From the IMG/VR virus record IMGVR_UViG_3300025133_000346, positions 1 through 35,311 of that record: 35,311 bases of DNA. One strand, 5' to 3'. Made by a program: the position numbers and the translations under genes. Shown here piece after piece: positions 1 through 35,311 of the stretch (position 1 is its first letter; every line of letters starts with the position of its first letter). Under the pieces are notes generated by a model, which saw nothing but the letters and a program-made list of their open reading frames with translations, ran no database searches and was not told the DNA's origin. Source of the DNA: a virus.

Positions 1-24
1 GGGAACCTAGACGCGAAAGGAGTT

Positions 25-450
25 ATGACGGCGGTGACACGGGTTAATAACAAGAGGGCATCAAGCAAGGATAGGCTTGCTAGACGAGATGCTGCTAAAG
101 CTGCTAAGGACGACTCTGTAAATGAGGGAAGTGCTGGCCTTAAACGTCTAGGGCGCAAAGCGGCGAGTGCTGAAAAGAAAGGGAACACTAGTACTACAGA
201 CGCAATGAAGTTTGTTACAAAACTGAGGGATAGCGGAAAGAGGTCAAAAAAGAGAAACCACTATGAGCATGGGGAGTATGTCACAAGACGCTCCAGCAAG
301 GAATATAGGCGAGAACGTCAAAACTCCCTCTCTAAGAAAACCTCACGGGATTTCGAAAAAGGTGAAACAAAAGCTGGGAACGAGGTGTGGGATAGGAATG
401 ACTCTGCAAACAGAGGGACAGGCCTTCCGGTTAAACTCGACTCCCAATAG
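25..450 (+). CDS. Very basic, low-complexity protein (141 aa)
   Basis: Function not recognised. The protein is rich in Lys, Arg, Ser and Asp, has almost no hydrophobic core, and has no signal peptide or membrane segment, so it is probably disordered. The ATG is preceded by a good ribosome site (AAAGGAG, 3 bases before the ATG). A strong terminator follows directly, so it is the last gene of its transcript. A second basic protein of similar make-up lies at 1976-2563 on the other strand. A nucleic-acid-binding or packaged internal role is a guess from composition only. Confidence 0.65.
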   Translation: MTAVTRVNNKRASSKDRLARRDAAKAAKDDSVNEGSAGLKRLGRKAASAEKKGNTSTTDAMKFVTKLRDSGKRSKKRNHYEHGEYVTRRSSKEYRRERQNSLSKKTSRDFEKGETKAGNEVWDRNDSANRGTGLPVKLDSQ

Positions 451-452
451 TT

Positions 453-487
453 AAAGCCCCGTAGGATTTTAGTCCTACGGGGCTTTT
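453..487. terminator. Strong bidirectional intrinsic terminator
   Basis: A 14-base stem (AAAGCCCCGTAGGA paired with TCCTACGGGGCTTT) with a 6-base loop is flanked by A and T runs, so it can stop transcripts on both strands. It separates the basic-protein gene (+) from the convergent neck-protein operon (-). Confidence 0.92.
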
Positions 488-497
488 CTCATTTAGA

Positions 498-1028
498 TTA
501 ACCTATGGTATCTGTGATGAGACTCTCTAAGTCCCTTCTCACACTTGCGGTTACTGCGTAATGGTATACGCCGTACCCTGCAAAACCTTGTTCCTGTACC
601 TCATGTACTTCGAATACAATGTTTTGGAACCTTGGTTGAATTACATCACCTGCCTCCAAAGGTCTGTGCAATTGAGTATCTAAGTAGCTCTTGTTAAACG
701 TAAAGGTTTGGTCGTTGGTAAGCTTAATACCGAACTCTGATAGTTCCTCACCAATTGGGATAGGTGTGTAGTGTCCTCGGACAAGTACTTTCGTGGCGTA
801 CTTCTTAAGCCTATCCTCTTCGTACAGTTCGTCGTAGTTGCTATCTGTTTCTACTTTGTAAATATAGAACTCAGAACCTCCGAGGGCAATTTGCTCCTCG
901 TCGATAATATTGAAGAACCCGATGTCTGGGTTTTCCTCGCTGAACATATCAAGGCGAACATCCTCAGGTACTTCAACCTCCGGTAGGGAGCCATGTCCAT
1001 GCTTGTTGAAGTGCTTTCTTAGGTTCAT
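498..1028 (-). CDS. Putative neck / head-completion protein, T4 gp14-like (176 aa)
   Basis: The pattern in the C-terminal two thirds is like T4-type gp14 neck proteins. There is an EFGIKLTNDQTFTFNKSYLD stretch (compare FGIEIRDQATF in that family). It is followed by RPLEAGDVIQPRF and a FEVHEVQEQGFAGYGVYHY-type segment, matching the family order RPxxGDLIY / LFEIKFVEHExxFYxxG. T4 gp14 is about 256 aa, so this form is short. In T4 the protein closes the filled head and joins it to the tail. It is the last gene of a three-gene leftward operon (1392, 1313, 1028) and its start abuts the previous stop. The match is from remembered motifs, so the family call is moderate. Confidence 0.5.
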   Translation of the reverse strand: MNLRKHFNKHGHGSLPEVEVPEDVRLDMFSEENPDIGFFNIIDEEQIALGGSEFYIYKVETDSNYDELYEEDRLKKYATKVLVRGHYTPIPIGEELSEFGIKLTNDQTFTFNKSYLDTQLHRPLEAGDVIQPRFQNIVFEVHEVQEQGFAGYGVYHYAVTASVRRDLESLITDTIG

Positions 1029-1313
1029 TTACTTACTCTCTTTCTTCTTAACTCCACCAGTTCCCTCAGTAATAGTCTTTAGGTGCTTCAACTCTTTGGT
1101 AGCTCTCGTTAGGCGAATTCTATTACGTTCCGCATCCGCTTGCATCTCTACCTTTCTGAGTTTCTTACGGGAGGCATCTGACTTCTTACGCAATTGCTTA
1201 AGTTCTTTGTCCCCTCCATCCGGGTCGTAAGGCTCAGAGGTGTGCGGACACATGTAGCACTCTTTGATTTTACTCTCAGAGATTAAACCGAAGAAATTAC
1301 TTGCGCCACTCAT
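1029..1313 (-). CDS. Hypothetical charged coiled-coil protein (94 aa)
   Basis: Not recognised. Residues about 17-35 hold a CYMC motif (one CxxC pair) and a Pro/Asp-rich turn. The rest, from about residue 36, is a highly charged Lys/Arg/Glu helix that reads like a coiled coil and ends in a Lys-rich tail. The ribosome site AAGGAG lies 6 bases before the ATG, inside the preceding 31-residue gene. Its stop is directly followed by the start of the gp14-like gene, so the two are probably made together. Confidence 0.7.
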   Translation of the reverse strand: MSGASNFFGLISESKIKECYMCPHTSEPYDPDGGDKELKQLRKKSDASRKKLRKVEMQADAERNRIRLTRATKELKHLKTITEGTGGVKKKESK

Positions 1314-1392
1314 TATACTTCTCCTTAATCCACTCCCTGTTACGGTACGCTACGGCTGCTGCCACTGCTACTATGAATATGAATAATCCCAT
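1297..1392 (-). CDS. 31-residue single-pass membrane protein
   Basis: A small open frame starting MGLFIFIVAVAAAVAYRNR: a hydrophobic helix of about 16 residues, then a basic, Trp-containing tail. It overlaps the start of the 94-aa gene by 17 bases. An AAGGTG lies 2 bases before the ATG, and a CTATATAA element (1399-1406, read on -) sits just upstream. It resembles the tiny membrane proteins common in phage operons (inhibitors, spanin or holin parts), but no specific role can be read. Confidence 0.6.
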   Translation of the reverse strand: MGLFIFIVAVAAAVAYRNREWIKEKYNEWRK

Positions 1393-1398
1393 TTCACC

Positions 1399-1406
1399 TT
1401 ATATAG
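1399..1406 (-). promoter_or_regulatory. CTATATAA late-promoter-like element
   Basis: Read on the minus strand, CTATATAA ends 6 bases before the ATG of the 31-residue gene at 1392. The same word occurs before the genes at 2563 (-) and 28656 (+). No convincing -35 box is present. By analogy with the T4 late promoter (TATAAATA without a -35) this may start the neck operon. The role is inferred. Confidence 0.4.
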
Positions 1407-1429
1407 TGTAAAAATCGGGGCCATCCTGC

Positions 1430-1435
1430 TATAAT
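1430..1435 (+). promoter_or_regulatory. Extended -10 promoter directly before the 1442 gene
   Basis: TGCTATAAT is a perfect extended -10. It ends exactly 6 bases before the ATG at 1442, so RNA would start at or next to the start codon. No good -35 is seen. The spacing equals that of several other genes in the window (7859, 8428, 8947, 9992, 16246, 28656). Confidence 0.55.
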
Positions 1436-1441
1436 AAGGGC

Positions 1442-1669
1442 ATGGAGAAGGGACTTCCAGACACCGATGAAGACTTCATGGCATTCGCCAAAACGTACAT
1501 GGAGTTGGTTAATTCGGATATCAAAGAGGGGTTCTATGATTACTCCGAGAATGCCAAGAAAATGTATACCCAGCCCAGAAGCTTCCTGTACAGGATGGTG
1601 TTAAAGTTTGGGCTTAACCCGTATGACCGACAAAATGAAACAAATAACAGAATTCCTGGGCTGGGATGA
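1442..1669 (+). CDS. Hypothetical protein, predicted leaderless (75 aa)
   Basis: Not recognised. An acidic N terminus is followed by a helix-rich region with several aromatic residues. A -10 hexamer ends 6 bases before this ATG, leaving no room for a leader; only AAGGG lies between. The 3' end overlaps the next gene by 47 bases in another frame, an unusually long overlap that might reflect translational coupling or a frameshift. It ends in an odd non-conserved-looking tail (about 8 residues) that is out of frame with the next gene. Confidence 0.6.
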   Translation: MEKGLPDTDEDFMAFAKTYMELVNSDIKEGFYDYSENAKKMYTQPRSFLYRMVLKFGLNPYDRQNETNNRIPGLG

Positions 1670-1907
1670 TTCAGCCGACTACACCGTGAAACTTGCAATC
1701 AATGATATTGTAATGCGAGACATGGGAACAATTTACGCGCACTACCTTCGGGTCGTGTTGAGAAACTGCGGAGAGTGGCCATGTCCTGTAGACGGGTCTA
1801 GAACTTCCGCTATTCTAGCTGCTACAGATGAGCAACTAGAAGACGCAATGGGTTTGTTAGTTGTTGACCCAGAATGTCTCAGAGGAGTAAAGACAGAACA
1901 ATTGTAA
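1623..1907 (+). CDS. Hypothetical protein (94 aa)
   Basis: Not recognised; a mixed helical protein with an ILAATDEQLEDAMGLLV helix near the C terminus. I chose the ATG at 1623 over an in-frame TTG at 1608 because it is the first ATG, but neither has a clear ribosome site. Translation may be coupled to the overlapping 1442 gene. A strong terminator follows about 50 bases after the stop. Confidence 0.6.
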   Translation: MTDKMKQITEFLGWDDSADYTVKLAINDIVMRDMGTIYAHYLRVVLRNCGEWPCPVDGSRTSAILAATDEQLEDAMGLLVVDPECLRGVKTEQL

Positions 1908-1957
1908 GTGGCGCGTCGCGGTGAAAGGGTAAGATGGAATCCGTGCCCTACAATTGG

Positions 1958-1990
1958 AGAAAGCTAGGAGAAATCCTAGCTTTCTTTTTT
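1958..1990 (+). terminator. Intrinsic terminator with GAAA tetraloop
   Basis: AGAAAGCTAGGA pairs with TCCTAGCTTTCT around a GAAA loop (12 bp) and is followed by TTTTT. It ends the two-gene rightward unit 1442-1907. The stop codon of the convergent gene (1976) lies inside the hairpin. Confidence 0.88.
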
Positions 1991-2563
1991 ACTTACTGGT
2001 TCGGGGATGTTTGGCTTACTTGTTAGTCTTGTAAGCCTTTTGTTACTATCTGGTTCTTTCTTTCCTGCGTCACGCAAACCTTTCTTAGAGTTCGTCACCT
2101 GATTTAACCTTCTCCGTTGGCGCTTAATGTTGTCATCCTGCCTTACCTTCATAGGTCGGTTTGGCATATTGTGAGGCATAGACTTGTCTCTCGCCCTCGC
2201 CCTACGCTCTGAGTCGGCGGCTTTAGAATCTTTCTTGCTGGTTGGGATATACTCAGCACCAGTTCTAACGTACCGACGCATGTGTCCTTGGCGGCGGGAC
2301 TCGTTAAAGGCATCAGTTCTTCCTTTTACAGCGGCAGCAGTTTTAACAGGTTCGGTGTCGAACCTGTGTGCAGCTCTCAAGGTTCCCTGGTGTCTTTTAA
2401 CACCTTTCACGCCATCAAGTCTTTTACGGATAATGGCTTTCATTTTATTCCTCTTCCCTCTGCCAAGACTATTGCCTTTCTTGTATTCAGCTTGAGCATT
2501 GCCCTTGACGCTTTTAGACATCTTAGCCGTAGCAGCCTCCAGTACAGTGTATAGATTTTTCAT
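1976..2563 (-). CDS. Extremely basic, low-complexity protein (195 aa)
   Basis: Not recognised. Lys and Arg make up about a third of the protein, spread along its length, with many Ser, Asn, Gln and Ala and no hydrophobic segment. It is probably disordered and able to bind nucleic acid. The ribosome site AGGAAGG lies 3 bases before the ATG. A CTATATAA element (2574-2581) lies a further few bases upstream, suggesting late expression like virion genes. Composition recalls the basic protein at 25-450, but I see no clear alignment between them. A packaged internal protein or RNA-binding factor are both possible. Confidence 0.65.
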   Translation of the reverse strand: MKNLYTVLEAATAKMSKSVKGNAQAEYKKGNSLGRGKRNKMKAIIRKRLDGVKGVKRHQGTLRAAHRFDTEPVKTAAAVKGRTDAFNESRRQGHMRRYVRTGAEYIPTSKKDSKAADSERRARARDKSMPHNMPNRPMKVRQDDNIKRQRRRLNQVTNSKKGLRDAGKKEPDSNKRLTRLTSKPNIPEPVSKKES

Positions 2564-2573
2564 AACCTTCCTG

Positions 2574-2581
2574 TTATATAG
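2574..2581 (-). promoter_or_regulatory. CTATATAA late-promoter-like element
   Basis: On the minus strand CTATATAA is followed by CAGGAAGGTT and the ATG of the basic-protein gene. Here a ribosome site fits between the element and the start, unlike the leaderless genes. Confidence 0.4.
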
Positions 2582-2584
2582 TTC

Positions 2585-2615
2585 TTGATTTTAGGGACAA
2601 AGACACTGTTATACC
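2585..2615 (+). promoter_or_regulatory. Possible promoter for the GH-like gene
   Basis: TTGATT at 2585-2590 and TATACC at 2610-2615 (preceded by TGT) form a weak sigma-70-like pair with a long 19-base spacer. The expected RNA start is about 10 bases before the ATG at 2633. Confidence 0.3.
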
Positions 2616-2632
2616 TTTAGAGACCCACACCG

Positions 2633-3670
2633 ATGAGACTACGAGAACTGATTTTGCGACTACTAAAGCTGTCCACAGGAGGCAGACCTCGCCCTCTATG
2701 GAAGAGGAACAACCAGGACATCTGGTGGTACGGTGCTTCTATTCACGGCAACAACACACCTGCGGGGACACCCCCTGCGGCGAGAAAGGTCTGGGATGAT
2801 ATTGTGCAAATCGACCCCAATGCCCCTCCAGAGTTCCGCCCATTCTGGGTTCTAAAGATTGGCAACGCGGCAATTACCGAGGACTACTACGATGAGATTC
2901 GTGAACGTACAGAGGCGGGTTACAGGGTTATCTTTACTCGTAAGGATGGCACTCCAGAGGATTTGGTCAATGATGTTTATGAAATGAACATTAGGAAAGC
3001 TTTGCCATGGGGCGTAGGTTTATGGAACGAACTTGAGTTTGGAGAGCAGATTACGCCACAGCAATTCTATGCTCAGATGAACAACGCGCATCTAGCGGAG
3101 TACTTAGGGGCAATTTGGGCAAAGTATGGCGTACACGTAACCCCTCCAGGATTATCCTCTTTCGCAAACACTATTACAGGCGGATATGGGGAAGCAATCG
3201 CAAAGGAATTTGCAGATGTGCCAGAGGAGGCAATGTTCATCAAGGTCCACAACTACGGTCACATTCAGCCAAAGTATTTGAAACTGTTAGACCTTAAGCC
3301 AAAAGTTCAAGAGGCGTGTGGTTTTCCAAATGCGGAGGTCATCATCGAAGAGATTGCCAATGATTTTATTGGCCAGTCGGGAATTCCAGCCAACAAGCCT
3401 GGAGTATATGATGAACAAGGTGCAGACTACCATAGAGCGGTTTGGTACGCAGGTGCGCAATCTAAGATGGCGACATGTCATTTTATGCTATTCCACTCAG
3501 GACACCACTATAATGACATTAGCGATGAACTTTATGGTCGGCTGAGAAGGATTGAGGCAAAAGCTGCTAGAAATTGGATGGGCGGGAAAGTTACTGCTGG
3601 TGATTTAGATGACCTGAACCTTGACAACCCTAAGGGTCGTGAGATTGACCTAGACACTTTCAACACATGA
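2633..3670 (+). CDS. Putative clan GH-A glycoside hydrolase-like protein (345 aa)
   Basis: The middle of the protein has a GVGLWNELEFG segment (about residues 126-136), the WNE signature of the acid/base glutamate in clan GH-A TIM barrels. Later an EVIIEEIANDF strand (about 235-245) is where the nucleophile glutamate of these enzymes usually lies. Between them are patterns of alternating strands and helices as in a barrel. No signal peptide is visible; the N terminus is short and basic. The protein would cut a polysaccharide or act as a virion-bound cell-wall or capsule enzyme, but the substrate cannot be read. It opens the rightward operon. A separate NEAWN motif occurs in the adhesin at 28656. 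Confidence 0.5.
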   Translation: MRLRELILRLLKLSTGGRPRPLWKRNNQDIWWYGASIHGNNTPAGTPPAARKVWDDIVQIDPNAPPEFRPFWVLKIGNAAITEDYYDEIRERTEAGYRVIFTRKDGTPEDLVNDVYEMNIRKALPWGVGLWNELEFGEQITPQQFYAQMNNAHLAEYLGAIWAKYGVHVTPPGLSSFANTITGGYGEAIAKEFADVPEEAMFIKVHNYGHIQPKYLKLLDLKPKVQEACGFPNAEVIIEEIANDFIGQSGIPANKPGVYDEQGADYHRAVWYAGAQSKMATCHFMLFHSGHHYNDISDELYGRLRRIEAKAARNWMGGKVTAGDLDDLNLDNPKGREIDLDTFNT

Positions 3671-3680
3671 TTCTAGTGAT

Positions 3681-3818
3681 TTGGTTAGACGGAAGGGTAA
3701 ATTAGAATCGCAAGGTGAGAAGTTGTTTGCTGAACTGTACAACAGAGCGAAGGTACAAGGTCTTACAGAGTTAGAAGACCTCTTAGTAGAAATAGAAGAC
3801 GAATATACAAATGGATAA
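3681..3818 (+). CDS. Small hypothetical protein, probable (45 aa)
   Basis: This open frame fills the gap between the GH-like gene and DUF3310 and overlaps the DUF3310 start by 8 bases, as other genes here do. The product is hydrophilic and helical (KLFAELYNRAKVQGLTELED). No ATG exists; TTG at 3681 is the earliest start, and a TTG near 3723 with AAGGTGAG upstream is an alternative. The start is uncertain. Confidence 0.42.
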   Translation: MVRRKGKLESQGEKLFAELYNRAKVQGLTELEDLLVEIEDEYTNG

Positions 3819-4284
3819 ACAAGACAAAGAGATGGTTAACCATCCAGACCACTACAACGACAATCCTTCTGGAATTGAATGCATCGAAGTTGTGAGACAT
3901 TGTAACTTTAATATTGGCAGTGCTATCAAGTACTTGTGGAGAGCAGGTAAGAAAGGTTCTGCAACAGAAGACTTGGAGAAAGCCGTCTGGTATATCAAGG
4001 ATGAAATTGAAAGGTTGCTTGAGGAGAGAGGTCTAGAGAAACCTTGGACGTTTACTCGCACTGATGATATGCCAGACTACCATGCACCGGAAGAGGTCAC
4101 AATTAAAGATTTACATGAAGGGGTTATGAAAGAGGTAATGGAAGAGTTAGAGAAGTTTAAGGAGGCACAGAAACCAACCTTGATTCCAATACAGCCTTTG
4201 TTACCTAATGAACCTTGGAAAGCGCCCGAAAGCCCTGGTACGGGTTATCCGTATGTTTGGTGTAGCTCAGTGTGGAAAGCATAA
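3811..4284 (+). CDS. DUF3310 protein (157 aa)
   Basis: The N-terminal 65 residues carry the DUF3310 signature: VNHPDHYN, then GIECIEVVRHCNFNIGSAIK, YLWRAGKK and EDLEKAVWYIKDEIERL. The family is widespread in phages and sometimes labelled nucleotide-kinase-like, but its role is not established. The C-terminal half (from about residue 85) is an acidic and proline-rich extension not typical of the domain. The stop overlaps the next start (TAATG). Confidence 0.85.
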   Translation: MDKQDKEMVNHPDHYNDNPSGIECIEVVRHCNFNIGSAIKYLWRAGKKGSATEDLEKAVWYIKDEIERLLEERGLEKPWTFTRTDDMPDYHAPEEVTIKDLHEGVMKEVMEELEKFKEAQKPTLIPIQPLLPNEPWKAPESPGTGYPYVWCSSVWKA

Positions 4285-4487
4285 TGACGATATTCCTTCA
4301 AATACTTATAGCAATTCTTTACCTGGGTGCAGGTGCATCTTTATGGTCTAATGTCATAATGGGTACAAGGCCTGTTAGTAAAAAGAAAGACTTCTGGGTT
4401 ATGCTTATTGCTGTCCCAACATTCCCTGTATGGATTCCATTCGCAATCATCCTGGCCTTAGTAGCTTGGTACAAAACATTAAAGTAA
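4284..4487 (+). CDS. Small two-helix membrane protein (67 aa)
   Basis: Two hydrophobic helices (about residues 2-24 and 38-60) are joined by a short basic loop with KKKD. I chose the ATG that overlaps the DUF3310 stop (TAATG) rather than the GTG 12 bases upstream. No family is recognised; it is an inner-membrane protein encoded within the rightward operon. Confidence 0.65.
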   Translation: MTIFLQILIAILYLGAGASLWSNVIMGTRPVSKKKDFWVMLIAVPTFPVWIPFAIILALVAWYKTLK

Positions 4488-4491
4488 GCAG

Positions 4492-4674
4492 ATGAAAAAC
4501 TTTCTTAAAAACCTAATCATAGCAGTTGGAACTGCCACAGGTCTATACCGTCCGAAGCCGGAACGACCTAAAGTGGTCGAGTACTACTCTGACGAAGAGA
4601 ATGAGAAGCTAGTTGAGAGACTAGTGGCTGAGTGTAATAACGCCCTACTCACGGAAGAGGAGATGTTTATCTAG
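4492..4674 (+). CDS. Hypothetical protein (60 aa)
   Basis: A short basic, partly hydrophobic N terminus (KNFLKNLIIAVGTATGLY) is followed by an acidic helical half. The N-terminal segment may associate with the membrane. It lies 4 bases after the previous stop, and its TAG shares one base with the next gene's GTG. Not recognised. Confidence 0.6.
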   Translation: MKNFLKNLIIAVGTATGLYRPKPERPKVVEYYSDEENEKLVERLVAECNNALLTEEEMFI

Positions 4675-5018
4675 TGTATGTTAAAGAACGAGACGACAAA
4701 CTCCTGCACCAACTAGGCTCAATGTTTTGGGACAAGGATACCTCAGTGAAGTTTAGTGAACTGGTTCACTTCGATAAAGCCATCGCAGTGTACGCATTCA
4801 ATCCTAGAACTTCAAATGGTATGGCAGAGCTAAACTTATCGACTTGCGGGGATGGAGGGATTCGTATCCTGTTCAGAGGGCAGAAAGATGAAAAGCATTC
4901 TATCGTAGAGTTTAACATGTACCCAATGATGGTAAATGGCAATACTCTTGCACAAAGCGACCTGGAACTTCTGGCTTGCGTAATTATGGAGTTCGCTAGA
5001 GAAGATGACGAAGGATAA
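4674..5018 (+). CDS. Hypothetical protein (114 aa)
   Basis: Mixed alpha/beta composition with several strand-like stretches (AIAVYAFNP, GIRILFRG). It starts with GTG overlapping the previous TAG by one base, which fits translational coupling. No catalytic motif is seen and no family is recognised. Confidence 0.62.
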   Translation: MYVKERDDKLLHQLGSMFWDKDTSVKFSELVHFDKAIAVYAFNPRTSNGMAELNLSTCGDGGIRILFRGQKDEKHSIVEFNMYPMMVNGNTLAQSDLELLACVIMEFAREDDEG

Positions 5019-5019
5019 C

Positions 5020-5580
5020 ATGCTAGTGTGTTACATTAGCGCGGATATCATTCCAACAAACGCAAAATGTATCAGGTGCGGAGAAAAAATTAAAGACAGA
5101 GGCGCGTGGCAATGGTCACGACTTTTCCCAGAGAAATCAGAATATGTCTGCGTAACATGCTCTTCAAGCAGAGGAAGAGCTAAGAAACTATTTAAGGAAA
5201 AAAAAAATATGATGGAAGTAAAATCAGAAAATATTAGGGAGCTTATGTTCTGGGTATGGCCAAATGCGGTTGTACCTCTAGACCCTATGAACTCTTTAGA
5301 TTGTTGCGCGAAAATCGAGCGTGAGCTTCAAATGAAAGGGTTGAGCAAGAAATATCTGAAAGCTTTGAATATTACCCCTGACCCTTACGGAGGTCTTTAC
5401 ACAAAGACTGATATTGACGACCTTCTATTCAACCTTCTTCCTGAGCGCAGAGTGAGAGCTATGTTGAAGGTGATGGAAGAAGAGAAAAAAAATTGCCCCT
5501 TGTGTGGAGGGGGAAACGTAGAACACGGAAATAGTAGCCACCGATTCGGTTGCAGGGATTGTTATCACTTATGGGGATGA
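5020..5580 (+). CDS. Zinc-ribbon protein with two cysteine clusters (186 aa)
   Basis: The N-terminal cluster CIRC plus CVTC (about residues 16-48) and the C-terminal cluster CPLC plus CRDC (about 163-182) each look like a zinc ribbon. The middle is helical and holds an ELMFWVWPN segment. I chose ATG 5020 because GAAGGA sits 5 bases before it; an in-frame ATG at 5005 overlaps the previous gene. A run of nine or more A bases near 5200 is a possible slippage site. Zinc ribbons suggest nucleic-acid or protein binding; no precise role is visible. Confidence 0.62.
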   Translation: MLVCYISADIIPTNAKCIRCGEKIKDRGAWQWSRLFPEKSEYVCVTCSSSRGRAKKLFKEKKNMMEVKSENIRELMFWVWPNAVVPLDPMNSLDCCAKIERELQMKGLSKKYLKALNITPDPYGGLYTKTDIDDLLFNLLPERRVRAMLKVMEEEKKNCPLCGGGNVEHGNSSHRFGCRDCYHLWG

Positions 5581-5852
5581 AATACAAGCTGAAAACCTTC
5601 ACACTGGAAAACGGTGACAGAAGGTACGCAGTAATGTTTGGTAGAGGCTCCTTCTTTTACAGGGAGTGGTTTGCTTATGGAAGAGGGGGTGATAATTTCG
5701 AATGGTCTTCGGATAAGTATGTCTTGAAACACGCATCTCACAGCACTCCACAAGAAGCAATCAACTGTGCGATGGAACATATTGAAAGCCATGGGTATCC
5801 TAAAGTCAAGGACACTAAGCTAGAACTTAAGAAAACCTACACACTCAAATGA
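5577..5852 (+). CDS. Hypothetical protein (91 aa)
   Basis: A beta-rich small protein with many aromatics (RGSFFYREWFAYGRGG). ATG 5577 overlaps the previous stop (ATGA), the usual arrangement in this operon. It also overlaps the next start by 4 bases. No family is recognised. Confidence 0.6.
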   Translation: MKYKLKTFTLENGDRRYAVMFGRGSFFYREWFAYGRGGDNFEWSSDKYVLKHASHSTPQEAINCAMEHIESHGYPKVKDTKLELKKTYTLK

Positions 5853-6100
5853 ACAGCAAAAACTACGTAGACAGCGAAGCCTATGTTGATGGCGATGGAG
5901 AACCGAAAATGAGATATATGTTAAGAGATGGAACTGGGAAGTTCATTAAGTTCATCGGAGTGGATGTACAAGACGATTGGGTTCCATATATTGACCATGC
6001 CCTTCCTCCTGCAAAGGTCGAGGAGACTGGAGATAATGAGTGCGATATTTGTTCGGGACTCAACAGTAAGCCTTGCCCAGAATGTGGGAGGTGGCTATGA
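5849..6100 (+). CDS. Hypothetical protein with C-terminal zinc-binding motif (83 aa)
   Basis: Acidic and beta-rich N-terminal region, then a CDIC and a CPEC pair at the C terminus that could form a small zinc site. ATGA overlaps on both sides show coupled translation. No known family is recognised. Confidence 0.6.
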   Translation: MNSKNYVDSEAYVDGDGEPKMRYMLRDGTGKFIKFIGVDVQDDWVPYIDHALPPAKVEETGDNECDICSGLNSKPCPECGRWL

Positions 6101-6333
6101 TACTATCACCACCATGTAGCAACTGTGGAAGCGATAAAACCTTTCAGGCCGGAAAGCACATCCCTGGGACCATTTTTAAAGAGGTTATCAGGTGTCAGAG
6201 ATGTCACTTTGAGACACCTGTGACTGCCCATTCAGGGGAGGGCCAAACTTATTTTTGCCCAACATGCCCTGCAAAGGTTAGAAAGCATGAGCAGTGTCCA
6301 AACTGTCCAAAAGGAACGAAGTATAAAACATGA
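6097..6333 (+). CDS. Small zinc-ribbon protein (78 aa)
   Basis: Four CxxC pairs (CSNC, CQRC, CPTC, CPNC) in 78 residues suggest two zinc ribbons back to back. ATG 6097 overlaps the previous stop as ATGA; an in-frame start further upstream is less likely. It is the third gene in a row here with a Cys cluster. Likely a nucleic-acid-binding or transcription-related small protein, by analogy only. Confidence 0.62.
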   Translation: MILSPPCSNCGSDKTFQAGKHIPGTIFKEVIRCQRCHFETPVTAHSGEGQTYFCPTCPAKVRKHEQCPNCPKGTKYKT

Positions 6334-6382
6334 GTGAACACCTGTGACGTATGCTGTAAGCCCTCCTAAGGGCCGAAACGGT

Positions 6383-6511
6383 ATGACCGACTCAACACAC
6401 AAAAAAGATAACAACGTGTACCACGCCCTCTCCTGGGCAGAGAGGGAGGCTGGTGTCGTTGTGTTAGTACCCTTACACTCTAAAAGAAAGATAAGTAAAC
6501 TACGAAAATGA
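6383..6511 (+). CDS. Small hypothetical protein (42 aa)
   Basis: Starts MTDSTHKKDNNVYHALSW and ends in a Lys/Arg-rich tail. It fills the apparent gap between 6333 and 6508 and its stop overlaps the next ATG as ATGA, which supports it. AAGGG lies about 10 bases upstream of the ATG. An 11-codon frame at 6334 with CxxCC precedes it but is too short to call. Confidence 0.6.
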   Translation: MTDSTHKKDNNVYHALSWAEREAGVVVLVPLHSKRKISKLRK

Positions 6512-6864
6512 ATAAAGAAGAACAACTAGCCCGATGGTGGGCCGATAATCTGGGGGATGCCATCGCAGCAGGTGACGACTATTCCTGCGTTATCTTTCAG
6601 GAAGGCATGGCCAATCGGAACCCGTGGAGGTCATGGGCTGAATACACCAACGACAAGAACGTAGTTGGAAGAGCATTAGAGTGGGTTGAAGAGCAGGATT
6701 ATTTCAGACTCAAAACACCTACCGTTGTCCCACAAGAGCAAATCGCAGATGCCATTAGTCGAACCAAGGAGTTTGCCTGGAAAATACCAGCTAAGATGCT
6801 ATTGGAGCTTGCCAGTGTTTGCGGGTTTAAGTACAAATATGAGCCGAAAGGTTGGAATCTATGA
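6508..6864 (+). CDS. Hypothetical protein (118 aa)
   Basis: A helical, Trp-rich soluble protein (ARWWADNLGDAIAAGDDY; ALEWVEEQDYF). No catalytic motif is recognised. It is coupled by ATGA overlaps to both neighbours. Confidence 0.65.
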   Translation: MNKEEQLARWWADNLGDAIAAGDDYSCVIFQEGMANRNPWRSWAEYTNDKNVVGRALEWVEEQDYFRLKTPTVVPQEQIADAISRTKEFAWKIPAKMLLELASVCGFKYKYEPKGWNL

Positions 6865-7208
6865 AAGTAATCGTAGCAGGAAGTAGGGGTGTTATCGGGA
6901 CAAAGGAGAACATTGAGTTCTTGAAGCATAGCTTGAGAAAGCTCGGAGCAACCGAAGTAGTCTCAGGGTGTGCCAAAGGTGCAGACCAACTAGGAGAGCT
7001 TGTAGCACGTTCTATGGGCTTACCTGTCAGACAGTTTCCCGCCAACTGGAATAAGGAAGGCAAAGCCGCAGGATATATTAGGAACGAACAGATGGCAGAG
7101 TACGGCGATGCACTTGTATACATTCAGATTGCTGACAGCCGTGGAACAAGTCACATGGTTGCCTTAGCAGGGAAGTATGGATTGGAAGTGATTGGGAAGA
7201 CGGAATGA
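6861..7208 (+). CDS. DUF2493 / YspA-type SLOG-fold protein (115 aa)
   Basis: Begins MKVIVAGSRGVIG, then VSGCAKGADQLGE, RQFPANWNKEGKAAGYIRNEQMAEYGDALV and SRGTSHMV, the full signature of the DUF2493 (cpYpsA-related SLOG) family. SLOG proteins bind nucleotides or nucleotide-derived ligands; the glycine-rich GSRG and SGCAKGAD loops are the expected ligand site. ATG 6861 overlaps the previous stop (ATGA). The role in phage is unknown; a link to nucleotide signalling is speculative. Confidence 0.85.
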   Translation: MKVIVAGSRGVIGTKENIEFLKHSLRKLGATEVVSGCAKGADQLGELVARSMGLPVRQFPANWNKEGKAAGYIRNEQMAEYGDALVYIQIADSRGTSHMVALAGKYGLEVIGKTE

Positions 7209-7474
7209 AAAAGAAACGTAACCACGCCAAATTAGAATTAGTCGCCCTGCACTATCAGAGTGGTCAGATTGTAATCAAAGGTATTCCAATAGGTACGACA
7301 GGGAGGCTTGCGGTATCGTGGGTAGTTCAGCCTAACCTGTTTAGACAATCTGGAGAGGTTGACTTGTTCGTAGAGGCGGCTGGATTGGATTCGGATGGGC
7401 GCAGATGGTTTGTACATGCTTGCAACAGTTGGGTTGGGGCGTACAGTTTGGATGAGTACACAGAAATACAGTAA
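7205..7474 (+). CDS. Hypothetical protein (89 aa), last gene of the operon
   Basis: Basic N terminus (KKKRNHAK) followed by a beta-rich core (IVIKGIPIGTTGRLAVSWVV). It is coupled to the SLOG gene by ATGA. The stop is followed by a small paired structure and then the repeat region. Not recognised. Confidence 0.62.
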   Translation: MKKKRNHAKLELVALHYQSGQIVIKGIPIGTTGRLAVSWVVQPNLFRQSGEVDLFVEAAGLDSDGRRWFVHACNSWVGAYSLDEYTEIQ

Positions 7475-7476
7475 AG

Positions 7477-7516
7477 CTGGGATTTGACTCTAAACCCGCC
7501 AACTTTAGTGTCCCAG
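7477..7516 (+). other. Nested hairpin after the operon end
   Basis: CTGGGA (7477) pairs with TCCCAG (7511) and inside it CTAAA pairs with TTTAG. No T run follows, so it is not a classic terminator; it may protect the mRNA end or act as a weak stop. Confidence 0.35.
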
Positions 7517-7524
7517 AAATTGTA

Positions 7525-7611
7525 GTAAAATTTTATATGTGTAATTTTTTAAAGGGACTCCTAAGATATGGTAAAATTTTATATGTGTAATTTTTTAAAG
7601 GGACTCCTAAG
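7525..7611 (+). repeat. 46-bp direct repeat, two copies
   Basis: Copies start at 7525 and 7571; the first 41 bases are identical (GTAAAATTTTATATGTG and onward to GGGACTCCTAAGA). Each copy is AT-rich and promoter-like, with TGTGTAATTT ahead of AAAGGGACTCC. Confidence 0.85.
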
Positions 7612-7664
7612 AGGAAGACTGGAACCTTCGGTTGTATTGTGTACCCAAAGGAAACTGGAGTCCC
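7600..7664 (+). ncRNA. Candidate small structured RNA
   Basis: GGGACTCC at 7600 pairs perfectly with GGAGTCCC at 7657, closing a 65-nt domain. Inside, AACC-TTC-GGTT forms a short hairpin. The 5' stem strand lies in the duplicated AT-rich promoter-like unit just upstream. It does not fit a tRNA (no T-arm) or any riboswitch I know. Transcription of it is inferred. Confidence 0.35.
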
Positions 7665-7749
7665 TAGAACGCGAACCCTTTTCTGTCAAGCTTATTCTGG
7701 GAAATCTTTGAGACATATCAAGACTCAATAGTATTTTGTCTACCTCATG

Positions 7750-7778
7750 CCCTTACCATATCCTTCATGCCGTGTCAA
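7750..7778 (-). promoter_or_regulatory. Leftward TTGACA-N17-TAAGGG element
   Basis: A perfect -35 (TTGACA) and a non-standard -10 (TAAGGG) with a 17-base spacer, read on the minus strand. One of eight related elements in 7.7-11.1 kb. Downstream it meets GTAGACAAAATACT. Confidence 0.5.
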
Positions 7779-7823
7779 GGATAAAAGAAATATAATAAGT
7801 GGCTCACTTTACCTTGTTTAGCG

Positions 7824-7852
7824 TTGACGCTACATATGCGCAGCCCTAAGAT
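7824..7852 (+). promoter_or_regulatory. Sigma-70 promoter for the 7859 gene
   Basis: TTGACG, 17 bases, TAAGAT; the -10 ends 6 bases before ATG 7859. RNA would begin at about the ATG. Confidence 0.65.
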
Positions 7853-7858
7853 AGGGGC

Positions 7859-8158
7859 ATGAAACAGCAAAGCCCACACTGCATCTCACTACCTTCTCCG
7901 TGCGATTTCGCACAGTCCGATAAGGATAAGATGGACAATAATACGTTTGAAGCATTGAAAGCTCTACATCATGCACACAAACGCCTAGCCGTTGGCATGG
8001 ACAACCTATTGCAGACCATCATTGACCTAGAGTGTGGTATTGACCCATCAGAGCACAAGAGCCTATGCGAAGGCCTACAAGAGGCCTATAGCCGTCTGCG
8101 AGCTGCTCAAATCAGGACTGTTAAGTCTTGGAACTACGAGGTACTCTTTATCAGATAG
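7859..8158 (+). CDS. Small unknown protein of cassette 1 (99 or 75 aa)
   Basis: Not recognised. The core from residue 25 (MDNNTFEALKALHHAHKRL) is helical with paired charges. Two starts compete. ATG 7859 lies 6 bases after the -10 and would be leaderless. ATG 7931 in the same frame has AAGGA 5 bases upstream and follows a GTGCGA-TT-TCGCAC hairpin, giving a 75-aa product. The N-terminal 24 residues are Ser/Pro/Cys-rich and look less protein-like, so 7931 may be the real start and the hairpin a leader element. Probably an early host-takeover gene, by position. Confidence 0.55.
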   Translation: MKQQSPHCISLPSPCDFAQSDKDKMDNNTFEALKALHHAHKRLAVGMDNLLQTIIDLECGIDPSEHKSLCEGLQEAYSRLRAAQIRTVKSWNYEVLFIR

Positions 8159-8168
8159 CAGCCCTGCC

Positions 8169-8303
8169 CTCCAAATTAAAAACTTGGAGCGGTGCGGCAA
8201 TTAACGAGTAAAGAGTATTTTGTCTACTTAGGGAGCGAATAGCGGAGCGGCAATTAACGAGTAAAGAGTATTTTGTCTACTTAGGGAGCGAATAGAAGAT
8301 AAA
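8169..8303 (+). repeat. Cassette intergenic unit: hairpin plus 53-bp tandem repeat
   Basis: A CTCCAA/TTGGAG hairpin (8169-8189) is followed by GCGGTGCGG. Then come two tandem copies (starting 8198 and 8251) of a 53-bp unit holding CAATTAACGAGTAAAGAG, the core TATTTTGTCTACTT and AGGGAGCGAATAG. The same order appears after the genes at 8709 and 9250. Confidence 0.85.
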
Positions 8304-8318
8304 GAGGTCTTTATATCG

Positions 8319-8347
8319 CCCCTAGCATATCCTGCCAGCCATGTCAA
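8319..8347 (-). promoter_or_regulatory. Leftward TTGACA-N17-TAGGGG element
   Basis: TTGACA and TAGGGG with a 17-base spacer, read on the minus strand, firing toward the 53-bp repeats and antisense to the 7859 gene. Followed by AAGGATAAAAGAAATA on the plus side, a shared header of the cassettes. Confidence 0.5.
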
Positions 8348-8392
8348 GGATAAAAGAAATAAAAGTTCTGGGCCATTTTACCCTTTTGGTTC

Positions 8393-8421
8393 TTGCATTA
8401 CAGAATAGGCTACTGTAGAAT
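8393..8421 (+). promoter_or_regulatory. Sigma-70 promoter for the 8428 gene
   Basis: TTGCAT, 17 bases, TAGAAT; the -10 ends 6 bases before ATG 8428. The -10 to ATG stretch TAGAATACTAGCATG is identical to the one before the 9992 gene on the other strand. Confidence 0.7.
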
Positions 8422-8427
8422 ACTAGC

Positions 8428-8709
8428 ATGTCAATAATCGAAAGAACAAAATGCTTACTCGGCTCCGCTAAATCCTACCGAATGGTAGAGAATGCTCGCC
8501 GCATCGATATGTTCGTAGAGCATGATACCTTTATCACTCTGCCCAAGGAGCAAGCTCTTAAGCTCATTACCGACTACCAGGAGGCCTTGGAGAAGTCGGA
8601 GAAGGAAATGAGCGCGGACGTGCACAAGCTCTTCCATGGAAAGCGCAGGACTGTTACCAACTTTGAGTACAATAACCACGTTATCATTGGGCTGCGGATA
8701 AGGGATTAA
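8428..8709 (+). CDS. Small unknown protein of cassette 2, predicted leaderless (93 aa)
   Basis: Not recognised; an alpha/beta soluble protein with a DYQEALEKSEKEMSADVHKL helix. There is no ribosome site before the ATG; instead a sigma-70 -10 ends 6 bases upstream, so translation of a leaderless mRNA is predicted. It is flanked on both sides by cassette repeats. Confidence 0.65.
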   Translation: MSIIERTKCLLGSAKSYRMVENARRIDMFVEHDTFITLPKEQALKLITDYQEALEKSEKEMSADVHKLFHGKRRTVTNFEYNNHVIIGLRIRD

Positions 8710-8728
8710 CCTGCCCAATAGCTCTACC

Positions 8729-8836
8729 CTCCAACTTAAAAACTTGGAGCGGTGCGGGAATTCAAGAGTAAAGAGTATTTTGTCTACTTAGGGAGCGAAT
8801 AGCGGAGCGGGAATTCAAGACCAAAGAGTATTTTGT
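8729..8836 (+). repeat. Cassette intergenic unit: hairpin plus 53-bp repeat
   Basis: The CTCCAA/TTGGAG hairpin (8729-8749), GCGGTGCGG, then a 53-bp unit starting GAATTCAAGA at 8758 and repeating at 8811, where the second copy runs into the leftward TTGACA element. Same plan as 8169-8303, with GAATTCAAG in place of CAATTAACG. Confidence 0.85.
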
Positions 8837-8838
8837 CT

Positions 8839-8867
8839 GCCCTAACTCTGCGCCACGGCCTTGTCAA
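8839..8867 (-). promoter_or_regulatory. Leftward TTGACA-N17-TAGGGC element
   Basis: TTGACA and TAGGGC with a 17-base spacer, read on the minus strand. The predicted RNA would start at AGACAAAATACTC, the core of the repeat. It is nearly identical to the element at 9318. Confidence 0.55.
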
Positions 8868-8912
8868 GGATAAAAGAAATATAATAAGTCGGTCGGATTT
8901 CCCGTTATATGC

Positions 8913-8940
8913 TTGCATTGCCCTACGGATGCTCTACAAT
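8913..8940 (+). promoter_or_regulatory. Sigma-70 promoter for the 8947 gene
   Basis: TTGCAT, 16 bases, TACAAT; the -10 ends 6 bases before ATG 8947. This decides the start: longer in-frame starts upstream would lie before the promoter. Confidence 0.68.
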
Positions 8941-8946
8941 GATGGA

Positions 8947-9150
8947 ATGAAACAGGCAAAACAGCTAGAATCAGTCTCTCATGCTCTCCTGCTATGCGTG
9001 GAAAAGCACCACCCACAACGCCCAACTAGTAAGGCATTGACGTTGGCAGCTATTCAGCGAGTGCCGCACGATTGCCAAGCTATCGGCATGGGGAAAGTCC
9101 GAAGCATGGCGAAGGCCGTTGCTAAGAGTGTGGGGGAGAACAATGTTTAA
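8947..9150 (+). CDS. Small unknown protein of cassette 3, predicted leaderless (67 aa)
   Basis: Not recognised. Helical with a basic C-terminal half (KVRSMAKAVAKSVG). The start is set by the promoter, whose -10 ends 6 bases upstream; no ribosome site is present. Its 3' end overlaps a 35-residue membrane-protein gene that does have a good ribosome site. Confidence 0.6.
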   Translation: MKQAKQLESVSHALLLCVEKHHPQRPTSKALTLAAIQRVPHDCQAIGMGKVRSMAKAVAKSVGENNV

Positions 9151-9250
9151 GCACATTAACAAGAAGAACCTAATCGACACCTTTTGGTACTTATTGGCAA
9201 TGGGAAGCGTCCTAATGTTCCTGGGTGCTGTCGATATCGTAAGGGTATGA
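9143..9250 (+). CDS. 35-residue membrane protein
   Basis: Starts MFKHINKKNLIDTFW and continues with one hydrophobic helix of about 20 residues (WYLLAMGSVLMFLGAVDIV). GGGGGAG lies 5 bases before the ATG, a strong ribosome site, in contrast with the leaderless gene it overlaps by 8 bases. A short single-pass inner-membrane protein; no function can be named. Confidence 0.62.
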   Translation: MFKHINKKNLIDTFWYLLAMGSVLMFLGAVDIVRV

Positions 9251-9260
9251 CAGCCCTGCC

Positions 9261-9316
9261 CTCCAACTTAAAAACTTGGAGCGGTGCGGGAATTCAAGAG
9301 TAAAGAGTATTTTGTC
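9261..9316 (+). repeat. Cassette intergenic unit, single copy
   Basis: CTCCAA/TTGGAG hairpin (9261-9281), GCGGTGCGGG, AATTCAAGAG and the AAAGAGTATTTTGTCT core, running into the leftward element at 9318. Confidence 0.85.
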
Positions 9317-9317
9317 T

Positions 9318-9346
9318 GCCCTAACTCTGCGCCGCTGTCTTGTCAA
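9318..9346 (-). promoter_or_regulatory. Leftward TTGACA-N17-TAGGGC element
   Basis: Same design as 8839-8867. The predicted RNA starts AGACAAAATACTC and reaches the T-rich loop of the hairpin after roughly 45 nt. Confidence 0.55.
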
Positions 9347-9391
9347 GGACAAAAGGAATAAAAGTTCTGGGCCATTTTACCCTTTTAGTTC

Positions 9392-9420
9392 TTGTGCTAT
9401 GGAATAGGCTACTGTAGAAT
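9392..9420 (+). promoter_or_regulatory. Orphan promoter of a decayed cassette
   Basis: TTGTGC, 17 bases, TAGAAT, closely like the 8428 promoter, with the same upstream header. Six bases after the -10 there is AGG instead of ATG, and no open frame follows. The gene of this cassette seems lost. Confidence 0.55.
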
Positions 9421-9465
9421 GCTTGTAGGAGAGCACTTCCATAGATTCCCATCAAGGTGATATCT

Positions 9466-9520
9466 CTGCCCTCCAAATAAAAAACTCCCCACGGTGCGGG
9501 AATTAACGAGTAAAGAGTAG
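9466..9520 (+). repeat. Dispersed CTCCCCACGGTGCGG element plus core
   Basis: AAAAAACTCCCCACGGTGCGG followed by GAATTAACGAGTAAAGAGTAG, a diverged copy of the cassette end in which the Cys-side hairpin is replaced by CTCCCCA. Confidence 0.75.
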
Positions 9521-9541
9521 TTTATCTTTATATCGGTGAAA

Positions 9542-9571
9542 GGAATACTCTACCGAATAGTAGAGTATTCC
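9542..9571 (-). terminator. Hairpin terminator of the 9992 gene
   Basis: GGAATACTCTAC pairs with GTAGAGTATTCC (12 bp, 6-base loop), 8 bases past the stop of the leftward gene; only TTTC follows on the minus strand. The stem contains AATACTCT, the same word as the repeat core. Confidence 0.7.
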
Positions 9572-9578
9572 AAGCGTT

Positions 9579-9992
9579 TCAATCCACCCACATTTGGTTT
9601 AGTTCATCGACCGTAGGGATATCAGAGGCATATGCGGCCCTCTTTCGGATATCCTTAAGGAGTTCTTGATATTTCTCTACCATTGCGCTAGGCATCCTGG
9701 AGATATCAAAACAGTCTAGCGCACGCTCAGGAGTAAGGTTTAGCACCATACTGTGTATAACCATTTTCGACTGAGCCACGACGATTGGCTTAAGGTGGTC
9801 GGGATATTGGCCCTGGTCTAGCTGATAATCATTTTCATATTCGGCGGCCACCACGTTGGCAACGAAAATAATCAGGCCGGGACACTCCAGAGCAAGCGCA
9901 AAAGAGGTTTCGATGGGGCCATCATTGAACATACCAATCATGCCAGGTTTCACAGGGAGTTCAGAGAGGTCTAGGATGTAGTTGCTTGTCAT
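9579..9992 (-). CDS. Unknown protein, predicted leaderless (137 aa)
   Basis: Not recognised. An acidic alpha/beta protein; the N-terminal half contains LALECPGLIIFVANVVAAEYEND, the C-terminal half is helical (MPSAMVEKYQELLKDIRKRAAY). The ATG has no ribosome site; a TAGAAT -10 ends 6 bases upstream. The gene ends at a 12-bp hairpin, so it is a one-gene transcript. Likely an early gene of the same class as the rightward cassettes. Confidence 0.65.
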   Translation of the reverse strand: MTSNYILDLSELPVKPGMIGMFNDGPIETSFALALECPGLIIFVANVVAAEYENDYQLDQGQYPDHLKPIVVAQSKMVIHSMVLNLTPERALDCFDISRMPSAMVEKYQELLKDIRKRAAYASDIPTVDELNQMWVD

Positions 9993-9998
9993 GCTAGT

Positions 9999-10027
9999 AT
10001 TCTATTCAAGCGGATACCATAGGTCAA
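9999..10027 (-). promoter_or_regulatory. Sigma-70 promoter for the 9992 gene
   Basis: On the minus strand TTGACC, 17 bases, TAGAAT, then ACTAGC and ATG. Exactly 6 bases separate the -10 from the start codon. Confidence 0.7.
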
Positions 10028-10052
10028 GCATATAATAGGAAATCGTAGGAAT

Positions 10053-10229
10053 AAAAAACTCCCCACGGTGCGGCAAATAACGATATACAGGTCGTTCAAT
10101 CGCTCCTATTTAAGACAAAATACTCTTTTATACACAGGTCGTTCAATCGCTCCTATTTAAGACAAAATACTCTTTTATATACAGGTCGTTCAATCGCTCC
10201 TATTTCAGACAAAATACTCTTTTGAAAAC
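10053..10229 (+). repeat. CTCCCCACGGTGCGG element and 47-bp tandem repeat, three copies
   Basis: AAAAAACTCCCCACGGTGCGG (10054-10074) precedes three head-to-tail copies (starting 10087, 10134 and 10181) of a 47-bp unit: ACAGGTCGTTCAATCGCTCC, TATTTAAG, ACAAAATACTCTTTTATAT. A fourth copy lies at 10432. There are no spacers between copies, so this is not a CRISPR array. The core AGACAAAATACTCTTT is the reverse complement of the one in the 53-bp repeats. Confidence 0.88.
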
Positions 10230-10232
10230 TCC

Positions 10233-10261
10233 TTGACAGCATACGAGAGATATGCTATGGG
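10233..10261 (+). promoter_or_regulatory. Rightward TTGACA-N17-TATGGG element
   Basis: TTGACA and TATGGG with a 17-base spacer (TGC precedes the -10). It faces a leftward element at 10302-10330, making a convergent pair about 98 bp across. Confidence 0.45.
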
Positions 10262-10301
10262 GCCAATAACGGATATAACGGTCTTTTATTCCACCTCTAG
10301 G

Positions 10302-10330
10302 CTCCTAGCATATCGGTGGGAGCTTGTCAA
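10302..10330 (-). promoter_or_regulatory. Leftward TTGACA-N17-TAGGAG element
   Basis: Read on minus: TTGACA, 17 bases, TAGGAG. Downstream GAATAAAAGACCGTTATATCC resembles the sequence after the 11084 element. It would transcribe through the 47-bp array. Confidence 0.45.
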
Positions 10331-10364
10331 GAGTTATTTTCAGACAACAATCCTATTAAAGAGT

Positions 10365-10475
10365 AAAGAGTATTTTGTCGTTCCAAAGTCGCATCCGTTA
10401 AAAACTATAACGGTGCGGCAAATAACGATATACAGGTCGTTTAATCGCTCCTATTTAAGACAAAATACTCTTATA
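10365..10475 (+). repeat. Repeat core copies in both orientations
   Basis: AAAGAGTATTTTGTC at 10365, a GTTAAAAACTATAACGGTGCGG element near 10398 and a fourth 47-bp unit copy (10432-10472) with the core in the opposite direction. No gene is seen between 10005 and 10545. Confidence 0.8.
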
Positions 10476-10494
10476 TCTTGATTAGCAGCAGCTA

Positions 10495-10522
10495 GGAAAT
10501 CCAAGATTTCTCTTGGATTTCC
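10495..10522 (-). terminator. 12-bp hairpin after the 10920 gene
   Basis: GGAAATCCAAGA pairs with TCTTGGATTTCC; on the minus strand the loop is GAAA. It lies 23 bases past the stop of the leftward gene. No U run follows, so it may be a terminator or an mRNA-end stabiliser. Confidence 0.6.
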
Positions 10523-10523
10523 C

Positions 10524-10552
10524 TTGACAGACTTGCTAGGCTATACTAGGCA
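10524..10552 (+). promoter_or_regulatory. Rightward TTGACA element facing the 3' end of the 10920 gene
   Basis: TTGACA at 10524-10529; 17 bases later TAGGCA. It sits directly against the hairpin and would make RNA antisense to the leftward gene. Confidence 0.4.
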
Positions 10553-10920
10553 TCAATCTGCTGATTTTGCGGCAGCTCAGATACTAGCTTTTCGACAAGT
10601 CGAGTACGCTTAGCTTTAAGTTCTGCCAAGATAGAGTTGTGCAGCGGACGGTCTGCAATGGCATCATCGTAGCGGTTCTGCCATTGCTCAGCCTTAGCAA
10701 GTGCCTTAGACTTATTTTCCAGACCTACCTTGATAAAGCGAGCAATAGTGAGTCCTTCCTTTTCGCATTCTGCAATCTCCTCCTGTAATGCCATCACCTC
10801 TGGATGGTCTGCGACTTCCTCCGCCATCATCTCTTGCTGTAGGCGCAAGGTGTTTTGACGCGACTCTTCTAAACGTTCTTCAATCGAGCGAGTTGCTCCC
10901 CTAGTGTTTTTAATGGACAT
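10546..10920 (-). CDS. Unknown coiled-coil protein (124 aa)
   Basis: Not recognised. Residues about 12-60 are a Glu/Gln/Arg-rich helix (RLEESRQNTLRLQQEMMAEE) and the C-terminal part is also helical, so a coiled coil is likely. ATG 10920 is chosen over GTG 10929 because AGGAG lies 8 bases before it. Unlike its neighbours it has a leader of about 55 bases and a normal ribosome site. Confidence 0.65.
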   Translation of the reverse strand: MSIKNTRGATRSIEERLEESRQNTLRLQQEMMAEEVADHPEVMALQEEIAECEKEGLTIARFIKVGLENKSKALAKAEQWQNRYDDAIADRPLHNSILAELKAKRTRLVEKLVSELPQNQQIDA

Positions 10921-10979
10921 TTTAGTCACTCCTAATGTTGTGCGCGGTTTAGCGTTGTTGCTTCCCTTTGCGCTCTTTA

Positions 10980-11007
10980 ATTATAGGGCCGCGATGGCAT
11001 AGGTCAA
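10980..11007 (-). promoter_or_regulatory. Sigma-70 promoter for the 10920 gene
   Basis: On the minus strand TTGACC, 16 bases, a perfect TATAAT. Upstream GATATATGC and the -35 region match those of the 9992 promoter. Confidence 0.75.
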
Positions 11008-11032
11008 GCATATATCAGGAAATCTGGGCAAA

Positions 11033-11112
11033 TAAAAAACTCCCCCAAGTGCTGGATATCCCGATTAAAAGGTCTTTTATTCTGCCCTAGCATATCCTGG
11101 GGACGCTGTCAA
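11033..11112 (-). promoter_or_regulatory. Leftward TTGACA-N17-TAGGGC unit ending in GGGGGAGTTTTTT
   Basis: On the minus strand TTGACA (11107-11112), 17 bases, TAGGGC (11084-11089), then about 50 bases to GGGGGAGTTTTTTATT. The promoter plus T run would make a short RNA beginning AGAATAAAAGACC. The last part is the dispersed CTCCCCC element read in reverse. Confidence 0.45.
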
Positions 11113-11157
11113 GGAAATTACTTTTCAAAATACTTGCTCAGATTCTCTGCTATTTGC

Positions 11158-11185
11158 TTGCAATGCCTAGGGGAGCGTGTACAAT
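11158..11185 (+). promoter_or_regulatory. Sigma-70 promoter for the 11241 gene
   Basis: TTGCAA, 16 bases, TACAAT. RNA start about 11192, giving a leader of about 50 bases with a proper ribosome site. Confidence 0.65.
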
Positions 11186-11240
11186 GGGTGGAACAAATAG
11201 GGAAACCAAAACGGAAACCCTCAAAAGGAGAAATCCTAAA

Positions 11241-11468
11241 ATGCAAGTAAACCGCAAATACGGTGTTGTTGGTAAGCGAAAGGCTACTAATGTACACATT
11301 TTCAAAATCAACGCAGGCCATGTTGCCGTTGCACAAATTGGCCGCGTTACTCACCAAACTATCTGCTACGCTGCAACGCATGACGCACAAGGCTACAAGG
11401 ATAGTAAAAACGCTGCACGTCGGGTTGTTCGTGCCAACTATGAGAAAGCAGGACGCGCGTATGCGTAA
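11241..11468 (+). CDS. Small basic unknown protein (75 aa)
   Basis: Not recognised. Strongly basic, with a beta-rich first half (TNVHIFKINAGHVAVAQIGR) and a basic helix at the end (KNAARRVVRANYEKAGRAYA), so DNA or RNA binding is possible. ATG 11241 is chosen because AAAGGAG lies 10 bases upstream and the promoter at 11158 excludes longer starts. A long terminator hairpin follows. Confidence 0.65.
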   Translation: MQVNRKYGVVGKRKATNVHIFKINAGHVAVAQIGRVTHQTICYAATHDAQGYKDSKNAARRVVRANYEKAGRAYA

Positions 11469-11507
11469 CGCTGGTTAGGTTTATCCGCATTTGACTTTTA
11501 TTCGATG

Positions 11508-11546
11508 GGGATAGGTGGGGGTTTTGTGAAGGCCCCCACCTATCCC
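11508..11546 (+). terminator. 14-bp GC-rich terminator hairpin
   Basis: GGGATAGGTGGGGG pairs with CCCCCACCTATCCC around an 11-base loop, followed by ATTTTG. Ends the 11241 transcript. Confidence 0.78.
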
Positions 11547-11562
11547 ATTTTGACTTATTAAC

Positions 11563-11675
11563 GATAAACTACTCTTTATTTGTCTTTAGGATTAAAAACT
11601 CCCCCAGGTGCGGAAGATTTCAGACCTTATTGTCTTTTATTTGACCCTATTTAAGACAAAATACTCTTATATCCA
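11563..11675 (+). repeat. CTCCCCCAGGTGCGG element and repeat core
   Basis: A broken core copy at about 11563-11586, then ATTAAAAACTCCCCCAGGTGCGG (11591-11613) and GACCCTATTTAAGACAAAATACTCTT at 11643-11668, again arranged as in the 47-bp units. No gene is seen in 11469-11718. Confidence 0.75.
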
Positions 11676-11718
11676 GTACTATGAGTTGCAAGTTTTCCCC
11701 ATAATCATTAGCTCTAAC

Positions 11719-12171
11719 CTACCTTAAAGGGTTCTCATATGTTCTATGCTCTAATCTGTGGCAATTAGAGCATAGAAGGTCACACTTCGCAAGCTCTGCC
11801 AATACTTTACTTGTGATTTGACTTATGCCCGACATAGAGAAAAGTTTGTCTTCCGGCTCTCTATGGTGGAAATCAAACACTTGGGGGTGGCCATGGAATC
11901 CACACTTTTCGCACTTGTCCCCCTTAAGTACCATAAGCTCCAATTTAGTTTTCTGTTTTTCGGATAGCTCTTTCACCGATTTATCATCTGTCTTAGGCAA
12001 CGGTCGGTTAATCGCAGTAGAGCGGCAATACTTACATTTGCCATACCATAACTTATTAGGTCTAAACTCTGCCCAGGGTTTCCATATTCTACACTTCGGA
12101 CATCTTTTTAACTGGTTAACACAATCCCAAATAGCACCATTCTTCATCTTCATATCTTTCTTTGCTCCCAT
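11719..12171 (-). CDS. HNH endonuclease (150 aa)
   Basis: The C-terminal half has the HNH pattern: CEKCGFHG, then VFDFHHREPEDK (the HH of the motif), and LLCSNCHRLEH, giving four zinc Cys in two CxxC pairs and the catalytic His residues. An extra N-terminal CPKC/CKYC ribbon (about residues 24-49) precedes it. This build is typical of free-standing phage HNH nucleases, often mobile. ATG 12171 or a later in-frame ATG near 12153 (GGGAGC upstream) could be the start. The promoter region carries two inverted repeats that look like operators. Confidence 0.85.
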   Translation of the reverse strand: MGAKKDMKMKNGAIWDCVNQLKRCPKCRIWKPWAEFRPNKLWYGKCKYCRSTAINRPLPKTDDKSVKELSEKQKTKLELMVLKGDKCEKCGFHGHPQVFDFHHREPEDKLFSMSGISQITSKVLAELAKCDLLCSNCHRLEHRTYENPLR

Positions 12172-12194
12172 ACATTATTTAGTGGAACCAGTGC

Positions 12195-12221
12195 AAAAGT
12201 GCAAGTATGGGTTGCACTTTT
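12195..12221. promoter_or_regulatory. Inverted repeat, operator-like (copy 1)
   Basis: AAAAGTGCAA and TTGCACTTTT form a perfect 10-bp inverted repeat around GTATGGG. It lies in the HNH leader, 24 bases before the first ATG. Confidence 0.6.
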
Positions 12222-12309
12222 CTCAAATAGATAAATGAAGTATCCCCTCTTAGTAAATTTGGAGCGTATTATCCCTTAAGAGGTAGTAGAGCTATTTGGC
12301 CTTAAGAAA

Positions 12310-12318
12310 AGTATAGCA
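12310..12318 (-). promoter_or_regulatory. Extended -10 promoter toward the HNH gene
   Basis: TGCTATACT on the minus strand is an extended -10. The second inverted repeat lies directly upstream, over the -35 area, so a repressor bound there would block it. Confidence 0.45.
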
Positions 12319-12322
12319 TAAA

Positions 12323-12341
12323 GTGCAAGTATGAGTTGCAC
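12323..12341. promoter_or_regulatory. Inverted repeat, operator-like (copy 2)
   Basis: GTGCAA-GTATGAG-TTGCAC, the same motif as at 12195 with one base changed in the loop, 120 bp away. The paired copies suggest cooperative binding of one regulator. Confidence 0.6.
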
Positions 12342-12380
12342 ATTTAAGACAAGATTCTCGTTAATCGTCAATTATGACAC

Positions 12381-12418
12381 AAAAATAAGCTCCTGTAGTG
12401 ATACAGGAGCTTATTTTT
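12381..12418. terminator. Bidirectional terminator with GTGA loop
   Basis: AATAAGCTCCTGTA pairs with TACAGGAGCTTATT around a 4-base loop, flanked by A5 and T5. It ends the leftward 16246-12439 operon. Confidence 0.9.
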
Positions 12419-12438
12419 ATTTGATAGTTAAGATGTTT

Positions 12439-12639
12439 TCACACAGCTTGATAACGTGTACGAGACAATGGTGGAGTAGATTTGACTTTTCGCAGAAGCG
12501 TATTAGCTGACACACCTTTAGGAAGGTAGAAGAACGCTTGGCAAGCCTCTAGTACATCTTCTGATTTAACAGGATGAGCTAAACTCTTGTGCCATACGTT
12601 GTTACGGTCTTTGTGAAAGTAGATTGTAATGCGTTTCAT
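12439..12639 (-). CDS. Hypothetical protein (66 aa)
   Basis: A small basic protein with an RITIYFHKDRNNVWHKSLAHP start. Not recognised. It lies after a 138-bp gap that holds a perfect palindrome, and before the terminator, so it could be transcribed alone or as the tail of the upstream operon. Confidence 0.6.
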   Translation of the reverse strand: MKRITIYFHKDRNNVWHKSLAHPVKSEDVLEACQAFFYLPKGVSANTLLRKVKSTPPLSRTRYQAV

Positions 12640-12703
12640 TTGTGTGATTAGGTCTTATGGGTTTAATGGTTTCGTTAATTTTGGCATTGAAGAAACTGCT
12701 ATC

Positions 12704-12719
12704 AATGTGATATCACATT
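12704..12719. promoter_or_regulatory. Perfect 16-bp palindrome
   Basis: AATGTGATATCACATT reads the same on both strands. It lies 65 bp upstream of the 12639 gene and may bind a dimeric regulator; similarity to TGTGA/TCACA CRP half-sites is present but the spacing (2) is wrong for CRP. Apart from this, 12640-12777 shows only very short frames. Confidence 0.4.
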
Positions 12720-12777
12720 TAATCTTTCTAATTCCTTCAACTTTTCCTACCCCCTCACAGGGTATTCTATCATCTTT

Positions 12778-13059
12778 CTATTCTTTGATATCAGTTAGCA
12801 TTTGCCATTCCATATCATTTTCTTCTACTTCTTTCCTCTTTTGAGTCCAAACCCTCTGGGTATTGTCCTCATATGTTACTGTGACAAACTTAGGACTAAG
12901 TGTAACTTGTGATTGTACTGGACAGTGTTTTGTATGTTCTTCTAGCTCTGCTTTACATAACGTGTACTTATTGTTTGATACTAGGAACATGGTGAAGAAG
13001 AGTATTGCACCTATTAGGGATAGCACTAATGCTGGTAAGTATGATGGCTCTCTGCTCAT
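12778..13059 (-). CDS. Single-pass membrane protein (93 aa)
   Basis: One N-terminal helix (about residues 8-28, ALVLSLIGAILFFTMFLV) followed by a polar domain of about 60 residues with two Cys. The start overlaps the previous stop by 4 bases (ATGA). No family is recognised. Confidence 0.65.
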   Translation of the reverse strand: MSREPSYLPALVLSLIGAILFFTMFLVSNNKYTLCKAELEEHTKHCPVQSQVTLSPKFVTVTYEDNTQRVWTQKRKEVEENDMEWQMLTDIKE

Positions 13060-13394
13060 TGCTGTACTCCCAAACTATTATTTTGTGGTTCGTAGGTATA
13101 CAGGCAGTAGACCTTATCTCCACTTAGTTTGATTTCAAATACGAAGCCGTCAATGCTCTCAATCTCTCTTTCGCCGCTCCTAAACAGTTTCAGAGCTTTG
13201 CGCATGATGTCCTTATCTTTTTGGATGTCTGAGTTTGGTTGGGCGTAATAACCACCACATCCGCAGCGGCAACACTTCCCTTTTCCGTAATAAATCTGTT
13301 CGATTTCGCTTTCGTCAAACTCTACGTATTTTTTCTCAAGAGTATTATGCGGGGTATGTTTAAGTGCTAACTTCATTAGTTTTACTTGGCCCAT
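13056..13394 (-). CDS. Hypothetical protein with CCRCGC motif (112 aa)
   Basis: A charged protein with a dense cysteine patch (GKCCRCGCGG, about residues 38-48) and a beta-rich C terminus (GFVFEIKLSGDKVYCLYTYE). The patch could bind metal. ATG 13394 overlaps the previous gene by 13 bases; an in-frame ATG at 13376 lies just past its stop. Not recognised. Confidence 0.6.
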   Translation of the reverse strand: MGQVKLMKLALKHTPHNTLEKKYVEFDESEIEQIYYGKGKCCRCGCGGYYAQPNSDIQKDKDIMRKALKLFRSGEREIESIDGFVFEIKLSGDKVYCLYTYEPQNNSLGVQQ

Positions 13395-13630
13395 GGGCCT
13401 TTTTCGGTTGGTTTGTGTTGTGCGTTATACTTTTCTACAAGCTCCAATGCTTCTTCCATGGCTGCATTAAAATGTGCAGTGCGGTATTCTTGTGGAGTAT
13501 CCTCATCTGCCTGATACATCACTTCCTTTAGTGCAGCGATTAGTTTATCTTTCTGAGCAGAGATATCGAGTTTCTCCTCAATCCTTGCCAGTGATTGTGA
13601 TACAGACGTTTCAAATGCTAAGTTTTTCAT
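13382..13630 (-). CDS. Hypothetical helical protein (82 aa)
   Basis: All-helical and acidic, with SLARIEEKLD and AAMEEALELVEKY helices. Ribosome site AAGGAG lies 7 bases before the ATG, just after the previous gene's stop. Not recognised. Confidence 0.65.
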   Translation of the reverse strand: MKNLAFETSVSQSLARIEEKLDISAQKDKLIAALKEVMYQADEDTPQEYRTAHFNAAMEEALELVEKYNAQHKPTEKGPWAK

Positions 13631-13642
13631 TAAGTTATCTCC

Positions 13643-13813
13643 TTAAAACAGGTCTAAGACTTCGTTTTGGGTTTCCAACTGCTTAACATATCCTTCTAGG
13701 ATATTCCAAGCCTGTTTTCGTGTCCATTGATTGGGGTTATCTGTTTTGATTGTATGGGGTTGTTGTAGCAGGTACAGAGCATCCTCGTAGTCTTGTTTGG
13801 TGAATCTAGCCAT
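13643..13813 (-). CDS. Small hypothetical protein (56 aa)
   Basis: Starts MARFTKQDYEDALYLL and is soluble and helical with two Trp. The ATG overlaps the upstream stop (TAATG) and the next gene begins 12 bases after its own stop. The first ten residues are repeated exactly in a 13-codon frame at 14138, showing a local duplication. Confidence 0.65.
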   Translation of the reverse strand: MARFTKQDYEDALYLLQQPHTIKTDNPNQWTRKQAWNILEGYVKQLETQNEVLDLF

Positions 13814-14100
13814 TAGTTCTCAATCTCCTTAAACTTCTGTTTCACGTCATGGATTGTTACATCCATCACAGTATAAAACAAGATATTACATTCGTCTTCC
13901 CTGTAATCTTTAGTACAAGCTACCCATTCTTTCTTGGTTAAATAATTCTTATCATCCATGTGAAAGCAACTATTCCAACCTTCCCTAGTGGTAACAGATA
14001 CGATAGATTTAGAACGTGAACAAAGGATTTTCCTAAGATGCACTGCATTTGGATGGTCTTTGATTAGCTCAAGGGCTTCATTTATTTGTTGTGGTGTCAC
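13813..14100 (-). CDS. Hypothetical protein (95 aa)
   Basis: Starts with GTG (MTPQQINEALELIKD), with GAGGAAGG about 4 bases upstream. A mixed alpha/beta protein with three or more Cys. Its first residues and upstream bases resemble those of the gene at 14355 (MTPQQTNE), part of the same duplication. Not recognised. Confidence 0.62.
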   Translation of the reverse strand: MTPQQINEALELIKDHPNAVHLRKILCSRSKSIVSVTTREGWNSCFHMDDKNYLTKKEWVACTKDYREDECNILFYTVMDVTIHDVKQKFKEIEN

Positions 14101-14138
14101 TTTCCTTCCTCATAATCTTGTTTGGTGAATCTAGCCAT
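14097..14138 (-). pseudogene. 13-codon remnant of the 13813 gene
   Basis: MARFTKQDYE is identical to the start of the 13643-13813 protein, then GK and a stop. The ATG overlaps the previous stop and its TGA overlaps the next GTG, so it may still serve as a coupling peptide. I read it as a truncated duplicate. Confidence 0.5.
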
Positions 14139-14355
14139 TGTATTTGGCCGTTTTCTCAAAATCAGAAATATATGCAACACCTACTCCTTCAATTTGTTCA
14201 AGTTTACTACCGAAACCAAGATTATGTTGTAGGTCTGTACAGTTTTTCTGGTCTGGGTCATCGGATTCTACTAAGTAGAATACCTTAAAGATGTGAACAT
14301 ATTTCTTCTTATCGGATTCCCCATCGGGTGTTTCATTTGTTTGTTGTGGTGTCAT
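14131..14355 (-). CDS. Hypothetical protein (74 aa)
   Basis: Starts MTPQQTNETPDGESDKKK; the first eight residues resemble the 14100 gene while the rest differs (KYVHIFKVFYLVESDDPD). Possibly a recombinant of a duplicated 5' end with another gene. GGAAGG lies a few bases upstream of the ATG. Not recognised. Confidence 0.6.
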   Translation of the reverse strand: MTPQQTNETPDGESDKKKYVHIFKVFYLVESDDPDQKNCTDLQHNLGFGSKLEQIEGVGVAYISDFEKTAKYNG

Positions 14356-14539
14356 TTTCCTTCCTCCAAGTACAAGTATTGATGATAACCTCTTCCATTG
14401 TCTCTTCCTCCAGAGTTGAAATGTCCTTTAAGTTTTTGTGGTTCCTATTACTTTGGCAATAGGAACAGCTACCATGGTTTCTACAGCTTTTATCATATGC
14501 TCTAGATTGACGGTACTTTTGTTTACGGGTACGGCTCAT
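14333..14539 (-). CDS. Small Cys/His-rich basic phage protein (68 aa)
   Basis: MSRTRKQKYRQSRAYDKSC, then NHGSCSYCQSNRNHK: a very basic N terminus with a CxxC and nearby His residues, a form I have seen in many phage genomes without an assigned role. It may be a zinc-binding nucleic-acid protein. The C-terminal 25 residues are acidic then mixed and overlap the next gene's start by 23 bases. Confidence 0.62.
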   Translation of the reverse strand: MSRTRKQKYRQSRAYDKSCRNHGSCSYCQSNRNHKNLKDISTLEEETMEEVIINTCTWRKENDTTTNK

Positions 14540-15037
14540 TTAATCAAGGGGGTGGACAGTTTCACATAGGGTACAGAAAGTGCCGCTAGGCATATCATAG
14601 CCAGAAATATTGTCTAAACATTCCACCCATTGTTGTAGCTCCTTATCGGATATGTCCATTTGCTCCGCGATTTCATCGCCAATCATTGCGAGTCCTAACC
14701 GCGCCACTTCAAGTAGGTCTGATAGTTGTAAAAGTTTGGGAGTCTCAGCTATCACTAGTTCAGCTTTGTACTTTGTTAGTAGCTCGCCAAGCTCTTTCTT
14801 AAACTCTTCCAGGGGAAGGTTAATCCCTACTAACTTTAAGCCTTGTTTAATAGCTACGGGGATATGCTCAGAGTACTTATATGCCTCAAAGTTATTATCT
14901 TCTGCTACTTTCTTTCCGTCCTTAAAAACTATAAGGATGCAGATAGAACCGTTAGGATTATCAGGAACTAGCCTAATATCGTAACCATGAGCGTGAAACC
15001 CTTTAAGGGAATAGATATCGTGGTCGTACTGTTTCAT
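14540..15037 (-). CDS. Hypothetical protein (165 aa)
   Basis: An N-terminal beta-rich half (YDIRLVPDNPNGSICILIVFKDGKKVAEDNN) is followed by helices and ends with CTLCETVHPLD, one CxxC. The ATG overlaps the previous stop (TGATG). Not recognised. Confidence 0.65.
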   Translation of the reverse strand: MKQYDHDIYSLKGFHAHGYDIRLVPDNPNGSICILIVFKDGKKVAEDNNFEAYKYSEHIPVAIKQGLKLVGINLPLEEFKKELGELLTKYKAELVIAETPKLLQLSDLLEVARLGLAMIGDEIAEQMDISDKELQQWVECLDNISGYDMPSGTFCTLCETVHPLD

Positions 15038-15489
15038 CAATCTTCCCTCTCAATTTTAATTTGTGCACCTGCTGGAATATGGGAATACTCTAAGTATTCG
15101 CAATCAGAGTGCATAGCCTTATCAATGGCCTCTTCCTCATTCTCAGCGGTAACGGTGCGGTGAGAATAGTGTAACTCAGGAACTAATACTTTGTACGTGT
15201 ATTCCTTTACAGGCTCATCCTTTTCACCGCTCATAGCTTTTGCCAAGTGCTTGAGATTATTGGCAGCTACATTTTCTGCAAACCGCTTCGCATCAAGCAA
15301 TGCCCTAAACTTTTCTTCGGGAATCAAATTGTAACCTTCCCTAGAGAAAACTATGTGGCCAACATGGTTATGCACTTGTAGAGTATGCTGATTATTCGCA
15401 GCATGATATACCAAATAGGCGCGATAAGGTGGAATAGAGTAACCTTCGCTTGTGTAAAGGTCGGCGGCTTCTTGTTTTTTGCTGTTCAT
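15037..15489 (-). CDS. Hypothetical protein (150 aa)
   Basis: The last third (TYKVLVPELHYSHRTVTAENEEEAIDKAM) resembles small sensor-like beta-alpha domains, though I cannot assign one. ATG 15489 is preferred to an upstream in-frame start because it has GAGG upstream and follows the previous stop by 4 bases. Confidence 0.62.
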   Translation of the reverse strand: MNSKKQEAADLYTSEGYSIPPYRAYLVYHAANNQHTLQVHNHVGHIVFSREGYNLIPEEKFRALLDAKRFAENVAANNLKHLAKAMSGEKDEPVKEYTYKVLVPELHYSHRTVTAENEEEAIDKAMHSDCEYLEYSHIPAGAQIKIERED

Positions 15490-15493
15490 TATT

Positions 15494-16246
15494 TTAAACC
15501 TCAAAGTTTTTCTTGATTTTGCTTTTCATCACTACGCCATGCGCAGGGTACAAAACATTTTCTACCTTACGATTCCAGCAAGCGCGGCATTGACCACACT
15601 TACCAGCCCTATTGTAAGAACGACAAACTACAATACCCTTTTGGGCTTTCACAGTATCAACATTCTCTACAACAAAAGAGTATTGTCCCCAGCCTAAAGT
15701 ATCAACATCATCAGCACTATCAGCAGTGATAACTTGCCCAGTAGACCGACGAACAACTACGTTATCCAAATTCTCTAAACTCTCTAGAGCTTCTGCAATC
15801 TCAGCAACTTTCCAAGCGAGAGTTGGAATCCAGAATTTAGTATCAGGACAACGCTTGCATACTTCCAAGATTTTCTCTGCCAACTCTACACAATAAACAT
15901 CACCACTATCGAAAAAGCGGAAATACCTTTCGTGCTTAAGAGTTGCTACCATCTTGGATACCCAATCAGGCTTTTGCCAATCCTGCATATTGTGTTCCCT
16001 AACTGCTTTCACATTCTTGTAAAGATAGTTTCCAGTAGTGGCGTAACATCCTTGGCAGGAAGGGACAAGTTTAGCGTCAGAATCAAAGGCGTTTTGCCAA
16101 TCTTGCAACTTCCCGCTATAGTTTTCGTAAGACTCGGAAGAGCCTGGACAAGTAAGCAAAGCGGGAAGCGACCAAGATAAACAAGGCATTTTAGAAGCCT
16201 TACTAAACTTAGGACTTGCGTTTTCTAGTTGTGTGGGTGACGGCAT
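15494..16246 (-). CDS. Gp88-family phage protein (250 aa)
   Basis: Signature of the phage Gene product 88 family: MPCLSWSLPALLTCPGS near residues 20-37, CQGCYATTGNYLYKNV at about 64-79, later a DSGDVY stretch, and CRSYNRAGKCGQCRACW near the C terminus. The Cys-rich clusters suggest an Fe-S or zinc site; the biochemical role is not established. The start is set by a promoter whose -10 ends 6 bases before ATG 16246, so this mRNA is predicted leaderless. It heads the leftward operon to 12439. Confidence 0.8.
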   Translation of the reverse strand: MPSPTQLENASPKFSKASKMPCLSWSLPALLTCPGSSESYENYSGKLQDWQNAFDSDAKLVPSCQGCYATTGNYLYKNVKAVREHNMQDWQKPDWVSKMVATLKHERYFRFFDSGDVYCVELAEKILEVCKRCPDTKFWIPTLAWKVAEIAEALESLENLDNVVVRRSTGQVITADSADDVDTLGWGQYSFVVENVDTVKAQKGIVVCRSYNRAGKCGQCRACWNRKVENVLYPAHGVVMKSKIKKNFEV

Positions 16247-16252
16247 GGACAC

Positions 16253-16280
16253 ATTCTAAACCTTTTCCCAGATAACGCAA
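16253..16280 (-). promoter_or_regulatory. Sigma-70 promoter for the Gp88 gene
   Basis: On the minus strand TTGCGT, 16 bases, TAGAAT, then GTGTCC and ATG. Same 6-base spacing as in the 7.8-10 kb cassettes. Confidence 0.65.
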
Positions 16281-16302
16281 GAAAATTCCAAGAAATCCGA
16301 GC

Positions 16303-16325
16303 GGTTAAAAACTCCCCACGGTGCG
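16303..16325 (+). repeat. Distant copy of the CTCCCCACGGTGCG element
   Basis: GGTTAAAAACTCCCCACGGTGCG, matching copies at 9478, 10054 and 11591, followed by a diverged ACAAATCACTCGTTAATTCC. Confidence 0.8.
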
Positions 16326-16382
16326 CCTCTGAATCACGACAAATCACTCGTTAATTCCACTATACGATTTTTGGGATTTCTC

Positions 16383-16410
16383 TTGCTTTCCTTTCAGGAT
16401 ATGCTAGAAT
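16383..16410 (+). promoter_or_regulatory. Sigma-70 promoter followed at once by a terminator
   Basis: TTGCTT, 16 bases (ending GATATGC), TAGAAT. The RNA start is about 16417, only a few bases before the hairpin at 16420. Confidence 0.6.
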
Positions 16411-16419
16411 ATTATCTGT

Positions 16420-16453
16420 CCTAGAATCATCTCAGAGATTTTAGGGCTTTTTT
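16420..16453 (+). terminator. Promoter-proximal terminator
   Basis: CCTAGAATC pairs with GATTTTAGG (9 bp, one G-T) and GCTTTTTT follows. The RNA made from 16383 would be about 37 nt. It may act as an attenuator for the gene at 16505 or release a tiny RNA. Confidence 0.7.
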
Positions 16454-16492
16454 GTGTTTATCCATAAGAAAAAGACCTTAAAGTCTCTATAT

Positions 16493-16498
16493 TATTAT
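16493..16498 (+). promoter_or_regulatory. -10-like TATTAT, 6 bases before ATG 16505
   Basis: TATTAT then GAAAAC and ATG. No good -35. The 6-base spacing matches the other predicted leaderless genes. Confidence 0.35.
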
Positions 16499-16504
16499 GA
16501 AAAC

Positions 16505-16708
16505 ATGGTAAAACAGAAAACAAAAGAAGAAACAGTAAAAGCCGTATTGCGAGTGCTATCTCAACAATATCCTGAACTGTTTAGGGCTGATGCTATCACA
16601 CAGCATAGTAATGCTTTAGTAGGCTTCCTGTTGGATGCCATTGGTACTTGGGAGAAAGAGCAAGAGGAAATGCCAACATTGGGTGGGCCTGAACTGCTGG
16701 AAGGCTGA
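16505..16708 (+). CDS. Hypothetical helical protein (67 aa)
   Basis: MVKQKTKEETVKAVLRVLSQ begins a fully helical protein with an acidic tail. No ribosome site precedes the ATG; a TATTAT hexamer lies 6 bases upstream. An upstream in-frame start near 16454 lies inside the terminator's T run and is unlikely. A strong terminator follows at 16759. Confidence 0.6.
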   Translation: MVKQKTKEETVKAVLRVLSQQYPELFRADAITQHSNALVGFLLDAIGTWEKEQEEMPTLGGPELLEG

Positions 16709-16758
16709 TTTGACTTTTCGCGTATAGGCATCCCAATTTGACTCTTGGGATAACGACC

Positions 16759-16801
16759 AAGACCCGTTAGACATCTTAATTGATATCTAACGGGTCTTTT
16801 T
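16759..16801 (+). terminator. Intrinsic terminator
   Basis: AAGACCCGTTAGA pairs with TCTAACGGGTCTT, the loop itself partly paired, and TTTT follows. The rest of 16709-16931 holds no gene; it carries four copies of TTTGACTT/TTTGACTC (16711, 16737, 16825, 16868) of unknown meaning. Confidence 0.88.
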
Positions 16802-16931
16802 ATTTGTCTACATGGTATTATCGGATTTGACTTTCTTACGGTGGCGTTTTTTGTTTGGCCGCTTCAATTTGACTTATAGCATTTAAACAACTGACCAACC
16901 CTTAGTAGATTTCCACCTACCAGAAATAACG

Positions 16932-17282
16932 CTACTCGCCGTAAAACATAAAGCACACCACAATGCCAGTCCCAACCCAAAAAGGCATCCACAAGTACCA
17001 AGCTATTAACGCCCCGATAATCAAGGAAAAAGATACAATGAGACATACGATAGTCCAAAAAGTGTTAAACCCCTTTTCAACATAAAACATCTCCCCCAAG
17101 AACGTACCTATAAGCATTGGTACAATGGACATGCATAATCCTTGTACGAAATGGAAAAAGCCTAGCCATGAAGTAGTTATCGTATACAGGAGAAGCAAAC
17201 ATACCCAAGGTATAAAAACAAAAAATGCCCCTATACATTGTCCCCTAGAAATCCTATCAATTTCAATTTTATCATTCGACAT
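16932..17282 (-). CDS. Polytopic membrane protein (116 aa)
   Basis: Four hydrophobic segments fill the protein after a short polar start (MSNDKIEIDRISRG). The frame stays open up to a GTG at 17339, but the ATG at 17282 gives a normal membrane-protein start; neither has a good ribosome site. It is the last gene of the NAMPT operon. No family is recognised. Confidence 0.6.
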   Translation of the reverse strand: MSNDKIEIDRISRGQCIGAFFVFIPWVCLLLLYTITTSWLGFFHFVQGLCMSIVPMLIGTFLGEMFYVEKGFNTFWTIVCLIVSFSLIIGALIAWYLWMPFWVGTGIVVCFMFYGE

Positions 17283-17342
17283 CAAAACACTTCTGTTTGG
17301 TTTCAGCCATTTTTGCCAATATCTTGTACAAAGTTGCACAAT

Positions 17343-18779
17343 CTAAGACATCCTCCTGTCCCATTCTCGGTGGCTCTCAAGCCTCGCACGGATAGCCCCA
17401 AAGGTTTGTGGGGGTTCATAAGTTAGCTCCTTACCGCTGTCGTAGACAGTTACCAGAACATCCTCTTCGTAATCAGCTAATGTGATAACGTCGGAGTAAG
17501 TTCGGTAATTATACATTCCCAAGTCTCGCACCAAGCTCAACTTTCCTTTGAGGGAAGCCTTCATGCTTGAAGTGATTGGTTCTTTGTATACACCACGCCA
17601 TACACCATTGATGCAAGCAGCGTTACATTTAACTGCAAACTTGTGTGTGTCTCGGTCAAACTTGCGAAGCAAGCCACCACCACTGCCAAAGATAATGTTA
17701 TCTCCTGACCACCCATCGCTCTTCATGGCTGAGATAATATCAGACAACATATCGTAGTCAATACCATCACCTTGAAGAATCTTAATTCGGTCATTGAGAA
17801 CCTTATATCCTTTTCTGTTCTCAGTAGTTCCAAACGCTTCACCAAGGATGCGTAGACACTTGATTACAACTTCAACAGGGTCTCCTGAGTCAGGACGAAT
17901 AACCAACGGGTTCTTAGCAGCCAAGACATCGGCCTTTAGCTCCTCACCCCACAAGGTTGAACATGCCTTGAAGATATCATATGAGTCACTTACACATGAA
18001 TATGCAGCAATGCCTTCCATGTCCCCGAACTTATCAATCATGTTGCGGAAAGATTCAACCTCGTTCACTCTACCCCAAGAAGTAACAGTACTGTGCTGCG
18101 ATGCAGGTACAGAGAAACCAGCCATAAACTCATTGTAGAAGTAATCACCATACTGTAAAGCTTCTGAGTTATCAGTTCCCTTGAAGCTTGTTAGGTGTGC
18201 CAATCCAGCGACACCAGCTTCCTCTCGACAAGACACGCCACGATATCCAAAGTCATGCAACATGAAGTCAATATTCTCTGGTGAGCCAGTCTTCTCTAGG
18301 AACTCTAACAACATATTCTTGCAGTAGTAAGAGTTAGTTGCTACAGTAGTTCCACACCATTGATGGCTCAAAAGAGTCTCTACCCAATCTACAACCCATG
18401 CGTGTGCTGGGTCAGTATTGGTAATAGTCATCAAGACATTTCGTTTAGGGACAAGTGAGCCTTCACGAACAGCTTTGATTCGAAGTGGAAGATTTCCACC
18501 TAAACGGTCTACGATATCTCGGAACCCAGCTTCGTTGAAGATTTGGTCAGTGCCAAAGTGCGCAGCCCAATAGGGAATCGCACTATCAATGTCTGCGTGA
18601 GTTACCTTGGTATTCAGCAGTTCCATTACTTGAATCTGCATAGAAAACCATACGGTGGCAGGGAATCGTCCTCCCCGTGCCACAATATGAGACTCCATAT
18701 ACTCTGTTCCAGGTGGCAGTTGCAGCCATTGAGATACTTTGTGTGAGTCAGTTGCTTTACACCAATTTAAAGGAATCAT
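17343..18779 (-). CDS. nadV: Nicotinamide phosphoribosyltransferase (478 aa)
   Basis: Makes nicotinamide mononucleotide from nicotinamide and PRPP, the first step of NAD salvage. All family landmarks are present: DFGYRGVSCREEAG, FKGTDN, SVPASQHST with the catalytic His, VSDSYDIF, VIRPDSGDP with the conserved Asp, and IFGSGGGLLRK. Length matches bacterial and eukaryotic NAMPT (about 460-490). GGAG lies 10 bases before the ATG. Phage NAMPT is known from vibriophage KVP40 and others. No NMN adenylyltransferase is in this window, so the second step would be host- or elsewhere-encoded. A role in refilling NAD emptied by host defence is plausible. Confidence 0.95.
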   Translation of the reverse strand: MIPLNWCKATDSHKVSQWLQLPPGTEYMESHIVARGGRFPATVWFSMQIQVMELLNTKVTHADIDSAIPYWAAHFGTDQIFNEAGFRDIVDRLGGNLPLRIKAVREGSLVPKRNVLMTITNTDPAHAWVVDWVETLLSHQWCGTTVATNSYYCKNMLLEFLEKTGSPENIDFMLHDFGYRGVSCREEAGVAGLAHLTSFKGTDNSEALQYGDYFYNEFMAGFSVPASQHSTVTSWGRVNEVESFRNMIDKFGDMEGIAAYSCVSDSYDIFKACSTLWGEELKADVLAAKNPLVIRPDSGDPVEVVIKCLRILGEAFGTTENRKGYKVLNDRIKILQGDGIDYDMLSDIISAMKSDGWSGDNIIFGSGGGLLRKFDRDTHKFAVKCNAACINGVWRGVYKEPITSSMKASLKGKLSLVRDLGMYNYRTYSDVITLADYEEDVLVTVYDSGKELTYEPPQTFGAIRARLESHREWDRRMS

Positions 18780-18818
18780 TATTCAATTACTCCAAAGTGT
18801 TCCAAGTATTTCTCAAAA

Positions 18819-19121
18819 TTAGTCAGCGTAATTTGGAGGTACAAGAATTCGTACATCTTCCTCTTCATCAAGAAGAGCATCAAGACGCATTTGCATCCAA
18901 GCAATTTCGTCACGTAGCCAGTACGGGTTGTTATATTTTGCAACCATATCACGACCACAGTAAAAGCAGTGGATATCATCTTGGCCTTCCAAGATATGAA
19001 TCTTGTGAGCCTGTTGCTCCCATCGGTAGTACAGCGCAACCTTTGCTTCCTCATCATTAGACGGAGAAGAAGAGCATGACGCAAACAGACAGAGAGCGAA
19101 AAGTGTTAGAAGGTATTTCAT
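18819..19121 (-). CDS. Predicted lipoprotein with CxxC (100 aa)
   Basis: MKYLLTLFALCLFASCSSSP is a clear lipoprotein signal peptide with lipobox FASC; Cys16 would be lipidated and the mature protein placed in the envelope. The mature part has CFYC (a possible metal or redox site) and an acidic C terminus. Its start overlaps the previous stop (ATGA). Phage envelope lipoproteins can block superinfection or form outer spanins, but neither is shown here. Confidence 0.75.
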   Translation of the reverse strand: MKYLLTLFALCLFASCSSSPSNDEEAKVALYYRWEQQAHKIHILEGQDDIHCFYCGRDMVAKYNNPYWLRDEIAWMQMRLDALLDEEEDVRILVPPNYAD

Positions 19122-19450
19122 TCAGAACTCCCATTAGCAATGCGCAGAGCATTGGCAATATCTTTCACAGAGTTTTTGTTATCATTCCAAATCCTTTGAG
19201 TAACATCCCCACTAGGAGTCATCAAAGTAAAGAAGTCTGTTGCAATGTGATACGTTTGCCAACGTTTGTAAGAAGAAGATTCAGAGTTCAACTCAAACAA
19301 CAGGCGCTGATGCAAAGGGGTTGTCCTTTCTTGCTCGTTCTCCAAAAAGTCTTTTGCTTCCTGTTTAGCTGCAATCATTCCTTGGAAGTCAGTGGAGTCT
19401 GCGAGTCGTTCAAAGAGTTCGCGTGGTACTTTAATGTTCGTTGATTTCAT
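19118..19450 (-). CDS. Hypothetical protein (110 aa)
   Basis: Soluble and helical; an N-terminal STNIKVPRELFERLADS resembles the start of many small DNA-binding or antitoxin-like proteins but the match is too weak to use. ATGA overlaps with both RtcB and the lipoprotein gene show a tight operon. Not recognised. Confidence 0.65.
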   Translation of the reverse strand: MKSTNIKVPRELFERLADSTDFQGMIAAKQEAKDFLENEQERTTPLHQRLLFELNSESSSYKRWQTYHIATDFFTLMTPSGDVTQRIWNDNKNSVKDIANALRIANGSSE

Positions 19451-20574
19451 CCTTTAATGTTGATGATTGGGTGTACGTGGTGAAGTGTTTTAACAAGGTC
19501 TTCTTGCAAGTGCATCACTTCATTAATGTCTTTGTATGCGAAGGGAGACTCATCTAACGTATCTTTAACGACACGGGCTTGAGTGCCTTGCATAGTAGCT
19601 TTAAAGTCCTCCATTGAAAGCTCACGCTTAGCTTGCTTTCTACCAAGAACTCTTCCTGCTCCATGAGAGCTAGAATATAGTGATTCAGGATTTCCTTTGC
19701 CTTCAACAATGAAAGAGCCGTCACGCATGTTGCCTGGAATTACACCTGACATACCTTTCTCTGCGTGAGTTGCACCTTTCCTGTGAACAATAGTTCCACC
19801 TGTAATCTCTGCGTGGTTGTGGTTTCGGTTAATCAGATGGTTCCAATCTCCCTCACCAACAATAATCTTGGCCATCACTTTCTCAACAGCTTTAGCAATT
19901 CTAGTACGGTTTAACAAAGCAAACTTCAAAGCCCAAGACATGTCTTGGTAATAATCAGAGCCTTCTTTGCTCATAATATTAAAACCAAAGTGGTCTTCAC
20001 GGGGCTTTCCATCAGGAGAAGCTAAACGCATATACTCAGTTGCAATACCATGACCTACGCCACGACTACCTGAGTGAACAATAATCCAAGTTCTTTCATC
20101 GGTTCCAACACCGATTTCAATGAAGTGGTTGCCACCTCCTAGAGTTCCTAAATTACGGAACCCTTTCCTCTTATCAAATGCCCCCTGCCCCAATGGGGTT
20201 AGGTCACTGGCGAATAAGTTTGGAGAATCCTGGAATTCCTCATGCGCGTTGAATCCAACGGGCACTTTGCTATAAATCTCATCGAAGATGGCTTTAGAGT
20301 TTTCTCTCACTTCATATGCATCAAAAGAAGTCGGAAGAGCTAACATGCCACATCCAATATCATAACCTACCCAAGCAGGAATGATTACATCTTTCGTTGC
20401 CACAACAGCACCAATAGGTAATGCGTAGCCTGGGTGTGCATCGGGCATCATAGCTCCTTGCACTGTAAAATCCATATGCATAGCAGATACGAATTGGTCA
20501 ATGGCTCCTTGCTCTAAGACCTCTGCGTAAATCTTGTATGGTTTTCCTAAGTCGTCTAGTTCTTTAACTTTCAT
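19447..20574 (-). CDS. rtcB: RtcB-type RNA ligase (375 aa)
   Basis: Joins 2',3'-cyclic phosphate or 3'-phosphate RNA ends to 5'-OH ends using GTP and Mn2+. Visible landmarks: PDAHPGYALPIG, VGYDIGCGM (metal Asp and Cys), LGTLGGGNHFIEIG, HSGSRGVGH, the NHNHAE stretch, RKGATHAEKG, IPGNMRDGSFIVEG and SSSHGAGRVLGR. It is compact compared with E. coli RtcB (408 aa) but has all core motifs. With seven tRNA or tRNA-like genes in the window, repair of tRNAs cut by host anticodon nucleases is a natural role. Confidence 0.95.
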   Translation of the reverse strand: MKVKELDDLGKPYKIYAEVLEQGAIDQFVSAMHMDFTVQGAMMPDAHPGYALPIGAVVATKDVIIPAWVGYDIGCGMLALPTSFDAYEVRENSKAIFDEIYSKVPVGFNAHEEFQDSPNLFASDLTPLGQGAFDKRKGFRNLGTLGGGNHFIEIGVGTDERTWIIVHSGSRGVGHGIATEYMRLASPDGKPREDHFGFNIMSKEGSDYYQDMSWALKFALLNRTRIAKAVEKVMAKIIVGEGDWNHLINRNHNHAEITGGTIVHRKGATHAEKGMSGVIPGNMRDGSFIVEGKGNPESLYSSSHGAGRVLGRKQAKRELSMEDFKATMQGTQARVVKDTLDESPFAYKDINEVMHLQEDLVKTLHHVHPIINIKG

Positions 20575-20600
20575 TTAATCAACGCCTGGAAAGCTACACA

Positions 20601-20732
20601 TTATTTTTTAGGTTTGTGGGTTTCCTGTAAACATTTTGGGCACTGCCAGAGAATCCCATTTGGACCCTCTGACATCACTTTCATATCTGATTTGCACTGC
20701 GTACAACGTTTTGTCTTGCATTTTGGAAACAT
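20601..20732 (-). CDS. Small zinc-ribbon protein (43 aa)
   Basis: MFPKCKTKRCTQCKSDMKVM and WQCPKCLQE give a CxxC...CxxC zinc ribbon in 43 residues. It lies 5 bases after the stop of the 21232 gene and 26 bases before RtcB, in the same direction. The compact form is like single zinc ribbons that bind nucleic acid or RNA polymerase. Confidence 0.65.
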   Translation of the reverse strand: MFPKCKTKRCTQCKSDMKVMSEGPNGILWQCPKCLQETHKPKK

Positions 20733-20737
20733 ATGTG

Positions 20738-21232
20738 TTACAGTGTGAAATCGTCAGGCGTATGCTCGTAGAGCTTCTTCGCCTCAGATGCCCGATAATA
20801 ACAGAACCCCCATAGTCGGTCAAGGGATTTTCTGCTAAAGGCCTTATTAATATACTCACGCTTAAAGGACCATTCCTCTAACTGAGAATTAGTAAGTCCC
20901 ATATTATCAGCAGTATAGGCTCTCATGCGGTCGTCAAGCTTCCTAAGGAAGATGGCCACTGCACGTTTCTCTCTCAAGGTTAAAGTATCATGAATGCCAA
21001 GGCTTTCAAGGTCGTTATGAATAGCAAACCTAATCAGAGAACTGTACTTAGCTTTGTACACAGAAGTTCCTGGGATAGTATCATACTCTCTCCCAGATAA
21101 CCACTCCTTTATGAAGGGGGCTACATTGTGAGCAGGTACAAAGCCATCGTGCATAGCTTCTCGGTACTTACGTGCAACAGAGAAACATACATGCTTCACT
21201 TTGCGTTTACGAATCTTATCTTTATTAAACAT
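20738..21232 (-). CDS. Hypothetical protein (164 aa)
   Basis: A basic, helix-rich soluble protein (MFNKDKIRKRKVKHVCFSVA; REKRAVAIFLRKLDDRMRAY). No catalytic motif is recognised. It sits between the nuclease-like gene and the zinc-ribbon gene, possibly a nucleic-acid-binding partner. Confidence 0.65.
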   Translation of the reverse strand: MFNKDKIRKRKVKHVCFSVARKYREAMHDGFVPAHNVAPFIKEWLSGREYDTIPGTSVYKAKYSSLIRFAIHNDLESLGIHDTLTLREKRAVAIFLRKLDDRMRAYTADNMGLTNSQLEEWSFKREYINKAFSRKSLDRLWGFCYYRASEAKKLYEHTPDDFTL

Positions 21233-21272
21233 CTTTGTTAATGGTTAGGGTAGTTTTTCATCCAAGGAAGGG

Positions 21273-21848
21273 CTAAATAAGCCTATTAATCTGTGCGTCT
21301 CTTGTCCCGACTGCAACCTTAACAAAGGGGTTCAATTTCCTAAGGACTTTCTTAAATCTATTAAGTAAAGATAGTTTCGCTTTACAGCTTCTGGGAAAGC
21401 CCCTTTCTGCGTATTCTACGAACTCCTTCAAGCTGAATACTTGAACTTTTGTCCCTGCGCACTGTCTCCTAACCCAATCCTTCACTCCTTCCCTAAACCC
21501 ATTTCCTGATAAAACAATAATAGCTTCGTCCTCTGGAATAGCGGATAGGAAGCTAAGGACAAGGTATGGACCCTTTTCGTCCACACTTCCTGAGCGTTGT
21601 TGACGCTTACATTCAATGCGAATCTTCCTACCATTCAAGCAGAGGACGAACTCTGAGCGGCAGGTGGCTCCGTAGATTCCTTTGTAAGGTACATTAGTGA
21701 GAAGGATATTATCCCTCACGCCTGTCTTACTGTGCAAACTCTTCCTGAGAATCCTATCCCCAGGCAAGGCATGAGCACGAATAGCTGCTTCTACCAAGCC
21801 TTCCAATTCCTTTCCACTTACGTTAGCGTATGTTCCTTGAAGTGACAT
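21273..21848 (-). CDS. PD-(D/E)XK nuclease-like protein (191 aa)
   Basis: The core SEFVLCLNGRKIRIECKRQ (about residues 65-83) fits the second and third catalytic positions of PD-(D/E)XK nucleases: E..., then IRIECK with the E-x-K pair. An N-terminal KELEGLVEAAI helix with a Glu is where the first acidic residue usually lies. A beta strand AIIVLSG and helix follow. The C-terminal 50 residues are basic. A DNA nuclease for recombination or host DNA breakdown is likely; the family is inferred from motif order only. Confidence 0.6.
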   Translation of the reverse strand: MSLQGTYANVSGKELEGLVEAAIRAHALPGDRILRKSLHSKTGVRDNILLTNVPYKGIYGATCRSEFVLCLNGRKIRIECKRQQRSGSVDEKGPYLVLSFLSAIPEDEAIIVLSGNGFREGVKDWVRRQCAGTKVQVFSLKEFVEYAERGFPRSCKAKLSLLNRFKKVLRKLNPFVKVAVGTRDAQINRLI

Positions 21849-22132
21849 TACTTAGGTGGAAGGTATGTCCAGGTTGCACCTTCCTTTAGTTGAATCCAAA
21901 GGTATGATGGAGTTTTAAAAGTATTCTGATTACCTTCATCAGCTTCTACGATGATGTAATACATTTCATCGTATCCAACAAAGTACGCGCCTTTATAGAT
22001 AATCTCTCCAGTAAACTCAGCATAAGTCTCTGGCTCTTCGGGATGCGTAATCGTATACACTAACACCGACATAATCGCTATTATCATAGCACCTAAAAGG
22101 AACTGTAATACTTTATCACCAAAATCGCTCAT
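21848..22132 (-). CDS. Single-pass membrane protein (94 aa)
   Basis: One helix (about residues 9-27, FLLGAMIIAIMSVLVYTI) then an acidic beta-rich domain (GEIIYKGAYFVGYDEMYYIIVEAD). Its stop shares a base with the next start. Not recognised. Confidence 0.65.
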   Translation of the reverse strand: MSDFGDKVLQFLLGAMIIAIMSVLVYTITHPEEPETYAEFTGEIIYKGAYFVGYDEMYYIIVEADEGNQNTFKTPSYLWIQLKEGATWTYLPPK

Positions 22133-22701
22133 TCTTCCATGTCCATTTGTTGTGCTAGACTCGTCTTCAAACGTTTAATCATTTTCACCACCTTAGAGGT
22201 TGGCATGTTTGTGTTTCTAGCAATCTTTGAAATGTTGAACTTACCGTTCAACTTGAAATAACTGACATCAGATAAAATCTCTGACACCAACTCTGAAATG
22301 TCGTCGTCGAACTCAATCTCAAACAACTTACTGTCGAAGTCATGGTTAGGGTCTGGAAGGTTATCTTCTACAAACTCTCCGCCTATTGCACTCAAGCTAA
22401 TCACGTCACCATCGACAGCGCGTTTACGATATGCTTCTTTCGTTAGGTGGGAACGTTTATACCATAGACAAGCCTTGATGTAAGCATTGAACTTCTTAGT
22501 TTCAAAGTACTCATCAAAAGGCCCGTCTTCTTTATTGGTCTTCTCAAACCCTTCTACAGCCAGTAGCATTACAATCTTTAACTCAGAGAGTTTGTCTGCA
22601 ATCTCAAGGCTTGTAAATGATGGTGTGCGGTTAGCAGCGAACATAGCAAGCTTACCATACTTCTTCCATAGCTTTTCCCACTGAGGGTTGGTTAAACTCA
22701 T
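22129..22701 (-). CDS. Putative sigma-70-family-like factor (190 aa)
   Basis: Residues about 30-95 look like sigma region 2: SLEIADKLSELKIVMLLAVEGF, then FDEYFETKKFNAYIKACLW, parallel to the DLxQEGxxGLxxAxxxFD / FxTYAxxxIR pattern. The C-terminal ISKIARNTNMPTSKVVKMIKR reads as a helix-turn-helix like region 4. The size is near T4 gp55 (185 aa), the late sigma factor. CTATATAA elements ahead of virion genes in this window would be suitable targets. Sequence identity to gp55 is not evident, so the call rests on pattern. Confidence 0.55.
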   Translation of the reverse strand: MSLTNPQWEKLWKKYGKLAMFAANRTPSFTSLEIADKLSELKIVMLLAVEGFEKTNKEDGPFDEYFETKKFNAYIKACLWYKRSHLTKEAYRKRAVDGDVISLSAIGGEFVEDNLPDPNHDFDSKLFEIEFDDDISELVSEILSDVSYFKLNGKFNISKIARNTNMPTSKVVKMIKRLKTSLAQQMDMEE

Positions 22702-23621
22702 TTAATAAGTTCTCCTTCCTGCGTAAGGATGGTTTTGTGAAAATCAATCACAGTTCGGTCTTGCACTTCCTTGTTAAGGGTTTGAACATGTCGCATAGCG
22801 GATGCACTTGTCTCAAAGTCACCGTAAAAGTGACTACCTTCTTCCTTTAGATGAAATCTATTCTCGATGGTAAAACTGCGTGGGCGAAAACCATCACACT
22901 CATGTTGATACCCATAAGGGTTACAAAGAACTAATACACTAAAACATGTGTAGTGTTCCATTACTTTATGAGTATGCCCATGAATCCATAGGTCAAACTT
23001 CCCAACCAGATGGTCAGAAACTCCTGCTTGGAATGCTGCATTCAGCAAACTGTGCTCATACTCTGGGTCAATGGAGTCTTCATTTGGCAAGTGGTGTGTT
23101 ACGCATATTTTTAGCTTCCCTTCATACCCATGCTGGTCGAATGCTTCTAATGCGGCAATAAACGTATCATGCTCATCACACAGGTCACCAGCGTAGAGAT
23201 AGTTTAGCTCAGGCATGTACATTTTGGCCAAACCCATGTTCCCTTTATCCCTTCCACCGTAATCTGTCCACATAGTTCCGCCAAAGAACACTGCCTCATC
23301 GTTCTCAAACACGTTACCAGGAGTTAGGATATGTACATTAGAGAAGTCCATATCTTTCATGTGCCTACGTAAAAGCCCATCAGCGCCAACTCCTTCTAAA
23401 ATGTAGTCATGATTGCCGAGAGCAACAATAACATCTTTGAACCAAGCGGAACATTCACTAATGAATAGTTTCTGTTGGGTCATGCGAGGACTGATGTCCC
23501 CTGCGATAATTAACGTATTGCTTTCAGGCTCCCACTCTTCACTTGTTAGCTCAGGGATAAACTTTTGAATCCTTGCTGAGCGATGGTCAATGTGTATGTC
23601 TGATAAGTAATAGTACTTCAT
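22698..23621 (-). CDS. Calcineurin-like metallophosphoesterase (307 aa)
   Basis: All metal-binding blocks are present in order: SDIHIDH (D-x-H), IIAGDIS (GD), VALGNHDYIL (GNHD), CVTHHLP (H) and WIHGHTHK (GHxH). The first 220 residues form the domain; the last 80 are extra. Members cleave phosphomonoesters, phosphodiesters or cyclic nucleotides. In phages these can act as nucleic-acid-end phosphatases or cyclic-nucleotide phosphodiesterases; a link to RtcB end processing or defence signals is inference. ATGA overlaps on both sides. Confidence 0.93.
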   Translation of the reverse strand: MKYYYLSDIHIDHRSARIQKFIPELTSEEWEPESNTLIIAGDISPRMTQQKLFISECSAWFKDVIVALGNHDYILEGVGADGLLRRHMKDMDFSNVHILTPGNVFENDEAVFFGGTMWTDYGGRDKGNMGLAKMYMPELNYLYAGDLCDEHDTFIAALEAFDQHGYEGKLKICVTHHLPNEDSIDPEYEHSLLNAAFQAGVSDHLVGKFDLWIHGHTHKVMEHYTCFSVLVLCNPYGYQHECDGFRPRSFTIENRFHLKEEGSHFYGDFETSASAMRHVQTLNKEVQDRTVIDFHKTILTQEGELIK

Positions 23622-23851
23622 CGGTCAATGATGGCCAAAAAGATAGCTGCAATAACCATAAATGCTAGCACAAAAATGCCAAACCCAAATGCGGCAGCCC
23701 ACGGAATCCACAGTGGGGAAGTTACCCACCACCAACTCCAAGTAATAACTCCCACAAGCTTTAAGGTAAGAAATACTAAAAACAGAGCCAACATAAGGCT
23801 TATACCTTCTGCATTAGGTTTACTAATCTCATTCGCTTTCTTCAACTTCAT
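23618..23851 (-). CDS. Two-helix membrane protein (77 aa)
   Basis: After a basic start, two hydrophobic segments hold SLMLALFLVFLTLKLVGVI and SWWWVTSPLWIPWAA, a Trp-rich LKLxGVIxWSWWWVxSPLWIP pattern that I recall from many small phage membrane proteins. ATG 23851 is preferred because GGAG lies 9 bases upstream; an in-frame ATG at 23866 is possible. Confidence 0.65.
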   Translation of the reverse strand: MKLKKANEISKPNAEGISLMLALFLVFLTLKLVGVITWSWWWVTSPLWIPWAAAFGFGIFVLAFMVIAAIFLAIIDR

Positions 23852-24032
23852 CTTTATCTTCTCCATCTCTTAATTGCATTTTATCCAGAATATGGAATTG
23901 GGCAACAAACCCAAGTGTAACTAGAAGCCCTGTCGGAACCCATCCTATATGTAAGGCGAGGGAAACAAGGGCAAGTGCAGATAATAACAATGCCGTTGAA
24001 ACGACAAGACCTGCTAAGAAATTAACTATCAT
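23829..24032 (-). CDS. Small membrane protein (67 aa)
   Basis: Two hydrophobic segments (about residues 4-28 and 32-46) and a strongly acidic tail (RDGEDKDEVEESE). First protein gene of the NAMPT/RtcB operon, just after tRNA-Ala. Not recognised. Confidence 0.62.
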   Translation of the reverse strand: MIVNFLAGLVVSTALLLSALALVSLALHIGWVPTGLLVTLGFVAQFHILDKMQLRDGEDKDEVEESE

Positions 24033-24047
24033 TTATGTTATTGGTCT

Positions 24048-24120
24048 TGGAAACGAAGGGAAATCGAATCCCACCATTCGCATTGCAAGTGCAAATCGCC
24101 TCCTTGGAACATGCGCCCCC
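24048..24120 (-). tRNA. tRNA-Ala(UGC), non-standard arms
   Basis: Anticodon loop CTTGCAA (UGC) is flanked by TTGCA/TGCGA. Acceptor GGGGGCG pairs with CGTTTCC, including a G3:U70 pair, the alanine identity element, and A73 follows. The T loop TTCGATT is canonical. Odd points: several G-U pairs, one extra base beside both the anticodon and T stems, a T-T mismatch in the T stem, no encoded CCA, and flanks (GTCTT/AAGAC) that extend the acceptor to 12 bp. Length 73 as expected. Confidence 0.6.
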
Positions 24121-24187
24121 AAGACAGTTCAAATTAATGAGCACAGAGCTTCAAAGAATACCTGTGCATTATTGTAGAGTGTGAAAA

Positions 24188-24409
24188 TCATCCTTCCCAT
24201 CCAATATCCTTAGACATGGAAACAGTCATAAGGCTTTCGCTTCGAACTCTCTCTACGATTCGATTCATAATCTTAGCCTCCTCTTCCATGCAAAGTTCGA
24301 ACTCTTTCGTACCAATAAAATTCTCCCCAGGAGAGGGAAGAAACCTATACCAGTAACAAACTTGAAAAGGTGAAGCTTCGTTTACTTGTTCAATTGATGG
24401 GTAGTTCAT
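24188..24409 (-). CDS. Small conserved phage protein (73 aa)
   Basis: QVNEASPFQVCYWYRFLPSP matches a common phage family with the xxAsxxxLCxWYRFLPSPG motif, of unknown function. The C-terminal half is helical with many Glu and Arg. It stands between tRNA genes. A frame with no start codon (24413-24464) ends in an ATGA overlap with its start. Confidence 0.7.
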   Translation of the reverse strand: MNYPSIEQVNEASPFQVCYWYRFLPSPGENFIGTKEFELCMEEEAKIMNRIVERVRSESLMTVSMSKDIGWEG

Positions 24410-24471
24410 TTTAAAATCTCCAAAGCTTTTGCTACGTCCTCTAAAAGATTACTTTCATCTGTTTATGTGTT

Positions 24472-24549
24472 TGGAGCCAGCGGTGAGATTCGAACTCACG
24501 ATTAGCTTGTTTACAAAACAAGTCCTTTAGGCCACTTAGGTACGCTGGC
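24472..24549 (-). tRNA. tRNA-Thr(UGU)
   Basis: Acceptor GCCAGCG/CGCTGGC, discriminator U, encoded CCA. Anticodon arm CTTGT-TTTGTAA-ACAAG with anticodon UGU (codon ACA). T arm GTGAG-TTCGAAT-CTCAC. D arm has a 3-bp stem with GG in the loop. Confidence 0.93.
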
Positions 24550-24555
24550 GTTGAG

Positions 24556-24642
24556 TGGTAGGAGTGGAGAGAATTGAACTCTCATGCGACCGTTACCCTA
24601 GTTTAAATTGCACGGCATATAAGACCGCTGGGATACACTCCC
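24556..24642 (-). tRNA. tRNA-like gene with oversized anticodon loop, isotype unclear
   Basis: Acceptor GGGAGTG/CACTCCT, A73 and CCA, T arm GAGAG-TTCAATT-CTCTC and a 5-base variable loop all fit a class I tRNA. The anticodon stem GCCGT/ACGGT closes 18 bases, not 7, with no reading that leaves U33 in place. The D stem barely pairs. Total length 87. It may be a class II tRNA with an unusual fold, a decayed gene or one with an inserted 11 bases. Confidence 0.6.
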
Positions 24643-24661
24643 ATTTCCACTGCTGACCACT

Positions 24662-24689
24662 ATTATAGGGACTCCTCCGTCAAAGTCAA
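24662..24689 (-). promoter_or_regulatory. Promoter of the Thr tRNA pair
   Basis: On the minus strand TTGACT, 16 bases, a perfect TATAAT, 19 bases before the tRNA-like gene. The spacer shows the same TTTG..GG..GG pattern as the tRNA-Pro promoter. Confidence 0.8.
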
Positions 24690-24723
24690 GCTTTATTCAG
24701 TGGAATCCCTAAAGTTTTTAGAA

Positions 24724-24797
24724 TGGCAAAGCGAAGAAGAATCGAACTCCTATCTAAGGATTTGGAATCCCCAATGTTGCCATTACACCCTCGCCCT
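24724..24797 (-). tRNA. tRNA-Trp(CCA)
   Basis: Acceptor AGGGCGA/TCGCTTT, discriminator G73 (a tryptophan identity base), encoded CCA. Anticodon arm GGGGA-TTCCAAA-TCCTT. T arm AGGAG-TTCGATT-CTTCT. It starts 4 bases after the stop of the 25200 gene and may be cut from that mRNA. Confidence 0.9.
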
Positions 24798-24801
24798 ACT
24801 C

Positions 24802-25200
24802 TTAAATCCCGTTAGGGAAGTTCTCTTCCATAAGGCGGTTCCAGGTGGCTTCATCCAATACTGGTTCGGATGGTTCGTTCTGAATCCCCACAATAGTCTT
24901 GCGAACAAGCTTTAGTCTGTAGATTCGAAACGCCAAAACTCGTCGGCATTCTTTGCCTTCATGGAATGCTTGTGCCCATCTCCCTGTTGGAGATTGCTCA
25001 TTTCTGTACTTAGCTTCCACTGCCTCGGCTGCTGCCAAGGAACGTTTGTTGGAACTGATGTCCAACGAAACTTGTGAAAGGGCACGATATGTACTGCCAT
25101 ACTCCTTAATCAAATCGGAAGCATGGAATCTTACGTTAATGTCAAAGAGCCGCTTTTCCCGTGAGGATAGGCGTGTTTCGTAGTAGTGTTTACTATTCAT
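24802..25200 (-). CDS. Hypothetical helical protein (132 aa)
   Basis: Mostly helical and charged (RLSSREKRLFDINVRFHASD; KECRRVLAFRIYRLKLV), no motif recognised. Its start overlaps the stop of the VWA gene by one base, so it is probably part of the same unit. tRNA-Trp follows at once. Confidence 0.65.
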   Translation of the reverse strand: MNSKHYYETRLSSREKRLFDINVRFHASDLIKEYGSTYRALSQVSLDISSNKRSLAAAEAVEAKYRNEQSPTGRWAQAFHEGKECRRVLAFRIYRLKLVRKTIVGIQNEPSEPVLDEATWNRLMEENFPNGI

Positions 25201-26129
25201 CAGATTGAAGCTGAGATATAGTTAGAGAGGCTATTTAGCAATTGGTGAGGAAATTCTGAGAAGTCTACATTTAGTACATCGTCACCGTACATTTTTTGCA
25301 TTGTCTCGTCGTTTACTCTGTTAAATGATTGGCCTTGCATGAAGATTGTGATAATGTTCATCCACTTGCCATACTTTTTGTACATGGCAGCATTTGTGCC
25401 CACAGAGGCACTCAAGCTGTATTCAGGCCCATGTACCGAGCCGAGGGGTTGACCGTCCGTAAGGTTGACAACCATGATATTTTTGGACATGATGTTTTCA
25501 CTAATCCAACGCTGCAACCCAGGAAGAACAATAAGCTCAGGAGTTGAGCTAGATTGCCCTTGTGCATTTTTAGGTAGAACCTTCAAAATCCCATCAACCC
25601 CTGAATGTTTAGCAGATTTAGGGGAAGTAGAACTGTATGTTCTGGAAAGACTGACTCCCGAACACCCCCTGCCGTCCTTTACTACATCATCAAAATCATT
25701 CTTACTCATGATTTCAATCCTAATGTTATCTCCCAACACCTCGCGCACTGCTTTGGTGAAAGCTGACACAATAATGTTGCAGTAATCAAAACGTCGTAGA
25801 TGATAACGTGCCCTTTCATCTTGCCCAGGCAAGGGAGGAACGCTGATGTACCCCTTCATTGAACTTGAAGCATCCATAAGGAAGATAATTGTTGAATCCC
25901 CTTTCTGTGCCTCAATTTTAGTTGTGAAGATATTATCATCATGTGTGTGACGATACAGACGAGCCATGTCAAGGCATCCACCTCTAGTATGTTCAATATC
26001 TGCATATTTTCGCTCAGTCAGCATAACCATATGCCGCTTAAACTTGTTACACATTTGGTCCCTTCGCTCAAGAAACATAGAAGGGATTTCATCTGGTGAA
26101 ATCAGATTATCTCTGTGGTATTCTCTCAT
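25200..26129 (-). CDS. VWA-domain protein, CobT-like (309 aa)
   Basis: The von Willebrand A domain begins at about residue 78 with STIIFLMDASSSMKG, a full MIDAS motif (DxSxS). Later NIMVVNLTDGQPLG supplies the conserved TDG. The N-terminal 75 residues resemble the lead-in of the CobT C-terminal region. With a MoxR/CobS ATPase two genes upstream this forms the typical AAA+/VWA pair. Such pairs remodel or insert metals into proteins in bacteria; phage forms are known but their targets are not. Confidence 0.85.
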   Translation of the reverse strand: MREYHRDNLISPDEIPSMFLERRDQMCNKFKRHMVMLTERKYADIEHTRGGCLDMARLYRHTHDDNIFTTKIEAQKGDSTIIFLMDASSSMKGYISVPPLPGQDERARYHLRRFDYCNIIVSAFTKAVREVLGDNIRIEIMSKNDFDDVVKDGRGCSGVSLSRTYSSTSPKSAKHSGVDGILKVLPKNAQGQSSSTPELIVLPGLQRWISENIMSKNIMVVNLTDGQPLGSVHGPEYSLSASVGTNAAMYKKYGKWMNIITIFMQGQSFNRVNDETMQKMYGDDVLNVDFSEFPHQLLNSLSNYISASI

Positions 26130-27634
26130 TACAATACATCCACTACGGTTACGTGGTAATCAATAGGGTGAGGTTGTCCCCCAATTGAAATTGAATCATT
26201 GCACCAAAAGCGTTTGTACCCTCGGTGAATAGTGTAGGTTTCAACCTTTGCTTTAAGGTCTTCTGGAATCTCTGCTTTCCCGTGAATACAATCTGGGGAA
26301 ACCTGGGAAGTTACAGTGTCGCTAAACGAGGCTCCTTCACCTTTCAGGAAGTTATCGTTGTAGTAAGGGTCAATTCCTGCGTTGAACACCCCGTATGTGT
26401 CGGGGTCACTAGACTCGTTAACATAGCTTTTGCCTTTGGAAATATAAACACTCCCTAGGTCTTCCCCCCGAAGAGGGTCTTTTGTAGTAGTAATCTTAGC
26501 GTTGTCCAGGCGAGTCTTTTTAGTAAAAGCTTCACTCTTTCGCAAGGTATTTCCTACATCATGTAGAGCACTCTTATCATCATTCCAAACAGAGGAATCA
26601 GTTAGGTCTAACTGTAGACAGTTAAGTGCTTTCTCGCTATAATCAGTCACTAGGCTGAAAATCTCAGGCATAAAGGACATCGCAGCAAGCTTAGCAAGCT
26701 GCCTTTCAGAAGCTTTCTGAATCTTACCCAAAGTTACTCCACGCGAAGCCTTAACATTGTCATGCATCCCGTAAAAGTAAAACCTAAACTCCAACAACTT
26801 GTAGGCTACGGAGCCATCCTTAAACAAGTCACCTCGGACTTTTTGGTATGCCTCCCAACCTTTGTTAACTAGCTTTTGGTAGTACTTCTTAATACTAGGG
26901 TTTGCCGTAGTGTCCAACTTGATATCTTCAAATGTAGAGATAAACTGATGGATATCTTTCACACTTTGGTAGATGAAGTCTGCAACTACGCGACTAGCTC
27001 CTTTAAACCCACGATGGTAAGTGCCACTAAAGAACTGCTGAGCGTTATCCCTATCTCTAAGCATCATGCTCAATCGAGGATTTACTTTGATGGCTTCACT
27101 GATTACCCTGAACATACTGACACTCTTACCATTCACATCCATCTTGATTGATTTCAGTACAGTAGTGAAAATGTCCCATGAGCTTGAGTAGTAAGTGTTT
27201 CCAGGGGAAACGTGTTCATTCTTTCGGAATGCCCTCATGGTATAGCCGATGGCAATATCAATATTACCATCGGCAACTACCCCATAAGGAATAATTACGT
27301 CAGCCGCTGCAACAACCCGTGGAAGTTGTTCAATGTCAGACTCAGAAGAGAATTTAACATTGAATTTTCTGCCAGGAGAGAGGATAGGTCCGTAATACTC
27401 CAAAACATTCTTAATAAGGAACAAATTACGAGCGCCTAAGTCAAGAACTTCATCCTCTTCCGGTAGCCAATTATTCAAATATTCAGCATCAATTTTTGGA
27501 CCGTTGTAGGGGGGCTTTTCGTAACCAAAGAATACACCATCATCACATTCTTCATCGGAACCTTCGTCTTCATCCCAATATTCTGCGGCATCGTCATCGT
27601 ACTCGTCATCGTAATCGTCGCAATAGTCACTCAT
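26129..27634 (-). CDS. Large acidic protein between MoxR ATPase and VWA (501 aa)
   Basis: Not recognised. The first 35 residues are almost only Asp, Glu and Tyr (a low-complexity acidic leader); the rest is a mixed alpha/beta protein without membrane segments or an obvious catalytic motif. It overlaps the VWA start by one base. CobT proteins have an N domain, an acidic linker and a C-terminal VWA, so a split CobT is one idea, but the order here puts the acidic stretch first. It may be the adaptor or substrate of the ATPase/VWA pair. Confidence 0.7.
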   Translation of the reverse strand: MSDYCDDYDDEYDDDAAEYWDEDEGSDEECDDGVFFGYEKPPYNGPKIDAEYLNNWLPEEDEVLDLGARNLFLIKNVLEYYGPILSPGRKFNVKFSSESDIEQLPRVVAAADVIIPYGVVADGNIDIAIGYTMRAFRKNEHVSPGNTYYSSSWDIFTTVLKSIKMDVNGKSVSMFRVISEAIKVNPRLSMMLRDRDNAQQFFSGTYHRGFKGASRVVADFIYQSVKDIHQFISTFEDIKLDTTANPSIKKYYQKLVNKGWEAYQKVRGDLFKDGSVAYKLLEFRFYFYGMHDNVKASRGVTLGKIQKASERQLAKLAAMSFMPEIFSLVTDYSEKALNCLQLDLTDSSVWNDDKSALHDVGNTLRKSEAFTKKTRLDNAKITTTKDPLRGEDLGSVYISKGKSYVNESSDPDTYGVFNAGIDPYYNDNFLKGEGASFSDTVTSQVSPDCIHGKAEIPEDLKAKVETYTIHRGYKRFWCNDSISIGGQPHPIDYHVTVVDVL

Positions 27635-27649
27635 AATTTGTTCCTAATT

Positions 27650-28498
27650 TTAGAACGTTTGCTTAATGTCCGAAGTGTTCGGACTTTCGAAAAGGTCTTC
27701 CTCATCAGCGTACTGACGAATTCGACGCACATCTTCTCCAGTAGAGGAGTCCATTTCAAACACAGACAAGACTACAAAGTTAAAGATGTCAGCGGAAGAG
27801 AATCCCGCCTCTGCCAAAGGAAGGCAGTTAAGAATGGTTCGTGGCGACACCGAAGCCAACAGGTTTCCTTCTTTTCGCTGTGCAACGATAAAGTCGAAAG
27901 CGTGAAGAATAGGCTCCATCAAAGCTAGGGCTTCTGGAGAAGTCCCACCATCTGACATGTACTTGCCCAACTCCCCACCAGTAAGGTATTTGAAGTGGAA
28001 CACAGTGCAACGGTCACGCAAAGCTCGGTCGATTGAACGAGCAGCAGAATATTCGTTACCTACGTTAGCAGTCAGAATAAAGCGAACACCTTTGGCTACC
28101 TTGATTTCACGACCAAGCTCTTCAACGAAAACGCTGCGTCGATGGTCAAGAAGTGGCAGCAAGATATTCATCGCTGCACTAGAGGCACGGGACACTTCAT
28201 CCAATGCAATCAAAGTGTTTGGAATCTGGATTTTAGTAGCCAGTTCCGCCAGTTGAAAGTTAGTGTTACCATCTTTCAATGCAAAGTGACCCAGAAGGGC
28301 CATACGAGCATCAGTGGTAGAGCCACAGTTAATAATGGTAAGTTCCATTCCTAGCTGATTGGCAACTTCCTGACAATAGGAAGTTTTTCCACTTCCTGTC
28401 TCGCCAGTAATTAGTACATTGTTGTCTTCGTCTTTAACCAAGACCTTGATGACCTCTTTTTGGCGGTCGTCAATTACAAAATCGGATTTCAAACTCAT
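27650..28498 (-). CDS. MoxR/CobS-type AAA+ ATPase (282 aa)
   Basis: Walker A GETGSGKT at about residues 30-37, Walker B LIALDEVSRAS, sensor 1 FILTANV and arginine-finger region SIDRALRDRC. The order and spacing fit the MoxR/CobS group. I use ATG 28498, because the only good promoter in the divergent region starts RNA near 28542; a longer in-frame start at 28678 would lie upstream of it. The encoded ATPase would work with the VWA protein at 25200. Confidence 0.9.
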   Translation of the reverse strand: MSLKSDFVIDDRQKEVIKVLVKDEDNNVLITGETGSGKTSYCQEVANQLGMELTIINCGSTTDARMALLGHFALKDGNTNFQLAELATKIQIPNTLIALDEVSRASSAAMNILLPLLDHRRSVFVEELGREIKVAKGVRFILTANVGNEYSAARSIDRALRDRCTVFHFKYLTGGELGKYMSDGGTSPEALALMEPILHAFDFIVAQRKEGNLLASVSPRTILNCLPLAEAGFSSADIFNFVVLSVFEMDSSTGEDVRRIRQYADEEDLFESPNTSDIKQTF

Positions 28499-28548
28499 AG
28501 TTTTTATCGGGTAGTTGGGGTAGTGCAGCAGTGCTGCGGTAGAGGCCC

Positions 28549-28576
28549 ATCTTACACGCGCCTCCTGTGGTGTCAA
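28549..28576 (-). promoter_or_regulatory. Promoter of the MoxR/VWA operon
   Basis: On the minus strand TTGACA, 16 bases, TAAGAT. The leader holds a GCAGC-ACT-GCTGC hairpin just before ATG 28498. It decides the start of the ATPase gene. Confidence 0.72.
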
Positions 28577-28643
28577 GAAGTAATTTGGATTAGAGATAAG
28601 TTTAAAAACGCCTTTGCCAGCCCAAGAATCCCTAATATGGCTA

Positions 28644-28649
28644 TATAAT
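28644..28649 (+). promoter_or_regulatory. Late-like -10 (GGCTATATAAT) before the adhesin
   Basis: TATAAT ends 6 bases before ATG 28656, within GGCTATATAAT. No -35 is apparent. GGCTATATA recurs before the related gene at 32120. Confidence 0.5.
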
Positions 28650-28655
28650 TTGATT

Positions 28656-31600
28656 ATGACTGCTCCAATCAGAACCACGACTATCAGAATAAAGCCTGGG
28701 GAATTTACAGGTACGGATTATATTGTTTCCTTAGAACAAGACCTCGTAGAGGATTACTATGTAGAAATTCTCCACAATGCCACCCAAGGGAACGTTACGG
28801 CGCTAAACAATGTAAACCATGCGAGGGTTACTATGGACCCTTTTGGGAACTACGGGGCATCTTCTAAATCGGCTGAGATTCAAATCTCTAGAGAAGCTTC
28901 CAATTCTAACACGGAACACACTATAATCATTCACGAATGCACGGACAATACACATAATAGTGGATTTATAACTAGGGGGGTTTTCTCTCTTAGTGCCGCA
29001 GACCAAGTTCCTACAGTTTCCGCTACACACTCAGGAGTTGTCGATTCCGACCAATGCCAAGCTGTACTGGCAGGTATTACCTATGCAGATGCAACCAACT
29101 GGAAGCAGAACTCTGGTTACGCTAGGCTAAATCATGATTCTGTCAACGTAGCTTTGGAGCGAGTTGTGCAGTACGACCATGGGGTAATTGATGCCTCTGT
29201 GTACTTGATTGAGTGGGGAAGCAACGTTTCTGTCCAATTAGTAGAGTTTGACGCGACCTTCGGGGCCACGAGTACTTTGTCTGCTACAGAGGATTGGTCT
29301 AATGTTTCCATCTCTTCTGTAACTGCGGCTGAAACTTACCTACAAGGAACGTTCACGATGAACAGTACTTCCAATAATGGAATTACTTCGGAGAACATTG
29401 CATACGTTCTTGGGGATGGAGTTACCTTTAATGATACGGAAACAGAAATCTCTGTAGGACTTATGAACGGAAGCCCAGCCACGAAAGGATGGATTTATGT
29501 AATATCCTCTCCTGATTGGTACGTAACTAGAACTAAGTCAGGTTATGACGAAATTATCCAAGAAGATACTGAAAGTGCTACGTTCTCTATCGCAGGTGCA
29601 GCAGGGACAGAAACATACGAAGACAACATAGAGGAAGAAAGAGTTTATAGTAGCAGGTGTTTGAGGTATACGACCAGTGTAAACTCTAATAAAGTTGGAT
29701 ACACTAGAGATGCTGTAATCATTACAGCGGATACCACAGCTAGCTACCACAGAAGGACAGTTCCCTCAGGTGGAGGGCAAGCAGAGGGCGCAGCATTTAT
29801 CTCTGTCACTGATTACGCAGGAAATCCCGTAGGAGACATTAATGACATTTCAGCCAACACCTCCACCGCTTCCATTTCGGTGAGTGCAGGAATTGTTGTA
29901 GATGTAGAGAATACAGATGTTGTCGTAAGCGTTAGAGACTCTGACTCAAGATTGGTAGCGAGTGCAACCGTTACCATTTCAATCGGGGGTATAGAAGTCG
30001 CTACAGGAATATCTAACGACCAAGGCGAAGTTACTTTAACTGTGGCAAACTCTACGTCGGGAACACAAAGCCTTTCAATTGCTATGGGGCCTTCTGAGGT
30101 AGTAATGTCCCCCGCGCCAGAGATAGTGTTCGCTACGGCCCCATTAAATTATGGCAAGCGTGTTGGTATGAACGGTGCAGTCGTGACCGACTGGTCTAAT
30201 CAAGACCCGTTTATTGACCTAATGCTTGGAGGAAGAGGTCCTAACATTCGTGATACTAACGACAGTGGTTTCCACGATGATGCATTAATTGATATTGACG
30301 CTTCTGGTTGGCAGAAAACATGTGTTTCAGGGCATGAGCTTAATTACGTAATAGTTAGCACCAAAACATCAAGGCCTGCTGGAAACTACGTACTGACTTA
30401 CAACGGTGGTGTTGCTGGTTGGACTTCCAGTGAGCTAAGGATGACTGGAAACGTTACGGAGACATCCAAGTCAGCAGGAGAAATTGCTTTCTACTACGAA
30501 GGTTCAGGAAATATGTTCCTAACATTTGCCCCTGGAGCTACGAGTGGCAACATGAACTCGACAAACTATATGAAGGATATTCAAGTTCTTCATGAAGATG
30601 ATGTAGCCACGTATGACCGAAGTGTTCAGATGTGGAGGCCTGAGTTCCTAGCATCTCTTGAAGATATTGAAATCTTCCGTGCGATGGACTTTACAGTTAC
30701 CAATCATTCTCAAATAACTGATTGGGCTGATAGAGTTGTTGAAGGGGCATCCAACTGCATGATTCGTGTAGAACGTGCAGCTTATCCAGGAGTGTATACG
30801 TTCAAAGGGATGGCGTTGGAATGGGTCGCTGATTTGTGCAACAAGACCAACATGGATTTGTGGTACAACCTTCCCCACATGGCTACGAATGATTACGTCA
30901 CTCAAGCAGCCACACTAATAAAAGCGAACTTAAACTCTAACCTTAGATGTTTCTTTGAATACACTAACGAAGCGTGGAACTCTCAGTTTGAACAACAAGC
31001 TTACCGTGAAACTACTTTGATTCCTTACTATGGGCTTACAGCAACAGGAAATGCTTGGAACCAAGCATATGCAACAAGAGCGTGTGAAATGTTCTCGTTG
31101 ATTGACGATGTTTATGGAGCAGATTTACATCTTAGAGAAAGAGTTTTGGCAGGTCAAGGAGGAAATCCCAACATGGCTGCTGACCTTACTGAATCAGATG
31201 TATCAATCGCTGTTAGTCCTACACTAACAGGTATTGCTGCTGACCATGCAGATTATTATGCATTTGGCGCATATATGGGAGACTCAGTAGATGAATCTTC
31301 TGCCGCTGCCGCCTTTGACGCTATGGTAGCTGACAGCGAAGATAAGATGACCTTGGTTACAGGGGAAATCGCACTCAACGTTGCAGGACTAGCGGGGGAA
31401 GGTAAGCTTCTTCCTATATGTTATGAAGGTGGCCAGCACTTAGTCGAAGGTTCAAACCTTACAGCAGCCTTGATTTCCGACACAAACAGACTTCCTGGAA
31501 TGAGGGAAGCAATGTACAACCACATTGTAGGGTGGGATGCCAATACAGCTAGTGGCCCTTTCTGTGCGTACAACCATACGTTGGCTTCTGGGACAGGAGG

Positions 31601-32105
31601 ACAATGGGGCTTTGCTTGGGATTTAGAAGCGTGGGTAGAAGACCCAGGCCCAGAAAACTATAAAGCCTGGGGATTTAAGGATTGGATTGCTACCATGCCG
31701 CTAGAGGACTCTTCCTCAGATGCCACTGTACCTAGAAACGATGCTTTCACGGGAGGAAAGGCTTGGTCAAACTTACGTGGAATGCCAAGAAACATCTTAG
31801 CCCGTGGGGATATGGAAACCTCGTCGGTATCAGTTACAGCCGTGGATACTGATTTCACAGTTATCGGAGCACCAGGAGAGGGTTTCAGGATTGTAGTATT
31901 TGCAGCCGTTCAGGACGGAGCAGATATGGCAGGTAAGCTTTACAAGGTCTCATCTTCCGGTGAGGTCGTTGGGCCAATCTTTAACTCTACGTTAGGAGGG
32001 ATGCCTATTTTCCTAGGGGATAACGAAGCTCTCATCTATCGTGCTACGGATTTCACGTCTTCTAGAACCATCGGAGTTTACTTCTCTACTGAGCACATAA
32101 GGTAG
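28656..32105 (+). CDS. Large virion adhesin with glycosidase-like domain (1149 aa)
   Basis: The N-terminal 400 residues are beta-rich repeats. Residues about 415-490 hold an Ig-like stretch (VVVSVRDSDSRLVASATVTI; GEVTLTV). From about 500 to 1000 is a TIM-barrel-like region with RCFFEYTNEAWNSQF (NE as possible acid/base) and ICYEGGQHL (possible nucleophile), as in clan GH-A enzymes. The last 110 residues form a beta module also found alone at 32120. It is likely a tail spike or fibre that binds and cuts surface polysaccharide. ATG 28656 is chosen over a TTG 42 bases upstream because the -10 lies between them. Confidence 0.7.
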   Translation: MTAPIRTTTIRIKPGEFTGTDYIVSLEQDLVEDYYVEILHNATQGNVTALNNVNHARVTMDPFGNYGASSKSAEIQISREASNSNTEHTIIIHECTDNTHNSGFITRGVFSLSAADQVPTVSATHSGVVDSDQCQAVLAGITYADATNWKQNSGYARLNHDSVNVALERVVQYDHGVIDASVYLIEWGSNVSVQLVEFDATFGATSTLSATEDWSNVSISSVTAAETYLQGTFTMNSTSNNGITSENIAYVLGDGVTFNDTETEISVGLMNGSPATKGWIYVISSPDWYVTRTKSGYDEIIQEDTESATFSIAGAAGTETYEDNIEEERVYSSRCLRYTTSVNSNKVGYTRDAVIITADTTASYHRRTVPSGGGQAEGAAFISVTDYAGNPVGDINDISANTSTASISVSAGIVVDVENTDVVVSVRDSDSRLVASATVTISIGGIEVATGISNDQGEVTLTVANSTSGTQSLSIAMGPSEVVMSPAPEIVFATAPLNYGKRVGMNGAVVTDWSNQDPFIDLMLGGRGPNIRDTNDSGFHDDALIDIDASGWQKTCVSGHELNYVIVSTKTSRPAGNYVLTYNGGVAGWTSSELRMTGNVTETSKSAGEIAFYYEGSGNMFLTFAPGATSGNMNSTNYMKDIQVLHEDDVATYDRSVQMWRPEFLASLEDIEIFRAMDFTVTNHSQITDWADRVVEGASNCMIRVERAAYPGVYTFKGMALEWVADLCNKTNMDLWYNLPHMATNDYVTQAATLIKANLNSNLRCFFEYTNEAWNSQFEQQAYRETTLIPYYGLTATGNAWNQAYATRACEMFSLIDDVYGADLHLRERVLAGQGGNPNMAADLTESDVSIAVSPTLTGIAADHADYYAFGAYMGDSVDESSAAAAFDAMVADSEDKMTLVTGEIALNVAGLAGEGKLLPICYEGGQHLVEGSNLTAALISDTNRLPGMREAMYNHIVGWDANTASGPFCAYNHTLASGTGGQWGFAWDLEAWVEDPGPENYKAWGFKDWIATMPLEDSSSDATVPRNDAFTGGKAWSNLRGMPRNILARGDMETSSVSVTAVDTDFTVIGAPGEGFRIVVFAAVQDGADMAGKLYKVSSSGEVVGPIFNSTLGGMPIFLGDNEALIYRATDFTSSRTIGVYFSTEHIR

Positions 32106-32107
32106 GG

Positions 32108-32114
32108 CTATATA
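32108..32114 (+). promoter_or_regulatory. GGCTATATA element before the 32120 gene
   Basis: CTATATA ends 5 bases before ATG 32120, 2 bases after the adhesin stop. The wording GGCTATATA...ATGACT matches 28640-28660. Confidence 0.4.
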
Positions 32115-32119
32115 CCAGT

Positions 32120-32533
32120 ATGACTAGGAACGACGCATTTTCGCAAAAGCCTATTGGCGCACCTTATAAGAACTCTCCTGAGATGCAAAAAGCATGGGCA
32201 GAGGTTAGCGTTATTTCTGTTGAAGTATCGACGGCAGGAGCCATTGACATTATCGCTGCACCAGGAGAAGGGAAAGAGATTAATGTTTGGGCTTATGGCG
32301 CAGACAACAGCCACACAGGAACATATCTTGCGGGTGGCTTCTTTAAAGGCACTGTAGGCGGGGCTGTCCAGGCAGGATATATTTCCACTGGGGAAGATAG
32401 CAATACTTACTTACCTTTCGAACTTCCCATATTAATTGGAGAGAACACCAAACTTTCATTTGGTGCTCTTCAATCTTCGGGTGTCTCAAATAAGTCCTAC
32501 ATCACGGTTTATTACACCGTTGTAACTTACTAA
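32120..32533 (+). CDS. Small beta-rich protein related to the adhesin C terminus (137 aa)
   Basis: RNDAF near the start and IIAAPGEGKEINVWAYGA align with RNDAF and VIGAPGEGFRIVVFAAVQ in the last 110 residues of the adhesin, and spacing between the motifs is similar. This points to a duplicated capping or trimer-forming domain made as a separate protein, perhaps an assembly partner of the spike. Beta-rich with a SYITVYYTVVTY end. It overlaps a small leftward frame by 4 bases. Confidence 0.65.
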   Translation: MTRNDAFSQKPIGAPYKNSPEMQKAWAEVSVISVEVSTAGAIDIIAAPGEGKEINVWAYGADNSHTGTYLAGGFFKGTVGGAVQAGYISTGEDSNTYLPFELPILIGENTKLSFGALQSSGVSNKSYITVYYTVVTY

Positions 32534-32622
32534 AACAGTTCAGGCATAGCTTCCTTAATCCTCATATTTGTAAAGGATTGAAGTCGCTTAAAATCAATAG
32601 CTGGGTTTTTGTGTTCTTTCAC
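32530..32622 (-). CDS. Possible 30-residue protein
   Basis: The GTG overlaps the previous stop (GTGA). Product starts MKEHKNPAIDFKRLQ and ends MRIKEAMPELF. The frame is open further upstream but has no earlier start. Low confidence. Confidence 0.3.
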   Translation of the reverse strand: MKEHKNPAIDFKRLQSFTNMRIKEAMPELF

Positions 32623-32777
32623 GAATTCCCAGCTTTCTTCTCTCTCAGATATTGTTTCAATTCTTTGATAGCTTCCACAACTTTAGGGTCGGGCATAAAA
32701 CCTTCCTTGTTGTTTTTCGGAAGCCTATCATCTAGTTCTCTAAGTACAATTCTAATTTGCTTTTTCATAGTCGTCAT
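32619..32777 (-). CDS. Small helical protein (52 aa)
   Basis: MTTMKKQIRIVLRELDDRLP begins a basic, helical protein ending in a charged helix (EAIKELKQYLREKK). GGAGAGG lies 5 bases before ATG 32777; a second ATG 9 bases later is possible. It lies 25 bases after the hydrolase gene, in the same direction. Not recognised. Confidence 0.58.
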   Translation of the reverse strand: MTTMKKQIRIVLRELDDRLPKNNKEGFMPDPKVVEAIKELKQYLREKKAGNS

Positions 32778-32802
32778 ACAGCCTCTCCCCACTGCTCACT
32801 AT

Positions 32803-33816
32803 TTAACCTACTACACGGGCCAAGAAATCTCTCTCAATTTCGGCCACTTGCTGAATGATTGCAGGAGTGTTACGCAAACCATGTGCGCCTCCTGGGATAA
32901 TTTCAAACTGCACATTGGCTCCGAACAAACGAAGACGACGTACAAGCTTTCGTACACCTTCTAGAGGTGCTGTCGTATCTGCGTCACCATGGATTACAAG
33001 ATACTCAGTCTGCGTTGGCATTAGGTCAGTAAACCTAGTTGCAGTTCGCATATGCAATCGGTTCTGGTCATCAATGCCAAGGTTTTCGAATACAGTCTCA
33101 TCTGGTGCTTCGAAGTCTGGGATAGCGTAACGTCCTTGTTGGACAATACCCCAATCATCTAGGTCAACCAAGGCCGACTTAAAGATTGCCGCGTCGGGAG
33201 CTTTACCTTTCTTGGCAAGCACTAGAGCCATTTCCATTCCGCCACGACTCGTACCAATGTAGACTGTTTTGGTTGGGTGTGCGCTTGGGAACTCATGCCG
33301 TAGCTCTTCCGCTGCAACGTAATCCTCAAGGTCTGCTACACCAAACTCATCTACACCATCACTAAGGCCTCCGCCTGTCCAGGTTTCACCAGGAACCAAA
33401 GAGCCTCTCCCTCTACCTTGCGGAGTGATTTGAATATATCCGTTATTCCAAAGCACTCTGCTAGAATGTCCGTACCCAATATCACCTGTTGGGGGAAGTC
33501 CTGTACTGCCTACAAGGTTTCCTTGCACATGCGCATCATTGAGTTTGGCATCCGCTCCAGACTTACCACCACTATAAAACACGATGACTGGTAATGTGTT
33601 TGGTGCTGCGTAAGCTTGCGGGTAAAATGCTAATCCACGTTGATTTAATCCATCAACTGTGAATCCGAAATCTTTCCCTACTGCTCCTTGAGCGATAACT
33701 CCCGCAGGAGGATTATAGTCGTTAATGGTAAAAGTCTGCACACTATAATTAGTGGGACTTGATGAAAGGCAAGCGGTTAAAAATAAAAGATTATTGGTAG
33801 GGATACCAAGACTCAA
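32803..33816 (-). CDS. Alpha/beta serine hydrolase, possibly lipid-anchored (337 aa)
   Basis: Nucleophile elbow VYIGTSRGGMEM (GxSxG), acid VIHGDADTTAPLEG and His in PGGAHGLRN give a complete catalytic triad. The closest general type is the S9-peptidase / dienelactone-hydrolase / esterase group. The N terminus NNLLFLTACLSSS looks like a lipobox (LTAC), but no ATG opens this frame; TTG 33816 is the first start and lacks both a ribosome site and a basic n-region. An in-frame TAA lies 18 bases before it. The 5' end may have been changed or lost. Could be an esterase for capsule or envelope. Confidence 0.7.
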   Translation of the reverse strand: MSLGIPTNNLLFLTACLSSSPTNYSVQTFTINDYNPPAGVIAQGAVGKDFGFTVDGLNQRGLAFYPQAYAAPNTLPVIVFYSGGKSGADAKLNDAHVQGNLVGSTGLPPTGDIGYGHSSRVLWNNGYIQITPQGRGRGSLVPGETWTGGGLSDGVDEFGVADLEDYVAAEELRHEFPSAHPTKTVYIGTSRGGMEMALVLAKKGKAPDAAIFKSALVDLDDWGIVQQGRYAIPDFEAPDETVFENLGIDDQNRLHMRTATRFTDLMPTQTEYLVIHGDADTTAPLEGVRKLVRRLRLFGANVQFEIIPGGAHGLRNTPAIIQQVAEIERDFLARVVG

Positions 33817-33876
33817 ACTCGGAACTTTTTCTTAGGAGGAAAAAATGATATTCAGTTTCACCATATCCCCATAGAT

Positions 33877-33953
33877 TGGCACGGGCGGCAGGATTCGAAC
33901 CCGCATTTATTCTCATTAGAAGTGAGACACATGTCCTGTTATGTTACACCCGC
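33877..33953 (-). tRNA. tRNA-Arg(UCU)
   Basis: Acceptor GCGGGTG/CGCCCGT, G73, encoded CCA. Anticodon arm TCTCA-CTTCTAA-TGAGA. D stem ACAT/ATGT; T arm GCGGG-TTCGAAT-CCTGC. Decodes AGA, often rare in bacteria. Confidence 0.94.
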
Positions 33954-33966
33954 ATTTAATTTGTTT

Positions 33967-34042
33967 TGGAACCACAGGTGAGAATCGAACTCACGAAATA
34001 CTAGATTGGAAATCTAGTGCCATACCATTAGGCTACTGTGGC
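33967..34042 (-). tRNA. tRNA-Gly(UCC)
   Basis: Acceptor GCCACAG/CTGTGGT, U73, encoded CCA. Anticodon arm CTAGA-TTTCCAA-TCTAG. D arm GCC..GGC and T arm GTGAG-TTCGATT-CTCAC are clean. Confidence 0.95.
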
Positions 34043-34112
34043 TTTGGTTTCTCAACTTCTCCGCGAAGGTCGTAGTAGGCAGAGCCACACACGACTTGTT
34101 CTTGTTGGCCCC

Positions 34113-34140
34113 ATTGTAGGGGCGCGTTCTTGTTTGTCAA
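34113..34140 (-). promoter_or_regulatory. Promoter of the Gly/Arg tRNA pair
   Basis: On the minus strand TTGACA, 16 bases, TACAAT. About 65 bases of le ader follow before tRNA-Gly. It may also serve the hydrolase gene further left. Confidence 0.75.
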
Positions 34141-34145
34141 GGAAC

Positions 34146-34379
34146 TTATGAGATAAACCCAAAGTTTGTAACAGGAAGTTCTTTCTTCTTAAATCTAACC
34201 CCATAGGCATCTTTGCCATCGAAGTAATTTCTACTCATTAGGACGAGAGGCACACTTCCCCAAAGGCCTCCCGTCCCGTTACCGCGTTGCCGCCATTCAA
34301 TACACTCAGAATACGTTCCAGTATGGATAACCTTAGCAAATGGCGAATTCCGCCCAAACTTAATAGTCTCCCATTCCAT
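34146..34379 (-). CDS. Hypothetical protein (77 aa)
   Basis: MEWETIKFGRNSPFAKVIHTG starts a basic, beta-leaning protein (YGVRFKKKELPVTNFGF). The frame is open further upstream but there it overlaps tRNA-Pro, so I use ATG 34379. Read from the tRNA-Pro promoter. Not recognised. Confidence 0.58.
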   Translation of the reverse strand: MEWETIKFGRNSPFAKVIHTGTYSECIEWRQRGNGTGGLWGSVPLVLMSRNYFDGKDAYGVRFKKKELPVTNFGFIS

Positions 34380-34410
34380 ATCGACACCTGCCCTGAAAGC
34401 ATTTGTGAAG

Positions 34411-34483
34411 TCAGCTGGGCTGGATTTGAACCAGCGTCGCTCCCTTCCAAGGGGAGAAGATTGCCAAACTTTCCCACCCACTG
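34411..34483 (-). tRNA. tRNA-Pro(UGG), CCA not encoded
   Basis: Anticodon arm CTCCC-CTTGGAA-GGGAG. C1-G72 pair as expected for proline. T arm GCTGG-TTCAAAT-CCAGC. One mismatch (G-A) in the acceptor stem. ACTT follows instead of ACCA, unlike four other tRNAs in the window. Confidence 0.88.
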
Positions 34484-34498
34484 ATTTCCGGTCTTTAT

Positions 34499-34526
34499 AT
34501 AATAGGGTCGCCGCCAACAAAGTCAA
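34499..34526 (-). promoter_or_regulatory. Promoter of tRNA-Pro
   Basis: On the minus strand TTGACT, 16 bases, TATTAT. Closely like the promoter at 24662-24689. Confidence 0.75.
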
Positions 34527-34570
34527 CGTTTATTTTGCATAAAACCTAAGATTCTTGCAAATTATAGTGG

Positions 34571-35311
34571 TCAAGAATTATCATACACAACCACATGCAC
34601 ATGTTCCGGGTTGTCAGTTAATGCCCCAGAACTGCCGTTCCTAATTCTAAAGGTCAAGCTGCTAGAAGTCTGCGTTCCCACCACAAGAACATATATCCCA
34701 GCAGCGGAGTCATGATATCCGAGAGTTACATTATAATCAGTAACCCCTATTGCGTTTGTAAAGTTAATAGTATAAATCCCTGTTGACACCTGTACAACAC
34801 TAGACACATTAAAGTTGCCTGCTGACTCTGTTGGTGTTGCCCCTGGAACAAATGTGCAGATTGCCTTAGGCAACCTTTTCATCAGTTCCCCAATACTAGA
34901 TGCGGTTAGCGCCCTAGTGCCATCCGTAAGCCCTTCGGCCTCCGAAGCTGTTGCAAGTTCTACTACCCCTGCCGTCGCTTCCGTAGCTGCAACTTCGTCG
35001 CCAGTGTTCGTCCCACTTTGATTGTTTAGGTTCGTGTGGTCAGCATCGGTAAACACATTGCTATCGGTGGCTGCCTCTACTGCTGTCCTGATTTCTGCAT
35101 CAGTTTGGTCAGCAGTTGCCCCGTTCTCAACATTAATAAGGGAGCGCACCTCAGTAGCGGTCAAATCTTTAGGTACACCTGCTGCGGCATCGTTACCTTT
35201 AATGGTATCTTGGGCCATGTCAGCAAGCTTAGCATTTGTAACATTTTCATCAAGAATATGTACCGTTAAAACTTTATCGTTGCCAATGGTTAGTGCTGTG
35301 TCTCCGGAACA
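34571..35311 (-). CDS. Tail fibre protein, C-terminal part (partial, at least 246 aa)
   Basis: The frame is open to the right edge, so the start is outside. It holds NVTNAKLADMAQDTIKGN and GVPKDLTATEVRSLINVEN, ADQTDAEIRTAVEAATDSN, a TNTGDE segment and AGVVELATASEAEGLTDGT, all typical phage tail-fibre / collar repeats. The last 90 residues form a beta-rich tip (GIYTINFTNAIGVTDYNVTL). It probably binds the host surface. Confidence 0.82.
   Translation of the reverse strand, partial: CSGDTALTIGNDKVLTVHILDENVTNAKLADMAQDTIKGNDAAAGVPKDLTATEVRSLINVENGATADQTDAEIRTAVEAATDSNVFTDADHTNLNNQSGTNTGDEVAATEATAGVVELATASEAEGLTDGTRALTASSIGELMKRLPKAICTFVPGATPTESAGNFNVSSVVQVSTGIYTINFTNAIGVTDYNVTLGYHDSAAGIYVLVVGTQTSSSLTFRIRNGSSGALTDNPEHVHVVVYDNS

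Follow-up and report, generated by a model that had tools for sequence, protein, structure and literature searches.

A repeated promoter/hairpin array around small genes of an uncultured contractile-tailed phage, read as a leaderless variant of PeSL-type cassettes

The locus considered here raises the question of how a series of small, mutually unrelated phage genes comes to lie between copies of the same short elements, and what such an arrangement might offer the phage. The window, by which we mean the whole stretch of 35,311 bases that was analysed, is a virus record that overlaps a second contig of 101,825 bases (G001). This contig matches the window at positions 12342-35311 with 99.95% identity and its far end matches positions 1-1051; the joined map is circular, at about 113 kb, and the array falls within the stretch of the window that is absent from the second contig. 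Genes for a terminase, a portal protein, a tail sheath, a helicase and SbcCD-like and RecA-like proteins were identified, which make the source, an uncultured phage, contractile-tailed, with a terminase and packaging module related to those of T4. As to a T4-type identity, the terminase, portal and sheath matches and a RecA family member encoded by the phage stand beside low identity to cultured phages (terminase 35% at best) and a polymerase of the phrog_17 type, which is split over two ORFs that both match phrog_17. Cultured phages gave no DNA match to the window, their best terminase being only about 35% identical, and no terminase relative was found in prokaryote genomes, which therefore give no hint of the host. 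The GP88 gene of this phage lies at 15.5-16.2 kb, outside the array.

The array is composed of several recurring parts (Table 1). Its core, AAGAGTATTTTGTCT, occurs in 13 copies at no more than two mismatches between 7727 and 11668, ten of them exact, and the window as a whole contains 14 copies against 0.17 expected; the remainder of the overlapping 101.8-kb contig has none, bar one coding match with two mismatches. The header, TGTCAAGGATAAAAGAAATA, is exact at 7773, 8342 and 8862 and carries two changes at 9341, and a search with the header pattern returned four true matches against 0.5 expected by chance. The frame is thus a genuine repeat, far more frequent than chance would give, and its core, header and leftward element keep to about 7.66-11.67 kb. 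A preliminary description of this DNA had placed four successive cassettes of one plan at 7735-9470. The frame is indeed present there, but the array is larger, with the same parts recurring in both orientations up to 11.67 kb around leftward genes. As to the common plan, header, rightward promoter and the leftward TTGACA element (found at every header, as had been claimed) occur in all four cassettes, but the gene and the CTCCAA/TTGGAG hairpin in only three. The two proposed header variants are recovered as well: in the 60 nt 3' of the header, cassettes 2 and 4 agree at 90% (z 15.4), and cassettes 1 and 3 share the TATAATAAGT start and are weakly alike beyond it (68%, z 3.8). BLASTP among the three cassette genes gave no similarity, in line with the earlier view that they are mutually unrelated.

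Table 1. Features of the array and its right-hand neighbour (positions in the window; strand where assigned).
Position	Strand	Feature	Remarks
7657-7675	+	Boundary motif GGAGTCCCTAGAACGCGAA, left end of array	common to array starts of relatives
7661-7689	-	Leftward element TTGACA-N17-TAGGGA	overlaps boundary motif
7727-7741	+	Core copy	1 mismatch
7750-7778	-	Cassette 1 leftward element TTGACA-N17-TAAGGG	
7773-7792	+	Cassette 1 header	
7824-7852	+	Cassette 1 promoter TTGACG-17-TAAGAT, then 6 nt, ATG	predicted leaderless
7859-8158	+	Cargo gene 1, 99 aa	ORFan
8169-8197	+	Frame 1/2 hairpin CTCCAA/TTGGAG and GCGGTGCGG	fold z -2.4
8211-8278	+	Two exact core copies	within 53-nt tandem unit
8319-8347	-	Cassette 2 leftward element TTGACA-N17-TAGGGG	
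8342-8361	+	Cassette 2 header	
8393-8421	+	Cassette 2 promoter TTGCAT-17-TAGAAT, then 6 nt, ATG	
8428-8709	+	Cargo gene 2, 93 aa	ORFan
8729-8757	+	Frame 2/3 hairpin and GCGGTGCGG	
8771-8838	+	Two exact core copies	within 53-nt tandem unit
8839-8867	-	Cassette 3 leftward element TTGACA-N17-TAGGGC	
8862-8881	+	Cassette 3 header	
8913-8940	+	Cassette 3 promoter TTGCAT-16-TACAAT, then 6 nt, ATG	
8947-9150	+	Cargo gene 3, 67 aa	small overlapping ORF 9143-9250 (35 aa) next
9261-9289	+	Frame 3/4 hairpin and GCGGTGCGG	
9303-9317	+	Exact core copy	
9318-9346	-	Cassette 4 leftward element TTGACA-N17-TAGGGC	
9341-9470	+	Cassette 4: header, promoter TTGTGC-17-TAGAAT (9392-9420)	AGG instead of ATG, no gene
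9486-9502	-	Terminator-like hairpin with T-run, leftward	similar one at 11600-11617
9513-9527	+	Core copy	2 mismatches
9579-9992	-	Leftward cargo gene, 137 aa	predicted leaderless promoter TTGACC-17-TAGAAT-N6-ATG (9999-10027)
10113-10221	-	Tandem run of three cores with period 47	opposite orientation
10233-10330		TTGACA-N17-TAxGG convergent pair (10233+ / 10330-)	core copy at 10366-10380
10458-10472	-	Core copy	
10524-10552	+	TTGACA-N17-TAGGCA element	
10546-10920	-	Leftward gene, 124 aa	own promoter TTGACC-16-TATAAT with leader
11084-11112	-	TTGACA-N17-TAGGGC element	
11241-11468	+	Small gene, 75 aa	leader and Shine-Dalgarno-like AAGGAG, not leaderless
11654-11668	-	Last core copy	right end of array
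11719-12171		HNH endonuclease gene	adjoins array

The coding signal of cargo genes 1-3 is modest (shuffle z 2.9, 2.6 and 1.3), and no homologues of them were found. The 124-aa leftward gene further right is a distant homologue of an array gene of a related phage, L151 (27% identity, E 4e-5). The CTCCAA/TTGGAG hairpin exists in three copies (8169, 8729 and 9261), at the 3' side of cassettes 1-3, and has no T-run, so that it is not a standard terminator. The repeats of the window are short and a misassembly is conceivable, but the copies differ.

The frames join promoter and gene in a particular way. At four array genes of the window (7859, 8428 and 8947 on the plus strand and 9992 on the minus strand) the start is preceded by TTGxxx-16/17-TAxxxT-N6-ATG, and each filled frame has the N6 spacing before its first cargo gene. 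With 6 nt between the -10 element and the ATG, the usual sigma-70 rule puts position +1 on the A of this ATG, and the mRNAs are thus predicted to be leaderless. Over the whole 114-kb map, TTG-TAxxxT-N6-ATG occurs six times against 3.8 expected in shuffles, which is not significant alone; the 5-kb array region accounts for five of the six matches, of which the one at 12296 is outside the frames. The rightward promoters of the window are not near consensus but are correctly spaced, and a generic promoter scan of the region stays near chance (10 versus 7.1). Relatives, which were found by their terminase and are all metagenome contigs, present the spacing on a larger scale: the arrays of four of them contain 27 promoters with at least 11 of 12 consensus matches, compared with two in the non-array parts of nine loci. 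An ATG follows at exactly 6 nt in 16 of these 27 array promoters and at 6-9 nt in 25, where about 0.018 would be expected by chance per promoter and position. In RB49, a T4-type phage used for comparison, no promoter lies 5-9 nt from an annotated start, and those assigned to an annotated start are all at least 26 nt away, bar one overlapping hit. From the spacing we infer leaderless translation of these genes, and the host-type sigma-70 promoters suggest that their transcription may be early.

The fourth cassette shows what a frame looks like when it holds no cargo. It has a promoter, but AGG takes the place of the ATG and only about 50 nt separate the -10 element from the next frame, so that it is an emptied or never-filled frame. 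After it, CTCCCCACGGTGCGG takes the place of the hairpin, and GCGGTGCGG is changed to ACGGTGCGG. To the left of its header, 30 nt match cassette 3 at 90% (z 9.3) and the remaining cassettes at 57-63%; to the right, 60 nt match cassette 2 at 90% (z 15.4) and the remaining cassettes at 63-65%. This combination of a cassette-3-like left block and a cassette-2-like right block is most simply read as a recombinant frame, with the join inside the 20-nt shared header. Within the window itself, this chimeric empty cassette is the only trace of recombination.

Further evidence for the exchange of cargo comes from relatives, which at the corresponding locus carry arrays of small ORFans whose genes point away from the terminase. 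The boundary motif GGAGTCCC..ACGCGAA opens the array in the window, L063, L072, L087, L107 and L128, and L076 matches it over a shorter length. The relative nearest to this phage, L072 (terminase 68% identical), has different ORFans in the syntenic place, set among 137-152-nt repeats of its own, with promoters of the form TTGCGC-17-TAGAAT/TACGAT-N6-ATG and hairpins of 6 pairs with T-runs that read opposite to its genes, and L107 and L151 have their own 89-nt intergenic repeat between unrelated genes. These comparisons do not support a frame of fixed sequence across phages. Searches of viral contigs with the core gave single matches in 45 contigs and no array, those with the header gave none, and those with the L072 frame gave L072 only; frame sequences are therefore private to each phage, and it is the locus, the plan and the -10-to-ATG spacing that are conserved, not the repeat sequence or the cargo.

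Two pairs of relatives document the changes of cargo directly. In L091, a promoter followed by ATGAAAAACGAAGA (ATG AAA AAC GAA GA) runs straight on into a gene ...LKYWLGDVEQ; in L151 this start belongs to a 52-aa ORF, behind which the LKYWLGDVEQ gene follows from an ATG of its own, evidently a direct gene insertion behind a retained promoter and start codon. L128 and L151 share a -10 region and a promoter with ATGGAAAACAGC (ATG GAA AAC AGC) that leads into different genes, the counterpart in L151 of the L128 cargo being another gene with another N-terminus, to all appearances a gene swap behind a retained promoter and start codon. Both pairs involve relatives at about 55% terminase identity, from metagenome contigs, and not the phage of the window. 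Together with the empty cassette 4 and the different ORFans of L072, the insertion and the swap lend good support to the proposal that the frame serves the gain, exchange and loss of small genes, provided that it is not taken as one fixed sequence across phages.

The same comparisons bear on another history, in which a single gene unit was duplicated in tandem and its copies then diverged or decayed, with no gene exchange between phages. Frames within one phage do resemble one another (91% over 119 nt), and genes b and c of L072 both begin with MSAPL and are weakly alike (E 0.004). However, the cargo genes of the window have no detectable mutual similarity, the same start is fused to different genes in relatives, and GP88 genes, which lie within the arrays of L151, L152 and L153, are represented outside the array in the window, so that duplication by itself appears improbable.

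The leftward element forms a second recurring part of the frames. Between 7.6 and 11.2 kb there are ten TTGACA sites, 2.8 per kb compared with 0.68 elsewhere, and nine of the ten are followed after 17 nt by TA and then GG; among the 75 TTGACA sites elsewhere, two have the TA and none has TAxGG. TTGACA-N17-TAxGG is a real element. L072 has an analogous divergent promoter, a near-consensus TTGACA-18-TACGAT with TG before the -10, which is followed after about 35 nt by a T-run hairpin; the element is absent from the other array-bearing relatives. A MotA-like reading (TTGACA with TATxxT at a distance of 12-13 nt) was considered and given up, since all 9 copies keep 17 nt between TTGACA and TA, and L072 has TTGACA-18-TAxxxT.

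Two further explanations centre on this element. According to the first, the repeats are binding sites of a phage DNA-binding protein, be they repressor sites, stoperator-like sites or an iteron-like origin, and the small genes between them are incidental. The core is found in both orientations and also in 47- and 53-nt tandem units untied to gene starts, and TTGACA-N17-TAxGG has a poor -10, runs in both directions and, both in the window and in L072, occurs as convergent pairs. The L5-type stoperators of actinobacteriophages are repeated, short, asymmetric TGTCAAG-containing sites in intergenic gaps, and the plus strand of the element reads TGTCAAG, at sites that here too are repeated, short, asymmetric and intergenic. 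In contrast to stoperators, the sites here are part of a spaced element tied to promoters, with no repressor recognised. Moreover, most of the elements sit around small-gene promoters, their analogue in L072 is a near-consensus promoter, exchange of cargo around the frames is seen directly in relatives, and no integrase was found in the window, G001 and two relatives, and we regard binding sites as an unlikely primary function of the repeats. According to the second explanation, the frames are first of all RNA genes, the leftward elements being promoters from which short RNAs acting in antisense or in trans are made, which would suit the T-run hairpin behind the divergent promoter of L072 and the leftward terminator-like hairpins at 9486-9502 and 11600-11617 in the window. 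Yet the predicted leftward RNAs are no more stably folded than shuffled sequences (z 0.3, 0.1, 0.2 and -1.4 in the window, -0.5 to -1.4 in L072), Rfam gave no credible match to them, and the array-bearing relatives other than L072 have no such element; frames that are RNA genes in the first place thus seem rather improbable.

The closest known systems are the mobile regulatory cassettes of T4-type phages that are called PeSLs, for promoter-early/stem-loop (Arbiol et al., 2010; Comeau et al., 2014; via PMC4503421). In PeSLs, an intergenic unit of host-like promoter and stem-loop is repeated densely between small ORFans of a plastic region and is itself the site of shuffling, a plan that the array resembles. 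Here too the unit contains a host-type sigma-70 promoter (consensus in relatives, degenerate in the window) and is repeated between unrelated small ORFs, and the same units hold different cargo in relatives (L151/L091, L151/L128). As to the stem-loop, the window hairpins at 8169, 8729 and 9261 are without a T-run, and the T-run hairpins at other copies read leftward. The differences concern the fusion of the array promoters to the start codon, with predicted leaderless mRNAs and, in relatives, gene junctions after the first 4-5 codons; the divergent TTGACA element that the frames of the window and L072 also carry; and the phage itself, with its map of about 113 kb and a polymerase over two phrog_17 ORFs. 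RB49 promoters mostly lie at least 26 nt from the start, a leader not being known as a defining feature of PeSLs, and since they are not leaderless, the likeness is no proof of homology. The best reading of the array remains that of a leaderless variant of the known PeSL-type cassette. The 'ORFanage' of cyanophage S-PM2, a hyperplastic region of T4-like phages, is free of dense promoter/stem-loop units according to PMC4503421; it shares with the array the clustering of small ORFans in a variable region, and differs from it in that nearly every gene of the array has a frame.

Repeated elements between short unrelated ORFs, with an HNH endonuclease gene adjoining, also recall integron-like or other site-specific capture of gene cassettes. 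Neither the tyrosine recombinase nor the recombination sites of an integron were recognised, the search for a tyrosine recombinase or integrase covering the window, G001 and two relatives. Every gene has its own promoter, and the junctions in relatives fall within coding starts and not at a recombination core, which renders such capture very improbable indeed.

We thus consider it likely that the array is a plastic early-gene region whose promoter/hairpin frames work like PeSL cassettes, in a leaderless variant, and whose small genes are shuffled by homologous recombination. Each cargo gene would have its own host-type sigma-70 promoter with the -10 element 6 nt before the ATG, and transcription would begin with the first base of this ATG, yielding a leaderless mRNA, so that a gene placed behind this start would need no ribosome-binding site of its own. 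The repeated frames would provide short homologies, through which the phage's own recombination (RecA-like) could duplicate, swap and empty cassettes. The repeats, their spacing, the chimeric empty cassette and the insertion and swap in relatives can be read off the sequences; we infer homologous recombination as the route, and a selective benefit. Probably, the frames give the phage a ready-made way of trying new genes early in infection.

A broader and tentative proposal is that such arrays represent a class of gene-capture frames whose exchangeable unit is a 5' module made up of the promoter, the start codon and the first few codons and giving rise to leaderless mRNA. In the lineage of the window and L072, this module would be accompanied by a divergent class of phage-specific promoters, TTGACA-N17-TAxGG, with a function of their own. 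If this were true, any open frame landing behind the 5' module would be expressed at once without a ribosome-binding site, which bears on the origin of new small phage genes and on their expression on arrival. The insertion and swap pairs in relatives would allow the arrival of genes to be watched in natural populations, and a search rule (TTGACA-16/17-TATAAT-N6-ATG, in tandem, beside the terminase) can find more arrays, the cargo of which would be candidates for host-takeover and counter-defence genes.

The left boundary of the array of small ORFan genes is preceded, at 7525-7612 of the window, by a perfect 42-nt tandem duplication with a period of 46 nt, which contains GGGACTCCTAAGA. GGGACTCC is found again next to the arrays of four related metagenome contigs (L063, L072, L076 and L107), and the duplication with these sequences is possibly a control element of the array boundary. 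Some TTGACA elements are paired convergently, with about 100 bp between them, at 10233-10330 of the window and at 69-184 and 1303-1417 of L072.

Homologues of the window's GP88 family gene are array genes in the related contigs L151, L152 and L153. The lysozyme-like array gene of L152 is unexpected for an array predicted to be early.

Both window ends (1-1051 and 12342-35311) are overlapped by the virus record G001 (IMGVR_UViG_3300008050_000025), from which the array-bearing 11.3-kb stretch is absent, as if the assembly had broken at that place.

Genes of the window, L152 and L057
Feature	Source	Position	Remarks
HNH endonuclease	window	11719-12171	right edge of array; phrog_2255 match, E 1e-27
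GP88 family	window	15494-16246	promoter-like TTGCGT-TAGAAT-N6-ATG
Destabilase/SLT lysozyme-like domain	L152	10699-11101	array gene; hydrophobic stretch at N-terminus
Nicotinamide phosphoribosyltransferase	window	17343-18779	
RtcB RNA ligase	window	19447-20574	
vWA-like-looking protein, unknown protein, MoxR-type AAA ATPase	window	25200-28678	three in a row
DNA polymerase	L057	4776-7392	split into two adjacent ORFs, each matching a different part of phrog_17

The vWA-like-looking protein had no Pfam match. The nicotinamide phosphoribosyltransferase and RtcB genes may together form an NAD and RNA repair set.
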